From positions 20,088 to 84,087 of the IMG/VR virus record IMGVR_UViG_3300034101_004323: a stretch of 64,000 nucleotides of DNA. One strand, 5' to 3'. Each line of letters starts with the position of its first letter. Positions within the stretch are counted from its first letter, which is position 1. Positions 1-64,000 of this stretch are shown here, one piece after another. The notes below the pieces were generated by a model. The model saw only the letters and a list, made by a program, of their open reading frames with translations. It was not told where the DNA came from and did not search any database. The stretch comes from a virus. A program made the translations under genes and the position numbers.

Positions 1-371
1 CAATTTTACAAAAGGGTCTATCATCAGACTCAGAGGAGAATGAATCTGTTGCTGAGACAGTAGAGAAACCTAGACGTAAAAGAGGAAAGATCCCACAGAT
101 AAATACTGCTCCACTAAAATCGACTACTCGTAATAAAAAATCAGAATCTTCAAACAGATTTGACTTAATGATGGAGAAAAACCTTCATAAGGAAGATCTT
201 GAAGTAGATAAATTATTATCAAAATATCCACCAACAATAAGATCAAGGGAATTTACTCCTGTCGAAGTAAAATGTAGAGTATGTGGAACAGAAGATAGTA
301 TTAATCCAGCATTAATGAATGACGCCCCAAATAGATATAAATGTAACAGATGTTCAAAGGAGCCGGGATAA
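1..371 (+). CDS. C-terminal part of a zinc-ribbon protein (5' end outside window)
   Basis: The frame ending at 371 is open back to position 3, so the ATG at 168 is internal and the gene begins upstream of the window. The visible part is about 122 residues. It has a charged, basic stretch (around RRKRGK) in the first third and a C-terminal zinc ribbon with CRVC and CNRC knuckles about 25 residues apart. The stop overlaps the helicase start as TAATG, so the two are probably translationally coupled. The position in front of the helicase suggests a DNA- or RNA-binding accessory of replication or transcription. The family was not recognised. Confidence 0.7.
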   Translation, partial: ILQKGLSSDSEENESVAETVEKPRRKRGKIPQINTAPLKSTTRNKKSESSNRFDLMMEKNLHKEDLEVDKLLSKYPPTIRSREFTPVEVKCRVCGTEDSINPALMNDAPNRYKCNRCSKEPG

Positions 372-1828
372 TGGTTTTGTGTGATCCATCAGCAGAAAGA
401 GCTGTTCTGAGTTGCATTATGCAACACGGTGAAAAAGCTTATTATGAAATTAACGATATTATAAATGAATCCTGTTTTACTATAGATAGTAATCAACTTA
501 TTTATAGCTGTATTAAACATATATTTTCCAATGGTCAGGTTAGTACTCTTGACATAGCATCAATATATTCTGCCTCTCAAGATTTGGGTTTCTCTCATAT
601 CTTTAGCAAAAAAGAAGAGGCTCAACATTTAAAGGCTATTTTAGATTTTCCAGCAAATATAGCGAATATAAATCAATTTGCAACCAAAATCAAAAAACTA
701 GATATAGCAAGATCCTTACATAAAGAGCTAGAAGCAGCACAAGAAAAATTATTAGATGTTACTGGTTCAGAACCTATATCGTCAATATTATCTATAGCAG
801 AAGATACTCTGTTAGACTTTGGCTCTCACTTGTCTAATGATAATGAGCCGAAATCCATTGGCGATGATATAGATAATTATATCGAATACTTAAAAAGCAA
901 TCCGGTTGATCAGCTTGGCATATCAACAGGGTTTCCCATATATGACCATGCTATTGGTGGAGGTTTTAGAAAAGGAACCGTAAATGTTATTGCAGCAAGA
1001 CCAAAGGTAGGAAAAACATTATTGGCAGATAATATAGGATTTTTTATAGCAAATAAATTAGGTATTCCTGTATTAAATATGGATACAGAAATGAGTACTA
1101 AGGACCATATTCATAGAATATTGGCTATGATGACAGAGACAGAAATTAATAGTATAGAAACAGGCAAATTTGCTGCTACTCCAGCAACCAATAAAAAAAT
1201 AAACGATGCCACAGAATCTCTGAAAAATACAAAATTATATTATAAGTCAATTGCCGGTAAGCCTTTTGATGAACAACTAAGTATAATGAGAAGATGGTTG
1301 TGTAAAGATGTCGGACTGAATCCAGATGGAACAGCAAAGGATTGTGTTATTGTATATGATTATTTAAAACTAATGGATAGTGCTGGAATTAGTCAAGACT
1401 TAAAGGAATATCAGATTCTAGGTTTTATGATGACAGCATTACACAATTTTGCTGTTAAATATCAAGTACCTATCTTAAGTTTTATACAATTAAATAGAGA
1501 TGGTATTAGTAAAGAAAGCACAGACACGGCATCTGGATCAGATAGAATTATTTGGTTATGTAGTAATTTTTCTATATTCAAAAGAAAATCAGATGAAGAG
1601 ATGGCTGAGGACTCTGGTAAAAGTGGGAATAGAAAACTTATTCCTTTAATATCCAGACACGGTGGATGTCTAGACGATAATGATTATATTAATTTTGGCC
1701 TCAAAGGATGGTGTGCAAAAATCACAGAGGGCCAAACAAAACTAGAAATATCTAATGGTATTAAAAATCAAAAAGACGGATTTATCGTAAATGAAGACAA
1801 CAATGAAGAAGAAATCAGTTTCGTATAA
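371..1828 (+). CDS. dnaB: DnaB-like replicative DNA helicase
   Basis: This is a hexameric helicase expected to unwind DNA ahead of the phage DnaE polymerase. The N-terminal helical domain has the DnaB-type opening (DPSAERAVLSCI). The RecA-like motor has Walker A AARPKVGKT near residues 208-216, Walker B VIVYDYLKLM near 325-335, and a QLNRDG motif before a loop in the last third. At 485 residues it matches the DnaB family. The start is ATG 371, because AAAGGAG lies at 356-362, 8 bases upstream; the earlier ATG at 350 lies inside the preceding gene and lacks a good ribosome site. The 3' end overlaps the primase gene, as expected for helicase and primase partners. Confidence 0.9.
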   Translation: MVLCDPSAERAVLSCIMQHGEKAYYEINDIINESCFTIDSNQLIYSCIKHIFSNGQVSTLDIASIYSASQDLGFSHIFSKKEEAQHLKAILDFPANIANINQFATKIKKLDIARSLHKELEAAQEKLLDVTGSEPISSILSIAEDTLLDFGSHLSNDNEPKSIGDDIDNYIEYLKSNPVDQLGISTGFPIYDHAIGGGFRKGTVNVIAARPKVGKTLLADNIGFFIANKLGIPVLNMDTEMSTKDHIHRILAMMTETEINSIETGKFAATPATNKKINDATESLKNTKLYYKSIAGKPFDEQLSIMRRWLCKDVGLNPDGTAKDCVIVYDYLKLMDSAGISQDLKEYQILGFMMTALHNFAVKYQVPILSFIQLNRDGISKESTDTASGSDRIIWLCSNFSIFKRKSDEEMAEDSGKSGNRKLIPLISRHGGCLDDNDYINFGLKGWCAKITEGQTKLEISNGIKNQKDGFIVNEDNNEEEISFV

Positions 1829-2951
1829 TCAGCATAAATTAAAACTATTATCAGATAAGCTATGCGATAATATAGAATCTTTATTAGATTATTTTGGTAT
1901 AGAATACAAGAGGTTATCTAAGATGATAACTATGAGTTGTCCTATACATGGTGGAGACAATTCATCCGCATTAAATCTATATCCAGAAGGCGATACATAT
2001 AGAGGTAACTGGAAATGCAGAACACATAATTGTGAAGAAGTATTTAAATCTTCAATTATTGGATTTATTAGAGGCATAATATCTCACAATAACCATAATT
2101 GGATTAAAAATGGAGACACAGTATGCTCTTTTGACGAGGCACTGCAATTTGCACAAAATTTTATAAAACAAAACTTATCAGATATAAAAATAGACAAGAA
2201 AACGATAGAAAAAAGTAGTTTTGTCAATACTATTAATTATATCAATATTAAACAAAATAATAATCAATCAAGAGTAACAAAACAACAGATTAGAAAATCT
2301 CTAACTATTCCATCACAATATTTTATTGATAGGGGATTCTCTGAAAATATATTAAATAAATATGATGTTGGAGATTGCACAACAAGCAATAAGGAAATGT
2401 CAAGTCGAGCCGTAGTACCAGTATATGATATTGACTATAAATATATGGTTGGTTGTACTGGAAGAAGCGTACATGAAAAATGCGAACAATGCTCATGCTT
2501 CCATGACAGTTCGGTATCCTGTCCAAAAGATGAATATTCTTGGCTAATGTCAAAATGGAGACATAATAAAGATTTTAAAACACAAGAATATTTATACAAT
2601 TATTGGTTCGCAAAAGATTTTATTAAAAAAACTGGATGCGCTATTATTGTAGAGAGTCCAGGTAATGTTTGGAGACTAGAAGAATCAGGAATACATAATT
2701 CTGTCGCTATTTTTGGCTGCTCGTTATCTGATAAACAGAAAATGTTATTAGATATTTCTGGAGCTTTGACACTAATTCTTATTATGGATAATGACGATGC
2801 TGGTAAAAAAGCAACAGATGCCATGATAAAAAAATGTCAAAAAATATATAATATCCATAATATAACGATAAAAAAAGAAGACATAGCCTCGATGAGTATT
2901 GATGAGATCAGACAAGAAATATTACCCGAATTAGAAAAATTATCCTTATGA
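1791..2951 (+). CDS. dnaG: DnaG-like DNA primase
   Basis: It is expected to make RNA primers at the phage fork with the upstream helicase. An N-terminal CHC2-type zinc-binding motif is visible: CPIH near residue 50, then CRTHNC near 76. A Toprim domain follows, with VESPGN near 287 holding the acidic residue and DNDDAG near 334 giving the DxD metal site. At 386 residues it is shorter than bacterial DnaG and has no obvious large C-terminal helicase-binding domain. A second cysteine cluster (CEQCSC, then C) near 230-245 is not part of the usual primase fold and may bind a second zinc. The start is either ATG 1791 or ATG 1803; both lie inside the end of the helicase gene. Confidence 0.88.
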   Translation: MKTTMKKKSVSYNQHKLKLLSDKLCDNIESLLDYFGIEYKRLSKMITMSCPIHGGDNSSALNLYPEGDTYRGNWKCRTHNCEEVFKSSIIGFIRGIISHNNHNWIKNGDTVCSFDEALQFAQNFIKQNLSDIKIDKKTIEKSSFVNTINYINIKQNNNQSRVTKQQIRKSLTIPSQYFIDRGFSENILNKYDVGDCTTSNKEMSSRAVVPVYDIDYKYMVGCTGRSVHEKCEQCSCFHDSSVSCPKDEYSWLMSKWRHNKDFKTQEYLYNYWFAKDFIKKTGCAIIVESPGNVWRLEESGIHNSVAIFGCSLSDKQKMLLDISGALTLILIMDNDDAGKKATDAMIKKCQKIYNIHNITIKKEDIASMSIDEIRQEILPELEKLSL

Positions 2952-3538
2952 CAAAAATAATAGCATTCGCAGGAAGAAAACAATCAGGAAAAACAACATG
3001 CTCCGAATTTGTAGCTAATTGTTATGCTGGTTCTTTGTTAGGAACGCCACAAATATATAACTTTGCAGATCCATTAAAAAAAGATATATGTATGAATATT
3101 TTAGGCTTATCATATGACCAATGCTATGGTAGTGATGAAAATAAAAATACATTTACAGATTGTTATTGGCAAGATACTAGACTAACCGCACGAGAGGTTA
3201 TGCAATTTGTTGGTACAGATCTGTTTCGTAAAATGAAAAATAATGTTTGGGCATCGGCTACAATTAATAAAATTAAATTAGAACAACCAAAATTAGCTAT
3301 TATTGCCGATTGTAGATTTCCTAATGAAGTTGAAGCAATTCAAAATGCTGGAGGATTAGTAATAAAATTGACACGAAATCCATATGGTTCTGATCACGAT
3401 AGTGAAACAGCATTAGATCCTGAAAGATATTCTACTGAAAATTTTGATCTTATTATTGAAAATACTCATATGACTATTGGAGAACAAAATAAACTTATAC
3501 ATCAATATCTTATGGATAAAGGAATACTCTCATTATAA
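2948..3538 (+). CDS. Deoxynucleoside monophosphate kinase
   Basis: It is expected to phosphorylate dNMPs to dNDPs and so feed phage DNA synthesis; this phage-type dNMP kinase family includes T4 gp1. The P-loop GRKQSGKT is at residues 9-16. A segment rich in FADPLKK follows, then the REVMQFVGTDLFR helix, the strand IADCRFPNE and the DHDSE lid segment, all typical of the phage family. The length of 196 residues fits. The start overlaps the primase stop by 4 bases (ATGA), so translation is coupled. No missing catalytic element was seen. Confidence 0.88.
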   Translation: MTKIIAFAGRKQSGKTTCSEFVANCYAGSLLGTPQIYNFADPLKKDICMNILGLSYDQCYGSDENKNTFTDCYWQDTRLTAREVMQFVGTDLFRKMKNNVWASATINKIKLEQPKLAIIADCRFPNEVEAIQNAGGLVIKLTRNPYGSDHDSETALDPERYSTENFDLIIENTHMTIGEQNKLIHQYLMDKGILSL

Positions 3539-4584
3539 TAACATATTTTAGGTCTTCAAGCTTTAATGCTCATTCAATGTGTGAGCAACAGTATTTTATA
3601 GAATACGTTCTTGGATGGAGAGGTCCGTCTGGACAAAAAGCAGATAAAGGAACGATAGTTCATAAAGTATTAGAAATTTTAGCTGTTATTAAAAAAGCAG
3701 AACAAGATAATCAATTAACTATAAATGATGATATAGCAGGCATTATAGACATTACTAATTATGATTTAGACAATATTATTGATTTAATATACAATCATTA
3801 CTCGTTATCTGCAAAACATCATAAATGGAGTCCAAAAGATAAAAAGGACTGTAGTGAGTGGGTATATAAAGCTATTAAATTCAATGATGGTATGTTTGAT
3901 CCAAGAAATAGAAAAATTCTTGAACCAGAACAGCACTTTGACTTTACTATAAATAAGTCGTGGTCAAAATACTCGTTCAAGACTGATGATGGTATAATAT
4001 CTGGTAATCTTGCCTTAAAAGGTACAATAGACCTAATCACTCTTGTTAATGATAATACTATAGAAATAATTGACTGGAAAACAGGCAGAAGACTAGATTG
4101 GGCCACAGGTCAAGAAAAAACTCAAGAAAAACTAGAAAATGATCCGCAGTTAAGAATATATCATTATGCTATTAGTCAGCTATATCCAAATATAGATCAT
4201 ATTATATTTTCAATATATTTTATAAATGATGGTGGTCCATTTTCAATATGTTTTGACAAGAGTGATCTTCAAAAAACAGAAGATATGTTAAGACAAAAAT
4301 TTGAAATTATAAAATCGTCAAAAAAACCAAAATTACATAAAAGTTGGATGTGTAATAAACTATGTCATTTTGGTAAAACAAATTTTTCTGATTCTAATAT
4401 TTTACCAATTTTAGAATATAGAGATAGTCAAACATGTAAGCAGGGCGAGTTTATGACAAAATGCGAACAAATCAAACACGATTTAGAGTTGCATGGCATG
4501 GATTCTGTGGTACAATCATACAAACACCCAAATCATTCGTTTGGTAAATATAAGGCTCCAGGAAGCATAGAGGAGAATAAATGA
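3532..4584 (+). CDS. RecB/Cas4-like PD-(D/E)XK nuclease with probable Fe-S cysteines
   Basis: This is a single-strand-type exonuclease/recombination nuclease of the RecB/Cas4 superfamily. The motifs are GTIVHK with the conserved His, KGTID with the first metal Asp, and EIIDWKTG with the (D/E)xK pair about 15 residues later. An N-terminal Cys (MCEQQYF) and C-terminal Cys residues (CNKLC, then C) could hold a 4Fe-4S cluster as in Cas4/AddB. The first ATG, at 3577, would cut off the in-frame segment YFRSSSFNAHS, which looks like the usual start of such proteins. AAAGGA at 3518-3523 lies 8 bases before ATT 3532, so a rare ATT (3532) or ATA (3535 or 3538) start is proposed. The 335-residue version from 3577 is the cautious alternative. 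Confidence 0.72.
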   Translation: MIITYFRSSSFNAHSMCEQQYFIEYVLGWRGPSGQKADKGTIVHKVLEILAVIKKAEQDNQLTINDDIAGIIDITNYDLDNIIDLIYNHYSLSAKHHKWSPKDKKDCSEWVYKAIKFNDGMFDPRNRKILEPEQHFDFTINKSWSKYSFKTDDGIISGNLALKGTIDLITLVNDNTIEIIDWKTGRRLDWATGQEKTQEKLENDPQLRIYHYAISQLYPNIDHIIFSIYFINDGGPFSICFDKSDLQKTEDMLRQKFEIIKSSKKPKLHKSWMCNKLCHFGKTNFSDSNILPILEYRDSQTCKQGEFMTKCEQIKHDLELHGMDSVVQSYKHPNHSFGKYKAPGSIEENK

Positions 4585-4628
4585 TGGACGTGATTAAGGA
4601 ATATGCCCCTTTACACGTCCATTCCTAA
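4581..4628 (+). CDS. Apparent true start of dnaE, ended by an in-frame TAA
   Basis: AGGAG at 4571-4575 lies 5 and 8 bases before two adjacent ATG codons (4581, 4584). From there the frame encodes a short peptide ending in APLHVHS and then meets TAA at 4626-4628. PLHVHS is the first metal-binding HxH motif of the PHP domain that opens bacterial DnaE. The same frame continues directly with VTHYSLLDGLSK, the next conserved PHP residues. In bacterial DnaE the HVHS and YSLLDG elements are separated by a single residue, so the stop lies in what looks like a 9-base in-frame insertion (TAAGTGACT). The ATG codons overlap the stop of the nuclease gene. This is either a short peptide or the N-terminus of DnaE made by recoding. 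Confidence 0.55.
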   Translation: MMDVIKEYAPLHVHS

Positions 4629-4654
4629 GTGACTCATTATTCACTTTTGGATGG
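4619..4654 (+). other. Hairpin enclosing the dnaE in-frame stop
   Basis: The transcript can form CCATTC (4619-4624) against GGATGG (4649-4654, with one G-U pair), a 2 x 2 internal loop, then AAGTGA (4627-4632) against TCACTT (4641-4646), closed by an 8-base loop. The TAA at 4626-4628 and the possible GTG restart at 4629 are both inside the stem. A structure around a stop codon is a known feature of recoding sites, but it could also be chance in coding sequence. Confidence 0.4.
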
Positions 4655-6461
4655 GCTCAGTAAACCAGAACAAATAGCTAAAAGATGCCAAAAAATTGGA
4701 TCTAAGATTTGTGCTATAACAGATCATGGAACAATATCTGGCGCTGTACAGTTCTATTCGTCTATGAAAAAATATGGTATCAAACCGATATTAGGTTGTG
4801 AGCTATATTTATCTGATAATGATTGTACAATCAAAACTCCTGATAATGCTAAATTAAGCCATTTTATAGTTCTGGCTAAAAACTATAATGGATGGAAATC
4901 TTTAATCAAAATTATTTCCAGGTCTAATAATCCTGATATTTTTTATCATAAACCAAGAATAGATATAGATACTTTATTGCCATACTTAGATGGTAATATT
5001 ATAGGTTTTGCTGGTCATCTTGGATCATTAGTTGCAAATAGCATAAAAAACAATGACTCTAATACTACTATTAATCTTATTCAAAAGTTGAAAGACGGAT
5101 TTGGAGAAAATAATTTTTTTCTAGAAGCTCAATTAATAGACCAAGAACAAAATAAAGATCAAATTGATCTTACAAAAGAAATTAGAAGATTAGCACAAAT
5201 AACAAATACTAGAGTAATAGCCACACCAGATGCTCATTATTGTGAATCTGAAGACGCTGTTGATCAGAGGATTCTACTGTGTAATAATCTTAAGACAACA
5301 TTAACAGATATTAATAGAAAACTTATATCTGATGAAGATACTCCTATGTCTTGTTTTTTTAAATCTGATAAGTATCATATTCCTTCTTTTGAAGAAATGA
5401 GCGAAATACATAATCATAATGAATTAGAAGCAACATTAGAATTAGCTTCTATGTGTGAAGACTATGATATAACCAACAAACCAATGTTGCCATTATTTCA
5501 ATGTCCAAATAATGATAATCCGGACGAATATCTTAGACAGTTATGTAGGAATGGCTGGAAAGATAAAATAGCAAATATTATAGATCAAGATAAACAAGAA
5601 GAATACGTTAATAGAATCAAATACGAACTGTCTGTTTTACAAGGGGCTGGTCTGTCTAGCTACTTTTTAATAGTGCAGGACATAGTTAATTATGTATCGT
5701 CTAATGGGTGGTTACCAGGACCAGGAAGAGGTAGTGCGGCCGGTTGTCTGGTCTCATATTTGATAGGAATAACTAGTATAGATCCCATCAAAAATGATCT
5801 AATATTTGAAAGATTCTATAATGCAGGAAGAAATACACAGGATCGAGTGTCCATGCCAGATATAGATGTTGACGTTCCTATTAATAAGAGAGAAGCTGTT
5901 GTCGAATATATTAAAGATAAGTATGGTCATGATAAAGTCTCTCAGATGATAACATACAATACTATGAAAGGGAGAGGAGCACTTAAAGAGGTATTGAGAG
6001 TATATGGTAATATATCTTTCGACGAAATGAATAAAATAACAAAGTACATACCCGATGAAGCAAAGATAGCCGATGAATTGCAAGAAATGAAAGAAGAAAC
6101 AGGAGAGGCTTCTATTATACGCTGGGCTTTAGAGAATAATGTTGACAAACTCAAGGAATGGTGTTATTTATTAGATGATGGAACTCTATCCGGACCCCTC
6201 GCTAAAAGATTTGAGCAGGCTATTCGTTTAGAGGGCACTAAGTCTAACCAATCAAAACACGCTGCTGGTGTTGTAATATCTCAAGAAAAATTATCAGAAA
6301 TATGCCCAATGGTTTACGATAGTAAAAATAAACAATTAATAGCTGGTATGGAAATGCAAGATCTTGAATCTTTAGGTGTAATCAAATTTGATATTCTTGG
6401 AATAGCAATGTTAGATAAAATCATGAATATTTCTCAAATATTATCATTAGAAGGAGTTTAA
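4629..6461 (+). CDS. dnaE: DNA polymerase III alpha, N-terminal part (PHP and palm)
   Basis: This is the catalytic half of a C-family replicative polymerase. The PHP domain occupies about the first 270 residues, with ITDHGT and DAHY visible. The palm/fingers part has PGRGSAAG near residue 367, the catalytic aspartates PDIDVD near 409, KHAAGVV near 545 and IKFDILG near 587. All three catalytic aspartates are therefore in this half. The frame stops about 20 residues after KFDILG, before the FQLES fingers segment, which is supplied by the gene at 7329. Reading from GTG 4629 gives 610 residues but omits the HxH PHP motif encoded just upstream, and no ribosome site precedes this GTG. The intact protein would begin at 4581/4584 if the TAA is bypassed or read through. 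Confidence 0.88.
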   Translation: MTHYSLLDGLSKPEQIAKRCQKIGSKICAITDHGTISGAVQFYSSMKKYGIKPILGCELYLSDNDCTIKTPDNAKLSHFIVLAKNYNGWKSLIKIISRSNNPDIFYHKPRIDIDTLLPYLDGNIIGFAGHLGSLVANSIKNNDSNTTINLIQKLKDGFGENNFFLEAQLIDQEQNKDQIDLTKEIRRLAQITNTRVIATPDAHYCESEDAVDQRILLCNNLKTTLTDINRKLISDEDTPMSCFFKSDKYHIPSFEEMSEIHNHNELEATLELASMCEDYDITNKPMLPLFQCPNNDNPDEYLRQLCRNGWKDKIANIIDQDKQEEYVNRIKYELSVLQGAGLSSYFLIVQDIVNYVSSNGWLPGPGRGSAAGCLVSYLIGITSIDPIKNDLIFERFYNAGRNTQDRVSMPDIDVDVPINKREAVVEYIKDKYGHDKVSQMITYNTMKGRGALKEVLRVYGNISFDEMNKITKYIPDEAKIADELQEMKEETGEASIIRWALENNVDKLKEWCYLLDDGTLSGPLAKRFEQAIRLEGTKSNQSKHAAGVVISQEKLSEICPMVYDSKNKQLIAGMEMQDLESLGVIKFDILGIAMLDKIMNISQILSLEGV

Positions 6462-6462
6462 T

Positions 6463-6642
6463 ATGAATAAAGTATTTTCTGAATTAGCAGTCGGTGAAAG
6501 ATTCAATTTAAATGGCGTCGATTATATAAAGATACAAGAAGTCAGAGTTAGTTGTTGCAGATCTATAAATGCTCAGGATGCAAATAATCCAGCAACCAAA
6601 ACATTTGTCCAAGCTTCAACAACGGTAACTATTAATGCCTAA
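6463..6642 (+). CDS. Small conserved-looking phage protein, 59 residues
   Basis: ATG 6463 follows AAGGAG at 6451-6456, a strong ribosome site, and starts one base after the dnaE N-half ends. The product has an opening like GERFNLNGVDYIKI and a central VRVSCCRSINAQ segment. Short proteins with this GxxFxxNGxxYxKI plus SCCRSINAQ pattern are familiar in many unrelated phages, but their function is unknown. It has no membrane segment. The stop overlaps the exonuclease start (ATG 6635) by 8 bases, so it belongs to the operon. Confidence 0.75.
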   Translation: MNKVFSELAVGERFNLNGVDYIKIQEVRVSCCRSINAQDANNPATKTFVQASTTVTINA

Positions 6643-7336
6643 TTTTCAAAAAATCTGTGTTTTCGACATGGAAACGGACGGGATTAACCCGGATGTTTGC
6701 AGTCCAGTACAAATCGCTGCTGTTGTTATTGATCCAATAAAATTAGAAATAGTCAAAGATTCAGAATTTAATATAAATCTCAAGCCAGAACTTTTAGAAA
6801 ATAATACAAGTTATGCCTATGAGGACAGTGATGTTTTGGATTTTCATTCCAAAGTTAGAGGATGTTCTAAAGCAGCAATCCTTGACTCATGGAAAAAATA
6901 CCAGTCACAAGAGGCTGGCTGGAAAATGTTTGTCTCTTATCTTGAAATGTATCACATTAAATCAAAGGGAAATAAAAAATCCTGCTTTTCTGCACCAATT
7001 GCTGCTGGATTTAATATTAATAGATTTGATTTGCGTATTATAGAAAGATTAAGTAAAAAACATAATAATCTTAATAAAGAAGGAAGATCTTCTTTATTCT
7101 ATCCAAGAGATGTTATTGATGTTATGAACTTATTATTTTATTGGTTCGAATACAATAATGAGTTAAAAAACTATACATTAGATAATCTAAGAGACTATCT
7201 TGGCATAAATAAAGACAATGCTCACGATGCACTAAAGGACGTAAAAGATACAGCAGACATTATGACTAGATTTTTAAAACTACATAGAAGCCTATCTAAT
7301 AAGGTTAAATTCAAAGGATCTTTTATAAATGCCTAA
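6635..7336 (+). CDS. dnaQ: DnaQ-like 3'-5' exonuclease (DEDDh)
   Basis: It probably proofreads for the phage DnaE, as the epsilon subunit does in bacteria. Exo I is VFDMETDG near residue 10 with the DxE pair. Exo II is AAGFNINRFD near 130. Exo III is AHDALKDVKDT near 196-205, giving the DEDDh histidine and aspartate. At 233 residues it fits a stand-alone epsilon. It sits between the two halves of dnaE and overlaps the second half by 8 bases, which supports a role with that polymerase. No clamp-binding motif or separate alpha-binding domain was recognised. Confidence 0.87.
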   Translation: MPNFQKICVFDMETDGINPDVCSPVQIAAVVIDPIKLEIVKDSEFNINLKPELLENNTSYAYEDSDVLDFHSKVRGCSKAAILDSWKKYQSQEAGWKMFVSYLEMYHIKSKGNKKSCFSAPIAAGFNINRFDLRIIERLSKKHNNLNKEGRSSLFYPRDVIDVMNLLFYWFEYNNELKNYTLDNLRDYLGINKDNAHDALKDVKDTADIMTRFLKLHRSLSNKVKFKGSFINA

Positions 7337-8945
7337 ATGGTCATTTGATTGTGGATGTTGTTTTGATATAATAGGATCATCTGGAGATAAACATAAGCTT
7401 GTCTTCTCTCCCAAGATAGAATCTATAAACTTATCATGCTCAAAAACATGGGAACTAATTTCTTCTGGCAACACAAAAGGCTGTTTTCAGTTAGAATCTA
7501 GGCTTGGGCAAATGATGGCAAAAAAGCTTAAGCCTGAAAATATAGAACAATTATCTGGTCTGATTAGTATTTTAAGACCAGGGTGCTTGGAAGCAATTAG
7601 AGAAGGTAAAAGCGTAACCAATCACTATATAGACAAAAAGAATGGATTAGAGTCTATAAATTATTTTCATGAATCATTAGAGAGATCTCTCAGTACAACA
7701 TACGGAGAGATGATATATCAAGAACAAGCCATGTCAATAGCAAAAGATTTGGCTGGATTTGATCTACAAGAAGCTGATTCTTTAAGAAAAGCCATTGGTA
7801 AGAAAAAACCTGAAGAAATGGCTAAAGTTAAACAGAAATTTTTAGACGGAGCAAAAAAACTAGGCGTTGTAAATATACAAGAAGCAGAAGAGATCTTTGG
7901 ATGGATAGAAAAAAGTCAAAGATATTCATTTAATAAATCTCACGGAATATCCTATGCTATGAACGCATACCTATCGGCTTATGCAAAAGCTCATTTTCCA
8001 GAAGCATTTTTTGTATCTTATTTAAAATTTGCAAAAGATAAAATAGATCCACAGCAAGAAATAAAAGAGTTAATAAAGAATGCTAATGAAATGGATATCC
8101 TGGTTTGCCTTCCAGATTTAAGACTGAAAAATCCAAATTTTGGCATTTTTAATAACAAGATTTATTTTGGTTTAACAGATATAAAAGGAGTTGGAGATTC
8201 TGTCTTCAGTAAGATCACTGATATCTGTATAAATATTGATCTTTATAATCTTGGATGGATGGATTTATTATTAAAGCTATTACTTAATATTAATTCGACA
8301 GCTGCAAAAGCTCTTATTTCTAGTGGAGCTATAGATTATGTATCAAAAAATAGAACAGAAATGTTATTTGAGTTCGAAATTATTAGTTCATTAACTAAAA
8401 AAGAAATAGAATATGCTAGTATGGTTACTCAAACAACAACATCTACTAAAGACATGTTAACCTATTTACTTAACCATAATAAGGTTAATGTAAAACGAAA
8501 ACAGATAATACAAAGTTTATTACAGAGTGTTAATAAGCCACCTTATTCTTTAATAGATAAGATAGAATGGCTTGCTGATACTGAAGCTTCTTTGCTCGGA
8601 ACTGCTATATCCTGTTCTAAGTTAGATAGTTATGATATAGAAATGACTAATGTAGACTGTAAAACATTTAAAACCAGTAATAATGCTGCTAATATTATTA
8701 TCGCTGGGGAAATTACTAATATTAATGTTGTAAAAACTAAAAAAGGAAAATTACCAGGACAAGAAATGTCTTTTGTTTCAATAGAGGATCAAACAGGGGC
8801 CTTAGATTCTGTTATATTTTTTCCAGAAACATATGCTAAATATAAGCATTATTTATTTGAAAATAATATTCTTATTTTTATTGGAAATAAAAGCAAAACC
8901 AAAGACGGTCTGGTTGTAGATAAATGTTTCGTTCCCAAGTCTTGA
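7329..8945 (+). CDS. dnaE: DNA polymerase III alpha, C-terminal part (fingers, clamp-binding region, OB fold)
   Basis: This continues the polymerase from the point where the 4629-6461 frame stops. GCFQLES near residues 52-58, the ISILRPG segment, YGEMIYQEQ near 124, the LRKAIGKKKPEEM helix and FNKSHG near 202 are the standard fingers motifs. A helix-hairpin-helix-like LTDIKGVG segment and a C-terminal OB fold (about 455-525) follow. It lacks the catalytic aspartates, so it cannot act alone. The first 30 residues, with FDCGCCFDI, do not align by eye with bacterial DnaE and look like a replacement N-terminus. There are no intein residues at the junction, so the halves must associate without splicing. 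ATG 7329 overlaps the exonuclease stop. Confidence 0.88.
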   Translation: MPKWSFDCGCCFDIIGSSGDKHKLVFSPKIESINLSCSKTWELISSGNTKGCFQLESRLGQMMAKKLKPENIEQLSGLISILRPGCLEAIREGKSVTNHYIDKKNGLESINYFHESLERSLSTTYGEMIYQEQAMSIAKDLAGFDLQEADSLRKAIGKKKPEEMAKVKQKFLDGAKKLGVVNIQEAEEIFGWIEKSQRYSFNKSHGISYAMNAYLSAYAKAHFPEAFFVSYLKFAKDKIDPQQEIKELIKNANEMDILVCLPDLRLKNPNFGIFNNKIYFGLTDIKGVGDSVFSKITDICINIDLYNLGWMDLLLKLLLNINSTAAKALISSGAIDYVSKNRTEMLFEFEIISSLTKKEIEYASMVTQTTTSTKDMLTYLLNHNKVNVKRKQIIQSLLQSVNKPPYSLIDKIEWLADTEASLLGTAISCSKLDSYDIEMTNVDCKTFKTSNNAANIIIAGEITNINVVKTKKGKLPGQEMSFVSIEDQTGALDSVIFFPETYAKYKHYLFENNILIFIGNKSKTKDGLVVDKCFVPKS

Positions 8946-8970
8946 CATTTGAACGCGACCGGGCTATAAT
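8942..8970 (+). promoter_or_regulatory. Consensus sigma70 promoter for ssb
   Basis: TTGACA at 8942-8947 and TATAAT at 8965-8970 are separated by exactly 17 bases, a full match to the bacterial housekeeping consensus. The -35 box overlaps the TGA stop of the dnaE C-half. Transcription would begin near 8977, about 40 bases before the ssb ATG. It suggests strong, host-polymerase-driven expression of ssb. Confidence 0.85.
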
Positions 8971-9015
8971 AGCTGCGTGGGTTGAATTTGTACTTTAATT
9001 TTGAGGAGATTTGAT

Positions 9016-9390
9016 ATGAATATCACTTTGTTAAAAGGTAATCTTGCTAGGGATCCAGATCTAAGAACAGTTTCTACTGGAGGAAAGCAAACTGCTGTTG
9101 TGAATTTTACAGTTGCTACTTCCAGAGAATATACTAAAGCTAATGGAGAAAAAGATAAGATTACTTCTTTTATCAATTGCGAAGCATGGGATAGTGGTGC
9201 TGAAGTAATTGCTTCTTCATTTAAGAAGGGCGATCTGGTTTTGATTGAAGGTTCTTTGAGAAATGATTCATGGGAAAAGGATGGAATTAAGCATAGTACT
9301 CTAAAGGTTAGAGTGAATAATTTTTCCAAGATCACTAAGCTTGCTAAGAATAACCAGTCTAATCAGTCCGAGGAAGTTGTTGCGTTCTAA
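9016..9390 (+). CDS. ssb: Single-stranded DNA-binding protein
   Basis: It coats single-stranded DNA at the phage fork. The bacterial SSB OB fold is clear: MNITLLKGNLARDPDLR at the start, VVNFTVAT, INCEAWDSGAEVIASSFKKGDLV, then VEGS-like LIEGSLRNDSWEKDG. The 124-residue protein has a short polar tail ending in acidic EEVVAF, with a terminal Phe like the protein-interaction tip of bacterial SSB. ATG 9016 follows GAGGAG at 9003-9008; the in-frame TTG at 9001 is upstream of that site and is rejected. It has its own promoter and terminator, so it is probably a single-gene transcript that also receives read-through from the replication operon. Confidence 0.93.
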   Translation: MNITLLKGNLARDPDLRTVSTGGKQTAVVNFTVATSREYTKANGEKDKITSFINCEAWDSGAEVIASSFKKGDLVLIEGSLRNDSWEKDGIKHSTLKVRVNNFSKITKLAKNNQSNQSEEVVAF

Positions 9391-9435
9391 TAATCTAATA
9401 AAATAATATAATAGGATTTTAAAGGTTAAAATATT

Positions 9436-9461
9436 AGGGGTTGCAAAACCCCTTTTATTTT
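9436..9461 (+). terminator. Rho-independent terminator after ssb
   Basis: AGGGGTT (9436-9442) pairs with AACCCCT (9447-9453) across a GCAA tetraloop, and is followed by TTTTATTTT. This is a compact intrinsic terminator directly after ssb, and it separates the replication block from the glycosyltransferase-like block. Confidence 0.85.
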
Positions 9462-9478
9462 ACCTCTTATCATAAAAT

Positions 9479-11143
9479 ATGAAACAAAAATTAAAAGTAT
9501 TAATGTGTTCTGAAGCTAGTTTTATTAATTCTGGTTTTGGTAATTATACAAGAGAATTATTAACAAGATTACACAATACTAATAAATATGAGATAGCAGA
9601 ATTTGCTTCTTATGGTATGGTTAATGATCCAAGAGATAAAAATATACATTGGAAATATTATGCTAATGCAGTAAGAGAAAATGATCCAAGAATGCAAGAA
9701 TATGCTTCTAGATCAGATAATCAATTTGGAAGATGGAGATTTGATAAGGTATTACTTGATTTTCGTCCAAATGTCGTGATTGATATTAGAGACTATTGGA
9801 TGAATAATTATCAGTCTCAGTCCCCATTAAGACCATTTTTTAATTGGGTTTTAATGCCAACTGTTGATTCGGCACCACAACAAGAATCATGGATAGATAC
9901 ATTTTTACATGCTGATGCAGTATTTACCTATTCTGATTGGGGAGCAAAAATTATACAGCAACAGAGCAATAATAAGATTAATTATGTAGGCACAGCATCC
10001 CCAGGTGTTGATCTAGAAACCTTTTGTATGAAACCAGATAGAGATTCTATAAAAGCAAAATACGGATTACCACAAGATAGTTTTGTTATTGGTTCAGTTA
10101 TGAGAAACCAAAAAAGAAAACTTATCCCCGAATTATTATTAGCTTTTAGACAATTATTAGATGAACTAGAAGCAGATGGCAGTCCATTAGCAACTAAAAC
10201 ATACCTATATCTTCATACGAGCTATCCTGATGCTGGATGGGATATTCCAGAACTATTAAGACAAAATAGATTACTCAATAAGGTTTATTTCACTTACCAT
10301 TGCTCAAAATGTCAAGCAACCCATGCCTCAGTATATACTCATCCACTTAAAATCTGTAAAAACTGCCTTGAATCATCAAGCAGATTTACTTCTGTTACAA
10401 ATGGAGTATCAAATGAAACCTTATCTGATATATATAATATGTTAGATATTTATGTTCAATATGCTATTTGTGAAGGATTTGGTATGCCTCAAGTAGAGGC
10501 TGGTGCTTGTGGTGTTCCTATAGCAACGGTAAACTATAGTGCGATGGAAGACGTTATTCATAAATTAAATGCTCATCCTATTAAAATTAAATCTTATTTT
10601 AAAGAACTAGAGACAAAAGCTATAAGAGTTTATCCAGACAATAATGATTTAGTAAAGTTTATCTTAAAGTTTATGAGACAAACTAAAAATAGACAACAAG
10701 AAAAAAGAAAAGAAACTAGAAAATTAACAGAGAAGCATTATAATTGGGATAATATTAGCAAAATATGGGAAAACTTCCTAGACTCAGAATCATTATTTAG
10801 TGCTAAAAGAAATTGGGATGATCCTCCAAAGTATTTACAGCCAATTCAAGAAAATATGCAAACATTACCAAAAGATAATTTTATGTCCATATATTCTGTA
10901 TGCGCTAATAATTTAGGAGATCCTTCTTTCTTTGGAACATCTTTATGTCTAGATATTTTAAGAGATGGAGACTATGGATTTACTCAAAATGGTATGAATT
11001 TTAATAGTACAGATATCAATCAAGCATATAAACATTTACAAATAATTATAGATAATAATAATCAAGCAGAACATGCTAGATCATCTCACATGTTATTTAA
11101 TGAAGATTTTATTGAATACTCACACATAAAAAGTAGCACATGA
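9479..11143 (+). CDS. Family 4-like glycosyltransferase with an inserted zinc ribbon
   Basis: This is a GT-B fold glycosyltransferase, likely to transfer a sugar from a nucleotide donor to DNA, a virion protein or a host glycan. The N-terminal opening has the glycine-bearing SGFGNYTREL. The donor-binding half has CEGFGMPQVEAGACGVP near residues 331-347, the E(x7)E signature of GT4. Between them a CSKC and CKNC pair near 275-298 forms a zinc ribbon that is not part of the usual fold. A tail of about 100 residues follows the GT domain. At 554 residues it is the only member of this cluster with intact GT4 signatures. No Shine-Dalgarno site is evident before the ATG, and it begins only 17 bases after the ssb terminator. 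Confidence 0.8.
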   Translation: MKQKLKVLMCSEASFINSGFGNYTRELLTRLHNTNKYEIAEFASYGMVNDPRDKNIHWKYYANAVRENDPRMQEYASRSDNQFGRWRFDKVLLDFRPNVVIDIRDYWMNNYQSQSPLRPFFNWVLMPTVDSAPQQESWIDTFLHADAVFTYSDWGAKIIQQQSNNKINYVGTASPGVDLETFCMKPDRDSIKAKYGLPQDSFVIGSVMRNQKRKLIPELLLAFRQLLDELEADGSPLATKTYLYLHTSYPDAGWDIPELLRQNRLLNKVYFTYHCSKCQATHASVYTHPLKICKNCLESSSRFTSVTNGVSNETLSDIYNMLDIYVQYAICEGFGMPQVEAGACGVPIATVNYSAMEDVIHKLNAHPIKIKSYFKELETKAIRVYPDNNDLVKFILKFMRQTKNRQQEKRKETRKLTEKHYNWDNISKIWENFLDSESLFSAKRNWDDPPKYLQPIQENMQTLPKDNFMSIYSVCANNLGDPSFFGTSLCLDILRDGDYGFTQNGMNFNSTDINQAYKHLQIIIDNNNQAEHARSSHMLFNEDFIEYSHIKSST

Positions 11144-12138
11144 AAATATTATATATAGGACCATATAGAAACGAATTGTCTATAGGACAAGCATCAAGGA
11201 ATATCGTTTCATCATTAGCAAAAGATAATGATCTGACAATTAGACATATCTATGTGCAAAACAATAACGACTATAGGATCAGTAATGATCTGTTAGTATT
11301 GGAACAAAAGGATATAGAATCATATTATGATACTATTATTCAGCATTCAACTCCTTATCTATTGGCAACATATAACAATTTAGATATTGCAAAGAAAAAC
11401 ATAGCAATACCGATCATAAATAAAACGATTAACAAAAAACAGTATCAAAATGCATTGTCTAAATTTGATAATATTCTAACAGATGATCGAGTCATAGAGT
11501 CTATTCTAACAAAATCATATGGGATAGATAATATTAAACTGTTTAATTATAATATAACTAACAATAATCTAAATAAGATAAATTTAGATATTCATAATCA
11601 AAACAAAAAATTCTATTTTATTGGATCATTCTATAATAATAAAAAAATAATAAAACTAATAATTAGTAGTTTCTATCTAGCATTTGGAGGAACCTCAGAA
11701 GTATCACTTATATTATTTATCACAGATAATTCTGATTCGGTAAAACAAGAGCTACAGAAACTAATAAATGATCTAAAAAAAGAATTAAATATCTTAACTA
11801 CGAATTACAATCATAAAATTATTGTTAAAACACTTTCTGATGAGGAATCATTATCAGTACATAACAGTTGCGATATTTATATCTCTTTACATGACTCTGG
11901 AATAGAATCAAATATTCATAGAGCAATTGCAGAAAAATATAATAATACTATTATAGACGAATCTAATACCAATATGATATATGATATTGATCAAGGTTAT
12001 GGTGATACATATTCTTTTGGAGAGTTAACGATGACAACTAATAATGCATCTCTATCTCAATCAATGATAAGTTCTATAGTAAATAAAACAACAAAAAACA
12101 ATACCACAGAAACCATAGATAAAATTTTATGTCCATAA
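11140..12138 (+). CDS. Diverged GT-B glycosyltransferase-like protein
   Basis: The opening MKILYIGPYR with SIGQASRNIV resembles the glycine-rich first loop of GT4 enzymes. The middle has the strand KKFYFIGSFYNNKK, the usual start of the donor-binding half, and later CDIYISLHDSGIE stands where the donor-binding motif is expected. The standard EGFGxxxxEA motif is replaced by SGIESNIHRAIAEK, so activity is uncertain. It overlaps the upstream gene by 4 bases (ATGA) and the downstream gene by 10. Probably the same pathway as the preceding enzyme, possibly with a different or lost specificity. Confidence 0.55.
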   Translation: MKILYIGPYRNELSIGQASRNIVSSLAKDNDLTIRHIYVQNNNDYRISNDLLVLEQKDIESYYDTIIQHSTPYLLATYNNLDIAKKNIAIPIINKTINKKQYQNALSKFDNILTDDRVIESILTKSYGIDNIKLFNYNITNNNLNKINLDIHNQNKKFYFIGSFYNNKKIIKLIISSFYLAFGGTSEVSLILFITDNSDSVKQELQKLINDLKKELNILTTNYNHKIIVKTLSDEESLSVHNSCDIYISLHDSGIESNIHRAIAEKYNNTIIDESNTNMIYDIDQGYGDTYSFGELTMTTNNASLSQSMISSIVNKTTKNNTTETIDKILCP

Positions 12139-12983
12139 ATTATCAAATACATAATATATTCCATAATATATTAACTAAACAAAAATATCCTAAGAATATT
12201 TTATATACATATACAGAAAGCTTATTCGATAAAGCTATGGAAGATATTCCAGATACTATTATGATTAATAATCAGGTATTTTTGAATATTCCATTATCCT
12301 ATGGACTATGCATAATAAATGATCCTCTTGATTTTGCACAGAATATTGGAGCGTATAATAATTTATTTGCTAATAAAGTATTATTTTTTCATGATGGACC
12401 TCCACCATCCTTAAAAAAGGAAGATCTTTTTTTATTAAAAACATCATTACAAAAATTTCCTTCTTTTAGTTTTAGTTTAAATCATGAACAATGGATGAAC
12501 CAGTCCATCCAATCTCTAAATTATGGTATCAAGAATATAGATATAGATATTAATAAAGAAAAAGATATAGTTATATTATCTACTAAAAACCATAAACAAA
12601 CAAAATTAATATACGATAATCTCAAACAGGCTTATCCAAATACAGATCTGTTAACTATTAATAGTAATCAGTCTTATGAGGATATAATAAAGATAATATC
12701 TAAATATAAAATATGTATAGATCTAGGATCATACTATAATGTCCTGTGCGGTGTTTCTGTTGGTTGCTATGGTATAACAACTAAGAAATCGTATCAAGAT
12801 GATTATATTTATCAGATATCAGATTATCAACAATTAATAGGTATTGTTAAAGATATTCTATCATCACCTATTAACATTAATGATATGAGAAAATATATAG
12901 AAGATAAGTATTGTTATGAGTCTTTTATTCAAAAAATAAGCAATATAATAACTAATTATTCAGCAAAGGCCGTACTATTATGA
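12129..12983 (+). CDS. Uncharacterised glycosyltransferase-like protein, 284 residues
   Basis: No clear family was recognised. The layout resembles a reduced GT-B protein: an N-terminal region with KVLFFHDGPPPS, then KEKDIVILSTKNHKQTK at the start of a second Rossmann-like half, then KYKICIDLGSYYNVLCGVSVGC where GT4 proteins have the donor site. It is rich in Asn, Ile and Lys, as are its neighbours. It overlaps both neighbours by a few bases, so it belongs to the same operon. It could be a non-catalytic partner of the enzyme at 9479 or a degenerate paralogue. Confidence 0.45.
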   Translation: MSINYQIHNIFHNILTKQKYPKNILYTYTESLFDKAMEDIPDTIMINNQVFLNIPLSYGLCIINDPLDFAQNIGAYNNLFANKVLFFHDGPPPSLKKEDLFLLKTSLQKFPSFSFSLNHEQWMNQSIQSLNYGIKNIDIDINKEKDIVILSTKNHKQTKLIYDNLKQAYPNTDLLTINSNQSYEDIIKIISKYKICIDLGSYYNVLCGVSVGCYGITTKKSYQDDYIYQISDYQQLIGIVKDILSSPININDMRKYIEDKYCYESFIQKISNIITNYSAKAVLL

Positions 12984-13408
12984 GTAAAAATATTAATATA
13001 GTTCTACAGAATATGAACGTCGATCTGGTTGGTTTTGAAAATGTTGTTATTGATCAAATAGCTTCGGTATATAGTTTTTCTTGTGATATTATCAATTGTT
13101 CTATTGCTAGTTTTTTTGAACATTCAAAATTTTGGATGATCATGGAAATTTTAATAGATAAATTAAAACCGGGTGGACAACTAGCAATATCAATATACGA
13201 CACTCAAAGAATTGCTGCTCTATATACAAATAACCAAATTCAAAGTTCAGATTATCTAGGACTAATGAAAAATATTAATAATTGTATATCTCTATCTGAT
13301 TTTATGGAATTTTCATCAAATAAAAAAGATATAGTAATAGCAGATATCAAGAAAGATCAATTAATAACCAATATTACAATTATCAAGAATCAAATAACAA
13401 ATGGCTAA
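12980..13408 (+). CDS. Methyltransferase-like protein lacking the SAM-binding half
   Basis: The segment EILIDKLKPGGQLAISIYD, preceded by a helix with FFEHSKFW, matches the post-motif region of class I SAM-dependent methyltransferases (xxLKPGGxLxxxxxD). The protein is only 142 residues and has no GxGxG motif I, so the cofactor-binding N-terminal half is missing. It starts 4 bases inside the preceding stop. It may be a remnant, or it may work together with a partner; sugar methylation would fit the cluster. Confidence 0.45.
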   Translation: MSKNINIVLQNMNVDLVGFENVVIDQIASVYSFSCDIINCSIASFFEHSKFWMIMEILIDKLKPGGQLAISIYDTQRIAALYTNNQIQSSDYLGLMKNINNCISLSDFMEFSSNKKDIVIADIKKDQLITNITIIKNQITNG

Positions 13409-14153
13409 TACATATTGCAAGGGTTGCGCATTCTCTAAGACTAATATAGCGATAGAAGAAGCTTGTGAATTTGATATTCCATATCATGTAAAAGATATAA
13501 AAAATATCTTAATTAAAGATGATTCTTACTATATAGAGAATTATAAGTGTAAATATGCTTTTTCAAATCAGATATTAATAGAGAATAATATTAATAAAAA
13601 TGATATAAAAGAAAAGCTTGTATTGGGATCTCATATAGCATATTATCTAATCATTAATGCTAGGCATTTATCTAAAATAGAGGATTTTATATATATAGCT
13701 GAACAAATCAACTCAATGGATATTCAGCCAAAATTAGTATCAATACTTATTGATATAAATAATACCAACAATAAAACTATTTTTGAGACACTGCATAATA
13801 ATATAAAAAAAGATATAAGATGGAAGTTACATGCTTTTTTAAATGACGTATCTTTTAACGAAGCAGCAAATATTGCGGCAGAAACAAATATACAAACCAG
13901 CGAATCAGCGCTTTTATATTTTTGGGATAGTTCTGTTTCTGATTTTAGTATAACAAATAATAGAATTAATCATATATTTTTTGTTAGAAATATTCAACAA
14001 AATAACATATTTGGATTCAGATCATCAGAATTTGATGGAATGTGCTTACCGATATCATTATATAAATCTATCATTACTCTAGTAGATAGAGACATATTAA
14101 AAGCTTTATCTTCTATAACCGATTTTTCATTAGAGACATATGAACAAGAATAA
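13401..14153 (+). CDS. Cluster protein with N-terminal cysteines, possibly GT-A-like
   Basis: The N-terminus has YCKGCAF, then C and YKCKYAF, a possible metal-binding cluster of four cysteines within about 50 residues. The rest alternates strands and helices. KLVSILIDINN, then RWKLHAFLND, and near the end FDGMCLPISLYKSI faintly resemble a family 2 (GT-A) glycosyltransferase, but the DxD metal site is not visible. Function unknown; grouping with the sugar genes rests on overlaps with both neighbours. Confidence 0.4.
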   Translation: MANTYCKGCAFSKTNIAIEEACEFDIPYHVKDIKNILIKDDSYYIENYKCKYAFSNQILIENNINKNDIKEKLVLGSHIAYYLIINARHLSKIEDFIYIAEQINSMDIQPKLVSILIDINNTNNKTIFETLHNNIKKDIRWKLHAFLNDVSFNEAANIAAETNIQTSESALLYFWDSSVSDFSITNNRINHIFFVRNIQQNNIFGFRSSEFDGMCLPISLYKSIITLVDRDILKALSSITDFSLETYEQE

Positions 14154-14850
14154 GCAACCATTATCTGCTATAATTTTAGCATCAGAAATAACAAAAGGAA
14201 TGAAATCTATTGGATCAAAAGCTCTATTGCCGATATCTGGATCAATAACAATAATAGATTATCAGATACAGTCTTTAAAGAGATTCTATAGTCCAATAGA
14301 CATATACATATGTACTGGATTTGATCATGATAAAATTGTAAAAAAAACACAGAAGTATAAAGATATAAAATATATCTATAATAAAAATTATATTAAACAC
14401 AATCAAATGGATTCTTTACTTTTGTGTTTGGATAGATATAAACTCAATCATGCATTAATAATCAATAATGGAGTATTAATTTCTGAAAAAATTCATTTAG
14501 ACACTAATACAGAAATTTTTACTATAAACTCTCCTAAAAAAACAGACTTTAGTATTGGATGCAATATTTCAAATTTATACACAAACTATCTGTTTTATGA
14601 TCTGCCTCATAAATGGGTAGAATGTGTTTTTATAAATAATGATGCTATACAAGCTTTATTGGAGTATTCAAAAATTAAGGATATTTCTAAATTATTTTTA
14701 TTTGAAGGATTAAACATTTTATCTGAAAATATTCATCCTTTGAAAACCAAAGAAATACATAAGACAGCCGCTATAAAAATTAATACGATCAAAGACTTAT
14801 CGAAAGCTAAAAAATATTATGAAAAATATATTTGTTCAAAACACGTATAA
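14140..14850 (+). CDS. Sugar-nucleotidyltransferase-like protein
   Basis: The N-terminus SAIILASEITKGMKSIGSKALLPI follows the plan of NTP-transferase enzymes (AIILAxGxGxRMxxxxxKxLLPI), which join a sugar phosphate to a nucleotide. The usual glycines of the pyrophosphate loop are replaced by SEITKG, but the KALLPI lysine is kept. A later KHNQMDSLLLCL and ALIINNGV stand where the family has NxxSL and the DGD metal site; here it is NNG, so catalysis is uncertain. It would supply an activated sugar to the nearby transferases. It overlaps both neighbours. Confidence 0.5.
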   Translation: MNKNKQPLSAIILASEITKGMKSIGSKALLPISGSITIIDYQIQSLKRFYSPIDIYICTGFDHDKIVKKTQKYKDIKYIYNKNYIKHNQMDSLLLCLDRYKLNHALIINNGVLISEKIHLDTNTEIFTINSPKKTDFSIGCNISNLYTNYLFYDLPHKWVECVFINNDAIQALLEYSKIKDISKLFLFEGLNILSENIHPLKTKEIHKTAAIKINTIKDLSKAKKYYEKYICSKHV

Positions 14851-15529
14851 CAAACTAATAAATAATTTACATTATATTAATCTTCCAGATATCAAATTTT
14901 ATTTTGATAATGTAAACAATAATTTATATAAATTATATTACAGTCTAAAATTATCTGATTGTATTTTTTCTTCATCTTCTATGAATGATGAAATCGTATC
15001 ATTTATTAATGATAATACTAATAATTCAAATATTAAAATTTATATTTATCATGATATGTATAATGAACATCTAATTAATATTATGCCTAAATGTTATCAT
15101 ATTATAGATGAGGATAATTATACTAATAATGGAATTAAATTTCCTAAAAACATTATAAATACTGATATTTACAAGATTAATCCTAATATCGTTAAAAAAG
15201 ATCGTATAGTTTTATTCTTAGAAAAAGAAACAGACATATCAGACTCTGTAAAAAATAAACTATATCCAAATGAGACAAAAATATTAATGTTTAATAATGG
15301 TAATATTCCTCATGACCAGAATATTGGATTTTTATCTGAAATAACCAGATCCGAAATTTTACAAGAATCTCGTTTCTTTGCTTGTAACAATAACTATTAT
15401 GCAATAGAAGCGGGACTATGTGGATGTGAAATACTTGATATGAATAATCTCGATAACAATATAACAAAAAATTATGAATTTTCAAGCTATATAAACTATA
15501 ATGAATATTTAGGAAAAATCTTAATATGA
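14819..15529 (+). CDS. Diverged GT-B-like protein, 236 residues
   Basis: Not assigned to a family with confidence. The C-terminal part contains FFACNNNYYAIEAGLCGCEIL, which recalls the GT4 donor-binding motif ExGxxxxEAGACGxP seen intact in the protein at 9479. The N-terminal half is short and rich in Asn, Tyr and Ile. It overlaps the nucleotidyltransferase-like gene by 32 bases and the next gene by 4. It may be a reduced paralogue of the neighbouring glycosyltransferases. Confidence 0.45.
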   Translation: MKNIFVQNTYNKLINNLHYINLPDIKFYFDNVNNNLYKLYYSLKLSDCIFSSSSMNDEIVSFINDNTNNSNIKIYIYHDMYNEHLINIMPKCYHIIDEDNYTNNGIKFPKNIINTDIYKINPNIVKKDRIVLFLEKETDISDSVKNKLYPNETKILMFNNGNIPHDQNIGFLSEITRSEILQESRFFACNNNYYAIEAGLCGCEILDMNNLDNNITKNYEFSSYINYNEYLGKILI

Positions 15530-15990
15530 AACAGAATAAAGATCTCGGTTTTCTGATACCTGTATTAGATAATACTCAGTCATCAAATATTATATGCAAT
15601 ACAATATCACGTCTAATACAATCAAGACCAAAACAACAAATATGTATTTTCAATAGTTATTCTGAAAGAATTGACACAAAGAACATTCCTGTTACTCATA
15701 TTAATCAGGCTAAATTTTTTGATGGTAATTTAATAGTATTTGATTTACATTGTTTACAGCTATCTAATCTTTTTCCTCTTATACATGAAGTATATTATTA
15801 TGCTCAAAACATTCCTTGGTCAAATGGTCAGAATCATTATGCTCAGTGGAAAGAGTTATTCGATAGGAAAAATTTAAAGATTATCTCTGCCAATAAACAT
15901 ATACATGATATATATAACATCGTATGGTCAAATTCAATAGGTATTTCGGAGACTTTTAACTATGAAACAGTCAACAAATTTATACTCTAA
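15526..15990 (+). CDS. Small protein of the sugar cluster, 154 residues
   Basis: The family was not recognised. A strand-turn LGFLIPVLDN opens the protein, and KIISANKHIHDIYNIVWS near the end is the kind of segment that closes the N-terminal half of a GT-B enzyme. It might be the acceptor-binding half whose partner is the preceding gene. ATG 15526 overlaps the upstream stop by 4 bases, and the 3' end overlaps the nuclease gene at 15962 by 29 bases. Confidence 0.4.
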   Translation: MKQNKDLGFLIPVLDNTQSSNIICNTISRLIQSRPKQQICIFNSYSERIDTKNIPVTHINQAKFFDGNLIVFDLHCLQLSNLFPLIHEVYYYAQNIPWSNGQNHYAQWKELFDRKNLKIISANKHIHDIYNIVWSNSIGISETFNYETVNKFIL

Positions 15991-16768
15991 TTTAGATGAT
16001 AATCAAAAATATAAAATATTACAAGAAATGTATGTTGAAAAAAAAATGAGTTTTGCAGATATTGCTCATGAGTATGATACTTACGCCAATAAAATTAGAA
16101 GAGACGCTGTATCTTTAAAAATAAAAATAAGAGATAAATCAGAAGCTCAAAAGAATGCCTTGGTAACAGGAAAACATAAACATCCGACTAAAGGAACTAC
16201 AAGGTCGGAAGACACAAAAAATAAAATAGGAAAAGGAGTAATGGACTCATGGGACAATCTAACAGAGTCTGAAATTTCTGATAGAAGGAAAAAAGCAAAA
16301 GATAATTGGGAAAGTTTATCTCAGGACGAAAAGCAACAAATGCTTAAACTAGCAAACGCTGCTGTTAGAGAAACTAGTAAGGTTGGATCAAAACTAGAAA
16401 AATATATCCTATTAAATCTTATTAAAGATGGATATAAAGTAGAATTTCATAAAGAACAAACTTTACTAAATACAAAGTTGCAGATAGACCTATTTGTTCC
16501 TAGTATTGATACAGCCATTGAAATAGATGGGCCATCTCATTTTAGGCCAGTTTGGGGTGACGAAGCATTAAAAAGGAATATTTCTTATGATAACAAAAAA
16601 GAAGGACTAATTATTGGAAAAGGATGGAAATTGGTAAGAATAAAACAAACTAAAGATTTTTCAAAAAGTAGAGCTAATTTTATCTATAAACAATTAATAG
16701 ATACATTAGCCGAAATCAAATTAAATACAGGATCAGGCACAAACACTTTTAATATACAGGACACATGA
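15962..16768 (+). CDS. Homing-endonuclease-like protein (helix-turn-helix, NUMOD3-like, Vsr-like nuclease)
   Basis: Three parts are visible. An N-terminal helix-turn-helix (about residues 15-55, around MSFADIAHEYDTYANKIRRD) is followed by a NUMOD3-like segment near 74-90 (HPTKGTTRSEDTKNKIGKG), as in DNA-binding parts of phage homing nucleases. The C-terminal PD-(D/E)XK/Vsr-type domain has QIDLFVPSIDTAIEIDGPSH near 175-193 and GWKLVRIK near 220. It probably cuts DNA site-specifically and promotes its own spread between phages. It is free-standing, not inside an intron, and starts within the end of the sugar cluster with GGAG about 9 bases upstream. A regulatory DNA-binding role is the alternative. 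Confidence 0.6.
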   Translation: MKQSTNLYSNLDDNQKYKILQEMYVEKKMSFADIAHEYDTYANKIRRDAVSLKIKIRDKSEAQKNALVTGKHKHPTKGTTRSEDTKNKIGKGVMDSWDNLTESEISDRRKKAKDNWESLSQDEKQQMLKLANAAVRETSKVGSKLEKYILLNLIKDGYKVEFHKEQTLLNTKLQIDLFVPSIDTAIEIDGPSHFRPVWGDEALKRNISYDNKKEGLIIGKGWKLVRIKQTKDFSKSRANFIYKQLIDTLAEIKLNTGSGTNTFNIQDT

Positions 16769-16771
16769 GCA

Positions 16772-17497
16772 ATGATGAGTAAAATTAAAAAAGACGCTGT
16801 AGAAGTCAAGCCAGAGGCCCAGGAAACGATTAAGATTCCATCTCACAACGACTTAGAATGGACGGACTATGTTCTTGGTTTATTGTCTGAAGACGAAAAA
16901 ATTAAGGGTAATCCAACAACAGATGGTTTAAGAAGAATTTTTGAAATTGCCTTAAAATGCACAGTTATTCATTCTGATACAGATGTTGTTCAATCTCCTT
17001 CTCCAGATAATGAAAAACGAGCAACTGTTACACACAAATTAACATATGTTTTGAACGATAACAATCTTCCATCAGAACTATTAATTAGGTCAACAACAGG
17101 AGCAGCAGACGTTTATTGGGGAAATTGTGATAAAATCTATAGAAATCATCCAGTTGCTGTTGCGGAAACTAGGGCAGAAGGAAGGGCTCTTAGAAGAGCT
17201 TTGAAATTAAGAAAGGTAGTTGCTGCTGAAGAATTAACACAAGAGACAGAAGATCATCCTGATGCTAATTCGGTTAATAAAATTACCAATAATCAGATAA
17301 ATTTTATTGACGTTATTGCTCAAAGGCTTAATATAAACATAAGCAAATTGTTGAAGCAGCAGTCTATTGATGTTAAAAATATCTATGGTCTTGCTCATCA
17401 AGATGCTGTTGATATAATCAGATTATTATCTAAATATCAGCAAACCGTTGGTGAAATACCAGAAGATATTATAGGCTACAATAACGAATGGAAATAA
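16772..17497 (+). CDS. Possible Rad52/ERF-type single-strand annealing protein
   Basis: The central part (about residues 50-145) has the layout of phage recombination annealing proteins. A helix TDGLRRIFEIALK comes first, then strands with RATVTHKLTYVL and STTGAADVYWGN, then a long helix HPVAVAETRAEGRALRRALKL. The AETRAxGRALRxAL helix is the main hint. A C-terminal domain of about 80 residues follows a Glu-rich linker. The role would be pairing single strands coated by SSB during recombination-dependent replication. Family assignment is by eye and tentative. There are two adjacent ATG codons at 16772 and 16775. Confidence 0.4.
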   Translation: MMSKIKKDAVEVKPEAQETIKIPSHNDLEWTDYVLGLLSEDEKIKGNPTTDGLRRIFEIALKCTVIHSDTDVVQSPSPDNEKRATVTHKLTYVLNDNNLPSELLIRSTTGAADVYWGNCDKIYRNHPVAVAETRAEGRALRRALKLRKVVAAEELTQETEDHPDANSVNKITNNQINFIDVIAQRLNINISKLLKQQSIDVKNIYGLAHQDAVDIIRLLSKYQQTVGEIPEDIIGYNNEWK

Positions 17498-17500
17498 TTT

Positions 17501-17821
17501 ATGAAAGTATTTTATAAGGCTAGTGATAAACTAACTTTTGAATTAGAGTCGGCGGGACAAAAAGAGCTTTTTAAAGATCTTGCTCTGATTCAAGAAATTT
17601 TTAGTGAAGAAAAATGCGGAATGTGTGGAAGCACAAATTTAAGATTTGTGGTAAGAAATGTTGATGGCAATGATTACTACGAAATTAGATGTGCTGACTG
17701 TGGTGCCTTATTAACATTTGGCCAACACAAAAAGGGTGGCACACTATTTCCAAAGAGAAAAGATGATGACGGTAATTGGCTAGCAAATAAAGGCTGGCAT
17801 AAATACCAGAAAAAAGACTGA
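17501..17821 (+). CDS. Small zinc-ribbon protein, 106 residues
   Basis: A treble-clef or ribbon is formed by C39-x2-C42 and C64-x2-C67 (CGMCGSTNLRF, then IRCADCGALLTFGQHKKGG). A conserved-looking C-terminal WLANKGWHKY follows. Similar short zinc-ribbon proteins are common near recombination genes in phages, and it follows the putative annealing protein by 3 bases, so a shared role with DNA is likely. Its stop codon is directly adjacent to the stop of the convergent gene at 17822, with no terminator between. Confidence 0.7.
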   Translation: MKVFYKASDKLTFELESAGQKELFKDLALIQEIFSEEKCGMCGSTNLRFVVRNVDGNDYYEIRCADCGALLTFGQHKKGGTLFPKRKDDDGNWLANKGWHKYQKKD

Positions 17822-18157
17822 TTACCATTTTGCTATTGGACAAGACTCGCTTTCACTAGCGAGCTTGTTCATATAGTTTCTATCTCTTGTAATATTACAA
17901 CCACATTTTGTACAGGTATTATTCTTTAAGAATTCGCAAGATAAGCATAAAGAATATCTCTGCTCAATTAATTCTAAAGAGCTATTTGGAATCATAGACT
18001 GAATAGCCGCAGGAATATCTTTTATATCTTTTTTTAATGGACTTCTACAAGGAAACAAAGGTGGTTCATTACCATCATTAAAAGAAACTTTGTTCCCGCA
18101 TTTTGAACATTCATAGATATTATCTATTTTTACAAAATTACAAAATATATCAGCCAT
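17822..18157 (-). CDS. Cysteine-rich zinc-ribbon protein at the end of the virion block
   Basis: It has a first ribbon (FCNF, then YECSKCG) and a second cysteine set (SLCLSCEF, TCTKCGC, CPIAKW) typical of small phage proteins that end in CPxxKW. It probably binds two zinc ions. It is the last gene of the - strand morphogenesis block, following a 2393-residue tail protein by 4 bases, so a small virion or assembly role is possible. The start is taken at 18157 (MADIFCNF) to avoid overlap; in-frame ATG codons at 18175 and 18196 would extend it into the preceding gene. Confidence 0.65.
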   Translation of the reverse strand: MADIFCNFVKIDNIYECSKCGNKVSFNDGNEPPLFPCRSPLKKDIKDIPAAIQSMIPNSSLELIEQRYSLCLSCEFLKNNTCTKCGCNITRDRNYMNKLASESESCPIAKW

Positions 18158-18161
18158 ATTA

Positions 18162-21100
18162 TCAATTAAAATCATATGGTATCCAGTATCCTTCATCTTT
18201 GGACTGAACTGTTTCTCTGCCTTGATATTCTAATCCATCCACACTACCAAAATAAGTTCTAAATAGCATTTCATTAAGCCAATAGTAATATGGACTATAA
18301 GGCTGTACATACTGCCCTGTTTTAGAGTCAATACATTTCCAAATCCTAAATGAACCATCTATTGGTCCACCAGGAGCAGGATATATACTCTTGCTTAATG
18401 CTCCAACATCATTTGGTTCGTACATATCAAATTGAGTATCTTTATTCCTTAATAGTCTTGGTATTCTTTTAAAATCAACATGTAGTTTTTCTATGTCATC
18501 TAAATTAAATATATTATAGATTTTATTCTTAACATTTCCATCTGGCTCTACATCTGGTTGAGATGGTCCTATTGGACAGATATAACTATAGGTTGCTGTT
18601 ATACCTTGTGCCCTCTCTGAGCCATGGAAATTTAGAAAGAACGTTCGTTCTACTACATAATTTATATCATTATTTTCTGGCCATTTTAAATTGGGATATT
18701 TTGCTTTTGTATCTTCTATTATTTTTTTTGATAGTTCGTAAGTTTGATCTGTCCCAATATTTCGAAGTGATTCATCGTCTCCAGAAATAATATCTGGAAC
18801 AGTGGTATCTAAACATACGCTATCAGCATTAAGACTCTTCATATCATTATACTGTAAACATACAAACTGAACCTTTTTTAATATTTTTATGGTTCTGTCT
18901 TTATCTATAGAACATCCTTGCTCAGGATCTATATTAATCCAGTATAAATTATTGTTTTCTTTTTCAGTAATAATTAATGATTCATCATCATTTTTGTTAA
19001 TATTGATAGAGATATTAGGTATCGAACTCATGTTTTCGGATGGGGCTATATTATCAAGATAATATTGAATATTATTTTGTTCTGAATATAATATTTGTAA
19101 ATCCTGAGCTGCTGCTTCTTTTTCTGATACTGGCTTATCAAAGTCTAAAAAATATTTTTTTGATAAATTTTTTGATTCTTTAATTTTATTCTTAATAAGA
19201 TCATTTAATTTATTAAGTCTATCTCTTAGATCAGATTTTTTAATTTTACTATCTTTATCTATTTTAATTATTTTTACAGGACTAATATCCTTGTCGAAAG
19301 ATATGGTTCCTCTATCAGATAATAAATCATTTTCGTTAAATAAAACATCAATTTCTGTCATGTACCCATAAGATTTATTTTCATAAACAGAATTGTCAAT
19401 ATTGGATAAGAATGGATCAGCTAATACTTTTAAATTATTATCTGCATATAATTTATTATCATATTTATTTATATTATTATTCATATTATCTAATGTATAG
19501 ATAAAAGCACATCCAGCAGTTGTGCCATTTGTTACTGGTTGAGTTTGATGAGCATAATATAATTCTGATGAAAATGAATTATAATCTATAGTAGAATTTT
19601 TATTATAATGAATTCTATCAATCAATGGGATTATCTTACTATTAATATCTGGTTGAGATAACATATATCTGGTAGTAATATTAGAACCATATCCGTAGTT
19701 ACTAACACCCCAAGCCGATTCTTTAATGTCCTGTGACGAATGAATATCGTGATCACTAGAATGATTATTTAATGACCAAAAATTTAATGGTAGTGTTGAT
19801 TTTCCATCAATACTTGTTTTATTATCTAAAATAAGAATTCTTTTACTTTTTTCTGGAGAAACAGATATAATATTCCCAGTTGGACTATCTCTAAAAATAA
19901 CTATAGTTTTATATGTACCAGAATCAAAAACATATCCAATATTTGTAATATAATTATTCTTAATATCATATGACATCAAAAAAATTTCATTTTCTAGATT
20001 TTTAAGTTCATCCTCATCGATTCCAAACTGGAGTTTCTTGAGTTCTTTTAGCTTATTAAATCTATCTTTTAATTTATCCATTTTTATATTGTCTATATCA
20101 GCTGGTTTTTTTTCTGTTAAGATAACAATATCATGATTATCTTGAAAAAAATAATAAGGCCTAAGCCCATCCATAACATACAATCTCTTCTCTGTAATAA
20201 GAGTATCAAAGTCATTATCACTTTTAGATAAATTAAAAATATTATTATGTTTTATATATGAATCAGAATAAAATAAATCTTTAAAATTATTAATCGTTCT
20301 TTCACCACTAATTATTCTAACTTGTTTTCTGTCCTTATTGCCAAATTCTTGATAAATATCTGATTGTTCTAGTTTTCCTCTTATGTTTTTAATATTTGTT
20401 TTAATTTTATTTAGTTTTGTTTCCTCGTCTTTTGTTAAGGTTGCTTTTGCAGATAATCTGGAATCCTCTTCCAACATGGAATCTGAATCGAATGGACTAA
20501 CCCCAGTTTCTGTGTCATTCATATACAAAGACTTAATATAAGAATTATAAATAATCTTAATAAAATTATCTTCATTTATTAGATTAATTTTAAAAATAGA
20601 TAAATCTCTTAAATAACTATTATAATGTAGTTTATAAAATTGATGTTTATGTTTTTTCATAATAACAGAATTATTATATCTAAATATAGACGCTTCTGTT
20701 TTATAGAATAATTCGTTATCTTTTGATACGCTAAGAAGTATTTTATCTGATGATCCTACTGGATATTTGTCGTAATTAGGAACGTACCAAGCTCTATTAA
20801 AAATATCCTTTTGTCTTTCTTGTCTTAAAGAATGTAAATAGTTTGCTATTTGTCTAGTTTGTTCATTCATTGCCATTTCTACGCCTGGTAAAGCAGCTAC
20901 AGCACCAAGAATACTAGGTGGGAGCATTAATATCAGTGGAAATATTACAAACGGTAGAGGTTGAGAAAATTTTGGAACATTTAAACTTTCCTTTGAATAC
21001 CTACAAAGTCTACCATCTATAGTATATAGATTTGGGGCATTTATAACCGATGGAGGTAAAAGATGCAATTTGTCTGTTAGATCTGCAATAAAACTATATC

Positions 21101-24100
21101 CAGGAATAGATGGATTATCATCTTCATATTTAATATTTCCTAAAGAATCACCAGGAATAAATCCATTACTATTATCTGTTCTGTGTATAATTAACTCCCA
21201 ATTACATAGACTATTTTCTACTAAATTTGATCTATTTTTAGTTACACAAGCATTATAGCCTATAAGCTCTTGTGTAGATAAAATCCTGTCATATGGCTCA
21301 AATGGATCGCTTTCATCAACAACTGCCACACACAACCTGAATGTTGTTTCAGAAGAATTTCCAGCTTTATTTACTGCCGACGGACTTTGGGAAAATATTG
21401 GCATACCAGCAATTTTTTGAAATCTATGACTATTATTCAATAGTTTATTTTCTATCATAATTTTTTTATATGCGGATACCTGACCATCATCATATCCAGC
21501 TGCTGATAATGTAGGAGCTAAATCTATTGTATTATTAATTTTATCTGAAATATTATTATTTATATATAATGTAGAATCTATATTATTATTAGATGAATTA
21601 TTAAATAAATCTAAAAGATCTGAAAATTTAATATTTATATTATATTCATAATTTTCAATATGATCTTGATTTAATAAGTATATTCTATAAGTAGAACTTC
21701 TTGGAATTTTTGGATCACCACTAAAATTTTCTAATGTTTTGGAAGTATCTAAAGGAATATTATCATTCATATTCCATAATGATGATATATATTGTTTTAT
21801 ATGTTTGTTACTTTTTCCAAAACCATCATCCTCTTCTTCTGGTAGTAATCCAAAATCTCTATATTTATCATAATATGATCCTTTAAACCATGGATCTTTT
21901 GGCGGTGGAGATTTTCTTTCTCCTTCTCCTTCTTCAGATGACGGTGGATTTAATCGGTCTGCAGCCAATCCACAACTGTCTATTTCTAGCCAAACCACAA
22001 GATTTTTGGGATTCACATAATTTAAAAAATTAAGCTTAACCTCTATGTTAGATATGCTGCCTCCACCTTGTCTTCTCCATCTTAATCTTTTTGTAGATTC
22101 TCTATCTTTAAAAGGAATAAAAGATCCTGGTCTTGTGAATATATAAGAAGAAGAATAGTTTGATTCTTCTACAGTAATATCAGAGCAGTAGTTATCAGAC
22201 GATACCGGGGCATCATCTATTATTGGAAAATCTATCTTAAATTCATCATTATAATTTAACATCTTTAGATCTATATTTCCACCAACACTTCTATATCCAT
22301 AATTATCTATATGGTCGCTAACTTCTCTTTGATCCACAATTTCTGGATTTTTATTCTCTTCTTCTCCAACAGGATCATAAGCTTCTGGATCAACGCTCAA
22401 AGTTATTGAACTCTTATATATTTTTGATTTTCCATCTTCAAAATCGTTCTTTAAATCATATAATCCTGGTCCTTTGAAAATTTGCACAGCTCTATTATAT
22501 GGATCAAAATTAACAACAGAAGATAAATTTTTGAATCTTAAATAGGCAGGACTATTAGAACCAATCCATCCATGAAACGGATGAAAACACCCTTTACTAA
22601 ATTCTATAGAAGAATTTAATGGTAATTCAGTATCATGACATAATTGAGTAACTTTACCATCTTTTTCATTTTTGGGACCGCTAAAAAAGTCATTTGATGC
22701 TGTAATTTCTGGTAAATATGAATTTACGGCAGGATGAAAAGGTATGTCTATTCCTAATTGAGATAATTGTTGTTTTGAAAATCCTCCATATGATTTAACA
22801 GCAAATCTTTTTGTTTTTAATCCATCAGGGGCGCTAATATTTACCATTTTATCATTATCCGAAGGATCCATAAAAATAAATCCTCCAGCATCTGATCCGC
22901 CATCCACAATAAAACCTCTGTTATCTAAAATTCCTTCATATAAAGATTCACAGCCATTATATTCAGGACCAAATAAAGCCGCGTCAGCCGGATTGCTACT
23001 AAAAGGAGGAGCATTTTTTGATTGGTCTGTTTCATGACTATTTAAATTTGTTAATATTATACGATTTAATTCAATTGTTGTATTATTACAATTATAATCG
23101 ATGCTAAAATCTACATTACCATGTACTATAGCTTTTTTTCCATCTTTATCAGATGTCATAGGCATAGAAAATTTATGATAATTATTACCTAATGGAATTA
23201 CTGCCGGAGGTAAACTATTTCCAGGCCCTGGCGGAGCATCAGGATTTGCTAATCCTTGAGGAACCTTAACAGAGCAGTCTGTGTAAGAAGGCCAAAAAAC
23301 TCCCTGTTTACCGATATAACATTCTCTAATATTTGGAACCATAATTGAAAGATTATTCTTTGCTTGTATATATTGAACAGAGGCTGGCCTTAGTCTTTCT
23401 TTTTGTTCTTTTCTGGAATATGAGACTATAACTTTTCCAGTGTCTATAATTTTTCCATTAGCATATATAGTTACGGTATCATATATTATACCAAATGACG
23501 TTCTAACTCTAACTTCTAAAATATATTTTCCTGGGGATTTAATAAAAACAGTTGGTGATTCATCTGTGGAAGTTTCGTATCTTACTGATGGTTGTTTTGG
23601 GTCTAAGAATCTTAAACAGTCTGGACCAGATATTTTTCTCCATAGAACATCTGGTTGTTCTGACCCTATGATGCTTGTATCATATTTAGCATTATAGTCT
23701 ATTGCGGCAGTTTCAAATGAGTATTCTATTTCTTTTAAGGATTCTACATCTTGATTTCCAAAATCTATATCAATATCTGGACCGGCAGTTACTGGAATCC
23801 TGACATTTTTAAATTTTGATTTTTCTATATCCCAAAGAGGAATCATGAACGACTCATTCCTCTTTAGTTTGTTATTAAGCTTTAATTTCGTACTAGCGGC
23901 ACTAAACTCTGTTGAAATTAAAAATGGTCCTGAAGAAATACTCATATTATTATATACTGTTGTATTTTGTAGACCTTTTGAACATCGACTAGTCATTTCT
24001 TGATTAATTTTAACATGTGGGCCATTAACTAATCCTGGTTTATATTTAAGCTCACTCTCATTTTCTAATATAAGTTTAGATCCATATTTAAAGATTAATC

Positions 24101-25343
24101 TATTAAATAGATCATCTCTAGTTGTGACCAAACCATGAGAGTATGTATATTGATTATTAGTCATATAATCAGTAGATAATATATTTAATTTTTCGGTTAT
24201 GCTTAATAATACATCTTGTATTAATTTAATTTCATCATAAACAGATTTTGGTTTGCTGTTGATATATTTTAAAACATGAGATGCAGTATCGGGATTTCTC
24301 AGTATAGATACTGTTGTTCTATCTAATAGTGGATAAGTAGATAATATATGACATAGTTTTTTAAATAATTTTGATTGCAGAGGAGAAAAATTTGGTTGTG
24401 GTATACCACCATTAATATTTCTAGTATTATTATTCCATGATAATGTATGATATACCTCTCTATAAATATTGGATAATGTTGGAGATATATAAGAAGATGA
24501 ACACATATAATCTTGAGAACTAGCATCTTTCATTTGCGGAGATTTGAAATAGCTATATGTATCGCCATCTGGTATCCATAAACATAATTCTGGAGTCTCT
24601 TCAATAATACGACTAGTTGGGTTTATTACAAATTTTATATTTTCTTTTTTAAGTTTTTTATCAGAATTAAGCATATCATCAATTTTAATATATTTATATT
24701 GAGCAGATGGCAAAAAAGTATCATACTGTAGATTCTTTATAATGCTATTTATTTCTGATATTAAAAAAGTTTCAGAATCATATTTAATTAATGGTATATC
24801 TTGAATATTTATGTTTTGATTATTTATTTTTACAGAAGCTGGACCAGAAGATAAGCGTACTGTGCTTCCTATAGGAATTTCTTCTATTGATAAAGGCTTA
24901 TTGACAATTGAATTATATTTAAACCAAAACATCAATCCATAGACCGGATAAAAGGGGCACAGGTCCGGAGTTATTATCCAATCAGTAGACATATATGGAG
25001 ATTCATTTATTTCCCAATTATGAAATTTTGGATCAAAAATATCAATCGCATTTTGTATTCCTAAGTTATCACTAAGAGTGGTTGTTCCTTTATACAATGT
25101 CATATCATTAATACGACTATTAAATAAATTAACAAAAACAGGATACCAAACATCTGATTTTGTTTTATATATATTATTTTTAATAAAGTTTATTGTATTT
25201 ACTAGATAAACCTCACTTGTAGATTCCTTATTAGATAAATCAGGATTACTATAAATTATTTTATCGCCATTACTAGAATCAAATTTATACGAATATAAAT
25301 CGTCTAAAAAAGACTTATCATAAATGACACAATTTTTATTCAT
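18162..25343 (-). CDS. Giant distal tail/fibre protein, about 2393 residues
   Basis: A very large Asn-, Ser- and Ile-rich protein, placed last in the tail block, so probably a baseplate-tip or receptor-binding component. A PKD/Ig-like beta domain is visible near residues 560-640 (VLWRKISGPDCLRFLD, then SPGKYILEVRVRTSFG). A second beta region near 1100-1400 has NIEVKLNFLNYVNPKNLVVW and NWELIIHR, reminiscent of a proprotein-convertase P-domain. One strongly hydrophobic stretch lies near 1470-1500 (PFVIFPLILMLPPSILGAVA). The last third is rich in charged coil segments. ATG 25343 is chosen because AGGA lies 8 bases upstream; the preceding in-frame codon is TTG. No enzyme motif was recognised. Confidence 0.6.
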   Translation of the reverse strand: MNKNCVIYDKSFLDDLYSYKFDSSNGDKIIYSNPDLSNKESTSEVYLVNTINFIKNNIYKTKSDVWYPVFVNLFNSRINDMTLYKGTTTLSDNLGIQNAIDIFDPKFHNWEINESPYMSTDWIITPDLCPFYPVYGLMFWFKYNSIVNKPLSIEEIPIGSTVRLSSGPASVKINNQNINIQDIPLIKYDSETFLISEINSIIKNLQYDTFLPSAQYKYIKIDDMLNSDKKLKKENIKFVINPTSRIIEETPELCLWIPDGDTYSYFKSPQMKDASSQDYMCSSSYISPTLSNIYREVYHTLSWNNNTRNINGGIPQPNFSPLQSKLFKKLCHILSTYPLLDRTTVSILRNPDTASHVLKYINSKPKSVYDEIKLIQDVLLSITEKLNILSTDYMTNNQYTYSHGLVTTRDDLFNRLIFKYGSKLILENESELKYKPGLVNGPHVKINQEMTSRCSKGLQNTTVYNNMSISSGPFLISTEFSAASTKLKLNNKLKRNESFMIPLWDIEKSKFKNVRIPVTAGPDIDIDFGNQDVESLKEIEYSFETAAIDYNAKYDTSIIGSEQPDVLWRKISGPDCLRFLDPKQPSVRYETSTDESPTVFIKSPGKYILEVRVRTSFGIIYDTVTIYANGKIIDTGKVIVSYSRKEQKERLRPASVQYIQAKNNLSIMVPNIRECYIGKQGVFWPSYTDCSVKVPQGLANPDAPPGPGNSLPPAVIPLGNNYHKFSMPMTSDKDGKKAIVHGNVDFSIDYNCNNTTIELNRIILTNLNSHETDQSKNAPPFSSNPADAALFGPEYNGCESLYEGILDNRGFIVDGGSDAGGFIFMDPSDNDKMVNISAPDGLKTKRFAVKSYGGFSKQQLSQLGIDIPFHPAVNSYLPEITASNDFFSGPKNEKDGKVTQLCHDTELPLNSSIEFSKGCFHPFHGWIGSNSPAYLRFKNLSSVVNFDPYNRAVQIFKGPGLYDLKNDFEDGKSKIYKSSITLSVDPEAYDPVGEEENKNPEIVDQREVSDHIDNYGYRSVGGNIDLKMLNYNDEFKIDFPIIDDAPVSSDNYCSDITVEESNYSSSYIFTRPGSFIPFKDRESTKRLRWRRQGGGSISNIEVKLNFLNYVNPKNLVVWLEIDSCGLAADRLNPPSSEEGEGERKSPPPKDPWFKGSYYDKYRDFGLLPEEEDDGFGKSNKHIKQYISSLWNMNDNIPLDTSKTLENFSGDPKIPRSSTYRIYLLNQDHIENYEYNINIKFSDLLDLFNNSSNNNIDSTLYINNNISDKINNTIDLAPTLSAAGYDDGQVSAYKKIMIENKLLNNSHRFQKIAGMPIFSQSPSAVNKAGNSSETTFRLCVAVVDESDPFEPYDRILSTQELIGYNACVTKNRSNLVENSLCNWELIIHRTDNSNGFIPGDSLGNIKYEDDNPSIPGYSFIADLTDKLHLLPPSVINAPNLYTIDGRLCRYSKESLNVPKFSQPLPFVIFPLILMLPPSILGAVAALPGVEMAMNEQTRQIANYLHSLRQERQKDIFNRAWYVPNYDKYPVGSSDKILLSVSKDNELFYKTEASIFRYNNSVIMKKHKHQFYKLHYNSYLRDLSIFKINLINEDNFIKIIYNSYIKSLYMNDTETGVSPFDSDSMLEEDSRLSAKATLTKDEETKLNKIKTNIKNIRGKLEQSDIYQEFGNKDRKQVRIISGERTINNFKDLFYSDSYIKHNNIFNLSKSDNDFDTLITEKRLYVMDGLRPYYFFQDNHDIVILTEKKPADIDNIKMDKLKDRFNKLKELKKLQFGIDEDELKNLENEIFLMSYDIKNNYITNIGYVFDSGTYKTIVIFRDSPTGNIISVSPEKSKRILILDNKTSIDGKSTLPLNFWSLNNHSSDHDIHSSQDIKESAWGVSNYGYGSNITTRYMLSQPDINSKIIPLIDRIHYNKNSTIDYNSFSSELYYAHQTQPVTNGTTAGCAFIYTLDNMNNNINKYDNKLYADNNLKVLADPFLSNIDNSVYENKSYGYMTEIDVLFNENDLLSDRGTISFDKDISPVKIIKIDKDSKIKKSDLRDRLNKLNDLIKNKIKESKNLSKKYFLDFDKPVSEKEAAAQDLQILYSEQNNIQYYLDNIAPSENMSSIPNISININKNDDESLIITEKENNNLYWINIDPEQGCSIDKDRTIKILKKVQFVCLQYNDMKSLNADSVCLDTTVPDIISGDDESLRNIGTDQTYELSKKIIEDTKAKYPNLKWPENNDINYVVERTFFLNFHGSERAQGITATYSYICPIGPSQPDVEPDGNVKNKIYNIFNLDDIEKLHVDFKRIPRLLRNKDTQFDMYEPNDVGALSKSIYPAPGGPIDGSFRIWKCIDSKTGQYVQPYSPYYYWLNEMLFRTYFGSVDGLEYQGRETVQSKDEGYWIPYDFN

Positions 25344-25346
25344 CAA

Positions 25347-28300
25347 TTAATTCCTACCTATAAGAATCCATTTTCCATTTTCAAACATAAACATTCCTGT
25401 ATTCTTTGCTCCCGATATAGTAAAATTAAATCTAGTATTGTCAAATATTATAGGTATCCTTGGCGCATTTTCGGGTCTTCTTGATCCTTGTATATATGTT
25501 AATGATACTATTGCGCTATTATTTCCTGTAATTTGACCAAAAACAATAAAAGACTGCTTTGATACAGGCTCATAGAATCCTGAATTTGAATTATATCTGC
25601 ATAATAATTTTGATCCTCTTGGCGCTGTATATCCACTCTTATCTTTAACATAAATCAATCTTCTTATACCATAATCCATTGGCTGAACAGAATATTCTGC
25701 ATCATCAATAAAAGCTCTTGTTGGATAGGTTTCAAATCCACCATCTGGTAAAATCATATCTTCTTCTAAAGTAATATATATCATCTTATATGGACATTTA
25801 TTTTTAGCATTAGCTTTACCAATAAATGTATTTAATAAAGATATATCAGTCCCGCTAGCTACAACATATGGCGGAAGAATTTCTCCGTCACATCCTCCTC
25901 CACCACTAGCGGACCATACTTTTCTATCATTATCCCATCTTACGTCTATAGGACCAACTGGCCACAGATCAGATCTTTCGGCCCAATTAAGATGAAAATA
26001 TTTACTTTTTGTTTTAATCCATTCATTTCCTTCTTTTTTATAACCTTTTCCTATAATGTCTCCCAATAGTTTTCCCTTAGACGGAATAAATTCCCCATCC
26101 TTAGTATAGTCATTTTGACCAGATGCATTTAATAGGAATCTCTTTGGTCTACCATATTTATCTATCTCAAGTGGTTCATCAGCAGCATTAGGAACAGGAT
26201 ATCCATCAGTATCATATCCCCATCCGTGCATCATTAATGGTCCTCTTAATCCAAAAAATCTTTGATTTAATAGAATATTCTCATTAGTATTATATTTATA
26301 TGTTAAATCGATATCATAATAATCTTTATTTACAGCATTACTTAGGTTCATAACCTTCATTAATTCACTACTCTCTAGACCAGCTTGGGTTTCTCCTGAT
26401 GGAACTTGTTGAACAGCAAATTGACCAGTTATTGGATCGTATAAGCTTTGTATGTTTCTTGCAAGATCTAAACTTTCAAAATCTACAGGAGCATGTTCTG
26501 ATCTTCCTATAACAGATATGCTGTGTCTTGATCTTTCTCCGCTAGCAGACGGTTGAGAATTAGGATTTTTAAATTCTCCATGTGGCATAACAATCGGATT
26601 TAATGATAAGATATTAATTTCTTGCGGCTGATCAGTATCTTCTCCAGATGGAAATACCAATTTTGATTTTGAACATAGTGGGCATGGGTAGTCTACTTCT
26701 TCTGCAATTTTAGAACCAGACGGAACAACTGAAATCTTATAATATCCTAATCCAGCACATTGTGGACAAATAATATTTTTTTTCTTTAATTCGTCAGTTA
26801 TACATCTTGAGGATAGAGAATATGTACTACCAAATAAAGTCGGATAGAATGATATTGGAGAGAAAAATCCATCCATACTCATGACTGCTTTGGAATCATA
26901 CTCTTTGCTAAGTTCTGATAAAATTTCACTAGGCATATAAAGAGCGGTTCTTGTATTATGTCTTCTGAGTTCTCCTGATCCACCAGGATCTTTAGAAACA
27001 ATATCTGTTTCCGGTATATAATGCATAGCCCTTCCTATAAAAACCTCGCCAGGACTTCTTCCATAAATTTTTGATTCAAAAGAAGATAAAGAGCTACCAG
27101 ATCTTGTATTTGAAGAATTCTCCATAATTTTATTAATTTGATTTGATATTTTTTGTTCAAATTTTGATTGAGCATCACTTAATTTTTTTAACAGAGATAT
27201 TCTAGATGTTGAGAATTGTTTAATTCTCTCTGCATTTTCTTTACTATATATACCTAATTTTTGTGAATATGTTCTAAAGCTATAATTTGTAGACACACCA
27301 TTGGTAGAAGCATAAGTAGAAATATTGCTTAATGTTAACCCCATATAATTATCTATATAGTTTTTTTGTAAAGAAACACAATTGAATCCATAGACTTTAG
27401 AAATTAAAGAAGCATGAACATCATTATCTGTTACTCCCAAAACCATGCCTCCGCCAAGACCAAATAAAGGTGGTCCGTAAACAGACACTTGACCATTTTC
27501 CAATATTGGCTGATAAGATAATTCAGAAGACATTGTATTTAGAACTAGTAAATCTAAAAATGATGTTCCTCCTGTTTGCCAAGGAACAAATTCCTCTCTT
27601 TTCTCCACCTTAGTGTCTCCTATTAACTGCTCGACAGCATTCGAAGAATCTATGATTCCAGGAAATACATTTGCTTGATTAGCTAAGCTCGGATAATTAG
27701 TCCATGGCCCATAACAATATAAATTAGATTTTAATGGAATACCAGCAAATAGAGGATGAGCCATTTTTGCGCTAATCATTTCGTGTTTACTTGATTGGTT
27801 TGAAGTATCTCCTTCAGAAACTAAAAATCCATTGTCTAATATTGGTATACAATATGACAGTAAAACCTTTTTTAAATCAGCTGTTAATAATTTTTTCTTT
27901 TCTAATATAGCTAAATCCTCTATAGCTACATTAGCTATAACAGTTAAATTTGGATCTTTTGTATAAGAATAGCTACTACCCATCAATTCAATTCCTGGAG
28001 AATCTATTATAGCTCTGGGTCCAATTAAACTTGATGGATCAAAAAACGCAATATCGTCACAAGATGTGGTAATATATACTTTTCTTGATGGAGCAGAAAA
28101 GACTGATCGTTTAACTTTATCATTACCGGATGATTGTTGTTGTTGTGATACTCCGCTAGATAATACTCCGGTTCTACCAAAAGGATCTTTTCTAACGTCA
28201 AACGTGTCTATCAATAAATAATCTTGTCCAATTGAAGCTAAATTAATTGATGGAATAATTTTCTTTTCACAATTAATAGACGATCCTATTCTATTAGCCC

Positions 28301-31232
28301 ATGCTTGATCGTATTCTCTAAGTTGTTTTCTCTCTGATATCTTATCAGGTACATCATTTTGTCTAATAAGATTTCTATTATATCTAGCTTTTAATTGTTG
28401 AGCTTTAATCTCATCACTCTGCTCGCACCACTTCTTTGACGCATCATCATAATTATACGATGCATTATATCCTAGTATAGGCTTAATTAATCCTTTATCA
28501 TCTATTAGTCTATAATAAGCAGGGCCGCCGACCATAATACAATCATCAATACTATTACCATACTCTTCCCATGCTCCATCTGCTAATTCTTTATCAAAAA
28601 AGATCTTTCCACTACCCTGATAAACTGCAATACCTCCAGCAGATGATGGTATTTGAATATTTGAGTAAGCCTTATCTCTATATGCCATTAATCCTGGTAA
28701 TCTTACCAAATATTTTTTACCATAATATTTATCTCCGATACTTTTAATAAATTCAACCAAAATACGTAAATCATTCATAAATTCATAGCTTAATGTTAAA
28801 CCAAAATTAATATCTGTTTTTCTTTTTTCAGGATTTGGGGTGTTTGATCTTTGTTTAGCTTCGCCAGAATAATTTGCTTTTCCTGGTGCGGCGTCCATTC
28901 CTGGACCCGTATTTGGGGAGTTAGAGCTAAATCCTGGCATTGGTAATACTGTTAACTTATCTAATTTCTTATAAAGATTCACCAACATAACAAATAAGTC
29001 TGGTTTTTCTGTTCTGTATTTTGCTAAGCAATATGCTAGATAAGAATCAAATCCTGCCATTGCTGCTCTAATTTCTGTTTCTGTTATTTTGAAAGCAAAA
29101 TCATTCAAATAAGCAGATTTTTGAATGTTCTTTTTGTTTTCTATCTCTGGTAATTGACCGTTTGCAGGAGGATCTTCTTCTTGTTCAGTATTATTTGTTG
29201 ATGAACCTAAGCCACTGTCCGTATATGGTATATTTCCAGGAATTGCAGGATCAAGTGCGTATAAACTAGACATGGACCCCAAGGATAATACTGGTAATTC
29301 TCTTGTTGTCATACTAACAACAAGTTGTCCTGTCCATGTGTCTAATGAAACCGGTCTAATATATCTAAAGATATTATTTGATGTTGTACTAATTTCTATT
29401 TGTTCGTTGTGTTTGTATCCGAAAAATGGACATATAGCATGATTTATTAATGGGGTATATCTATTTTTTGATGCTCTACTATTCTCACTATCTAATCCTC
29501 CGGTTCCAGATCCGTTGCTAGCAGGCGTAGATGAATCTGAAGCACTACTGGAACTAACAACTCCTTTAGGAGCAGAATACTTTGTTCCTCCTCCATAACT
29601 AAAAGAAGAAAAATAATTTCCAACCCATGGAATTGGTTTTCCTCCAACATTTGAATCTGAAAATTCAGTATCTTCTTTATTAAAAATATCACCAGTAAAA
29701 GTTTGTCTAATTGTTTCATTTCCATCATATAATTCTGAATTAACTGCTCCTAATACTTGCTTATTTATTACAGTATTTTTTGTAGATAAAAAATTAGGAA
29801 CTTTTACAGCAGATGATTTATCATTAAATCTATTATAATCAACAAATTTCTTAATTATCGGATTAAATATATAATTTGTTTGAGAATATGCTAATAAATA
29901 TGACTTGGCTTGATATAACCTTTGTTGATTACCTCCTATGTACATAACCTTAGGCGAATACCTATTATGTTCTTTACCAAATGATGTGGTTGTTGTTCCT
30001 ATTCCTTCATTTTCTATATTACTAACTAATGATGATACAGCGTTTGGTACTACTGGCAGTGTTCTATTAATAGTTTTAATTTTAATAACATTAATACCAT
30101 TTTTTCTTAATATTGTAGTATAAAAATCTCTACCTGTCTTTTCACAGGCCACCCTAATAAGATCAGCAATACTAATAGAAGAATCTGGAGCACTTACTCT
30201 GATATCCAAGGGTGGTCTTGGTATCTCTGATAAGTCTAAAGAGAATAATGATCTTGAGTTATTGTCCGATGCTAATGTTGGTGGGATTAATCCAAAGCTA
30301 TAATCTCTAAAATTTGCTACCTGTGGAGACGCAGAATTTGTTAGAACTGTAGGAGCTATAATTCTGCCAAAAGGAGAAAATGCTTTTTTGGTACCCAGAT
30401 CAGAAACATTAGATGTTGATGTTAAAACAGATAATGTATCTAAAACATAAGCTAAAGGAATACCATCCTCATTTTTTGCTGAAGCTCCAAAACCATATGA
30501 CTCCAAGAATCCATAAACATTAAAAACATTAGGGATATTACCATCTTTTATTTGTCCAGCATATTGGAGTCTGGTATCATCAACAACATTAACTGGTCCT
30601 CCAAAAGAACCAGCATATCTGGCAAAAACAGATCCGGCGTAATGATCCACAATAACTTTTGAATTTTGCAGCAAATCATCTGCGGAAGAAAGCGTAACAG
30701 TATATGATATTACATTTTGTCTATTACTTCTTTCCCAAGATGTTATAAAACCTCCAAATGAAAAATATCCAAATCTGAAATATGCTGGACATCCTATAAT
30801 ATTGTAACTATAAGTGGTTTGAGGATCATAATTACCATCAGGATCAATATTTGTTATATCTCCGATAAATCCAGGATCGCTACTAACCCAGTATTTTGAA
30901 ACCAGATTATTATTTCGTAAAGCATGATAAACCTTACCTGGGATTATTCGGTCTTTACTTTTTCCAAAAACATATGGAGAACTTGTCTCATCAATATAAC
31001 AATTATCATCAATACAATCATAATAATGATTATCTGGAAATGCTGATGGATCTATATCAAATATATTATTTGCTCTACATGCGGATATGTCATTAACCAG
31101 TTCAATATTTAAAGTAGACGATGTTCCACCCCAACCCAGATTATTACTAAAGGAAACAATACTTGATCCTAAAAATAACTGTTGTCCTATAATACTAGAT
31201 CCTTTTATATTTCTCAAACATGAATTTGGCAT
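25347..31232 (-). CDS. Giant tail/baseplate protein with a DnaJ-like zinc motif, 1961 residues
   Basis: The N-terminus (IVSFSNNLGWGGTSSTLNIELVND) looks like a beta-rich tail component, and around residues 345-375 ISIADLIRVACEKTGRDFY resembles hub-type tail proteins. A DnaJ-like zinc ribbon is seen near 1485-1525: CPQCAGLGYY, then CPLCSKSK. The C-terminus ends in beta-rich repeats. The gene follows the 628-residue protein with one intervening base and its stop abuts the next start. By position it is a distal tail, hub or fibre-base protein; the exact role is inferred. The zinc motif is unexpected in a virion protein. Confidence 0.55.
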   Translation of the reverse strand: MPNSCLRNIKGSSIIGQQLFLGSSIVSFSNNLGWGGTSSTLNIELVNDISACRANNIFDIDPSAFPDNHYYDCIDDNCYIDETSSPYVFGKSKDRIIPGKVYHALRNNNLVSKYWVSSDPGFIGDITNIDPDGNYDPQTTYSYNIIGCPAYFRFGYFSFGGFITSWERSNRQNVISYTVTLSSADDLLQNSKVIVDHYAGSVFARYAGSFGGPVNVVDDTRLQYAGQIKDGNIPNVFNVYGFLESYGFGASAKNEDGIPLAYVLDTLSVLTSTSNVSDLGTKKAFSPFGRIIAPTVLTNSASPQVANFRDYSFGLIPPTLASDNNSRSLFSLDLSEIPRPPLDIRVSAPDSSISIADLIRVACEKTGRDFYTTILRKNGINVIKIKTINRTLPVVPNAVSSLVSNIENEGIGTTTTSFGKEHNRYSPKVMYIGGNQQRLYQAKSYLLAYSQTNYIFNPIIKKFVDYNRFNDKSSAVKVPNFLSTKNTVINKQVLGAVNSELYDGNETIRQTFTGDIFNKEDTEFSDSNVGGKPIPWVGNYFSSFSYGGGTKYSAPKGVVSSSSASDSSTPASNGSGTGGLDSENSRASKNRYTPLINHAICPFFGYKHNEQIEISTTSNNIFRYIRPVSLDTWTGQLVVSMTTRELPVLSLGSMSSLYALDPAIPGNIPYTDSGLGSSTNNTEQEEDPPANGQLPEIENKKNIQKSAYLNDFAFKITETEIRAAMAGFDSYLAYCLAKYRTEKPDLFVMLVNLYKKLDKLTVLPMPGFSSNSPNTGPGMDAAPGKANYSGEAKQRSNTPNPEKRKTDINFGLTLSYEFMNDLRILVEFIKSIGDKYYGKKYLVRLPGLMAYRDKAYSNIQIPSSAGGIAVYQGSGKIFFDKELADGAWEEYGNSIDDCIMVGGPAYYRLIDDKGLIKPILGYNASYNYDDASKKWCEQSDEIKAQQLKARYNRNLIRQNDVPDKISERKQLREYDQAWANRIGSSINCEKKIIPSINLASIGQDYLLIDTFDVRKDPFGRTGVLSSGVSQQQQSSGNDKVKRSVFSAPSRKVYITTSCDDIAFFDPSSLIGPRAIIDSPGIELMGSSYSYTKDPNLTVIANVAIEDLAILEKKKLLTADLKKVLLSYCIPILDNGFLVSEGDTSNQSSKHEMISAKMAHPLFAGIPLKSNLYCYGPWTNYPSLANQANVFPGIIDSSNAVEQLIGDTKVEKREEFVPWQTGGTSFLDLLVLNTMSSELSYQPILENGQVSVYGPPLFGLGGGMVLGVTDNDVHASLISKVYGFNCVSLQKNYIDNYMGLTLSNISTYASTNGVSTNYSFRTYSQKLGIYSKENAERIKQFSTSRISLLKKLSDAQSKFEQKISNQINKIMENSSNTRSGSSLSSFESKIYGRSPGEVFIGRAMHYIPETDIVSKDPGGSGELRRHNTRTALYMPSEILSELSKEYDSKAVMSMDGFFSPISFYPTLFGSTYSLSSRCITDELKKKNIICPQCAGLGYYKISVVPSGSKIAEEVDYPCPLCSKSKLVFPSGEDTDQPQEINILSLNPIVMPHGEFKNPNSQPSASGERSRHSISVIGRSEHAPVDFESLDLARNIQSLYDPITGQFAVQQVPSGETQAGLESSELMKVMNLSNAVNKDYYDIDLTYKYNTNENILLNQRFFGLRGPLMMHGWGYDTDGYPVPNAADEPLEIDKYGRPKRFLLNASGQNDYTKDGEFIPSKGKLLGDIIGKGYKKEGNEWIKTKSKYFHLNWAERSDLWPVGPIDVRWDNDRKVWSASGGGGCDGEILPPYVVASGTDISLLNTFIGKANAKNKCPYKMIYITLEEDMILPDGGFETYPTRAFIDDAEYSVQPMDYGIRRLIYVKDKSGYTAPRGSKLLCRYNSNSGFYEPVSKQSFIVFGQITGNNSAIVSLTYIQGSRRPENAPRIPIIFDNTRFNFTISGAKNTGMFMFENGKWILIGRN

Positions 31233-31233
31233 T

Positions 31234-33120
31234 TTAATGATCCATATGATTTCTATCTGTGGTACATTGTTGGAAGATCCATGTTACAGACCTAGAATAT
31301 CTTCCCTGAGATGGAGTCCATGTCTCTGAGTCTGATTGAGTAAAAACAGTTCCATATGGTTGAGAAATAGAATTTTGAAATAAAGCATTTGTTCTATTGC
31401 CGAATGGTCTATGTCCTTCAATAATTAAGTCTATATTTTGCCATAATGGATTATCTGTGTATAAAGGACATGATGGATCTGTTTGTATGGATTCTCTTGG
31501 AGATGATGGTGGAACGATAACAACTTCAACACTAATGCTCTTTCTTGCGGTAGTCTTACCGTTGGTGGTAATAATAGGACCTAATTGGCGTCCAATAACT
31601 TGGGTTTCTGTGGTATTATCGGCTGGAGAATCTATTGTAACACTGATATTTTCACTAAGAACACCATTCCAAATAGAAGATAACATATTTGTTTTGTTAT
31701 TAAATTCATAACTATAATTTATAGTTCCTCTATTAGGATCATGACTTTCTGATGTTGATGCAGGAACGACGTTAAGGGTATTTTCTCTTGAATAATTCGG
31801 GTGTGTGTTTTGTTGACTTGGATTAATATCATTATATTCTGTTGTTCTATCATAACTATTAATGCCTAATGAAGCTCTTCTATATAACATAGGCTTAACT
31901 TTTTGTAACCAACCATCTCTAGCACTATCATATTTAGTTCTTTTGGGGGATATATTAGTTGCTACAGTAGTGTTTGATGGTTCTTTTCCATTATATTCTG
32001 AAAACTTTAAATTAATAGGATTATCTAATCCAGATCCTGTTGGCATAATTCCAGAAGTACCATCCATGATTTCTTTTGGCGTTTCTATCAAACCCTGTAA
32101 CGATCCAGCAACTCTCACTGTTGTTACATATTCTTGAGAAGTTGATCTTTCTATATTGAATGTCTCTATATATCCAATTTTTTCGGGCATTGCTAACCAA
32201 GAATCATTAACTTCGTATGTTCCATTATATATATCTATACTGGTAGTTCTAGCATGATTATATAGATGAGTACCACTAGAATTAGGAAAATAAGGAGAAG
32301 AACCAGCAGAATTTACTCCGCCAAATGGTTTTTTTAGCTGTTTTTCTACCCATGATTTGGCATATAAGTATGACTTATTATTTTGGGCTATTGATTCATC
32401 TATTGATAAACACTCTGTACCACTAGGAACAGGAATACCTCTTGCTGATAATCTTCTAGAAATTCTAAATTGAGGTATAGAAGTAATATCCACAGGAGAA
32501 GAATTCATTGTACCAATACCATTCAATGCTCCTATCACTCCAAAAGATGGGCTAAATGCCCCGTATCCTGGTGGACTTTCTGGTTTAGATGAAACATTAT
32601 ATATGTTATTTATAAATGAGATATCATCTTGTGGTTCTATTGTCCAGCTCTCACTTCTATCGCTAACATTATCTGATCCACTAACAGCAGTTAAAAATTC
32701 TAATCCAATAGCATAATCAGCAGTTTGAGTCCAATTATTTTCGCTTTTATTTACACTTAAATTAGTAACTCTTATACCACTAATACTATACATTACATCA
32801 TTATTACATTTGATCTCAAATAATCCATTTGAACAACTGAATAAATCCTCCAGTTTTTTGATAGATAAAATTATACCACTAATACCAGTTGATCCATTAG
32901 TATCACTAACAGCTTTTGTTGTACTTACTATTTTTCCTGTTAAATCTATCTGGTTTGTTATAGTTTCAACTATATTATTTGAATTAGCATTAAATGTTTT
33001 TGATATATCTACCAGAGGTTCTGGACCAACAATAGATCCTATATTAATACCTCTATAATATACTTTAACTCCGCTAGAGGATAATGCTTGAGCACTAAAT
33101 AATAAATCTTGATTAAACAT
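31234..33120 (-). CDS. Tail-associated structural protein, 628 residues
   Basis: The family was not recognised. The sequence is beta-rich with little charge, beginning FNQDLLFSAQALSSSGVKVYYRG. SKSENNWTQTADYAIGLEF near residue 130 and SVEVVIVPPSSP near 555 are strand-rich. It lies between the 414- and 1961-residue tail proteins with tight spacing, so a baseplate, hub or distal-tail role is likely. GGAT about 6 bases before the ATG is a weak ribosome site. Confidence 0.5.
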   Translation of the reverse strand: MFNQDLLFSAQALSSSGVKVYYRGINIGSIVGPEPLVDISKTFNANSNNIVETITNQIDLTGKIVSTTKAVSDTNGSTGISGIILSIKKLEDLFSCSNGLFEIKCNNDVMYSISGIRVTNLSVNKSENNWTQTADYAIGLEFLTAVSGSDNVSDRSESWTIEPQDDISFINNIYNVSSKPESPPGYGAFSPSFGVIGALNGIGTMNSSPVDITSIPQFRISRRLSARGIPVPSGTECLSIDESIAQNNKSYLYAKSWVEKQLKKPFGGVNSAGSSPYFPNSSGTHLYNHARTTSIDIYNGTYEVNDSWLAMPEKIGYIETFNIERSTSQEYVTTVRVAGSLQGLIETPKEIMDGTSGIMPTGSGLDNPINLKFSEYNGKEPSNTTVATNISPKRTKYDSARDGWLQKVKPMLYRRASLGINSYDRTTEYNDINPSQQNTHPNYSRENTLNVVPASTSESHDPNRGTINYSYEFNNKTNMLSSIWNGVLSENISVTIDSPADNTTETQVIGRQLGPIITTNGKTTARKSISVEVVIVPPSSPRESIQTDPSCPLYTDNPLWQNIDLIIEGHRPFGNRTNALFQNSISQPYGTVFTQSDSETWTPSQGRYSRSVTWIFQQCTTDRNHMDH

Positions 33121-33134
33121 CCTTTATCCTTACA

Positions 33135-34379
33135 TTATATTAATGCTACAGCACTCACATATATTGGGGTTATTTTTCCAGTAATTTCTGTTCCTAAATA
33201 ATTAGCTTTTATCGTATCTCCATCGTATATACGATAATTGTATTGTAATTGTCCAATATTAGAACCATTATAATATAAAGAGGCAATACTAGGTATTTCT
33301 GATAAGTCTGGTAAATATTCTGTGGTTTTAGCAACTTCGGAAAATTTTACTGGCTGACCAGATACCGGAGGAACTATAGCCACAACCAAATCTTTAAAAG
33401 AATCTGAATTCACAAAGATATCATCTATAACTATATCATAAGATTTATTCCCAAGATTTGCAATATATTTTGTACTCTCAATATCATTATATGTGGATAA
33501 TATAGCTGATCTAATTTGGTCCACTGTTACTTTTTTTGTTTTCATTGCTAAAGGATCAGCTATTATCCTAAATTTATCTTTATGGCCTCTATTTGGTAAT
33601 AATTGATTATTTTTTTTGTTTAATATAATTGAATCTATATTATCTGTGCATGGTATAAATTTGGCTAAAATATAATTTTGGTAAGTATATGTCCAATTAT
33701 TTTCTTTATTTAATACAATAAATTCATCATCAATAGGATTACTAGATATAATTTCGCATGGAATATTTGAGGCATCAGAAACAATGATTTCTTTATATTG
33801 AGTTTTAATAATAGAATTAGAATCTAATCCCTTAACTGTCATCTTTAACAAAACTTTAGCAGAAGTTGAGAACTTTGGTATTATCTGAAACGATGTTATT
33901 GGAACGAACCTATCATTGCCAGATATTGTATATATTTGAGGGGTAATATTAACAAATGTTCCAGACGGAACAGCAGATTCTACATTAAATTCTATAGAAT
34001 AACTATTTTTAGGTTCTATGTTGTTTTCTAAATAAACCTGACCAAGAGCATCAGCAGAAGCTGCATCACTTTGACTTTGAAAGTAAGTAATCTCATCTGG
34101 GCTTGCTGTTATTAAAGTAAAATTTCCCACATAAGAGTTATTCAGTATCAGATCAGGACTTAAAAAATTAGAGGTATTTGGTGCTATTACGACTCTTGTT
34201 CCTGTTATAACAGGATATTCTGAGCTGAGATTAGCTATAGATAATGTAGAAATGCCACCCACTCTTTGAGAAGCTGTTATGTCTGCAACTTTAATTGGTT
34301 TAGGTCTAAGTTCATCAAATGTGATGCTAAGTCCACAAGCCGCAGATATTATGTTATATTGTTCAGTTGGTATAAGCAT
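33135..34379 (-). CDS. Tail-associated structural protein, 414 residues
   Basis: No family was recognised. Multiple beta segments are seen (VADITASQRVGGISTLSI, ITGTRVVIAP, YSIEFNVESAVPSGTFV), and the C-terminus has an SLYYNGSNIGQLQYNYRIYDGD segment that looks like a small LysM- or hub-like beta fold. Its neighbours are a short fibre-like protein (173 residues) and the 628-residue tail protein. Probably a baseplate or tail-tip component. Confidence 0.5.
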   Translation of the reverse strand: MLIPTEQYNIISAACGLSITFDELRPKPIKVADITASQRVGGISTLSIANLSSEYPVITGTRVVIAPNTSNFLSPDLILNNSYVGNFTLITASPDEITYFQSQSDAASADALGQVYLENNIEPKNSYSIEFNVESAVPSGTFVNITPQIYTISGNDRFVPITSFQIIPKFSTSAKVLLKMTVKGLDSNSIIKTQYKEIIVSDASNIPCEIISSNPIDDEFIVLNKENNWTYTYQNYILAKFIPCTDNIDSIILNKKNNQLLPNRGHKDKFRIIADPLAMKTKKVTVDQIRSAILSTYNDIESTKYIANLGNKSYDIVIDDIFVNSDSFKDLVVAIVPPVSGQPVKFSEVAKTTEYLPDLSEIPSIASLYYNGSNIGQLQYNYRIYDGDTIKANYLGTEITGKITPIYVSAVALI

Positions 34380-34388
34380 AATTTGCCT

Positions 34389-34910
34389 TTAGCAGTTTTG
34401 GCAGGATATTGTTATGGTTCGACTTGTTAGCTCAATAAGTTCTGATGATGAATTGTAGTTTAATATTTTAAACTTTAAAATAGTTAAATTTTTAGATCCA
34501 GATATGGTTAGTGTTATTGGAACAATAGCTTCTTTAAGAGGTATGGTATTATTTGAGCTTGGATCAGTATAATTATATTCTGTATAGACTGGAGTATTAA
34601 TTGAGTAATTAATATCATTACCACTAAGATCTTCTAATTCAAATACATAATTAGTATCTGTCATTAGATCTATTACTTTAACATTTAGAATATCTCCACT
34701 ACAACAAAAATTATTTACAGAATCAAAAGTTATAGCAGGAACTTTGCTGAAACAAACTTGTTTACCAACGAACTCTACAACCGAACCATTAACTAATTTT
34801 GTATATAATTTACCAGTTACTGCATTTATTGCTATTTCTCCAACCACTAATTGATTAGCATGAGGAGGATTTATAGTTTGTTGATCATTTTTAAGTCGTA
34901 AAGTACCCAT
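34389..34910 (-). CDS. Short tail-fibre-like protein, 173 residues
   Basis: The N-terminus LRLKNDQQTINPPHANQLVVGE, then IAINAVTGKLYTKL, is the familiar opening of phage tail-fibre and fibre-attachment proteins, with the GE(I/L)AIN and GKLYTKL motifs. The rest is a beta-rich domain with five cysteines, including the FCCSG pair and a C-terminal CQNC. A strong AAGGAG site precedes ATG 34910. It probably attaches to or caps the large 1967-residue fibre encoded just upstream. Confidence 0.65.
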   Translation of the reverse strand: MGTLRLKNDQQTINPPHANQLVVGEIAINAVTGKLYTKLVNGSVVEFVGKQVCFSKVPAITFDSVNNFCCSGDILNVKVIDLMTDTNYVFELEDLSGNDINYSINTPVYTEYNYTDPSSNNTIPLKEAIVPITLTISGSKNLTILKFKILNYNSSSELIELTSRTITISCQNC

Positions 34911-34929
34911 TTAAACATTCTCCTTGATA

Positions 34930-37900
34930 TTAATAACATACTCCAGTAAACATCATACCCAATCCACTAGGTCCACCACTAAAGTCAAAAGAATCAGTTC
35001 CAAATGTGGATGTGTCCTCGGTTACTGTTGATCTAGGATCACCGTCTGTTCCTATACTTCTAATTTCTGATGGTTCACTGTCTCCATAGCTATTTGTGGC
35101 CACAATTTTAAAGAAATATGTATTATTCTCTGGTATATTATCAACAACAAGACTGGTCGCAGATGCACTTACCGATCCGTTATATGTTATCCAAGAGAAT
35201 TGACCAATAGGAGTAACTCCATCATCAAGCCAATAATATACTATGTATCCGTTTCTTGCACTAAGACCATCATTAGCTGGTGCGGTCCAAGACAACAAAG
35301 CATCGTATTGATTTCTTGTTACGCTAAATGTTTGTGGTTTACTTGGAAAATCACTAGATGGCGTAACATTAGGTGTTGGATCACTTGGTTCTGATTTACC
35401 AACAGTATTAATAGCAATAACTCTAAATCTATAAGATGTTGTAGAGAATAAATTACTTACATAACGGTATGTTGCAGGATTAGACACTAGCGGTAGACCA
35501 TCAGTAGTAATTTGTTCGCTTTCTAGTGGTAACCAATCTTCTGCGATATCAGAATAATATTCAACAAGATAAGCATATATATCTCTACCCCCATTGTCTT
35601 CTGGAGCTTGCCATTCTAATACAACAGCATTATACTTTGGTGTTGCTATTAAGTCTGTTGGTTTTCCAGGAAGTTGTGGATTTGGTGGAGGAATTAGGGA
35701 CACAATCTGTCCAAATGTATTTATTGTTAAGGGATAATTTGGAACATAAAGTTTTTTATTTAGTGATTCTTCGTATGGAACCGGAACCGATCCCGTCCAT
35801 ACTGGATTCAATACTAGCTCTTTAGTAATAAGCCCACTACTATAAGTATAACCATCAACGCTCAAATCAGCATAGGTAGATAATGGAAGACTACCACTAA
35901 TTGCTACTCCAGTAGAACTAATTTCCATACCATATGCTTTCTCTAATGCTAGATTTTCTTCAGCATTAGCTCCATAAGATATTATACCTTCGTATACTCC
36001 GTTTAATGTTGTTATAGCATAAGGAGTATTGGTATTGATAGTAATTTTTGGTTTAACATCTAAATAAATACCTGTTGCTCTAACTGCTATCTGATTTTCT
36101 ATAATTGTTGTTTTTCTAAAAATTCCACTTTCCAATGAACCTAAAACACTATTTGGAATAGAGGCATGAACTCTAAAAGCTGGAGTTAAACCAGAAGGAA
36201 CTCCATTTTCATTTATGGCAAACCACTCTGGTTCATATCTTGTAAATAATGTTTTTCTATGACCATATACAATAAAATCAATATCTTCTGCGATTTTATT
36301 AAATGTTGTATATATATTGGGTCTGATACTAATAGTATTTATTGTGCTTGGTTTGAATCTATACTCACTATTTGCAGATAATCCATCGCAAGTAAAGCCT
36401 TCTATGGCATCTGGTTCAATCTTCATCTCCAGATATCCGCCCTTTTGTACAGAAAACGCGTAGCCTACATATCTTCCATTATCTTCATCTCCTTGACCGA
36501 GAACTAATTGTGATGTTCCATAAAAATCTTCTGGAATAGGGGGACAAACAGTTACAACTAGATCTATTTCATTTGTAAAGAAATCTTTAGCGCCATCAGC
36601 ATCTCTAGCGTCAACAAGACTAATATTTGCAACTTTAACATAGAAGACATCTCTATTTTGATTATATATTGCTATAGTTTCATTATAGGCAAATTCTTTC
36701 TGTATATCAGATAAATTAATGCCTCCAGTACCACCCTTAGATTCGTCCAGTGAAATAAATTTGAATCTGTCTATTGTTCCGCCAACCCCTGCTCCAATAA
36801 ACTCTATTGCTCTTCTAGGATATCTGGTCCAACTTACTCCTGGAGCACTAAGATAATCAGGTTGTTGCCATAGAGCTGGACCAGTACCATTATGAGTTAA
36901 AATACTTCCACTAAATCCTGGCACTAATGGTCCAACAAAAATTCTATCAGTATATAGTGCTGGTGGTAGTTCATTTTGTCCATCTGCTGTTTCACCAGAA
37001 GGCTTATAAATACCAACAACATAATTGCCTAAAGAACTTGCTTGAGATGGAGCTAATCCAACGCCAAACCAGTTAGAAGCTGTTAAATAACCCTGATCAG
37101 AATTATGTATTATACTTCCTTCTGGAGTACCATTAAGAACAGGATATAGTCCAGTTGAACTTGTAATATTACCATCACCATCTGTTGAAGAAACAACCAT
37201 GTACTCTGATTTGAAATGTTCAGAAGATACAACATTTGTATCATCTACCTTAAATAAGAATCCACCACTAGGGCCAGGGAACATACCACCCGGTATAACG
37301 TTACCATCTGCTCCAACATATTCTAGACCCCCACTAGAACTAATTTTAATACCACCACCATTAAGCCCTGATCCTATGAATAAATCCTGATAAAATTCTG
37401 TACGATTAGGAGTGAATCTAACAAGACTTAATGGATTAATTTTATTGATAAATACAGTATTGCCTGTAGTAGCAAAAACTATTCCGGTATTAGATATGAA
37501 AGTGCCAAAAGCACCAGTAATAGAGGATAATGGATCAACTTCTACAACAGTATCGTCTCCACCAAATTTAATATTATAGTTAGAATTAGAAATATTTGCA
37601 GATAATAATTTATTTCCGGATGATCCAAGACTTAGTGAATCAGCGTATATATTACCTCCAACACTAAGCGTTGAGACTAATCCACTAGCATATTCAAATG
37701 GTTCTACTCTACTAATTGTAACCGCTGATCCTGATGTACTAATAGACTCATTTGGAAGCGGCATGAAATAAGCAGCTTTATGCCATTCGTTTAATGATGG
37801 TAGCCAATATCCTGCATCTTTCTTGCGAGTTACAGAAATAACACCAGCAGATTCACTAATATTATATGATCCGTCTTCTGTTGTTGATGACGAAACCATA

Positions 37901-40833
37901 TCTCCTGTTGGAGCACCATTATTTAACCAATTGATAAATCTTAATGAGCTCAGATAATTAATATAAACTACTGGTAAATTCAACATACCATCTTTAGCAG
38001 AGTATGCGAATGGAGTTATAGAACCATCGCCAGTTCTTAGAATACCACCATAAATTGTACCAGACATTCTTGGGTCATATAAACCATTAGCCGATATTCC
38101 CGTTGCAACAGCATTTAGGAAAGAAATATATTGTTTATTTGTTATTTCTTTTTCAGAAATAGAGAATGGATATGGGACCGATCCTAAATTAGTTTTATTT
38201 ATTGGGTTTGGTTCTGCTTTTATAGTAAATCTATTAGTATAAGATTCTGTATATAAAGCAGATTCGTCAGATGGATTATATATATCCTCTACGCTAGTGA
38301 ATTTAAACTGCATACTATCATTAATAGAATTATTGCTAAATCCTGCTTTGGAACAAATTCTAAAACCAACATCATCAAAACCAGATAATCTTGGTGTTGG
38401 AACATAACTTCTTAATCCGTTGGGATCCAAAGTTCTCCATGAACCACCGCAAACATATTGCATTGAATTAGCAGAAGATATCTTTTGATCATCTTCAGTC
38501 CATTCATAAACATTACCGTTTTGATCATATGTTCCATAAAAGCTTTTTCTACCATTTGTACCAACAACACTCAACATTCCTGACCAATAAGAAGAACCCT
38601 GAGTATATGCTGCTTCTTGAAAATTTACAGTATTATTAGATCCTCCTGCTCCGTTACCATTAATAGAAATTTTAACTGGAATAGGATCAATAGCCAATCC
38701 ATCAGAATTTTCAAGTTGTGTTGCATACTGGAAATATTTACCTGATGGTTTGGTGTTAAGAGTAGCTTGGGCAAAAACATTAATAGCTGGAATATCGCCC
38801 ACACCATAAACTAAAAAGTCTATATTCTTTTTTGTTGTATTAAAAATTGTTGGAACATTGGGTCTGGTGCTTAATTGAATAGCTGTTGCATCAGAAGCAA
38901 CATTTGAAGTATATAATTCATTTCTTAATATTCCTCCTCTTGTAATAGAGAATATACTAAGATCACCAGACAAATTAACACTGTTTTCTACTACTAGGCC
39001 AGTAATTTCATCATTTGTAACAAATATATCTTCAATAATATTATAAGAGATAGTATTATCTACAATATTATTTATAGCGATTTGATCTCCAATAGCAAAT
39101 TCTTCTGTAGATGCTGGAGTGATTAAATCTATTTCTTTTGTTGTTTTACCAATACATACTTGTCCAGATCTACTAGGATATCTTGTCCAAGATAAATCTT
39201 TTCCTCCTAATCTCACAGTACCTGTTTCATATGGCCAAAAATCTGAAATATTAAATTGAGATACAACGGTTCCTCCGTCTGTTGTGGTCAAAACCTTTCC
39301 AGCGCTTTGATTTCCTAGTCCTGGAATTTTAAATCCAGTAGTTGCTACGACTCTTTGAGAAGCATCTAAACATAATAATTGATCTGTTTGAGTAATATAT
39401 GGCAATCTTAATGAGTTTAAAACAGATACTATTCCTGTGGTTGTTATATTTGAAGCTCTAATACCAACACTTCCGTCGTTTCCTGTTGTTGCTATAGAAA
39501 TATTAGATGATTTTAATTGTATACTACTATTATCAAAAACTATACTATCACCAGATGATGATACTTCTATTCTACCATTACCATTTGATATTATTGTAGA
39601 GTCAGGATGACTAGTTAATGTTGTTTTAGTAGAATTACCATCTGATACAATTAAACTAATTTGCCCATCATTATTTGCTAATGATTTAGTGTTTGCTTCA
39701 ATGGAAGCATAAGTAATTTTAGCCCCGGTACTATTTTTAGCAGAAAAAGAGACTTTGCCTATAACATTATTATCTGCATTGGTTAATGCGTATGGATTCT
39801 TATATAAAGCTATATGAGCTGGAAAATCACATGATGATTTATTTTCTAATCTTATATCTTCTTGGCATATATTATTAATAATATGAAAAACTGTTGCTGG
39901 TTTTATACCAGATGGCATATTTAAACCAAAACGACCATCATGTGTAAAAATTAAATTTCTAGATGGATAATTGGGTAAATTACCACTACCATATACTATA
40001 AAGTTTCCTGATTCTTTAGTTTGATTAAATATTGTATCAAATGTTCCTGATGATGGTAGTATAACTTTAGCAGAGCTCTCTGTTGCTGAACCTAATAAGA
40101 TTTTATTATTATTACCTATATAAGCGTTAGCTCCTGCAAAAGATCCACTATTATTATATTGTAATGATCTATCATCTCCATTAGGATTACTTTGTGCTGA
40201 AAAGATGTTCTCGTTATCATTAAACGATAAAGAGCCGACATTACTATTATTGGTATTTAGTACCACCCAATCCAGCCCTGTTGAAATTATAGAAGCATAA
40301 TCATCATTAGATAAAGATAGTAAGGTTTTATTATTATATTTTATTCCTAATGATCCTGATCCTACAATCTTAAAAAATACTTCTAATGCTTTATTTTTTG
40401 AAGCATCTATCAAGTCTGCTTCTATGTATCCTGTAGAGGTATCAACAATATATACCGTTTTAACATTATTAATAGTGAAACTATTATTTTGAAATGAAAT
40501 ATTATTAAAGCCAGTGTTAAAATTTAATGAATTAACAAATAAATAGAACTGTTTAGAGCCTTTAGAGGAAAAATTCACCATGCTATTCTGGTTCGATGAA
40601 GATACTACGCTTCTATCAGCAACAACAATGGCCGAATCATTTTTTTGTATAATTCCTACTCCAACTTCCCATTCTATGTTAGAATTATCTATTATATTTC
40701 GTGCTAAATATGGTATACTTGATCCAACATGAGTATCATTTAAATTATTATATCCTGGTAAATTATTTAAAATTACAAAATTATTGTTATTATTTATTGT
40801 AAAAACACATCCTATATTATCGAATATGTGCAT
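34930..40833 (-). CDS. Giant tail fibre with permuted FGE-like fold and two fibronectin III domains, 1967 residues
   Basis: Probably an adhesion fibre. Three diverged copies of an FN..xxIDFxVYG unit lie near residues 270-310, 655-700 and 1505-1550, and SWTRYP recurs near 550 and 1330. Near 700-830 there is the second half of a formylglycine-generating-enzyme/C-type-lectin-like domain (YATQ, then GNVYEWTEDD, then CGGSWR, then GFRIC). The first half follows at 890-1022 (ISEKEITNKQYISFLNAV, then WLPSLNEWHKAAYF), so the order is reversed. Two FN3 domains (starting GKPTDLIATP and SKPQTFSVTR) occupy about 1720-1925. The remainder is beta-rich and Gly/Ser/Asn-rich. It is transcribed directly after the tape measure gene. 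Confidence 0.75.
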   Translation of the reverse strand: MHIFDNIGCVFTINNNNNFVILNNLPGYNNLNDTHVGSSIPYLARNIIDNSNIEWEVGVGIIQKNDSAIVVADRSVVSSSNQNSMVNFSSKGSKQFYLFVNSLNFNTGFNNISFQNNSFTINNVKTVYIVDTSTGYIEADLIDASKNKALEVFFKIVGSGSLGIKYNNKTLLSLSNDDYASIISTGLDWVVLNTNNSNVGSLSFNDNENIFSAQSNPNGDDRSLQYNNSGSFAGANAYIGNNNKILLGSATESSAKVILPSSGTFDTIFNQTKESGNFIVYGSGNLPNYPSRNLIFTHDGRFGLNMPSGIKPATVFHIINNICQEDIRLENKSSCDFPAHIALYKNPYALTNADNNVIGKVSFSAKNSTGAKITYASIEANTKSLANNDGQISLIVSDGNSTKTTLTSHPDSTIISNGNGRIEVSSSGDSIVFDNSSIQLKSSNISIATTGNDGSVGIRASNITTTGIVSVLNSLRLPYITQTDQLLCLDASQRVVATTGFKIPGLGNQSAGKVLTTTDGGTVVSQFNISDFWPYETGTVRLGGKDLSWTRYPSRSGQVCIGKTTKEIDLITPASTEEFAIGDQIAINNIVDNTISYNIIEDIFVTNDEITGLVVENSVNLSGDLSIFSITRGGILRNELYTSNVASDATAIQLSTRPNVPTIFNTTKKNIDFLVYGVGDIPAINVFAQATLNTKPSGKYFQYATQLENSDGLAIDPIPVKISINGNGAGGSNNTVNFQEAAYTQGSSYWSGMLSVVGTNGRKSFYGTYDQNGNVYEWTEDDQKISSANSMQYVCGGSWRTLDPNGLRSYVPTPRLSGFDDVGFRICSKAGFSNNSINDSMQFKFTSVEDIYNPSDESALYTESYTNRFTIKAEPNPINKTNLGSVPYPFSISEKEITNKQYISFLNAVATGISANGLYDPRMSGTIYGGILRTGDGSITPFAYSAKDGMLNLPVVYINYLSSLRFINWLNNGAPTGDMVSSSTTEDGSYNISESAGVISVTRKKDAGYWLPSLNEWHKAAYFMPLPNESISTSGSAVTISRVEPFEYASGLVSTLSVGGNIYADSLSLGSSGNKLLSANISNSNYNIKFGGDDTVVEVDPLSSITGAFGTFISNTGIVFATTGNTVFINKINPLSLVRFTPNRTEFYQDLFIGSGLNGGGIKISSSGGLEYVGADGNVIPGGMFPGPSGGFLFKVDDTNVVSSEHFKSEYMVVSSTDGDGNITSSTGLYPVLNGTPEGSIIHNSDQGYLTASNWFGVGLAPSQASSLGNYVVGIYKPSGETADGQNELPPALYTDRIFVGPLVPGFSGSILTHNGTGPALWQQPDYLSAPGVSWTRYPRRAIEFIGAGVGGTIDRFKFISLDESKGGTGGINLSDIQKEFAYNETIAIYNQNRDVFYVKVANISLVDARDADGAKDFFTNEIDLVVTVCPPIPEDFYGTSQLVLGQGDEDNGRYVGYAFSVQKGGYLEMKIEPDAIEGFTCDGLSANSEYRFKPSTINTISIRPNIYTTFNKIAEDIDFIVYGHRKTLFTRYEPEWFAINENGVPSGLTPAFRVHASIPNSVLGSLESGIFRKTTIIENQIAVRATGIYLDVKPKITINTNTPYAITTLNGVYEGIISYGANAEENLALEKAYGMEISSTGVAISGSLPLSTYADLSVDGYTYSSGLITKELVLNPVWTGSVPVPYEESLNKKLYVPNYPLTINTFGQIVSLIPPPNPQLPGKPTDLIATPKYNAVVLEWQAPEDNGGRDIYAYLVEYYSDIAEDWLPLESEQITTDGLPLVSNPATYRYVSNLFSTTSYRFRVIAINTVGKSEPSDPTPNVTPSSDFPSKPQTFSVTRNQYDALLSWTAPANDGLSARNGYIVYYWLDDGVTPIGQFSWITYNGSVSASATSLVVDNIPENNTYFFKIVATNSYGDSEPSEIRSIGTDGDPRSTVTEDTSTFGTDSFDFSGGPSGLGMMFTGVCY

Positions 40834-40856
40834 ATTTAAAACTCATGATTAAAGGT

Positions 40857-43800
40857 TTATACTTGAAAAGGATTAATTAGTGGAGATCCTGCTATTTGAT
40901 TTGCTGCTGCTAGTTCAGCAAACTTTTCTTGTATCACTGACATAGCAATATCTTGTAAATCCGGGGACAGCTTATTCAATGCGGCATCTCCATTAATTAT
41001 CACATTATGAGTATGTGTTACTGTTATAGTTATTTCCTGTGGTATTGCACTTAATCCGGCCAAAGTATCAGCTACGCTCTTAAGTCTGTTGGTAAATTCA
41101 CCAATCTTATTAAGAGTATCCGAGTCAATAGAAGATACACCATTTGATGGCGCTGCTGCCGTTTGACCGCTCATTGCTTGGACGGCATTCTGAAAAGCTA
41201 ATGTAATAGAACTACTAATTTGGCCAACTATATTACCCATATAGGAGGACAAATCAAACATTTTATTTCCACCAGTTACACCTCCTGCTGTTTCATAATA
41301 ATTTGGAGTTATTATTCCACCATTAGATAAATAATTAACAATGCCACCTCTTGTATAATATCCGTCATTAATAGCTTTTAGTACTGGTAGATGTTTTTGT
41401 GTTGCTTTACGATTAATAACAAATTCGCCAGGAGTTAACATGGCAGGAACAGTATCAGTTCCACGAGGTTGATAATTTACAAGAGTTCCATTCTTGGCAT
41501 ATACTGGCACTCGTCCCCCTGTTGCAAAGTTTTTAACACCAGAAAATACATTTCCAGCCCCTTCTTGATTTTGATCATTCTTTTTTTGTTGTTCTTCTTT
41601 TAGATTAGCTGATGCTCTTATTAGAGCTTCTACTTGATCAGCATGAAGAGTATCTCGTCCATTTTCTAAGTTTAAGTCTCTTTTATAAGCATGCGCAAAA
41701 CTATTCCAGTGAATTTTTCCATTATCGCTTGATATTGCTTTTAAAGAATCTACAAAATATTTATAACCATAACCCACATTATTCTCATTCCATGGAATGA
41801 CAGCATTCTTATCATCAGACTCTCCGGTTTTTAGTCCTGTATTAAGTAGTGTATCAAAAGCTCTAAAATAAAGCCAAATATCTTTTAATCTAGTTTCTTT
41901 TTCTTTTTTGAGATCGTCTGGTAAAAGATCCTCTCCGTATTCATTTTTTCCTCTAAAATAAAATTTTCGTAATTTATCAATAAGCTCACTTCTATCTTCA
42001 GAATTTGGAAAAATTCTTTGAGGATCTAAAGCAACTTCCATTAATCTATTCCAACTATCAGGAAGTGCTTGTTCTGCACTTTCTACTTTACCAGCTCCTT
42101 TGGTTCCAAAAGTATAAGAATCGCCCTTTAACTTATCGTCTTTGGTTTGTATGAATTTAGTACTAGTTCGTTTTGTCATATTTGACATTATTTGTCTATT
42201 TATTATTTTTTGTAATAAATCTTGACTAACATTCATTCTGTTCCAATATTTAATATAATCTTCACCCAAATCAGTTTTTCCCATTACAGCATTACTTATA
42301 ATCTTTGTTTTGTTTCGATCATCTGGATCAGCAACTACCCTTGTTTCAGGGAAGCTCTCATCAGACAAATTTACTCCAAGATCTTGTAAAGTTTGTGTGC
42401 TATTTGTATCTTTCAGATTATATATTTCAGCAAAAACTGCTCTCCAAGCATCTATCCTTTCTCTTTCATAATTTCCAGGAAGTAAAGATGTTGGTATTTT
42501 TGATCCTATATTAGCAGCAGCATTTCCAATATCAGCAACACTTGTCATTTCTTTACCTATTGAGGAACTCACTAGGGGTGGTACATCATCACCAAGTCTT
42601 GCTAACCTATAGAACTCTCTTGCTAAAGTTACTTTTTTAGCATCATCAATCTTGGCATATTCTCCTATACTAAAATCAGTTTTAGCATATGATAATGCTG
42701 TTTCATTCTTGATTTTTTCCATATTAGCTTCACGAGCTTTGAAAAATTCATCTAGATTCAAGTCTAATGTTTCGTTAGATATAAAAGATTCACTACCAAA
42801 TTTTGAATCATAAATAGGACTATATGGAATTCCATTACTAGCTGATAGATTCGGAATTTCGCGGTAGTCTGTGCCTCCTCCCAGTATGTAGTGGTCTACA
42901 TAGTCATCTAAACGAGATTCTGGCAAGCCTAATGTATTATCACTTATTCCAAGAAACGGATTAAAAGGTCTCATCTTCTCATCATTTCCTTGCGGTGGAA
43001 TTATTACATGCGGTTCCTTTACTCCTAATTCTTCAAAAGATTTTCCAAATCTTTTTTCATTTTCCAAATATAATCTACTCTTAGGATCATATTTGATATA
43101 ACTAAATTTGACACCATTCTTGTCATAGTTTCCTGGTGATCTTATTACTGGTTGTTGCACCATATCTGGTGATGTTACAGCTTCTCTGAAAATCTCATCA
43201 TAGTCATCCAAACTTAAATTAGCATCAGTCCATCTAAAATATTTAACAGTTCCATCTTTATTAATTCCAAGCATATCGGTTTTTTCTTCATCGCTGTACT
43301 GAAATTTTTGTTCTCCATCTTCTGCCTTCTTTGTGTTTAATGCTGCTAATTTAGCTTGATATTCTGTCCATCTGCCACTAATAGCTTCATTATAAGCTGT
43401 AATAGGGGCTAAAGGAGATCCAGCCATTGCTGAAGGTTCTATAACGGGCTTATCTAATTTTATAGATGCTACTGTTCCATTATATAAATTAACTAAATCG
43501 CTAACATTCTGTTTATTTCCTAAAGATTCTTTTGTTTCGCTCTCAAATTTCTCTGAAAGTAAAGCATCTTGATATCGTAATGCTGTCAATCTGATATTTT
43601 GGGCTAATTGTAGCGTTGCTATACTTTCCGTCTGATAATCTTGTATAACATTAGAAAAATTTGCCATTCCGTTTGGTGGCTCATGTTTAATCGTTTGTCC
43701 CTCGAAGTCGAACCTGCCACCTTCCATACCCTCTTTTCTTATAAAATTTTCTTTACCAGATACAATAGGAAAGTTCTTTTCTCTTCCAAAACCATCAGCT

Positions 43801-46800
43801 CTAAAACCAATAATATTACCAACAGGACTATTCTTTGCTTTTGCATAAAGATCGTCTCGTTGTTCCTTTCGGATAAAATAATAATAACTATTATCTTTTG
43901 AGGCTAATCCTTTAATTTCTGCTGATCCATCAGCATAAGAAGTAAAAGAAGGATTTAATGATGGTACCTTACTTGGTGTGTCTAATTTTACTTTAACTCC
44001 GTCAATAGTCGCTTCTCGACCACTTACTTCGCTCACTTCGGTTAAAGACTTAACAATCATATCCAAATTAGCTAAGACATCAGGTTTTTCTGTTTTTTTA
44101 ATTTTTCTGGTCTTTGGATCAACAGGATTAAAAATATGCTGATCAAATGTATTTTTTATTGGAATACCACCCCATCCCCAATTCCCAGAACTGTTATTAA
44201 CAGCTCCAAAAGCCACATTATCTTTTGTGTTTTGACCTAATTTTGCCTGTTGCTTTATACTATCATAACCCCATCCAAATACTGGCATAGTATTAAAAGT
44301 TGGAGAACCAGAATACATAAATTTGCCATCGGTTCCTTTTTTAGGAACCAAAATATCATTTCTAGGTACTGGTTCTGTAGCATAAAACGAACCTTGAAAG
44401 GTAGACCAATTTTCAGTTTTACTTTTTACAGTATCTTCTGATAATGGTTTGTCATCATTAATAATAGGATATTCTTTATTTGATTCTTTTTCAACAATTG
44501 ATGTTCTAGCAAATGATTGTCTAGCAGACTCTGCTGCATCTTTCGGAGCAAAACCTCCAGTAACAACATAACCTCCATCAGCATAATATTTAACTTTACC
44601 ACCATTACTATAATTTCCACTATTAATATTCTTTAATAATGGAAGATGTTTTTGCGTAGCACTTCTATTAACAACAAATTCTCCCGGTGTTAACATAGCA
44701 GGAACAGTATCTGTTCCTTTGGGCTGAAAATTTACCATTTGTCCAGCAGAAGCATAGATGATACCACCATTTGCTTTTCCTGGAGCCATAGCTGCCGGGT
44801 TCTTTTCAACAATAATTCTTAATTGTTTTATTTCGTTTGCGATATCTTTAAGTTGAGCATTTTCAAAAGTGAATGGAACGCTTCTCATTGCTGATACTAA
44901 TTTTGCTGCTGCTATTTCTGCTGTATTTTGGTTCATTAATCTAACAATATTACCTAATTCAGTATTGGCTAATGATTGTGCATCAACAGCTTTTTTGTAT
45001 GCAGTAATAGCTTCTTGCATCTCTGGATCACCTTCTGGATTTCTTAGAGATTGCAAAACATCAGCCATCATAGGATTAATTCCAACTCCGCTCTCTATTA
45101 ACATGCTCTCAAGAACATTGGCTTTCATACCATTCTGTTTTTCGCCTAAAAATGGTGCTATCATATTAAATGCATCTAAACTTTCTTTTCTTTGATCAGC
45201 ACTACTGCCAAAATTAATACCACCTTGCATATTATTATTTAATCTATCCATAGCTCTATTTAATTGACTAAGTTCTTGAGGACTACTGGTTACCAACCTC
45301 TCAGCCATATTTACGCCAGCTTGACGTTTTTGCTGTATCTCATTAATCTTGGACATAGCAATACTGGCCATCTCCGTATTATCAGCCATACTCTTTAACG
45401 CATCATAATTTTCTCTTAATGCAATATTCGTATTTCTTAAACGATCTTGCATCATCATGAATTCGTCTGTTCCAGCATATCCTCTTTGTCCAGCAGTATT
45501 ACTCATGCTTTGTTGAGTTGCTCTTTGAGTTTCTAATGTTCTAACATTCTGAGCAATGAGAGCAGGATTTGTTTGTCCTCCTGTTTGAGCTTTAACTCCG
45601 GCCAAAGAAGCATCAAGTTGTTGCCTTAATGAAATTTCTTTACCAAGAGCTTTGTCTAGCTCCATCTGTCCTCTTACTTGTATATCCGAAGCTCGTCTGA
45701 ATCGTGAATTAGCTTCAATTGAAGACTCTACCATTTGATTCATAGCATTTGAATAATCATTCAAATTATTTTGCCAATGTTCTAATGCTTTTATAGCAGC
45801 TTCTTGTGCTTTCCTTGTAGAATCCATAATATTTCCAAGTTGTGGAATTTTTTCCATTAAATCTCCAAAATCAATTTTTTCATCACGCTTTTGGCGAATT
45901 TGTCCTATGGCAGCATTGACTTCTTGACTTAATTTATTATTAATATCTTTTGGTAATTTAAGTTTAGTTAAAGCTTCTTCTATATTATTTTGAATTTTTA
46001 TACCAATTTTTTCATTACCAGCATTTGGATCTTCTTTAATTGTTTTATTAATAGTAGACATTATGGTATCTTGTAATGTGCCACCAGCTTGTAATAATCC
46101 TTTCATATCACCAGATTCTGATCCAAACATATTTGCTGCGTTTTGTGATGCTTCTGCTCTTTGTGTTTTATTATATGCATTTGGATTTTGTAACACATTA
46201 ATACTTTTGAGTGATACTTGACCAGCTTTAGCATTACCAGATAAAGCACTTGCTGATAATTCTGCTTGTTGACTTAAATTATTTAATTCAAAAACATTTC
46301 GACCAATAGCTTGTTCCATATTCTGGAACATTCTTGTTAAACTATTTTGCAAATGATTAGCAGATTTTGACAATTCCTCTAACTTCATTTGTTTTAGTGT
46401 TGTTGCTTGTATTTCTCGTGCTTTTCTTTCTCCCTGTATGGAAATAATAGATTCTTTTTTAGCATTTTTCTCTTCTTGTGTAAGACCTATAGAATTTTGT
46501 ATATTCAGTATTTGTTCTTGGACAGCAGCATCTGCCAAGGCTAAACTTCTTGTTAACTTGGTAAAATCTGGTGTTCCGGCCACATCTTTGATCTGAGTGC
46601 CTGATCTTATTTTTTCTTCAATAAGTTGAGAAGAAATCTGCGCTGTACCAGCATAGTCTTTTGCTGCTTCTACTGATTTTTTAGGAATCATTGTTGCAAA
46701 TAGTTTTTGCTGTTTCTCAGCAGCACCACCACCAAAAGTAGCAGAAAAATAATCACTCATCCCTTTTTCAAATAGTATATCTGATCTTTCTGATGATCCT

Positions 46801-49800
46801 TCTCCAGTATCGAACAAATTGGCAAAACCTCGACGAGCTCTGGATTTTTCTTTTTGTACCTGATCTGCCATTCCTGTAGACTTACCAATTTGTTGTTCTA
46901 CTACTCTTTGTTTAACTTCATTTTTCATGTCTTTCTTGAATTCTTCAAAAGCTTTTCCTGTTGTTTCTAAAGATGCTTCTAGATTTTTGGAAGCTAATGA
47001 AATTGCCATTTCTCTAGCAGCATTCTCAGCATCTATAAAAGCTTTTGTCATTCCAATAACTGCTGTTACAGCTGCGGCTGCTGGACCAGCAAAAGCGGCT
47101 ATGCCTCCCATTCCTTGTGTCATCTCACCAACCATTGATCCCATCATCAAACTGCTTCCAACTGTTGTTGCGGCTCCCTGAGTCAGGGTTTGATTATATG
47201 CTCCTGATGTTGTGGTTGGAGCTCCTCCGCTAAACATATCAGTTAGCATGGGAATCAGAAAACTTGCTGTCATTGCTCTGCCCATCATATTTCCACCACC
47301 TCCACCAGAGCCACCACCTCCACCGACTCCTCCAGAGCCACTACCATTTTTGCCGCCTCTAGCTGCTGCTAATATTTGATTAGTGCTCATACCAGCAGCA
47401 GCACCCAAGCCTACTCCTGCTGTTCTATTTGCTGCTTGTATTGCAGTTGCTTGTGCTCCTCCTTTTCCGTATCCTGCTGCTTGTAAAGTAGCTTTTTTAG
47501 CTGCTGCAACATCAGCTTTGGATTGACCGCTCATCGCTGCTGTATCAGCAGAACTAGTACCAAAAACCGAAACTCGACGAGTTGCTCTGCCAAATGCTCC
47601 TGTTCCTGTAGGTATATCTGATGTCATTCCTCTTATATCATCCATTGCTTGTCTAGCTTGAGTACCCTGTCTTCTTACTCCTAATAAAGTTTCAGCACCA
47701 CCTGTTCTATTTTTTCTATATGCTGTTGCTGAATCATCTAAGCTTTTTGCTGTTTTACGTGCCGCATCTCTTAGTGCTCCTAGTGGATCAGCTAATAAAT
47801 TTTGTCTAAAAGATCCTAAAGCTGTTGCAGCATCTCCTAATGTTTTTCCAAATCTTGCTTGATTTTGCTGTTTTCTTTCTGTATCAGCAACAGCCATTTG
47901 TGTTAATGTATTTCTTTTTAATCTGCTTCGTTCTCTTTCTCTCCTAGGATCAGAAGCTGAAAAACGACTATCAACATCTGCATCTATTTGACGCATTCTA
48001 GCTTGTCCTCTAACTGTTGATCTTTTTTCTCTCAATATTTGATATCCTTCTGGATTCCTAGCTAAATTTCTTCCTAATGTATTTACATTATAAAATCCTG
48101 TGCTTGATGCTGCATTATCAATCATACTTTGTGCATTTGCTCTTCTTGCTTCTTGTCTTCTTTTTTTTGCTTCTGATGATAATCTTCTTCTCTCAGCTTC
48201 TTCTCGTCTTCTTTGAGCTTCAGGGTCAATCTCGGCAGTAGCTAAAGGTTCCCATGAACCTCTTGCAAACTTCTGAACAACTCCGCCACTATGATACTTA
48301 GGCAACTTGTTTAATGCTGTAAACCCACCCTTATTAAGTTTGTCAAGATTATTATAACCTAGATCTTGGGCAGAATTTTTATTAATAACATATTCACCCT
48401 CTTTAGCCATAATGGGTATTTCGCCACCAGATGCTTTTTTAACTACCGAGCTTTTTTGTTTTATTTTATCCGGAGCTTTAAAATATGAACTTTGTAATGC
48501 CCAAGCATCAGCTCTTAAAGAAGCTTCTTCAGCAGATTCACCTGGACCACCGTGATATGGTGGCCATTCTGATTTTGGTCCCTTTAATCTAGGATCAAGT
48601 AAATTACTTGCTGTCCAATATTGTTTTGGTAGTGGAGTTTTAAATACGTCTTTACGAGTTAGAAAATAACGTTTCCATACCCCTTTAGCAGCAGGAGTAA
48701 CACTACCTCTATCTGATGTTAATCTTCCACCAGATTCTGCTACTGATTCCATAAGAGTATCATATAATCCACGAGGCGCAAATCCTTTGGTAGCATTAGC
48801 AAAACTAACAGCAAATAATTTTGGCCCTATCTTATTAGCTTTAACGGTCCCAAATCTTTCTTTCTCATATAATTTACCAGTAAATGCTGCTGTAACTTCT
48901 CCTTCTTCTGGTTTTCCATATAAACCAATTTTACCATATGCTCTTCCACCACCTCTTATTTTTCCTTTTTCTATAGCGTCTCGTCTTTTTTGTAGAAGAT
49001 CTAATTCCTCCATTTCTTGTTGTGTTTTATCTTTCTTATACATCAGAGAGACTAATCTTCCACTATCTGGTGCAGCATTTGCTAAACCTGTGTATCCGCC
49101 TTTTGCATGTTTTTTTAGTCTAGGTCTATATCCTTCTGCTCTTAAAGCTTTCTGTTCTGATGTTAAGCCTTCGTATTCTCCCATGCTTCCGCCACGACGT
49201 TCTACTGCGCTTTGTATTCTTTGTCTTTTTTCTTCTACTGCTTTATCTCTTCTTTCTTGTTCTGCATAGATCTTTTTTGATGGTAGTAATCCCAATTTCT
49301 TGCTTATGTCCCAATCTGGAAGAGCATAGTCTTTCCATCTATTGTCTAGTCTTTCCTCTAATTTAGCTGTTAATTGTTCTGGTGTCATACCTAGAATATT
49401 AGCTCGTGCAGCAATATCAGCCGGAGAGTATTTTCCTCTTACCCAATCACCCTCAGAATATCCGGACCTAGATTTTATAAAGTTTTTTATATTACTAACT
49501 ATTTTGCCTTTTGGTCCTGTTAATGTTCGTTTAGCGTCAACAGGTGTTCTGGCCAATAATGGATTATTAAACCAGTTTGTTGCTATTTTACTTCCTATAC
49601 CATAAGGAAAGTCTATACTACTATGCTTTTCGCTATCTTTACTCATTGCTGTCCAAATATTAGCAGCGGCCGGATCTTTCGATATGATTTGCCTTATTTC
49701 TTCTTCAAAAGCATTTCCTTGAGTATCTGCTATGCCTTTTCTGGTTGCTCTACCCATAGACGATTTAGTTTTTTTGTATAAAAATGATTTTATGCCAGAT

Positions 49801-52800
49801 AATTTAGAAGCAGCAGCAATATTATCTGGATCATCATCAACAAATACTCCTTTATCCTGTCCCAAAGCTTGGGCCATAACATTTGCTTTAGCTAGTCCTA
49901 TATCTGCTGCGGAAGTTCCTTTTGCCCCAACTCCGGTAAAATTACTTAATGGTATATTTAATCCTCTGCTATTAACCCAACTAGCAATAGATCCTACAGT
50001 GCTTTGAGGTCTTGCTGTTACAATATGTAATCTGGACAAAAATTTATTATAATCAGCAGGAGAAAATTTCTTTTTAAGTTGACTAGATAAACGCACAAGC
50101 CCTCTAAATAGAGCAGATGGTTTGGTTTTAGCCAATTCCATTTTCGCTCTAACTTTATCACTCAATCCTCTTGCAACAGATGCTTTTTCATAAAATTGAC
50201 TATACATACCAGCTTTGGATGTTTTATCATCCATTGTCGGGGTTTTACCTGTTTTTTTAAATATTTCTTTTTGTTTTTCTGTTATAGGATCAGTGTTAAA
50301 TGCTAGTGTTTTATCAAAATCAAAAAATGCTTTAAGACCAGATCCTCGTGGATCTAATAGCTTAATAATCTCATCAACATATGATTTTTGAACACCTTGC
50401 CCGACCATTTTTAGATATCCCTTAGTATATTTCTTAGCTCTTTGATCAGCAGTTGGTGCTGCCTCTACAGATGCTCTATTAGGATCCTTCTTATCCATCT
50501 GTGCTAAACGAGCTTCTCTTTCAATGTTGTTTTTATCTAATACTTGACCAAACACTCTAACCTTTTTAGATCCATCTAGTCCAGGAATGTCTATGTCTGT
50601 TGGCGGAAAACTAGATCCAAACATTCCTATAGCACCAAATAATGAGTCTGAAGAAATTGCATTATTTGTATCTTCATTATCTTTATTTCTTCTATCTTCT
50701 ACTATTTTATTCGCTTTAACTACTAGTGAACTTAATATTTTAGATTTTAATGTTGGATTTTTGCTATATGGTCCTAATAAGGTTCTTATATCATTAGCTG
50801 ACATACCAGTATTACCACTAATACTACCAGCAGATTTTAGTATCTCGGTAATATCAATTCCTAGCTGGTTAGGTAGTTGAGCAGATGGTATTTTTGATAC
50901 TTCGTCAAGAGTCCAATCATTCATTCTCACATTTGCTCTTCTTCCTCCTCTACCTTTTTTAACAAAAGATCCGGCCATTAATTTTTGAACATCTTCTGGC
51001 TTGGTTTTTTTCTTTGATCTTCTATAAAATAATGATCGTTGAGTTTTTTCTATATCTCTCTGTGATCTATAATCTTTATTTTTTAATAGTCCTGGAGTAT
51101 TATCTTCAAAAATAAGAAATCTTCCAATATTAATATTATTAGGATCTTTATTTAAAGTTATTGATCTTGTTTTATCTGCTACTACTTTTTCACTGGCAGA
51201 TCTTTCTGAAATAATAGATCCTGCTACTTTATCCAGCAAATCACGAGTTGATACCTGAGCATCTTTACTTTTTACCTCAACGGGTGTGTTTCCTCGTAAT
51301 CCATCGATTCTAGAAAATCTATTCCCTTTCTCTTGTTTATATTTTCCAAGTGTATCTAAAATTCTTTCAAAGGCTGTACCTCTAGCAGAACTACCTTTTG
51401 ATCCTGTTGCTCCTCTACTATTGATATAGTTTTCTGTCTCTACTGGATTCTTTTCTCTAGCTTTCTTAATATCCTGTTCAGTCAAATTTATGGGTACTCT
51501 GCGAATATTAGCTTCTATAGTATCTCTAGTATTAAACCTTAAAGGAGGACTTGCTCTTCTTTTAAGTGCCTTTTCGATACTTTCTCCCTCTTTCTTATCG
51601 TAAGTTGTTTCTACATTAGGAACATATGGTCTACTAGACTTAAGTACGGCTAATCCTCCTTTAGCAAACTTTTGTGTGCCCTTTCCACCCAAACCCAATG
51701 CTTCAGTTGCTTTTTTTCTAATAACAAAACTTCCTACTGGTAGTGTTGTATAAAAACTATCAGTATTACCTCTTCCAGGAACTATTCCAATCCCACCTCC
51801 GCGTGCTCTTTTTTGTCTATATCCATTTTTATCAGCATGATTCATTTTTCGTAATGTTGATGTTCCTATTCTAGCAGCATGTTCTGGATAAAAAACAGCT
51901 TCTCCTGGTGTTAGAGCAACAGGAACATTAGAAACGTCTCCTCCTCCTGCATACTTATTGATGAATCCTCCCTTTTTAGCTCCTTGAGCTCCATTAGTCC
52001 TGAATCCTCTTAAAAATCCAGAACCAAACTGCCTTACTCCACTAGCTCCTCTAAAAGCCATCATAATAGCAAGAACAGGAAGAACACCCTTAACACTATC
52101 AGCAACACTAATAAGAGCGCTAGCTAATCCTAATGCTCCTTTAGCTAATGCTTGAAAAGTATCGCTACCGCCAATCTCTCTGAATAAGGCTAAAAATTCT
52201 TCTCGTACTTTTGCTGCTTGATTTGCTAAAGAAGCTTGTGCTTTAGCAGCATCCATAGTTAAAGATCCTTGACCTTGTTGAGCAACTCTTAGTGCGTCTT
52301 GAGCAGTTGCGAACTGCTGAATAAGAGGAATAACCTTACCAATTTGTCGGAATCCGCCCAGTTCTTCTACTATCTCACTAAATTTTAAATCTCGCGGATC
52401 AATTTGATTTAATCCTTCGCTTAGTAACTGAACTGCTTTATATGCTCCGACGAATTTTCCTTCTGCATCTGTAAGATTTACGCCGAATTCTTTCAAGGCT
52501 TCAATAGTTCCGCCTCTTTGAATTCTGGTAAAAATAGTCCTTAAACCAGTAGCAATAGTTTCTGCACTTTCACGAGTTGTTGCTCTAACGCTAGTAAATA
52601 CTGCTATAAATTCATTCAAAGCATCCGTGCCTTCACTAACTCCTTTACTAGCAGAAGCAAACACACCACCGGTTCGTTGAATAGCAGCAATAATATCACT
52701 TGCTTCAACAGCAAATTTAGCAGATACTGCGTTAACAGCACCAAGAGATTTCTCTAAATCAATTGCACTAATACCAAACTGTCTCATTAATGCAATACTA

Positions 52801-53543
52801 CCTTCTACCGTTTGATTCATATTATCAAAAGATGGAGCAAGACTGCTTAATGCTAATGCTTTTAATGCTCTTTCAGTATCTCTTGCTGTTAAACCAGCTT
52901 GAGCTAATGTTAACGATACTTCAGTTAAATCTTTAGAACTAACACCCAATGATGTGGATAACTGAGTTATTGTATTAGATAATTGAGATAATCCTGATGC
53001 AGATTCTCCCGTAACCTGTTGTAATTTAACAAATTGTTTATCATAGTCTATAAATGCATCAATACCTTGTCTCATTGCATTAGTCAAGCCCATTATAGCT
53101 CCAGCAGACATACTAAAGGCAGCGAATCTTCTAACTGCTAATCCTGCTGTTCTACCAAACTCTACCATTTGGCCAGATGCTTCTCTTGTTTGTCTTCCTG
53201 CATTACCAATATTATCCGCAGCATTATTTGCTGCTGCTGCTGCATTGTTTAAGTTTCTATTTAGTCCAGCTGTGTTATTATTAATTGCTGCTATTGATGC
53301 TCCAAATTGTCTTATAGCATTTGCTGCATTAGTAGCATTATTAGTTGTTGTTGTTAAATTATTATTTAATGTTGTTAATGCAGTATTTAATACTGTAACA
53401 TTACGAGTGGTTGCAGGATTAATTCTTAGATTAACATCTCCAGTTATTGTTCCTAATTGTCTTCTAATATCAGAAACTATATTTCTAACATTAGATGGTC
53501 CTCTAAGATTAATCTGTGCAGTTAAATTAAATGCTGATGCCAT
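40857..53543 (-). CDS. Giant tape measure protein with embedded enzyme-like domains, 4228 residues
   Basis: It sets tail length and is expected to be expelled during infection. The N-terminal 500 residues carry the phage tail-tape-measure core (AMRQGIDAFIDYDKQFVKL near 150, then LSTSLGVSSKDLTEV and FTSVRATTRESAETIATGL). A hydrophobic stretch lies near 480-510. Then come a PD-(D/E)XK-like domain (about 720-780; RIDG, then PVEVKSKD), a HAD-like domain (about 1070-1260; DFDKT, VTARP, FVDDDPDN), a second PD-(D/E)XK-like domain (about 1275-1345; NAFEEE, then TPVDAK) and an acetyltransferase-like patch near 1590-1625. A Gly-rich linker and membrane-like segment lie near 2070-2190, and coiled coil runs from about 2190 to 2930. 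Two similar TPGEF modules flank a 1050-residue block of unknown type. Linkers of the form KxFAxGG recur between parts. Confidence 0.9.
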   Translation of the reverse strand: MASAFNLTAQINLRGPSNVRNIVSDIRRQLGTITGDVNLRINPATTRNVTVLNTALTTLNNNLTTTTNNATNAANAIRQFGASIAAINNNTAGLNRNLNNAAAAANNAADNIGNAGRQTREASGQMVEFGRTAGLAVRRFAAFSMSAGAIMGLTNAMRQGIDAFIDYDKQFVKLQQVTGESASGLSQLSNTITQLSTSLGVSSKDLTEVSLTLAQAGLTARDTERALKALALSSLAPSFDNMNQTVEGSIALMRQFGISAIDLEKSLGAVNAVSAKFAVEASDIIAAIQRTGGVFASASKGVSEGTDALNEFIAVFTSVRATTRESAETIATGLRTIFTRIQRGGTIEALKEFGVNLTDAEGKFVGAYKAVQLLSEGLNQIDPRDLKFSEIVEELGGFRQIGKVIPLIQQFATAQDALRVAQQGQGSLTMDAAKAQASLANQAAKVREEFLALFREIGGSDTFQALAKGALGLASALISVADSVKGVLPVLAIMMAFRGASGVRQFGSGFLRGFRTNGAQGAKKGGFINKYAGGGDVSNVPVALTPGEAVFYPEHAARIGTSTLRKMNHADKNGYRQKRARGGGIGIVPGRGNTDSFYTTLPVGSFVIRKKATEALGLGGKGTQKFAKGGLAVLKSSRPYVPNVETTYDKKEGESIEKALKRRASPPLRFNTRDTIEANIRRVPINLTEQDIKKAREKNPVETENYINSRGATGSKGSSARGTAFERILDTLGKYKQEKGNRFSRIDGLRGNTPVEVKSKDAQVSTRDLLDKVAGSIISERSASEKVVADKTRSITLNKDPNNINIGRFLIFEDNTPGLLKNKDYRSQRDIEKTQRSLFYRRSKKKTKPEDVQKLMAGSFVKKGRGGRRANVRMNDWTLDEVSKIPSAQLPNQLGIDITEILKSAGSISGNTGMSANDIRTLLGPYSKNPTLKSKILSSLVVKANKIVEDRRNKDNEDTNNAISSDSLFGAIGMFGSSFPPTDIDIPGLDGSKKVRVFGQVLDKNNIEREARLAQMDKKDPNRASVEAAPTADQRAKKYTKGYLKMVGQGVQKSYVDEIIKLLDPRGSGLKAFFDFDKTLAFNTDPITEKQKEIFKKTGKTPTMDDKTSKAGMYSQFYEKASVARGLSDKVRAKMELAKTKPSALFRGLVRLSSQLKKKFSPADYNKFLSRLHIVTARPQSTVGSIASWVNSRGLNIPLSNFTGVGAKGTSAADIGLAKANVMAQALGQDKGVFVDDDPDNIAAASKLSGIKSFLYKKTKSSMGRATRKGIADTQGNAFEEEIRQIISKDPAAANIWTAMSKDSEKHSSIDFPYGIGSKIATNWFNNPLLARTPVDAKRTLTGPKGKIVSNIKNFIKSRSGYSEGDWVRGKYSPADIAARANILGMTPEQLTAKLEERLDNRWKDYALPDWDISKKLGLLPSKKIYAEQERRDKAVEEKRQRIQSAVERRGGSMGEYEGLTSEQKALRAEGYRPRLKKHAKGGYTGLANAAPDSGRLVSLMYKKDKTQQEMEELDLLQKRRDAIEKGKIRGGGRAYGKIGLYGKPEEGEVTAAFTGKLYEKERFGTVKANKIGPKLFAVSFANATKGFAPRGLYDTLMESVAESGGRLTSDRGSVTPAAKGVWKRYFLTRKDVFKTPLPKQYWTASNLLDPRLKGPKSEWPPYHGGPGESAEEASLRADAWALQSSYFKAPDKIKQKSSVVKKASGGEIPIMAKEGEYVINKNSAQDLGYNNLDKLNKGGFTALNKLPKYHSGGVVQKFARGSWEPLATAEIDPEAQRRREEAERRRLSSEAKKRRQEARRANAQSMIDNAASSTGFYNVNTLGRNLARNPEGYQILREKRSTVRGQARMRQIDADVDSRFSASDPRRERERSRLKRNTLTQMAVADTERKQQNQARFGKTLGDAATALGSFRQNLLADPLGALRDAARKTAKSLDDSATAYRKNRTGGAETLLGVRRQGTQARQAMDDIRGMTSDIPTGTGAFGRATRRVSVFGTSSADTAAMSGQSKADVAAAKKATLQAAGYGKGGAQATAIQAANRTAGVGLGAAAGMSTNQILAAARGGKNGSGSGGVGGGGGSGGGGGNMMGRAMTASFLIPMLTDMFSGGAPTTTSGAYNQTLTQGAATTVGSSLMMGSMVGEMTQGMGGIAAFAGPAAAAVTAVIGMTKAFIDAENAAREMAISLASKNLEASLETTGKAFEEFKKDMKNEVKQRVVEQQIGKSTGMADQVQKEKSRARRGFANLFDTGEGSSERSDILFEKGMSDYFSATFGGGAAEKQQKLFATMIPKKSVEAAKDYAGTAQISSQLIEEKIRSGTQIKDVAGTPDFTKLTRSLALADAAVQEQILNIQNSIGLTQEEKNAKKESIISIQGERKAREIQATTLKQMKLEELSKSANHLQNSLTRMFQNMEQAIGRNVFELNNLSQQAELSASALSGNAKAGQVSLKSINVLQNPNAYNKTQRAEASQNAANMFGSESGDMKGLLQAGGTLQDTIMSTINKTIKEDPNAGNEKIGIKIQNNIEEALTKLKLPKDINNKLSQEVNAAIGQIRQKRDEKIDFGDLMEKIPQLGNIMDSTRKAQEAAIKALEHWQNNLNDYSNAMNQMVESSIEANSRFRRASDIQVRGQMELDKALGKEISLRQQLDASLAGVKAQTGGQTNPALIAQNVRTLETQRATQQSMSNTAGQRGYAGTDEFMMMQDRLRNTNIALRENYDALKSMADNTEMASIAMSKINEIQQKRQAGVNMAERLVTSSPQELSQLNRAMDRLNNNMQGGINFGSSADQRKESLDAFNMIAPFLGEKQNGMKANVLESMLIESGVGINPMMADVLQSLRNPEGDPEMQEAITAYKKAVDAQSLANTELGNIVRLMNQNTAEIAAAKLVSAMRSVPFTFENAQLKDIANEIKQLRIIVEKNPAAMAPGKANGGIIYASAGQMVNFQPKGTDTVPAMLTPGEFVVNRSATQKHLPLLKNINSGNYSNGGKVKYYADGGYVVTGGFAPKDAAESARQSFARTSIVEKESNKEYPIINDDKPLSEDTVKSKTENWSTFQGSFYATEPVPRNDILVPKKGTDGKFMYSGSPTFNTMPVFGWGYDSIKQQAKLGQNTKDNVAFGAVNNSSGNWGWGGIPIKNTFDQHIFNPVDPKTRKIKKTEKPDVLANLDMIVKSLTEVSEVSGREATIDGVKVKLDTPSKVPSLNPSFTSYADGSAEIKGLASKDNSYYYFIRKEQRDDLYAKAKNSPVGNIIGFRADGFGREKNFPIVSGKENFIRKEGMEGGRFDFEGQTIKHEPPNGMANFSNVIQDYQTESIATLQLAQNIRLTALRYQDALLSEKFESETKESLGNKQNVSDLVNLYNGTVASIKLDKPVIEPSAMAGSPLAPITAYNEAISGRWTEYQAKLAALNTKKAEDGEQKFQYSDEEKTDMLGINKDGTVKYFRWTDANLSLDDYDEIFREAVTSPDMVQQPVIRSPGNYDKNGVKFSYIKYDPKSRLYLENEKRFGKSFEELGVKEPHVIIPPQGNDEKMRPFNPFLGISDNTLGLPESRLDDYVDHYILGGGTDYREIPNLSASNGIPYSPIYDSKFGSESFISNETLDLNLDEFFKAREANMEKIKNETALSYAKTDFSIGEYAKIDDAKKVTLAREFYRLARLGDDVPPLVSSSIGKEMTSVADIGNAAANIGSKIPTSLLPGNYERERIDAWRAVFAEIYNLKDTNSTQTLQDLGVNLSDESFPETRVVADPDDRNKTKIISNAVMGKTDLGEDYIKYWNRMNVSQDLLQKIINRQIMSNMTKRTSTKFIQTKDDKLKGDSYTFGTKGAGKVESAEQALPDSWNRLMEVALDPQRIFPNSEDRSELIDKLRKFYFRGKNEYGEDLLPDDLKKEKETRLKDIWLYFRAFDTLLNTGLKTGESDDKNAVIPWNENNVGYGYKYFVDSLKAISSDNGKIHWNSFAHAYKRDLNLENGRDTLHADQVEALIRASANLKEEQQKKNDQNQEGAGNVFSGVKNFATGGRVPVYAKNGTLVNYQPRGTDTVPAMLTPGEFVINRKATQKHLPVLKAINDGYYTRGGIVNYLSNGGIITPNYYETAGGVTGGNKMFDLSSYMGNIVGQISSSITLAFQNAVQAMSGQTAAAPSNGVSSIDSDTLNKIGEFTNRLKSVADTLAGLSAIPQEITITVTHTHNVIINGDAALNKLSPDLQDIAMSVIQEKFAELAAANQIAGSPLINPFQV
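41361..41471 (-). repeat. Tape measure TPGEF module, C-terminal copy
   Basis: Residues 4025-4061 read QPRGTDTVPAMLTPGEFVIN followed by RKATQKHLPVLKAIN. It matches the copy near residue 2940 at about 30 of 37 positions. Shorter, more diverged relatives occur near residues 550 (ALTPGEAVFYPEHAARIG), 605 (LPVGSFVIRKKATEALG) and 1718 (AKEGEYVINKNSAQDLG). Confidence 0.8.
44616..44726 (-). repeat. Tape measure TPGEF module, internal copy
   Basis: Residues 2940-2976 read QPKGTDTVPAMLTPGEFVVN followed by RSATQKHLPLLKNIN, then a GG-rich linker. Together with the C-terminal copy it brackets about 1050 residues of unrecognised sequence. Confidence 0.8.
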
Positions 53544-53567
53544 ATTTTATATTTCTCTATATAAATA

Positions 53568-53606
53568 GCATAACCCCACAACCATCCAGTAGCTGCGGGG
53601 TTACGC
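53568..53606 (-). promoter_or_regulatory. 15-bp hairpin in the tape measure leader
   Basis: In the - strand transcript, 15 bases (53606-53592) pair with 15 bases (53582-53568) around a 9-base loop, with three G-U pairs and four consecutive C-G pairs. On the + strand the same three positions would be A-C mismatches, so the structure is suited to the - strand RNA. It lies between the upstream gene's stop and the tape measure ATG and has no U-run after it, so it is unlikely to be a simple terminator. A processing, stability or attenuation role is inferred. Confidence 0.55.
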
Positions 53607-53626
53607 TTAAGTCAAAAAAATAATAA

Positions 53627-54493
53627 TTAACTATTAGATTCTGGTTCTGGGACTTCCTTTGTTTCTTCTGGCTGTGGTGTTGGTTCATTTTTTTCTTCGT
53701 CCAGAATAATTGGATTTCCGTTATCATCCAAAAATGGTTGTTGATCAACAACATATTCTCCATCTTTGTCTACTCTATTACCAAACTTATCAATAAAGTT
53801 ACCACTTTCATCAATAAACCTACCACCTTCATCAACAAGTCTTCCTTCACTATCTATTAATCTTCCCTTCTTATCGATAAAGCGTAGTTTATTATCAATA
53901 AATTTAAACTTCTTCAAAAATTTATTTTCTGGCAAATTACTTTCATAATCATTATCCAAACCATACAGCATATTGGCCAAGTTTTGAGCACCTTGAATAG
54001 CAACTTGATCAGTTGATCTATTAAGATAATCTTCTAGACTTGAAAAATATGCTTGTTTAGTATCATTATACACCACACAAACACTGACTAAATAATTAAA
54101 TCTAGCATTATCAGCTTGACCTTCTGCACTATGATTATCTAAACTTGTTCTAACACTAATAAGATCTCGTATCTCATCTCTTAGCTGTTTCATTTTAACG
54201 GCTAAATCCTTAGCTTCATTGAGACTAAAACCTCCTTTCGCCAATTTCTTTTCTCCTTCAAGCAGTTCTTTTTGTAAACTTGTGAATTTAGCCTGTTTTT
54301 CATCATTCCATAATCCTTGATCTTCTAATAGATCATCAAGTTTTGCTCTGACAACGCTTTTGCTTTTAATAGCATCTGTAAAAGCCTGATTATAAACCTT
54401 TTGACCTTCTCTTTGATCACTCAAAGATGGACTGCGTACTAAAAATTCTTTTTCATTATTATCGATAGTAACTTTAAATGTTTTTGTTTTCAT
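53627..54493 (-). CDS. Probable tail assembly protein with heptapeptide repeats, 288 residues
   Basis: It sits directly before the tape measure gene, the usual place of tail assembly chaperones. The N-terminal half is helical and charged (SLSDQREGQKVYNQAF, then a long Lys/Glu-rich helix pair at 60-115). Residues 198-246 are seven tandem 7-residue units of the form FIDxxGR, followed by an acidic, proline-rich tail (EPTPQPEE). The start overlaps the 100-residue gene stop by 4 bases (ATGA). A run AAAAAAAT near the 3' end was considered as a frameshift site, but a -1 slip meets a stop at once. Confidence 0.6.
   Translation of the reverse strand: MKTKTFKVTIDNNEKEFLVRSPSLSDQREGQKVYNQAFTDAIKSKSVVRAKLDDLLEDQGLWNDEKQAKFTSLQKELLEGEKKLAKGGFSLNEAKDLAVKMKQLRDEIRDLISVRTSLDNHSAEGQADNARFNYLVSVCVVYNDTKQAYFSSLEDYLNRSTDQVAIQGAQNLANMLYGLDNDYESNLPENKFLKKFKFIDNKLRFIDKKGRLIDSEGRLVDEGGRFIDESGNFIDKFGNRVDKDGEYVVDQQPFLDDNGNPIILDEEKNEPTPQPEETKEVPEPESNS
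53756..53902 (-). repeat. Seven tandem heptapeptide-coding repeats
   Basis: Seven units of 21 bases encode FIDNKLR, FIDKKGR, LIDSEGR, LVDEGGR, FIDESGN, FIDKFGN and RVDKDGE. The hydrophobic-hydrophobic/Val-Asp pair recurs every 7 residues, as in a beta-solenoid or short calcium-type turn series. DNA identity between units is partial, so this is an aged repeat rather than a recent expansion. Confidence 0.85.
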
Positions 54494-54792
54494 GATCTAT
54501 TTTCTCCTTTATTTTCATTATTAAAACGTATTTCATAATTATATTTATGTGTATCTTTTTCGTTAATAAAATATTTATACATATTTTCAACAGTTAGTCT
54601 TGTTTGATGATTACCAAAATTCAATATATCATGTCTTGCCTTTTGCCATAGGTCATGATAGTAATCTCCAAGCTCATCCTCTTTTTCCCATAATTTCCCG
54701 AATATCTCCTCAAATCTTGCTAAAGCACCAATCATAATGGTGGTGCATTTTTTTTCAGTATCCTTTATTAGTTTATTTTGTTTTTGATTCAT
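54490..54792 (-). CDS. Small tail-assembly-region protein, 100 residues
   Basis: The family was not recognised. The protein is highly charged and mostly helical (ALARFEEIFGKLWEKEDELG, then DLWQKARHDILNFG). It is placed between the 351-residue and 288-residue proteins, with one base to the upstream stop and a 4-base overlap with the next gene. The set of small helical proteins before the tape measure gene suggests a tail assembly chaperone role. Confidence 0.55.
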   Translation of the reverse strand: MNQKQNKLIKDTEKKCTTIMIGALARFEEIFGKLWEKEDELGDYYHDLWQKARHDILNFGNHQTRLTVENMYKYFINEKDTHKYNYEIRFNNENKGENRS

Positions 54793-54793
54793 A

Positions 54794-55849
54794 TTATTTC
54801 TTTCTACTGGCAGTTGTTAATTGTGATATGGTTTGCTTTATTTCTCTCTGTACATCTGGTAATTCTCCATCATGAGCATGTCCTTTTTGTTTAAGATATG
54901 ATATTTTTTCTCTTATTGCCGCACTAGACTCAGGAGAATTCATCTCTGAAACAGCATCATAATCTTGTTCATTATCTGTCATTAAGAAAACCTCTCTGGC
55001 TTTTGTAAGCTTTGGATTAGCAGAATCAAATTGATTTTGTTTCTTTGTTTTTTCATTTTTCCTCTTCTGAACTATCATCCATCCATCAAGAGCATCATCC
55101 TCCTCTATAACTGCTTCGTCTGGACAGTCTGGATGCTCATGTATATTTTCATACATTCTACTTATATTTAATAATGCTCTTTGTTCATCTGTCAATGATG
55201 TTATACCATTATCAAATAAACTATTATATTTTGTACAATTCATATATGATCTCCAAATTGAACTTCTAGCTAGTATCTTATATGTTTCAGTAGAGATCAT
55301 AAGTTTATCAATTTCTTGAACTAAAGAATTAAATAAAGTTGATGAGTTTTTAGATGACTGAATATCTTTATAATCAAATACTAACTCATTATCTCTATAT
55401 AATGTATGGCATATAATATATTCATTTTTTAATGAACTAGCATATCCTTCTAATGTATTAGATATAAAATTTTGTTTAGTTAAATATATCTTATTTATTT
55501 GGCTTTTTGTATTCTTAATGTTATTTCGTATCATCTTTGTTTTTGATGGTAATAAAAAGTTTTCGAATAATTCTACTTTTAAGCTATCTAATTTTTTTTC
55601 TAAATTTTCCAAAGCTTTGTCTGTTTGTAAATTCCATAATTCTAAAGACATTAAAATATTGGTTGTATTTTCTTCTCTAAACCAATTATCAAATTTTTCA
55701 TCATTAATAATTTGTTCATATAATAAAGCTGATTCATATTTAATCTCTATCGAAGGAGGATATACAATATATTTATTATCGTTATGATAAAATATAGTTT
55801 TCCCAGATAGTATCCTATTTAAAAGAATCTCTTTATCATTGTCCGTCAT
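54794..55849 (-). CDS. Probable tail assembly chaperone-type protein, 351 residues
   Basis: The N-terminus ILSGKTIFYHNDNKYIVYPP followed by SIEIKYESALLYEQI resembles a protein found before tape measure genes in other large phages. A long coiled-coil-like segment follows (about 75-120: LENLEKKLDSLKVELFENFL). A Ser/Lys-rich C-terminal third with LKQKGHAHDGELPDV ends the protein. Enzyme motifs were not seen. The start lies inside the last codons of the 52-residue gene at 55836, giving a 14-base overlap. Confidence 0.5.
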   Translation of the reverse strand: MTDNDKEILLNRILSGKTIFYHNDNKYIVYPPSIEIKYESALLYEQIINDEKFDNWFREENTTNILMSLELWNLQTDKALENLEKKLDSLKVELFENFLLPSKTKMIRNNIKNTKSQINKIYLTKQNFISNTLEGYASSLKNEYIICHTLYRDNELVFDYKDIQSSKNSSTLFNSLVQEIDKLMISTETYKILARSSIWRSYMNCTKYNSLFDNGITSLTDEQRALLNISRMYENIHEHPDCPDEAVIEEDDALDGWMIVQKRKNEKTKKQNQFDSANPKLTKAREVFLMTDNEQDYDAVSEMNSPESSAAIREKISYLKQKGHAHDGELPDVQREIKQTISQLTTASRKK

Positions 55850-55994
55850 TATTAGTCTTTAAGTCGTTCCTTAAATCGCTAATGGTTTTATCTTTGTCTT
55901 TAATTTGCGATTGTAATATGTCTATATATTTTTGAGCATTATAAATATCCGCATATAGTCTACCTATGAGACTATACAATTCTTCATTATTCAT
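55836..55994 (-). CDS. Small coiled-coil protein, 52 residues
   Basis: An open frame from ATG 55994 to TGA 55836 encodes an amphipathic helical protein (starting MNNEELYSLIGRLYADI, later LQSQIKDKDKTISDLRNDL). AGGA lies a few bases upstream of the ATG. It fills the space between the tube gene and the 351-residue gene and overlaps the latter by 14 bases. Its heptad pattern suggests a coiled coil. A role in tail assembly is inferred only from position. Confidence 0.65.
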   Translation of the reverse strand: MNNEELYSLIGRLYADIYNAQKYIDILQSQIKDKDKTISDLRNDLKTNNDGQ

Positions 55995-56043
55995 AAGTCC
56001 TAATGTCCTGTACGTAAATGTCTACTAACTTATTTAATAACTA

Positions 56044-57135
56044 TCAGTTATTATCAAACTTAAAAGGAGCGCTAACTACTTTCTGAGGAGCAAATGATAC
56101 GCTTTGACCACCAGCTGGTGTGAATTGACTAGCATCATCAGCATATGATCCAGAAGCAGTCATGATAAAAGTATTATCTGTTGTGAAACTATAACTAATT
56201 TCAACATTACCACCACCAGTATCTCCACCGGTATAGTTAACAGATTGTAGTTTATTTCTATCTCCAAGATCTATTGTTAAGTTATTGCCAGTACCAGAAC
56301 CGCAGATAACGAATTTAATTGGCTTATTAGCAATAGAACTGGTGCCTGTGCAACTATACTGAGTTTCGCTGATACTCAAGAAATCACCGACTGTACCGAT
56401 GCTTGTGATTTCTGTTGTGATTTCAACTGGGAAATTAACATATCTTAAATATGGTTCAAATTCTCCTAGTGAATAGATTGCTTCACGACCAAGATCCATG
56501 CTAACTGTAACGTTGCTAAGAACAGCATCTTTCATGCCGCCAGCGCCTGTTGGAAATACTGAAGAACCATAATCAAACTTCCAGCGTCTTGCTGTTGCTG
56601 GTGCTTTTACTGGTGTAGTAAAGAGATTATCTTCGGCTGCTCCTCCTGATGGAGCAGTCCAGCTCTTATTGTTTCCAACAAGAGTAACCTCTTCGGTAAT
56701 ATTTCCATCTGTTGGAAAAGTATAACTAAAGTTTGATGCGTATAGTCCTGTGCAATCTACATATGATTCTGGAACACCACTTGAACCGTATCCAGTATCA
56801 TCATAAATGTTTAATCTGAGATTAACTCTATTGTTAGCTCCACCAACTAAACTTTGATAAGAACAATCTGATGTTCCACCCATGGTTATTAAGAATAATG
56901 GTTTTGTACCATCAAATACTTTATTAATGGTAACTTCAACTTCTGGATTATTCTCTATGCTATCATATTGCTCTAGTTGACCGAGCTGGAAAATCTTTTC
57001 AAGATTAAAATTGGTATTAAGACCAACGCTTTGGATACCACAAGGAATAAGTGTGGTTGAGTCTACTGTTCCACTCTCAGAAACTGGTGTTAGTTTAATG
57101 CCTTGTGTTGCGTAAAAAATTCTTTTATTGGCCAT
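56044..57135 (-). CDS. Probable major tail tube protein, 363 residues
   Basis: A beta-rich, Gly/Ser/Thr-rich protein with few Lys-rich helices. The opening ATQGIKLTPVSE, then GIQSVGLNTNFNLEKIFQLG, then PEVEVTINKVFDGTKPLFL is typical of phage tube-type major tail proteins. It precedes the assembly proteins and the tape measure gene, as tube genes do. A C-terminal extra domain (about 260-350) is also beta-rich. Codon use looks less AT-extreme than its neighbours, as expected for a high-copy virion protein. GGAG precedes ATG 57135. No tail sheath gene lies beside it, so a non-contractile tail is suggested. Confidence 0.6.
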   Translation of the reverse strand: MANKRIFYATQGIKLTPVSESGTVDSTTLIPCGIQSVGLNTNFNLEKIFQLGQLEQYDSIENNPEVEVTINKVFDGTKPLFLITMGGTSDCSYQSLVGGANNRVNLRLNIYDDTGYGSSGVPESYVDCTGLYASNFSYTFPTDGNITEEVTLVGNNKSWTAPSGGAAEDNLFTTPVKAPATARRWKFDYGSSVFPTGAGGMKDAVLSNVTVSMDLGREAIYSLGEFEPYLRYVNFPVEITTEITSIGTVGDFLSISETQYSCTGTSSIANKPIKFVICGSGTGNNLTIDLGDRNKLQSVNYTGGDTGGGNVEISYSFTTDNTFIMTASGSYADDASQFTPAGGQSVSFAPQKVVSAPFKFDNN

Positions 57136-57206
57136 AATTTCACTCCGATATATTGAGCGTTGATATGTTTTATGATCGACTATAAAGTATTACACCAACA
57201 AAAGTG

Positions 57207-58157
57207 TTATGGATAAATTTTTATTGTCCAACGAATAACAGAATTATGTAAAGTTGAGGAAATTGTATTCATTTCTGATAATACAGAATTCTGGATAACA
57301 AAAATATTAGATCTATATTTTGAATCATTCATAATTTCGTCATAATATAAGCCATTATTATTAATTTGGCCTTTATTGTTTAGTTTATACACATTATCCT
57401 TAACAACTTGATTAATATCATATAAATATGATTCTCTATCTTTTTGTACTAATAAAATATCTGATATAAAATCTCTTTGAGATGAATTTTCAGTATAAAT
57501 ATGTAATAGCATATCTTGATCTATAATATTATCAACACTACCTAATTGGTATGGAGTTTGAGAAGTTCTTGCTATTGTTTCTATTATTATGCAAGGAAGT
57601 TGCACCCTATGATTGGCCGTAATAATTTGACCTTTATTCTTGCTATTAGCATCAGGATCATATGATAATCTTTGTAATTCTCTCCACCAAGAACATTCAT
57701 GAGCAGTATAAGTTTGAATATATCTATAGCTGTAATTTAATTTAATGTTCATTGATGCTGGTTTGGGAGATGAAAATACTATTTGTCCTAGTGGATAATT
57801 TATATGATAATTATTAGGACTAACTCCTGTTGGACCAGGAACAAATACATTATTTATATAGATTCCAGATATTGGTATCGGACATCTATCACTATGACAT
57901 ACTCCTGTTTCATAAACCCAATCTTTTCTCACACTTTCCCATACTGTATTATTTGTTCGTGCTGGATCCTGTGATGATTTTAGTGATGCAAAATCTCCAT
58001 TGTATAGTCCACTTGTTGGAATATTAACATTAACAAATCCTCCAATTCTTAAAAAACTATAGTCTAGAAAACTTTTAATATTATCTTCTAATTGAGATAT
58101 TGCTGGTCTGTCTGATATATTTTGAACATTATGAAAACCTAAAAACATATTACTCAT
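57207..58157 (-). CDS. Neck/tail-completion-region structural protein, 316 residues
   Basis: The family was not recognised with confidence. Tyr- and Ile-rich beta segments are seen (YHINYPLGQIVFSSPKPASM, then IKLNYSYRYIQTY), with a CHSDRC pair near 103-108. It lies just upstream of the tube gene and overlaps its upstream neighbour by 4 bases. It may act at the head-tail interface or at tail termination. About 70 bases between it and the tube ATG hold no gene; the tube gene's ribosome site lies there. Confidence 0.5.
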   Translation of the reverse strand: MSNMFLGFHNVQNISDRPAISQLEDNIKSFLDYSFLRIGGFVNVNIPTSGLYNGDFASLKSSQDPARTNNTVWESVRKDWVYETGVCHSDRCPIPISGIYINNVFVPGPTGVSPNNYHINYPLGQIVFSSPKPASMNIKLNYSYRYIQTYTAHECSWWRELQRLSYDPDANSKNKGQIITANHRVQLPCIIIETIARTSQTPYQLGSVDNIIDQDMLLHIYTENSSQRDFISDILLVQKDRESYLYDINQVVKDNVYKLNNKGQINNNGLYYDEIMNDSKYRSNIFVIQNSVLSEMNTISSTLHNSVIRWTIKIYP

Positions 58158-58798
58158 ATATTTCTCTCTACTATAGATTTAATGGTATTAGTCAGTTCAT
58201 CTTCAACAGACTCTATAGCTCTTGTTGTCCAGTTGTTTCTTTGTGTTCCAACAAATTGAGGAGGAACCCTCCAATTCTTGGAACTACTCACCATAATAGC
58301 GTCTCCTGATCTAGAATTCGGGTTTGGTCCAAATTTAACCTCATAATTTCTTATTATAATATCTGCACCTTTTAGCAATAACCACTCAAGCCAAGGTAAA
58401 GTATAACCTTTATTTTCATCAATAACATTAGCGCTGGGATGGGATAATGCTCCACCAAAAGTATCTGAAGGAATCATTTCTATACTAATACCTCCACTCA
58501 AACCACTATTAATAGTTCTAATTGGTAAAATTTTAACTGAAATGGTTTCAATAAGATTATCAATTACTATATCAACATTATTAACATTTTCTATACCGAA
58601 TTCTTTCCTTAGTTGTCCAGAAATAAGCGATTGATATTCTGGTTGAGACTTTAAAGCTTTCATTATAATCATCTTAATAGACTGTGTTAATGGATTAACA
58701 CTTTTTTGCAAACCAGCCGATATCTGCTTCGTTAAAGAATCTAATATCAAGTTTCTTATTTGAGAATCAGATTCTATTAATGAGACACTCAATTTCAT
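58154..58798 (-). CDS. Head-tail connector-region protein, 214 residues
   Basis: The N-terminal half is helical, and the C-terminal half has WLEWLLLKGADIIIRNYEVK, then RSGDAIMVSSSKNWRVPPQF and IKSIVERNI, a pattern seen in neck/connector-region proteins of other tailed phages. The start at 58798 overlaps the previous stop as ATGA, with GGAG 6 bases upstream; the in-frame ATG at 58810 is less well placed. Function is inferred from position. Confidence 0.55.
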   Translation of the reverse strand: MKLSVSLIESDSQIRNLILDSLTKQISAGLQKSVNPLTQSIKMIIMKALKSQPEYQSLISGQLRKEFGIENVNNVDIVIDNLIETISVKILPIRTINSGLSGGISIEMIPSDTFGGALSHPSANVIDENKGYTLPWLEWLLLKGADIIIRNYEVKFGPNPNSRSGDAIMVSSSKNWRVPPQFVGTQRNNWTTRAIESVEDELTNTIKSIVERNI

Positions 58799-59295
58799 TG
58801 TCTTCTCCATGTGGTTATAATGTAGTCTAGATCTCCTAAACCAGCAGGATTGACGTCTTCTATCCTCTCATATGCTATATTAGCAACACTATCAACATAT
58901 AAAGCATTGGCATTTCTAATGTCTAGCATATAATTTTTATGACAAATAGTTTGTATTGTTCCATCAGGAACATTAACTGTTTTAGTATTTATATTTAAAA
59001 AATATTTGCTATCAAATATTACAGCCAAATAGATCTTTTTAGTCATATTATTATTCTGCTTAGTTCCCATACCCATACATATTGGACAAATAGTATGATC
59101 AGGAAATGCTTGTGGGCCAGTTCCATTGTACAGATTTGACGATGATTTTGTAATCATGTCATAGTTGCAATTATTGCAAAAGTCTGATGATCCATTATTA
59201 AATTTTAACGTGCATGAATTTGTTAATCCATGTGAACTTAAAATTTCATTAATCATAGTCTTATATAGATTTTTAAAATTATTATTAATAATCAT
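58795..59295 (-). CDS. Connector-region protein with a DnaJ-like zinc ribbon, 166 residues
   Basis: A zinc ribbon is formed by C40-x2-C43 (FCNNCNYD) and C70-x2-C73 (ICPICMGMG); the second knuckle matches the CxxCxGxG type found in DnaJ. Between them is a Ser/Gly loop with NLYNGTGPQAF. The rest is a beta barrel-like domain. Similar zinc-bearing proteins occur in the head-to-tail joining region of other phages. It overlaps both neighbours by 4 bases. Confidence 0.6.
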   Translation of the reverse strand: MIINNNFKNLYKTMINEILSSHGLTNSCTLKFNNGSSDFCNNCNYDMITKSSSNLYNGTGPQAFPDHTICPICMGMGTKQNNNMTKKIYLAVIFDSKYFLNINTKTVNVPDGTIQTICHKNYMLDIRNANALYVDSVANIAYERIEDVNPAGLGDLDYIITTWRRQ

Positions 59296-59495
59296 GATGA
59301 ATAAATAATTCCAATAGGATCTGACTCTTGGGATATTGACACTATAGTTTCTTGGTTTTCTAATTTAGAACTACCAGAATATGATCGCTTTTGCAGTATA
59401 ATAATGCCATTTTTTTCTGTTTTAACTATTCCGTCTTCTACAAAAGCATTAAGATATTTAGAATCTACAGACTCTGTTGTTATTTGTATTTTCAT
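59292..59495 (-). CDS. Small virion-region protein, 67 residues
   Basis: A short beta-rich protein (starting KIQITTESVDSKYLNAFV, later SISQESDPIGIIYSS) between the P-domain protein and the zinc-ribbon connector protein. Its stop overlaps the next ATG by 4 bases and it begins 5 bases after the upstream gene, so it is part of the operon. The family is unknown. Confidence 0.55.
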   Translation of the reverse strand: MKIQITTESVDSKYLNAFVEDGIVKTEKNGIIILQKRSYSGSSKLENQETIVSISQESDPIGIIYSS

Positions 59496-59500
59496 ATGAT

Positions 59501-60583
59501 TTAAGCCTCATATGGTGGCGGCTCATATGTTACGACCATATGCCATCCAGATATGCTACCAGATGACCCCAGATCTTCATCTTTAATTATTAAGGACCAG
59601 TCGCCAGGATAACTATAACCAACGAGTCCTGTGATAGATATTGTAAGATCTTCGTAATTAATATTATCTAAACTAAATCTATATGATGGTCTTTTGTCTA
59701 AAATATTTAAATAATAATCGTCGTTATTTCTATTATTTAGATATATTCCGGATATTGCTTTATTAGAAAATGCAAAACTTAGCCCATTTAAAGTATTATA
59801 ATTATTAATTTTATTATGGCTAGATAATAGTATTTTTTGCCCAGATGGAGGAACAAGGACCATTGAAAGATCCTGAGGATTATTATGAGTTAATTTGTCT
59901 ATAGAAATTTCTATATTAGTTATTATGCCAGTATCTAGAACAGAAATAGTTCCGCTACTAACTCCCATATCTGGTATGCTAAAACCTGATCCAGAATAAA
60001 GTTTCGCAAACATGTCCATTCCTTGACATAAATATCCACAAAAATCCTCTTGTATAATATTACATGGTGAACTGATCGTTGGGGTTGGAGTTGGAGTTGG
60101 ATTATCTCCTGTTGGAGCAATGCCACCACCACCTGTTCCTGTTGATGCTATAGAAAATCCATTACTATCTTCACATAAAATATCACCACAACTTGCACAA
60201 CTTCTACTGGTACTTCCAGAAATACAATCAGAAAAATTATTTTTTATAATCTCAATACGACCTGTGGATATCCTAATATTTTGTGAGTTCTGTCCTGCTA
60301 AACCAATATCAAGATCATAAATAGCAGAATCAAACGTAAAATCTTTAGTGCTTGATGCTGGTAAATTCCATATAATGTATCCTGATGTATTAGATGTTAA
60401 ACTATAATTACCGCATCCGGCTGAACTACTATATAACCTTACTGTATTATTATTATCTTTTAGCCTTAATCTAATACAATAATTACTTACATCTATAGGA
60501 TTGCTGTTGTTGTCCAGATATTGAAATGTTATCTGGAAATCTGATCCTTGTTCTATATAAAAATTGTATGTTGCTGCTGCCAT
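59501..60583 (-). CDS. Virion protein with an N-terminal Ig-like fold and a C-terminal P-domain, 360 residues
   Basis: The N-terminus NFYIEQGSDFQITFQYLDNN, then VSNYCIRLRLKD, matches the IEQGxxFxxxxxYxD opening of Ig-like virion proteins in many phages. A Gly/Pro/Thr linker (about 148-172) follows. The C-terminal 150 residues have the proprotein-convertase P-domain plan: ITNIEISIDKLTHNNPQDL, then MVLVPPSGQKILLSS, then GDWSLIIKDEDLGSSGSISG followed by W. There is no protease domain, so it is probably a beta-sandwich decoration or binding module. It sits among the neck genes and precedes the 67-residue gene by 5 bases. Confidence 0.7.
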   Translation of the reverse strand: MAAATYNFYIEQGSDFQITFQYLDNNSNPIDVSNYCIRLRLKDNNNTVRLYSSSAGCGNYSLTSNTSGYIIWNLPASSTKDFTFDSAIYDLDIGLAGQNSQNIRISTGRIEIIKNNFSDCISGSTSRSCASCGDILCEDSNGFSIASTGTGGGGIAPTGDNPTPTPTPTISSPCNIIQEDFCGYLCQGMDMFAKLYSGSGFSIPDMGVSSGTISVLDTGIITNIEISIDKLTHNNPQDLSMVLVPPSGQKILLSSHNKINNYNTLNGLSFAFSNKAISGIYLNNRNNDDYYLNILDKRPSYRFSLDNINYEDLTISITGLVGYSYPGDWSLIIKDEDLGSSGSISGWHMVVTYEPPPYEA

Positions 60584-60591
60584 AGTATTTC

Positions 60592-61104
60592 CTAGAAAAA
60601 TTCTCTCATGGTGTTATAGTTACTTCTTAGCATATCTGGAGTAAAATTATTGCCAACAAAAGGACTAAGAACAGCTTTAGCAACTGTTGCTTGAGAAAGA
60701 TCCCAGTGTGCTGTTAATTCGTCATATGATGCACAAGGACCGTTCGCCAATAATACTTTTAATCCTTCCATACCTCCACCAACACTTAAACTAGCTGGAC
60801 CTAATGCTGCTCTAACTCCGTCCATAGCAGCTTTTGTTCGAATAGCACTTTGATCAATAAAACATGCCGCCTTTAATGCCACTAATCCTGTAAAAAGTTC
60901 ATCTTTGTTATCAACAGGATCAGGAGATATTGATAAATTTGATACATTAATAGCATATATAACATCTAATGAAACATCAAACTGCACATATTTTGCAGCT
61001 ACTGTTATCACCTGTAGTAATCTGTCATCGCTATATTGTTGCTCTTCTCCAAAATCATTGATTAAAATTCTAACCATAGTGGGTAATTCTATTTGCCATG
61101 ACAT
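60592..61104 (-). CDS. Neck/head-completion-type protein, 170 residues
   Basis: The sequence VRILINDFGEEQQYSDDRLL, then QVITVAAKYVQFDVSL, ISPDPVDNKDELF, LKAACFIDQSAIRTKAAMDG and ALGPASLSVGG is a pattern seen in head-tail joining proteins of many large phages. It is largely helical. A possible T4-type late promoter lies about 45 bases before its ATG, and AAAGG is the ribosome site. Role by family resemblance and position: adaptor between portal and tail. Confidence 0.6.
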   Translation of the reverse strand: MSWQIELPTMVRILINDFGEEQQYSDDRLLQVITVAAKYVQFDVSLDVIYAINVSNLSISPDPVDNKDELFTGLVALKAACFIDQSAIRTKAAMDGVRAALGPASLSVGGGMEGLKVLLANGPCASYDELTAHWDLSQATVAKAVLSPFVGNNFTPDMLRSNYNTMREFF

Positions 61105-61134
61105 AATACGGCCTTTTATAAATGGTTTATGCTA

Positions 61135-61142
61135 TATTTATA
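61135..61142 (-). promoter_or_regulatory. Possible T4-type late promoter element
   Basis: TATAAATA, the T4 late promoter consensus, occurs on the - strand in the 57-base space before the neck gene at 61104. The genome is so AT-rich that chance matches are common, and no late sigma factor gene is in the window, so this is weak support. Confidence 0.25.
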
Positions 61143-61161
61143 TTATACACCCACAATAGTA

Positions 61162-61497
61162 TTATGGATTACCACTTGATGGAAGTATAGTTACTGTGCC
61201 ATCTTCATTCATTGTAAATTGGCCAATAACAGATGCTCCAATGGCAATATCTGCTGGATTAACAGTGGATATTAATTGACCTAATTGATAATGTAATTCA
61301 AATAATTGTTTAGCATCATTTCCCAAAGCTGCTGATAGTTGTTCTGGAGTAGCATTAGGATTATTCCAGAACATTTTTGACCCTCTATTGAAAGTATTTA
61401 CCATGTTAAGATATACGTTTTTAGCTTGCGTTTTTAATGCTTGTGCTATTTGTTCTGGTTGGGCGGGCAGTTGTTTAGGACTAAAATCTAGTGGCAT
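61162..61497 (-). CDS. Small virion-region protein, 111 residues
   Basis: A helical protein with MFWNNPNATPEQLSAALGND followed by AKQLFELHYQLG, a pattern familiar from short proteins near fibre or head genes of other phages (WxNPxxxTPQExxxxLGxxAxELFxLH). A short C-terminal beta end has GTVTILPSSG. AAGGAG precedes ATG 61497, and it overlaps the sulfotransferase-like gene by 10 bases. The function of the family is unknown. Confidence 0.6.
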   Translation of the reverse strand: MPLDFSPKQLPAQPEQIAQALKTQAKNVYLNMVNTFNRGSKMFWNNPNATPEQLSAALGNDAKQLFELHYQLGQLISTVNPADIAIGASVIGQFTMNEDGTVTILPSSGNP

Positions 61498-62219
61498 AAT
61501 AGTTCTCCTTGTTGAATAGTTAATTGACCATGTTCTTTTACGCTATTAAAGAGTATGATATCTTTTTCATAGTATTTTTCTATTTGTGACTTTTGTTCTT
61601 CTGATAGTATTGGTTTGGTTCTTTTTGCCTTGTTAGCTACTAAGGATTTATTCTCATTTATTCCTATAAACTTCAAACAGTCTCTTAAATTATCAGGAAA
61701 GTTAAAGACATAAGTTTCTCTTTGAATATATTTATGCTGATGAAAGAAATGCACATCGTCTCTTAAGTATCCAAATCGTTTAAAATCTCTTACTGGTAAT
61801 CCTTGATCTATTCTATTTTGTCTAGTTTCTAGCTTTTTAGCATTTATTTTTTCTAAATTAGCTAGTTGGTTCGATACTTCAATATCTTCTCTTGTTCGGA
61901 GAAAAGCGCTATCATTTACTAAAGAATCTATTGCTTTATCTATATCTTCAAATTTAATTGCTATTTGCTGACAAGCAGTAATAAATCGATCAACTGGATT
62001 TCGTACCATTAATATTATAGGTTTATCTGGAGTTGTTGATCCGGGACACATCCAGTGCCATTGTTTTTGGCTTTCATCAATACCATTAGGAAATCTTGCA
62101 TAAACTATTTTTTGATGTTCTTTTGGATAAAACTCTTTAATGATCAATCGAGCCATAGTTGATGAGCCAACTTTAGCATTAAGAGCAACGCTATAATTAG
62201 GAGTAGTATAATAATACAT
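61488..62219 (-). CDS. Sulfotransferase-like protein, 243 residues
   Basis: The N-terminal VALNAKVGSSTMARLIIKEF near residues 11-30 fits the 5'-phosphosulfate loop of the PAPS-dependent sulfotransferase superfamily. ILMVRNPVDRFITACQ near 69-84 fits the 3'-phosphate site (RNPxxRF). The rest is helical and charged. It would transfer sulfate to a sugar or protein acceptor; a target on the virion or on the host surface is a guess. It lies between a LamG fibre gene and neck genes, an odd place for an enzyme. The stop codon of the LamG gene overlaps its ATG (TAATG). Confidence 0.65.
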   Translation of the reverse strand: MYYYTTPNYSVALNAKVGSSTMARLIIKEFYPKEHQKIVYARFPNGIDESQKQWHWMCPGSTTPDKPIILMVRNPVDRFITACQQIAIKFEDIDKAIDSLVNDSAFLRTREDIEVSNQLANLEKINAKKLETRQNRIDQGLPVRDFKRFGYLRDDVHFFHQHKYIQRETYVFNFPDNLRDCLKFIGINENKSLVANKAKRTKPILSEEQKSQIEKYYEKDIILFNSVKEHGQLTIQQGELLCH

Positions 62220-64000
62220 TATGGATAAGTGGTTAGTTGTGAAACTGGCGGGGTAAAGTTTGAAGAATAAATTGCTGCCCCTCTAATTATTCTAAGATCA
62301 TCAATGTATGCATTAGTTGTCTGACTCAATCCATAAGTGGCACCTATTTTTATTTTATAAGGCCCAGCTGGAGTTGGTTGAGTAGCAGAACTTACAAGAG
62401 TACCATTTATAAAAAGTTTTTTAACGCTATTTTTAGAAACACAAGCAACATGATACCATTGAGTAGCTCCAACTGTTCCGCCAGCAGTAGCATCAGTTTG
62501 ACCATCATTAAATCGTATCTCATTGCTAGTATATAAGTAAATATTTACTCCAACCGTTGAGCTTCCATTAGAAAGATTAATCACTCCTTCATAAGCAGCA
62601 GTTGCTGTTGGTCGATATATCCAAAACTCAATAGTATAATCAACTTGTGATAAATCTGGAATTACAAATGATGAATTACCAATATTTCCGCCATTAAACG
62701 ATAATGATGCGCTTCCATATTGTTTAATTGATGTGGAAAAAGCTGGACTTCCTCCTAATCCTGATACTGATATATTTTGTGACGATGAGTCTGTGTAGTT
62801 ACTATTTAAATTTAATAATAATGTTGTATATGGTGCTATCGACCCATAAACCGTGTATCCTTTGGTTGTTGCTATGCTAGGATCATCAGAATCACCACCA
62901 GTATTGTCACTAACATCTATGGTTCCGTCTCCATTCAATAAGTCTGTATAAATTTGATTTAGTGATGATGAATCTAAAAGATTTGAACTAACATCTAAAC
63001 GGTACTCAACTCCGGGAATTCCAGGGATATAAGTCCATCTACTATAATAGTAGGGGTAACCAACATAACCATATTGACTATATCCAGCAGTTGCTGGTCC
63101 AACAATAAATCTTGAATAAAAAGGTCGTACTGAAGTTAAATTATTATTTGAAACGTCAACATTGTAAAAATATCCGTCTAAAGATCCGTTTGATGTTGAC
63201 GGATAAATTGTTATACTTTGATTTCCTCCAATTGAAGCTTTGCTAAAATTAGTTCCACTAACATAAGTACTTTTTGTTCCGTCCCACCAGTTAACAGTAT
63301 AATAGCCACTTGAGGTGGTTATATTACCAGTTATATTTCCACTAGACTTTGTGCTAACCATAACTATATGATTATATAATTTTGGTGGTATAGTAGAATT
63401 TGACGATAATAAAACAGGTATAGGACTAAAATAATCAACTTGATAAAGTGCTATTCCTTTTGTTATTCTAAATTCATCAATATAGCCTGAGAATTGCTCA
63501 GTTGAGCCTGTTGCAACATTACCTATTGTAATCGATCCACTAATACTATTTGGAAAAGATACAGATTCTAATAAACTGCCATTTAGATATAATTTTAAGT
63601 TTCCATTAAATCTAACTAATGATATATGCACCCATTCATTACGAGGACAAAGAATGCCATGGTAGCCCTGCAAGACATAATCTGATACACTAGTATCATA
63701 TGTAAACATACCTCTACTATTATCATGCAACCATAAGGTATGAGAACCAATTTTAAATATTCCTGGTTGGGCCGCCGTATTGCTCTCGGTATTGAACACC
63801 CAGAGTTCTACTGTAAAGTCTTCATTATAAGCAATATTAATAGTATTGGTGGTTATAACATAACCATACTCTGGAATATATGCGCTAGTATTTCCTACCT
63901 TACTTTGAGTGGTACTAATTACTGCTCCATTATATGAGGTTAAAGTCATTGCTTGAGAACTACTATCAGTAAAAGTAGTACTATTATTACTTCCATCAAA
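62219..64000 (-). CDS. Adhesion protein with two LamG domains (5' end outside window)
   Basis: Two concanavalin A/LamG-type beta sandwiches are visible: one with FTVELWVFNTES, then WVHISLVRFNGNLKLYLNGS, then GYIDEFRITKG; the second with YTIEFWIYRPTA, then WYHVACVSKNSVKKLFINGT, then AYIDDLRIIRG. The frame is open past the ATG at 63949 to the window edge, and the residues there (TTFTDSSSQ) are the normal start of a LamG unit, so the gene begins beyond 64000. These domains bind carbohydrate or protein, so it is probably a fibre or capsid decoration for host attachment. A region between the two domains has long Gly/Ser/Tyr-rich stretches. Confidence 0.78.
   Translation of the reverse strand, partial: FDGSNNSTTFTDSSSQAMTLTSYNGAVISTTQSKVGNTSAYIPEYGYVITTNTINIAYNEDFTVELWVFNTESNTAAQPGIFKIGSHTLWLHDNSRGMFTYDTSVSDYVLQGYHGILCPRNEWVHISLVRFNGNLKLYLNGSLLESVSFPNSISGSITIGNVATGSTEQFSGYIDEFRITKGIALYQVDYFSPIPVLLSSNSTIPPKLYNHIVMVSTKSSGNITGNITTSSGYYTVNWWDGTKSTYVSGTNFSKASIGGNQSITIYPSTSNGSLDGYFYNVDVSNNNLTSVRPFYSRFIVGPATAGYSQYGYVGYPYYYSRWTYIPGIPGVEYRLDVSSNLLDSSSLNQIYTDLLNGDGTIDVSDNTGGDSDDPSIATTKGYTVYGSIAPYTTLLLNLNSNYTDSSSQNISVSGLGGSPAFSTSIKQYGSASLSFNGGNIGNSSFVIPDLSQVDYTIEFWIYRPTATAAYEGVINLSNGSSTVGVNIYLYTSNEIRFNDGQTDATAGGTVGATQWYHVACVSKNSVKKLFINGTLVSSATQPTPAGPYKIKIGATYGLSQTTNAYIDDLRIIRGAAIYSSNFTPPVSQLTTYP

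Follow-up and report, generated by a model that had tools for sequence, protein, structure and literature searches.

Enzymes in tape measure proteins and related systems

The enzymes known in phage tape measure proteins (TMPs) mostly cut the cell wall. Lytic domains in TMPs have been described (PMC10194240). TMPs with peptidoglycan hydrolases, such as those of mycobacteriophage TM4, SPbeta (YomI) and the enterococcal TMP-GH23, likewise hold an enzyme inside the TMP. Whereas these enzymes cut the cell wall at entry, the HAD domain described here points to phosphate chemistry, probably cytoplasmic, and appears to belong to a set of modules that can be exchanged.

Polyvalent proteins of phages and conjugative elements are long and carry ART, GNAT and nuclease domains, and their entry along with the DNA has been proposed (Iyer et al. 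2017, PMC5512222); a text search of that paper found no mention of tape measure proteins. The multi-enzyme make-up is shared with the present case, and one group of the homologues found here (group 2, below) looks of the polyvalent type, but the carrier in our case is the TMP itself. In contractile injection systems, a TMP-related effector with an active nuclease (PMC11126660) and TMP-related effectors with variable effector domains (PMC13277306) have been reported. Tme and Sle1 from these studies place a variable domain, enzymatic or effector, on a TMP-like carrier, as is seen here, but they belong to bacterial injection systems and have a single C-terminal effector domain, whereas the present protein is a phage TMP with an internal, putatively multi-enzyme array. 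Enzyme-bearing TMPs and injected multidomain proteins are thus already known; the new part is the putative phosphatase and the swappable multi-enzyme cargo in a TMP, of which no report was found in the open-licence literature searched.

A tape measure protein with a mosaic cargo region

The window, i.e. the whole 64-kb stretch of DNA that was analysed, is taken from an IMG/VR virus record of 84 kb (IMGVR_UViG_3300034101_004323). Its ORF at 40857-53543 is a phage TMP by curated profiles: TIGR01760 (E=6e-26, 91.3 bits against a cut-off of 28.8) and PF10145 (E=7e-22, 78.7 bits against a cut-off of 33.2) both score above their cut-offs, and PHROG TMP families also match. The layout of the protein is as follows.

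40857..53543, minus strand: tape measure protein, 4228 aa (TIGR01760, PF10145, PHROG TMP families)
51999..53543, minus strand: TMP N-terminal domain, residues 1-515, a conserved backbone with 50-90% identity among related TMPs
51648..51974, minus strand: Gly-rich linker repeat 1 (VPVALTPGEAV..., ...VPGRGNTDSFYTTLPVGSFVI), left edge of the cargo region, aligning with the other linker repeats
50961..51629, minus strand: candidate nuclease-like module 1, residues 639-861 (RGTAFE ... RIDG ... PVEVKSKD), PD-(D/E)XK-like by motif only
48462..48956, minus strand: candidate GNAT-like module, residues 1530-1694, 41-44% identity in L014 and L017
48219..48443, minus strand: Gly-rich linker repeat 2, right edge of the cargo region, by linker-repeat alignment
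44574..47072, minus strand: central TMP core, residues 2158-2990, common to most related TMPs
44565..44777, minus strand: linker repeat 3 (GTDTVPAMLTPGEFVVN), by linker-repeat alignment
41307..41546, minus strand: linker repeat 4 (GTDTVPAMLTPGEFVIN), by linker-repeat alignment

All-against-all comparison and local profiles showed that related TMPs have the N-terminal domain in common and most of them the central core, and that the region in between is mosaic. The cargo modules found there include the HAD domain with a following D..P.G.G...(D/E)xK segment, an ADP-ribosyltransferase (ART; PF03496 in L005, E=8e-6, above the cut-off) and a P-loop kinase followed by a HIGH-type nucleotidyltransferase, the latter pair recognized by motif and a sub-threshold Pfam match. 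PD-(D/E)XK-like and GNAT-like segments were identified by motif only. In the window TMP, both assignments are tentative: nuclease-like module 1 has a counterpart in L002 that is 68% identical, and neither this module nor the GNAT-like module gave a match in Pfam. A P-loop module and a HAD domain occur within one TMP in L005, L016, L017, L019, L025 and L085. By their domain maps, related TMPs carry multiple effector-type enzyme domains per polypeptide, of which only the HAD domain is firm in the window TMP. The domain that was originally predicted on its own belongs to a larger cargo region with multiple, exchangeable enzymes.

When the N-terminal domain instead of the HAD domain served as the seed of a scan, the HAD domain was present in 4 of 17 TMPs (about 13 of them distinct), or about a third. 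Its presence in only this fraction of the sampled TMPs indicates that the domain is accessory and dispensable.

The HAD domain: motifs and conservation

The original prediction placed four ordered HAD motifs inside the TMP, and all four were indeed found at the predicted places, in order and within a single uninterrupted ORF.

49764..50372, minus strand: HAD phosphatase domain (putative), residues ~1058-1260, by conservation, predicted fold and selection
50307..50321, minus strand: motif I, DFDKT, residues 1075-1079 (nucleophile D1075, acid/base D1077); D, F, D and T invariant
50007..50021, minus strand: motif II, VTARP, residues 1175-1179 (T/S1176); A and R invariant, T/S in all
49884..49892, minus strand: motif III, K1219 in AKA (1218-1220), invariant
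49821..49844, minus strand: motif IV, FVDDDPDN, residues 1234-1241 (D1236, D1237, N1241), invariant

By pattern matching alone the motifs are suggestive; when the TMP was shuffled, an ordered four-motif set with loose spacing arose in 1 of 2000 shuffles. The Pfam HAD family PF12710 scored 14.9 bits (E=0.038), below its gathering score of 27, and with the single window sequence none of the curated family models called the domain (Pfam and NCBIfam being weak). Neither the window HAD sequence nor the A7 profile found a match among PDB sequences. Since motif pattern and Pfam score are weak, homologues and structure are needed to make the case. The HAD identity is decided by the fold and by the conservation seen across 22 non-redundant TMPs and among 33 aligned homologues; by motifs and fold the domain is a divergent member of the superfamily, outside the Pfam family PF12710. 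An intein or an inserted gene was considered and rejected, as the frame is continuous and the same arrangement recurs in independent assemblies.

A first scan yielded one close relative, L002, which has the same TMP architecture; its N-terminus is 90% and its HAD domain about 50% identical, with the motifs kept. Successive IMG/VR profile scans gave 65 HAD loci, which fall into two groups. Group 1 consists of 26 loci in which the HAD domain lies within a TMP; over their N-terminal 515 residues these TMPs share 55-89% identity with the window TMP. About 38 loci, found on 20-70 kb contigs, make up group 2, which has the domain in ORFs of mostly 2000-4250 aa, several of which are cut by contig ends. 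The group 2 proteins show no similarity to the TMP N-terminus and their phage contigs are unrelated; PHROGs and Pfam gave no usable identity for these proteins or their neighbours. They look like multidomain virion or polyvalent proteins, the latter label being based on their size, multidomain look and an HExxH motif.

Outside IMG/VR, INPHARED held no match for the window HAD, the L018 HAD or the kinase-nucleotidyltransferase module; a group 2 HAD query retrieved only LR756500, a stand-alone HAD ORF of 187 aa at 23% identity. The three weak matches from a scan of GTDB genomes were not taken as homologous TMPs. The ALDYDRTL stretch of L004 and L006 was considered as a decayed HAD; the profile does not support this, and both were left out of the counts.

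In the 33-sequence alignment of both groups the D, F, D and T of motif I, the A and R of motif II, the Lys of motif III and the D, D and N of motif IV are invariant, and position 1176 is T or S in 33/33 sequences. Conservation of the Asp residues in relatives had been set beforehand as a test of the original prediction: D1075, D1077, D1236 and D1237 are invariant in the 22 non-redundant TMPs, together with, among others, T1079, A1177, R1178, P1179, K1219 and N1241. The dN/dS of the HAD domain in close pairs is 0.08-0.17, i.e. it is under strong purifying selection. TMPs tolerate variation in length and domain content. One could thus regard the HAD fold as structural filler without catalysis, in line with the differing TMP lengths among the relatives, but all catalytic positions stay invariant at 26-50% identity and we consider the chance of mere filler to be next to negligible.

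Predicted structure and enzyme class

An AlphaFold2 model from the 33-sequence alignment (mean pLDDT 85.4, pTM 0.82, core above 95) predicts the HAD strand order, with a small helical cap between motifs I and II. Strand 2 (model residues 115-119) ends at the T/S of motif II and the strand at 175-179 precedes the DD of motif IV. An earlier model from three sequences was weak (pLDDT 62), yet already pointed to HADs. Foldseek against the PDB returned 11 matches at E<=1e-3, all of them HAD-fold entries. PSPH and AphA lead, and L-2-haloacid dehalogenase, PtkA and NT5C3 are also present. The BFVD matches comprise large uncultured-virus proteins, phage phosphatases and PNKP phosphatase domains. The TM-scores are moderate (0.35-0.49), so that the fold class is clear and the subfamily is not. 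Residues ~1058-1260 are accordingly modelled as a Rossmannoid HAD fold. PSPH, AphA and NT5C3, which are HADs with a small helical C1 cap, share the DxDxT, T/S, K and DD set and the Rossmannoid strand order with the TMP domain; the latter is only 12-16% identical to them, lacks a curated family match and is embedded in a 4228-aa tail protein.

The proposal of a HAD-phosphatase domain inside a TMP is thus backed by conservation, predicted fold and purifying selection. Of the suggested profile and structure check, the profile part failed at the Pfam cut-off and the structural part held. The domain is probably a real, selected and putatively active enzyme, the reading as an active phosphatase following from a catalytic set that is conserved and under selection. 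The more specific assignment to the 5'-nucleotidase type is one candidate among several: NT5C3 does turn up in the fold search, though below PSPH and AphA, and there are matches to phage PNKP phosphatase domains as well, so that of the 5'-nucleotidase and PNKP phosphatase subfamilies neither leads.

The main rival to our favoured reading (see below) starts from these PNKP matches. The delivered HAD domain would be a PNKP-type polynucleotide end phosphatase and would act together with kinases and nucleases of the same cargo to mend DNA or RNA ends that host nucleases cut at entry. Besides the BFVD matches, a weak Pnkp1 match of the first AlphaFold2 model and the P-loop module in the same TMP in the six relatives named above agree with such a role. 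The leading PDB matches, however, are PSPH, AphA and NT5C3 rather than PNKP, the partner of the P-loop is a HIGH nucleotidyltransferase, a pairing that would fit NAD or cofactor chemistry just as well, and a kinase module was not detected in the window TMP. On balance we consider the PNKP-type role rather unlikely.

Exchange of cargo between tape measure proteins

Identity of the N-terminal domain correlates only loosely with that of the HAD domain (r=0.36 over 231 pairs). The N-termini of L040 and L041 are 57% identical and their HAD domains 97%; the two proteins share a block of about 1000 aa, mostly at 90-100%, with about 20% on both sides. At the DNA level, 2950 bp are 95.2% identical, against 66-72% in the other aligned parts. 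Similarly, a stretch of 3458 bp is 92.9% identical in L025 and L029, compared with 74-76% elsewhere. The converse is seen between the window and L013, with N-termini at 89% and HAD domains at 49% identity. The exchanged HAD-containing blocks measure up to about 1000-1180 aa and their joints lie at Gly-rich linkers (FAGGG, RQKFAIGG/RQKLSVGG), which also flank other modules. HAD-containing blocks have thus been exchanged recently between TMPs as modules.

A chimeric assembly as the source of the L040/L041 swap was rejected, since the arrangement recurs in the independent assemblies L039 (99.8% across 11.3 kb, a stretch that spans the left joint) and L054 (identical across 20.6 kb). For TMPs as a class, a 2023 survey of mosaicism among phage proteins was unable to confirm recent mosaicism (PMC10684548). 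The swaps described here avoid the two confounders named in that survey, as they concern non-repetitive globular sequence and lie within single long ORFs. They supply clear DNA-level cases of the recent modular exchange inside TMPs that had been left unconfirmed.

In the HAD-bearing TMPs a further motif follows the HAD domain.

49494..49742, minus strand: post-HAD motif, residues 1268-1350 (SSIDFPYGIG ... PVDAKRT), D..P.G.G plus (D/E)xK-type motif

This motif is present in 22/22 HAD-bearing TMPs (21 by pattern, L085 by eye) and is possibly a second PD-(D/E)XK-like nuclease; its pLDDT in the three-sequence model is ~30-65. The HAD domain and the nuclease-like segment could then form a selfish cassette, spreading in frame from one TMP gene to another without benefit to the phage, as the constant presence of the motif and the movement of blocks between TMPs would allow. 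This we regard as very improbable: the exchanged blocks extend to about 1000-1180 aa and stop at linkers shared with other modules, selection on the HAD domain is strong, and the group 2 proteins lack this downstream segment after their HAD.

Possible delivery and function

TMPs are ejected at infection, as established for other phages. HAD activity, intact packaging, delivery, substrate and biological role are inferred here, and that the domain reaches the tail lumen or the host is read from its place in a TMP. The TMP would double as tail ruler and carrier, with the cargo region between N-terminal domain and core made up of independently folding enzyme modules on Gly-rich linkers. In the window phage, a small-cap HAD phosphatase would be joined to a nuclease-like segment. 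As a portion of the TMP, the cargo would be packaged into the virion; ejection of the TMP, before the DNA or together with it, would then bring the cargo into the bacterium. The HAD domain, using an Asp-phosphoryl mechanism with Mg2+, would strip phosphate from a nucleotide or nucleic-acid-end substrate. Its likeliest purpose would be to blunt host defence signalling, or to repair damaged ends, before phage gene expression. Enzymes delivered to the host would fit two observations: the domain occurs in another type of very large phage protein as well, and in TMPs it is accompanied by ART, kinase-nucleotidyltransferase and GNAT-like modules. We put the probability of TMP cargo delivery with a HAD domain acting on a nucleotide or nucleic-acid phosphate early in the infected cell at slightly below 0.6.

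TMPs of some phages are proteolytically processed. The HAD domain might thus work in the producing cell or in assembly, be split off from the TMP by the time the tail is complete and never be delivered; the linkers would be natural cut sites. That the domain is repeatedly placed inside a virion protein and other very large phage proteins, and not as a free gene, makes this distinctly unlikely.

Some points speak against the favoured reading. A folded HAD domain may exceed the width of the tail lumen, which would require an end position or unfolding. The domain is also dispensable.

Extended beyond the window phage, the favoured reading of delivered cargo becomes one in which the TMP is a modular delivery platform in widespread uncultivated phages. 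Cassettes (HAD, ART, kinase plus nucleotidyltransferase, nuclease, GNAT) would be swapped at the Gly-rich linkers and act in the cytoplasm from the onset of infection, the HAD domain removing a phosphate-based defence signal or end. We offer this wider proposal tentatively, at a little less than even odds. A phosphatase cassette that moves between TMPs beside ART, kinase-nucleotidyltransferase and GNAT-like modules suggests that the TMP may be a general carrier of take-over or anti-defence enzymes. In that role it would be comparable to the polyvalent proteins and to the TMP-derived effectors of contractile injection systems.

Enzyme modules in related tape measure proteins

In the window, the segments of the tape measure protein are bounded by four related Gly-rich linker repeats, with cores of the type (T)VPAMLTPGEFV(I/V)N.
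Residues 524-632, 1701-1775, 2923-2993 and 4000-4079: Gly-rich linker repeats, window tape measure protein

Other enzyme modules lie within related tape measure proteins. An internal ADP-ribosyltransferase domain was identified at the comparison loci L004, L005, L021, L080 and L082, with a match above cut-off to PF03496 in L005. At L007, L016, L017, L018, L019, L025, L080-L082 and L085, a P-loop module is followed by a HIGH-type nucleotidyltransferase, an arrangement that recalls the NadR-type pairs; a relative of this module was not found in INPHARED.
L005, 13250-14176: ADP-ribosyltransferase domain (PF03496)
L004 tape measure protein, residues about 1274-1427: ADP-ribosyltransferase domain
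L007 tape measure protein, 776-1258: P-loop module and HIGH-type nucleotidyltransferase

For the HAD, the only INPHARED relative is a stand-alone 187-aa HAD ORF (23% identity) of the huge phage LR756500 (L090); this ORF directly follows a PD-(D/E)XK-like ORF.
L090, 8218-9525: PD-(D/E)XK-like ORF and stand-alone HAD ORF

The exchanged HAD-containing block of the L040 tape measure protein also holds a HExxH metallopeptidase-like motif, YHELTHQLF, within residues 900-1900.

Other proteins of the window

DNA polymerase III alpha is encoded by two separate ORFs, one with the PHP and NTPase domains and the other with finger, HHH and OB, and an exonuclease-like ORF sits between them.
4629-6461, 6635-7336 and 7329-8945: DNA polymerase III alpha ORFs and intervening exonuclease-like ORF

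Several proteins of the tail and structural regions carry recognizable domains. FGE-type folds, present in one of them, are frequent targets of diversity-generating retroelements.
34930-40833: tail-module protein, 1967 aa, FGE-sulfatase-type and fibronectin III domains
59501-60583 and 62219-63949: structural-region phage proteins, Proprotein-convertase P-domain and Laminin_G_3 domains
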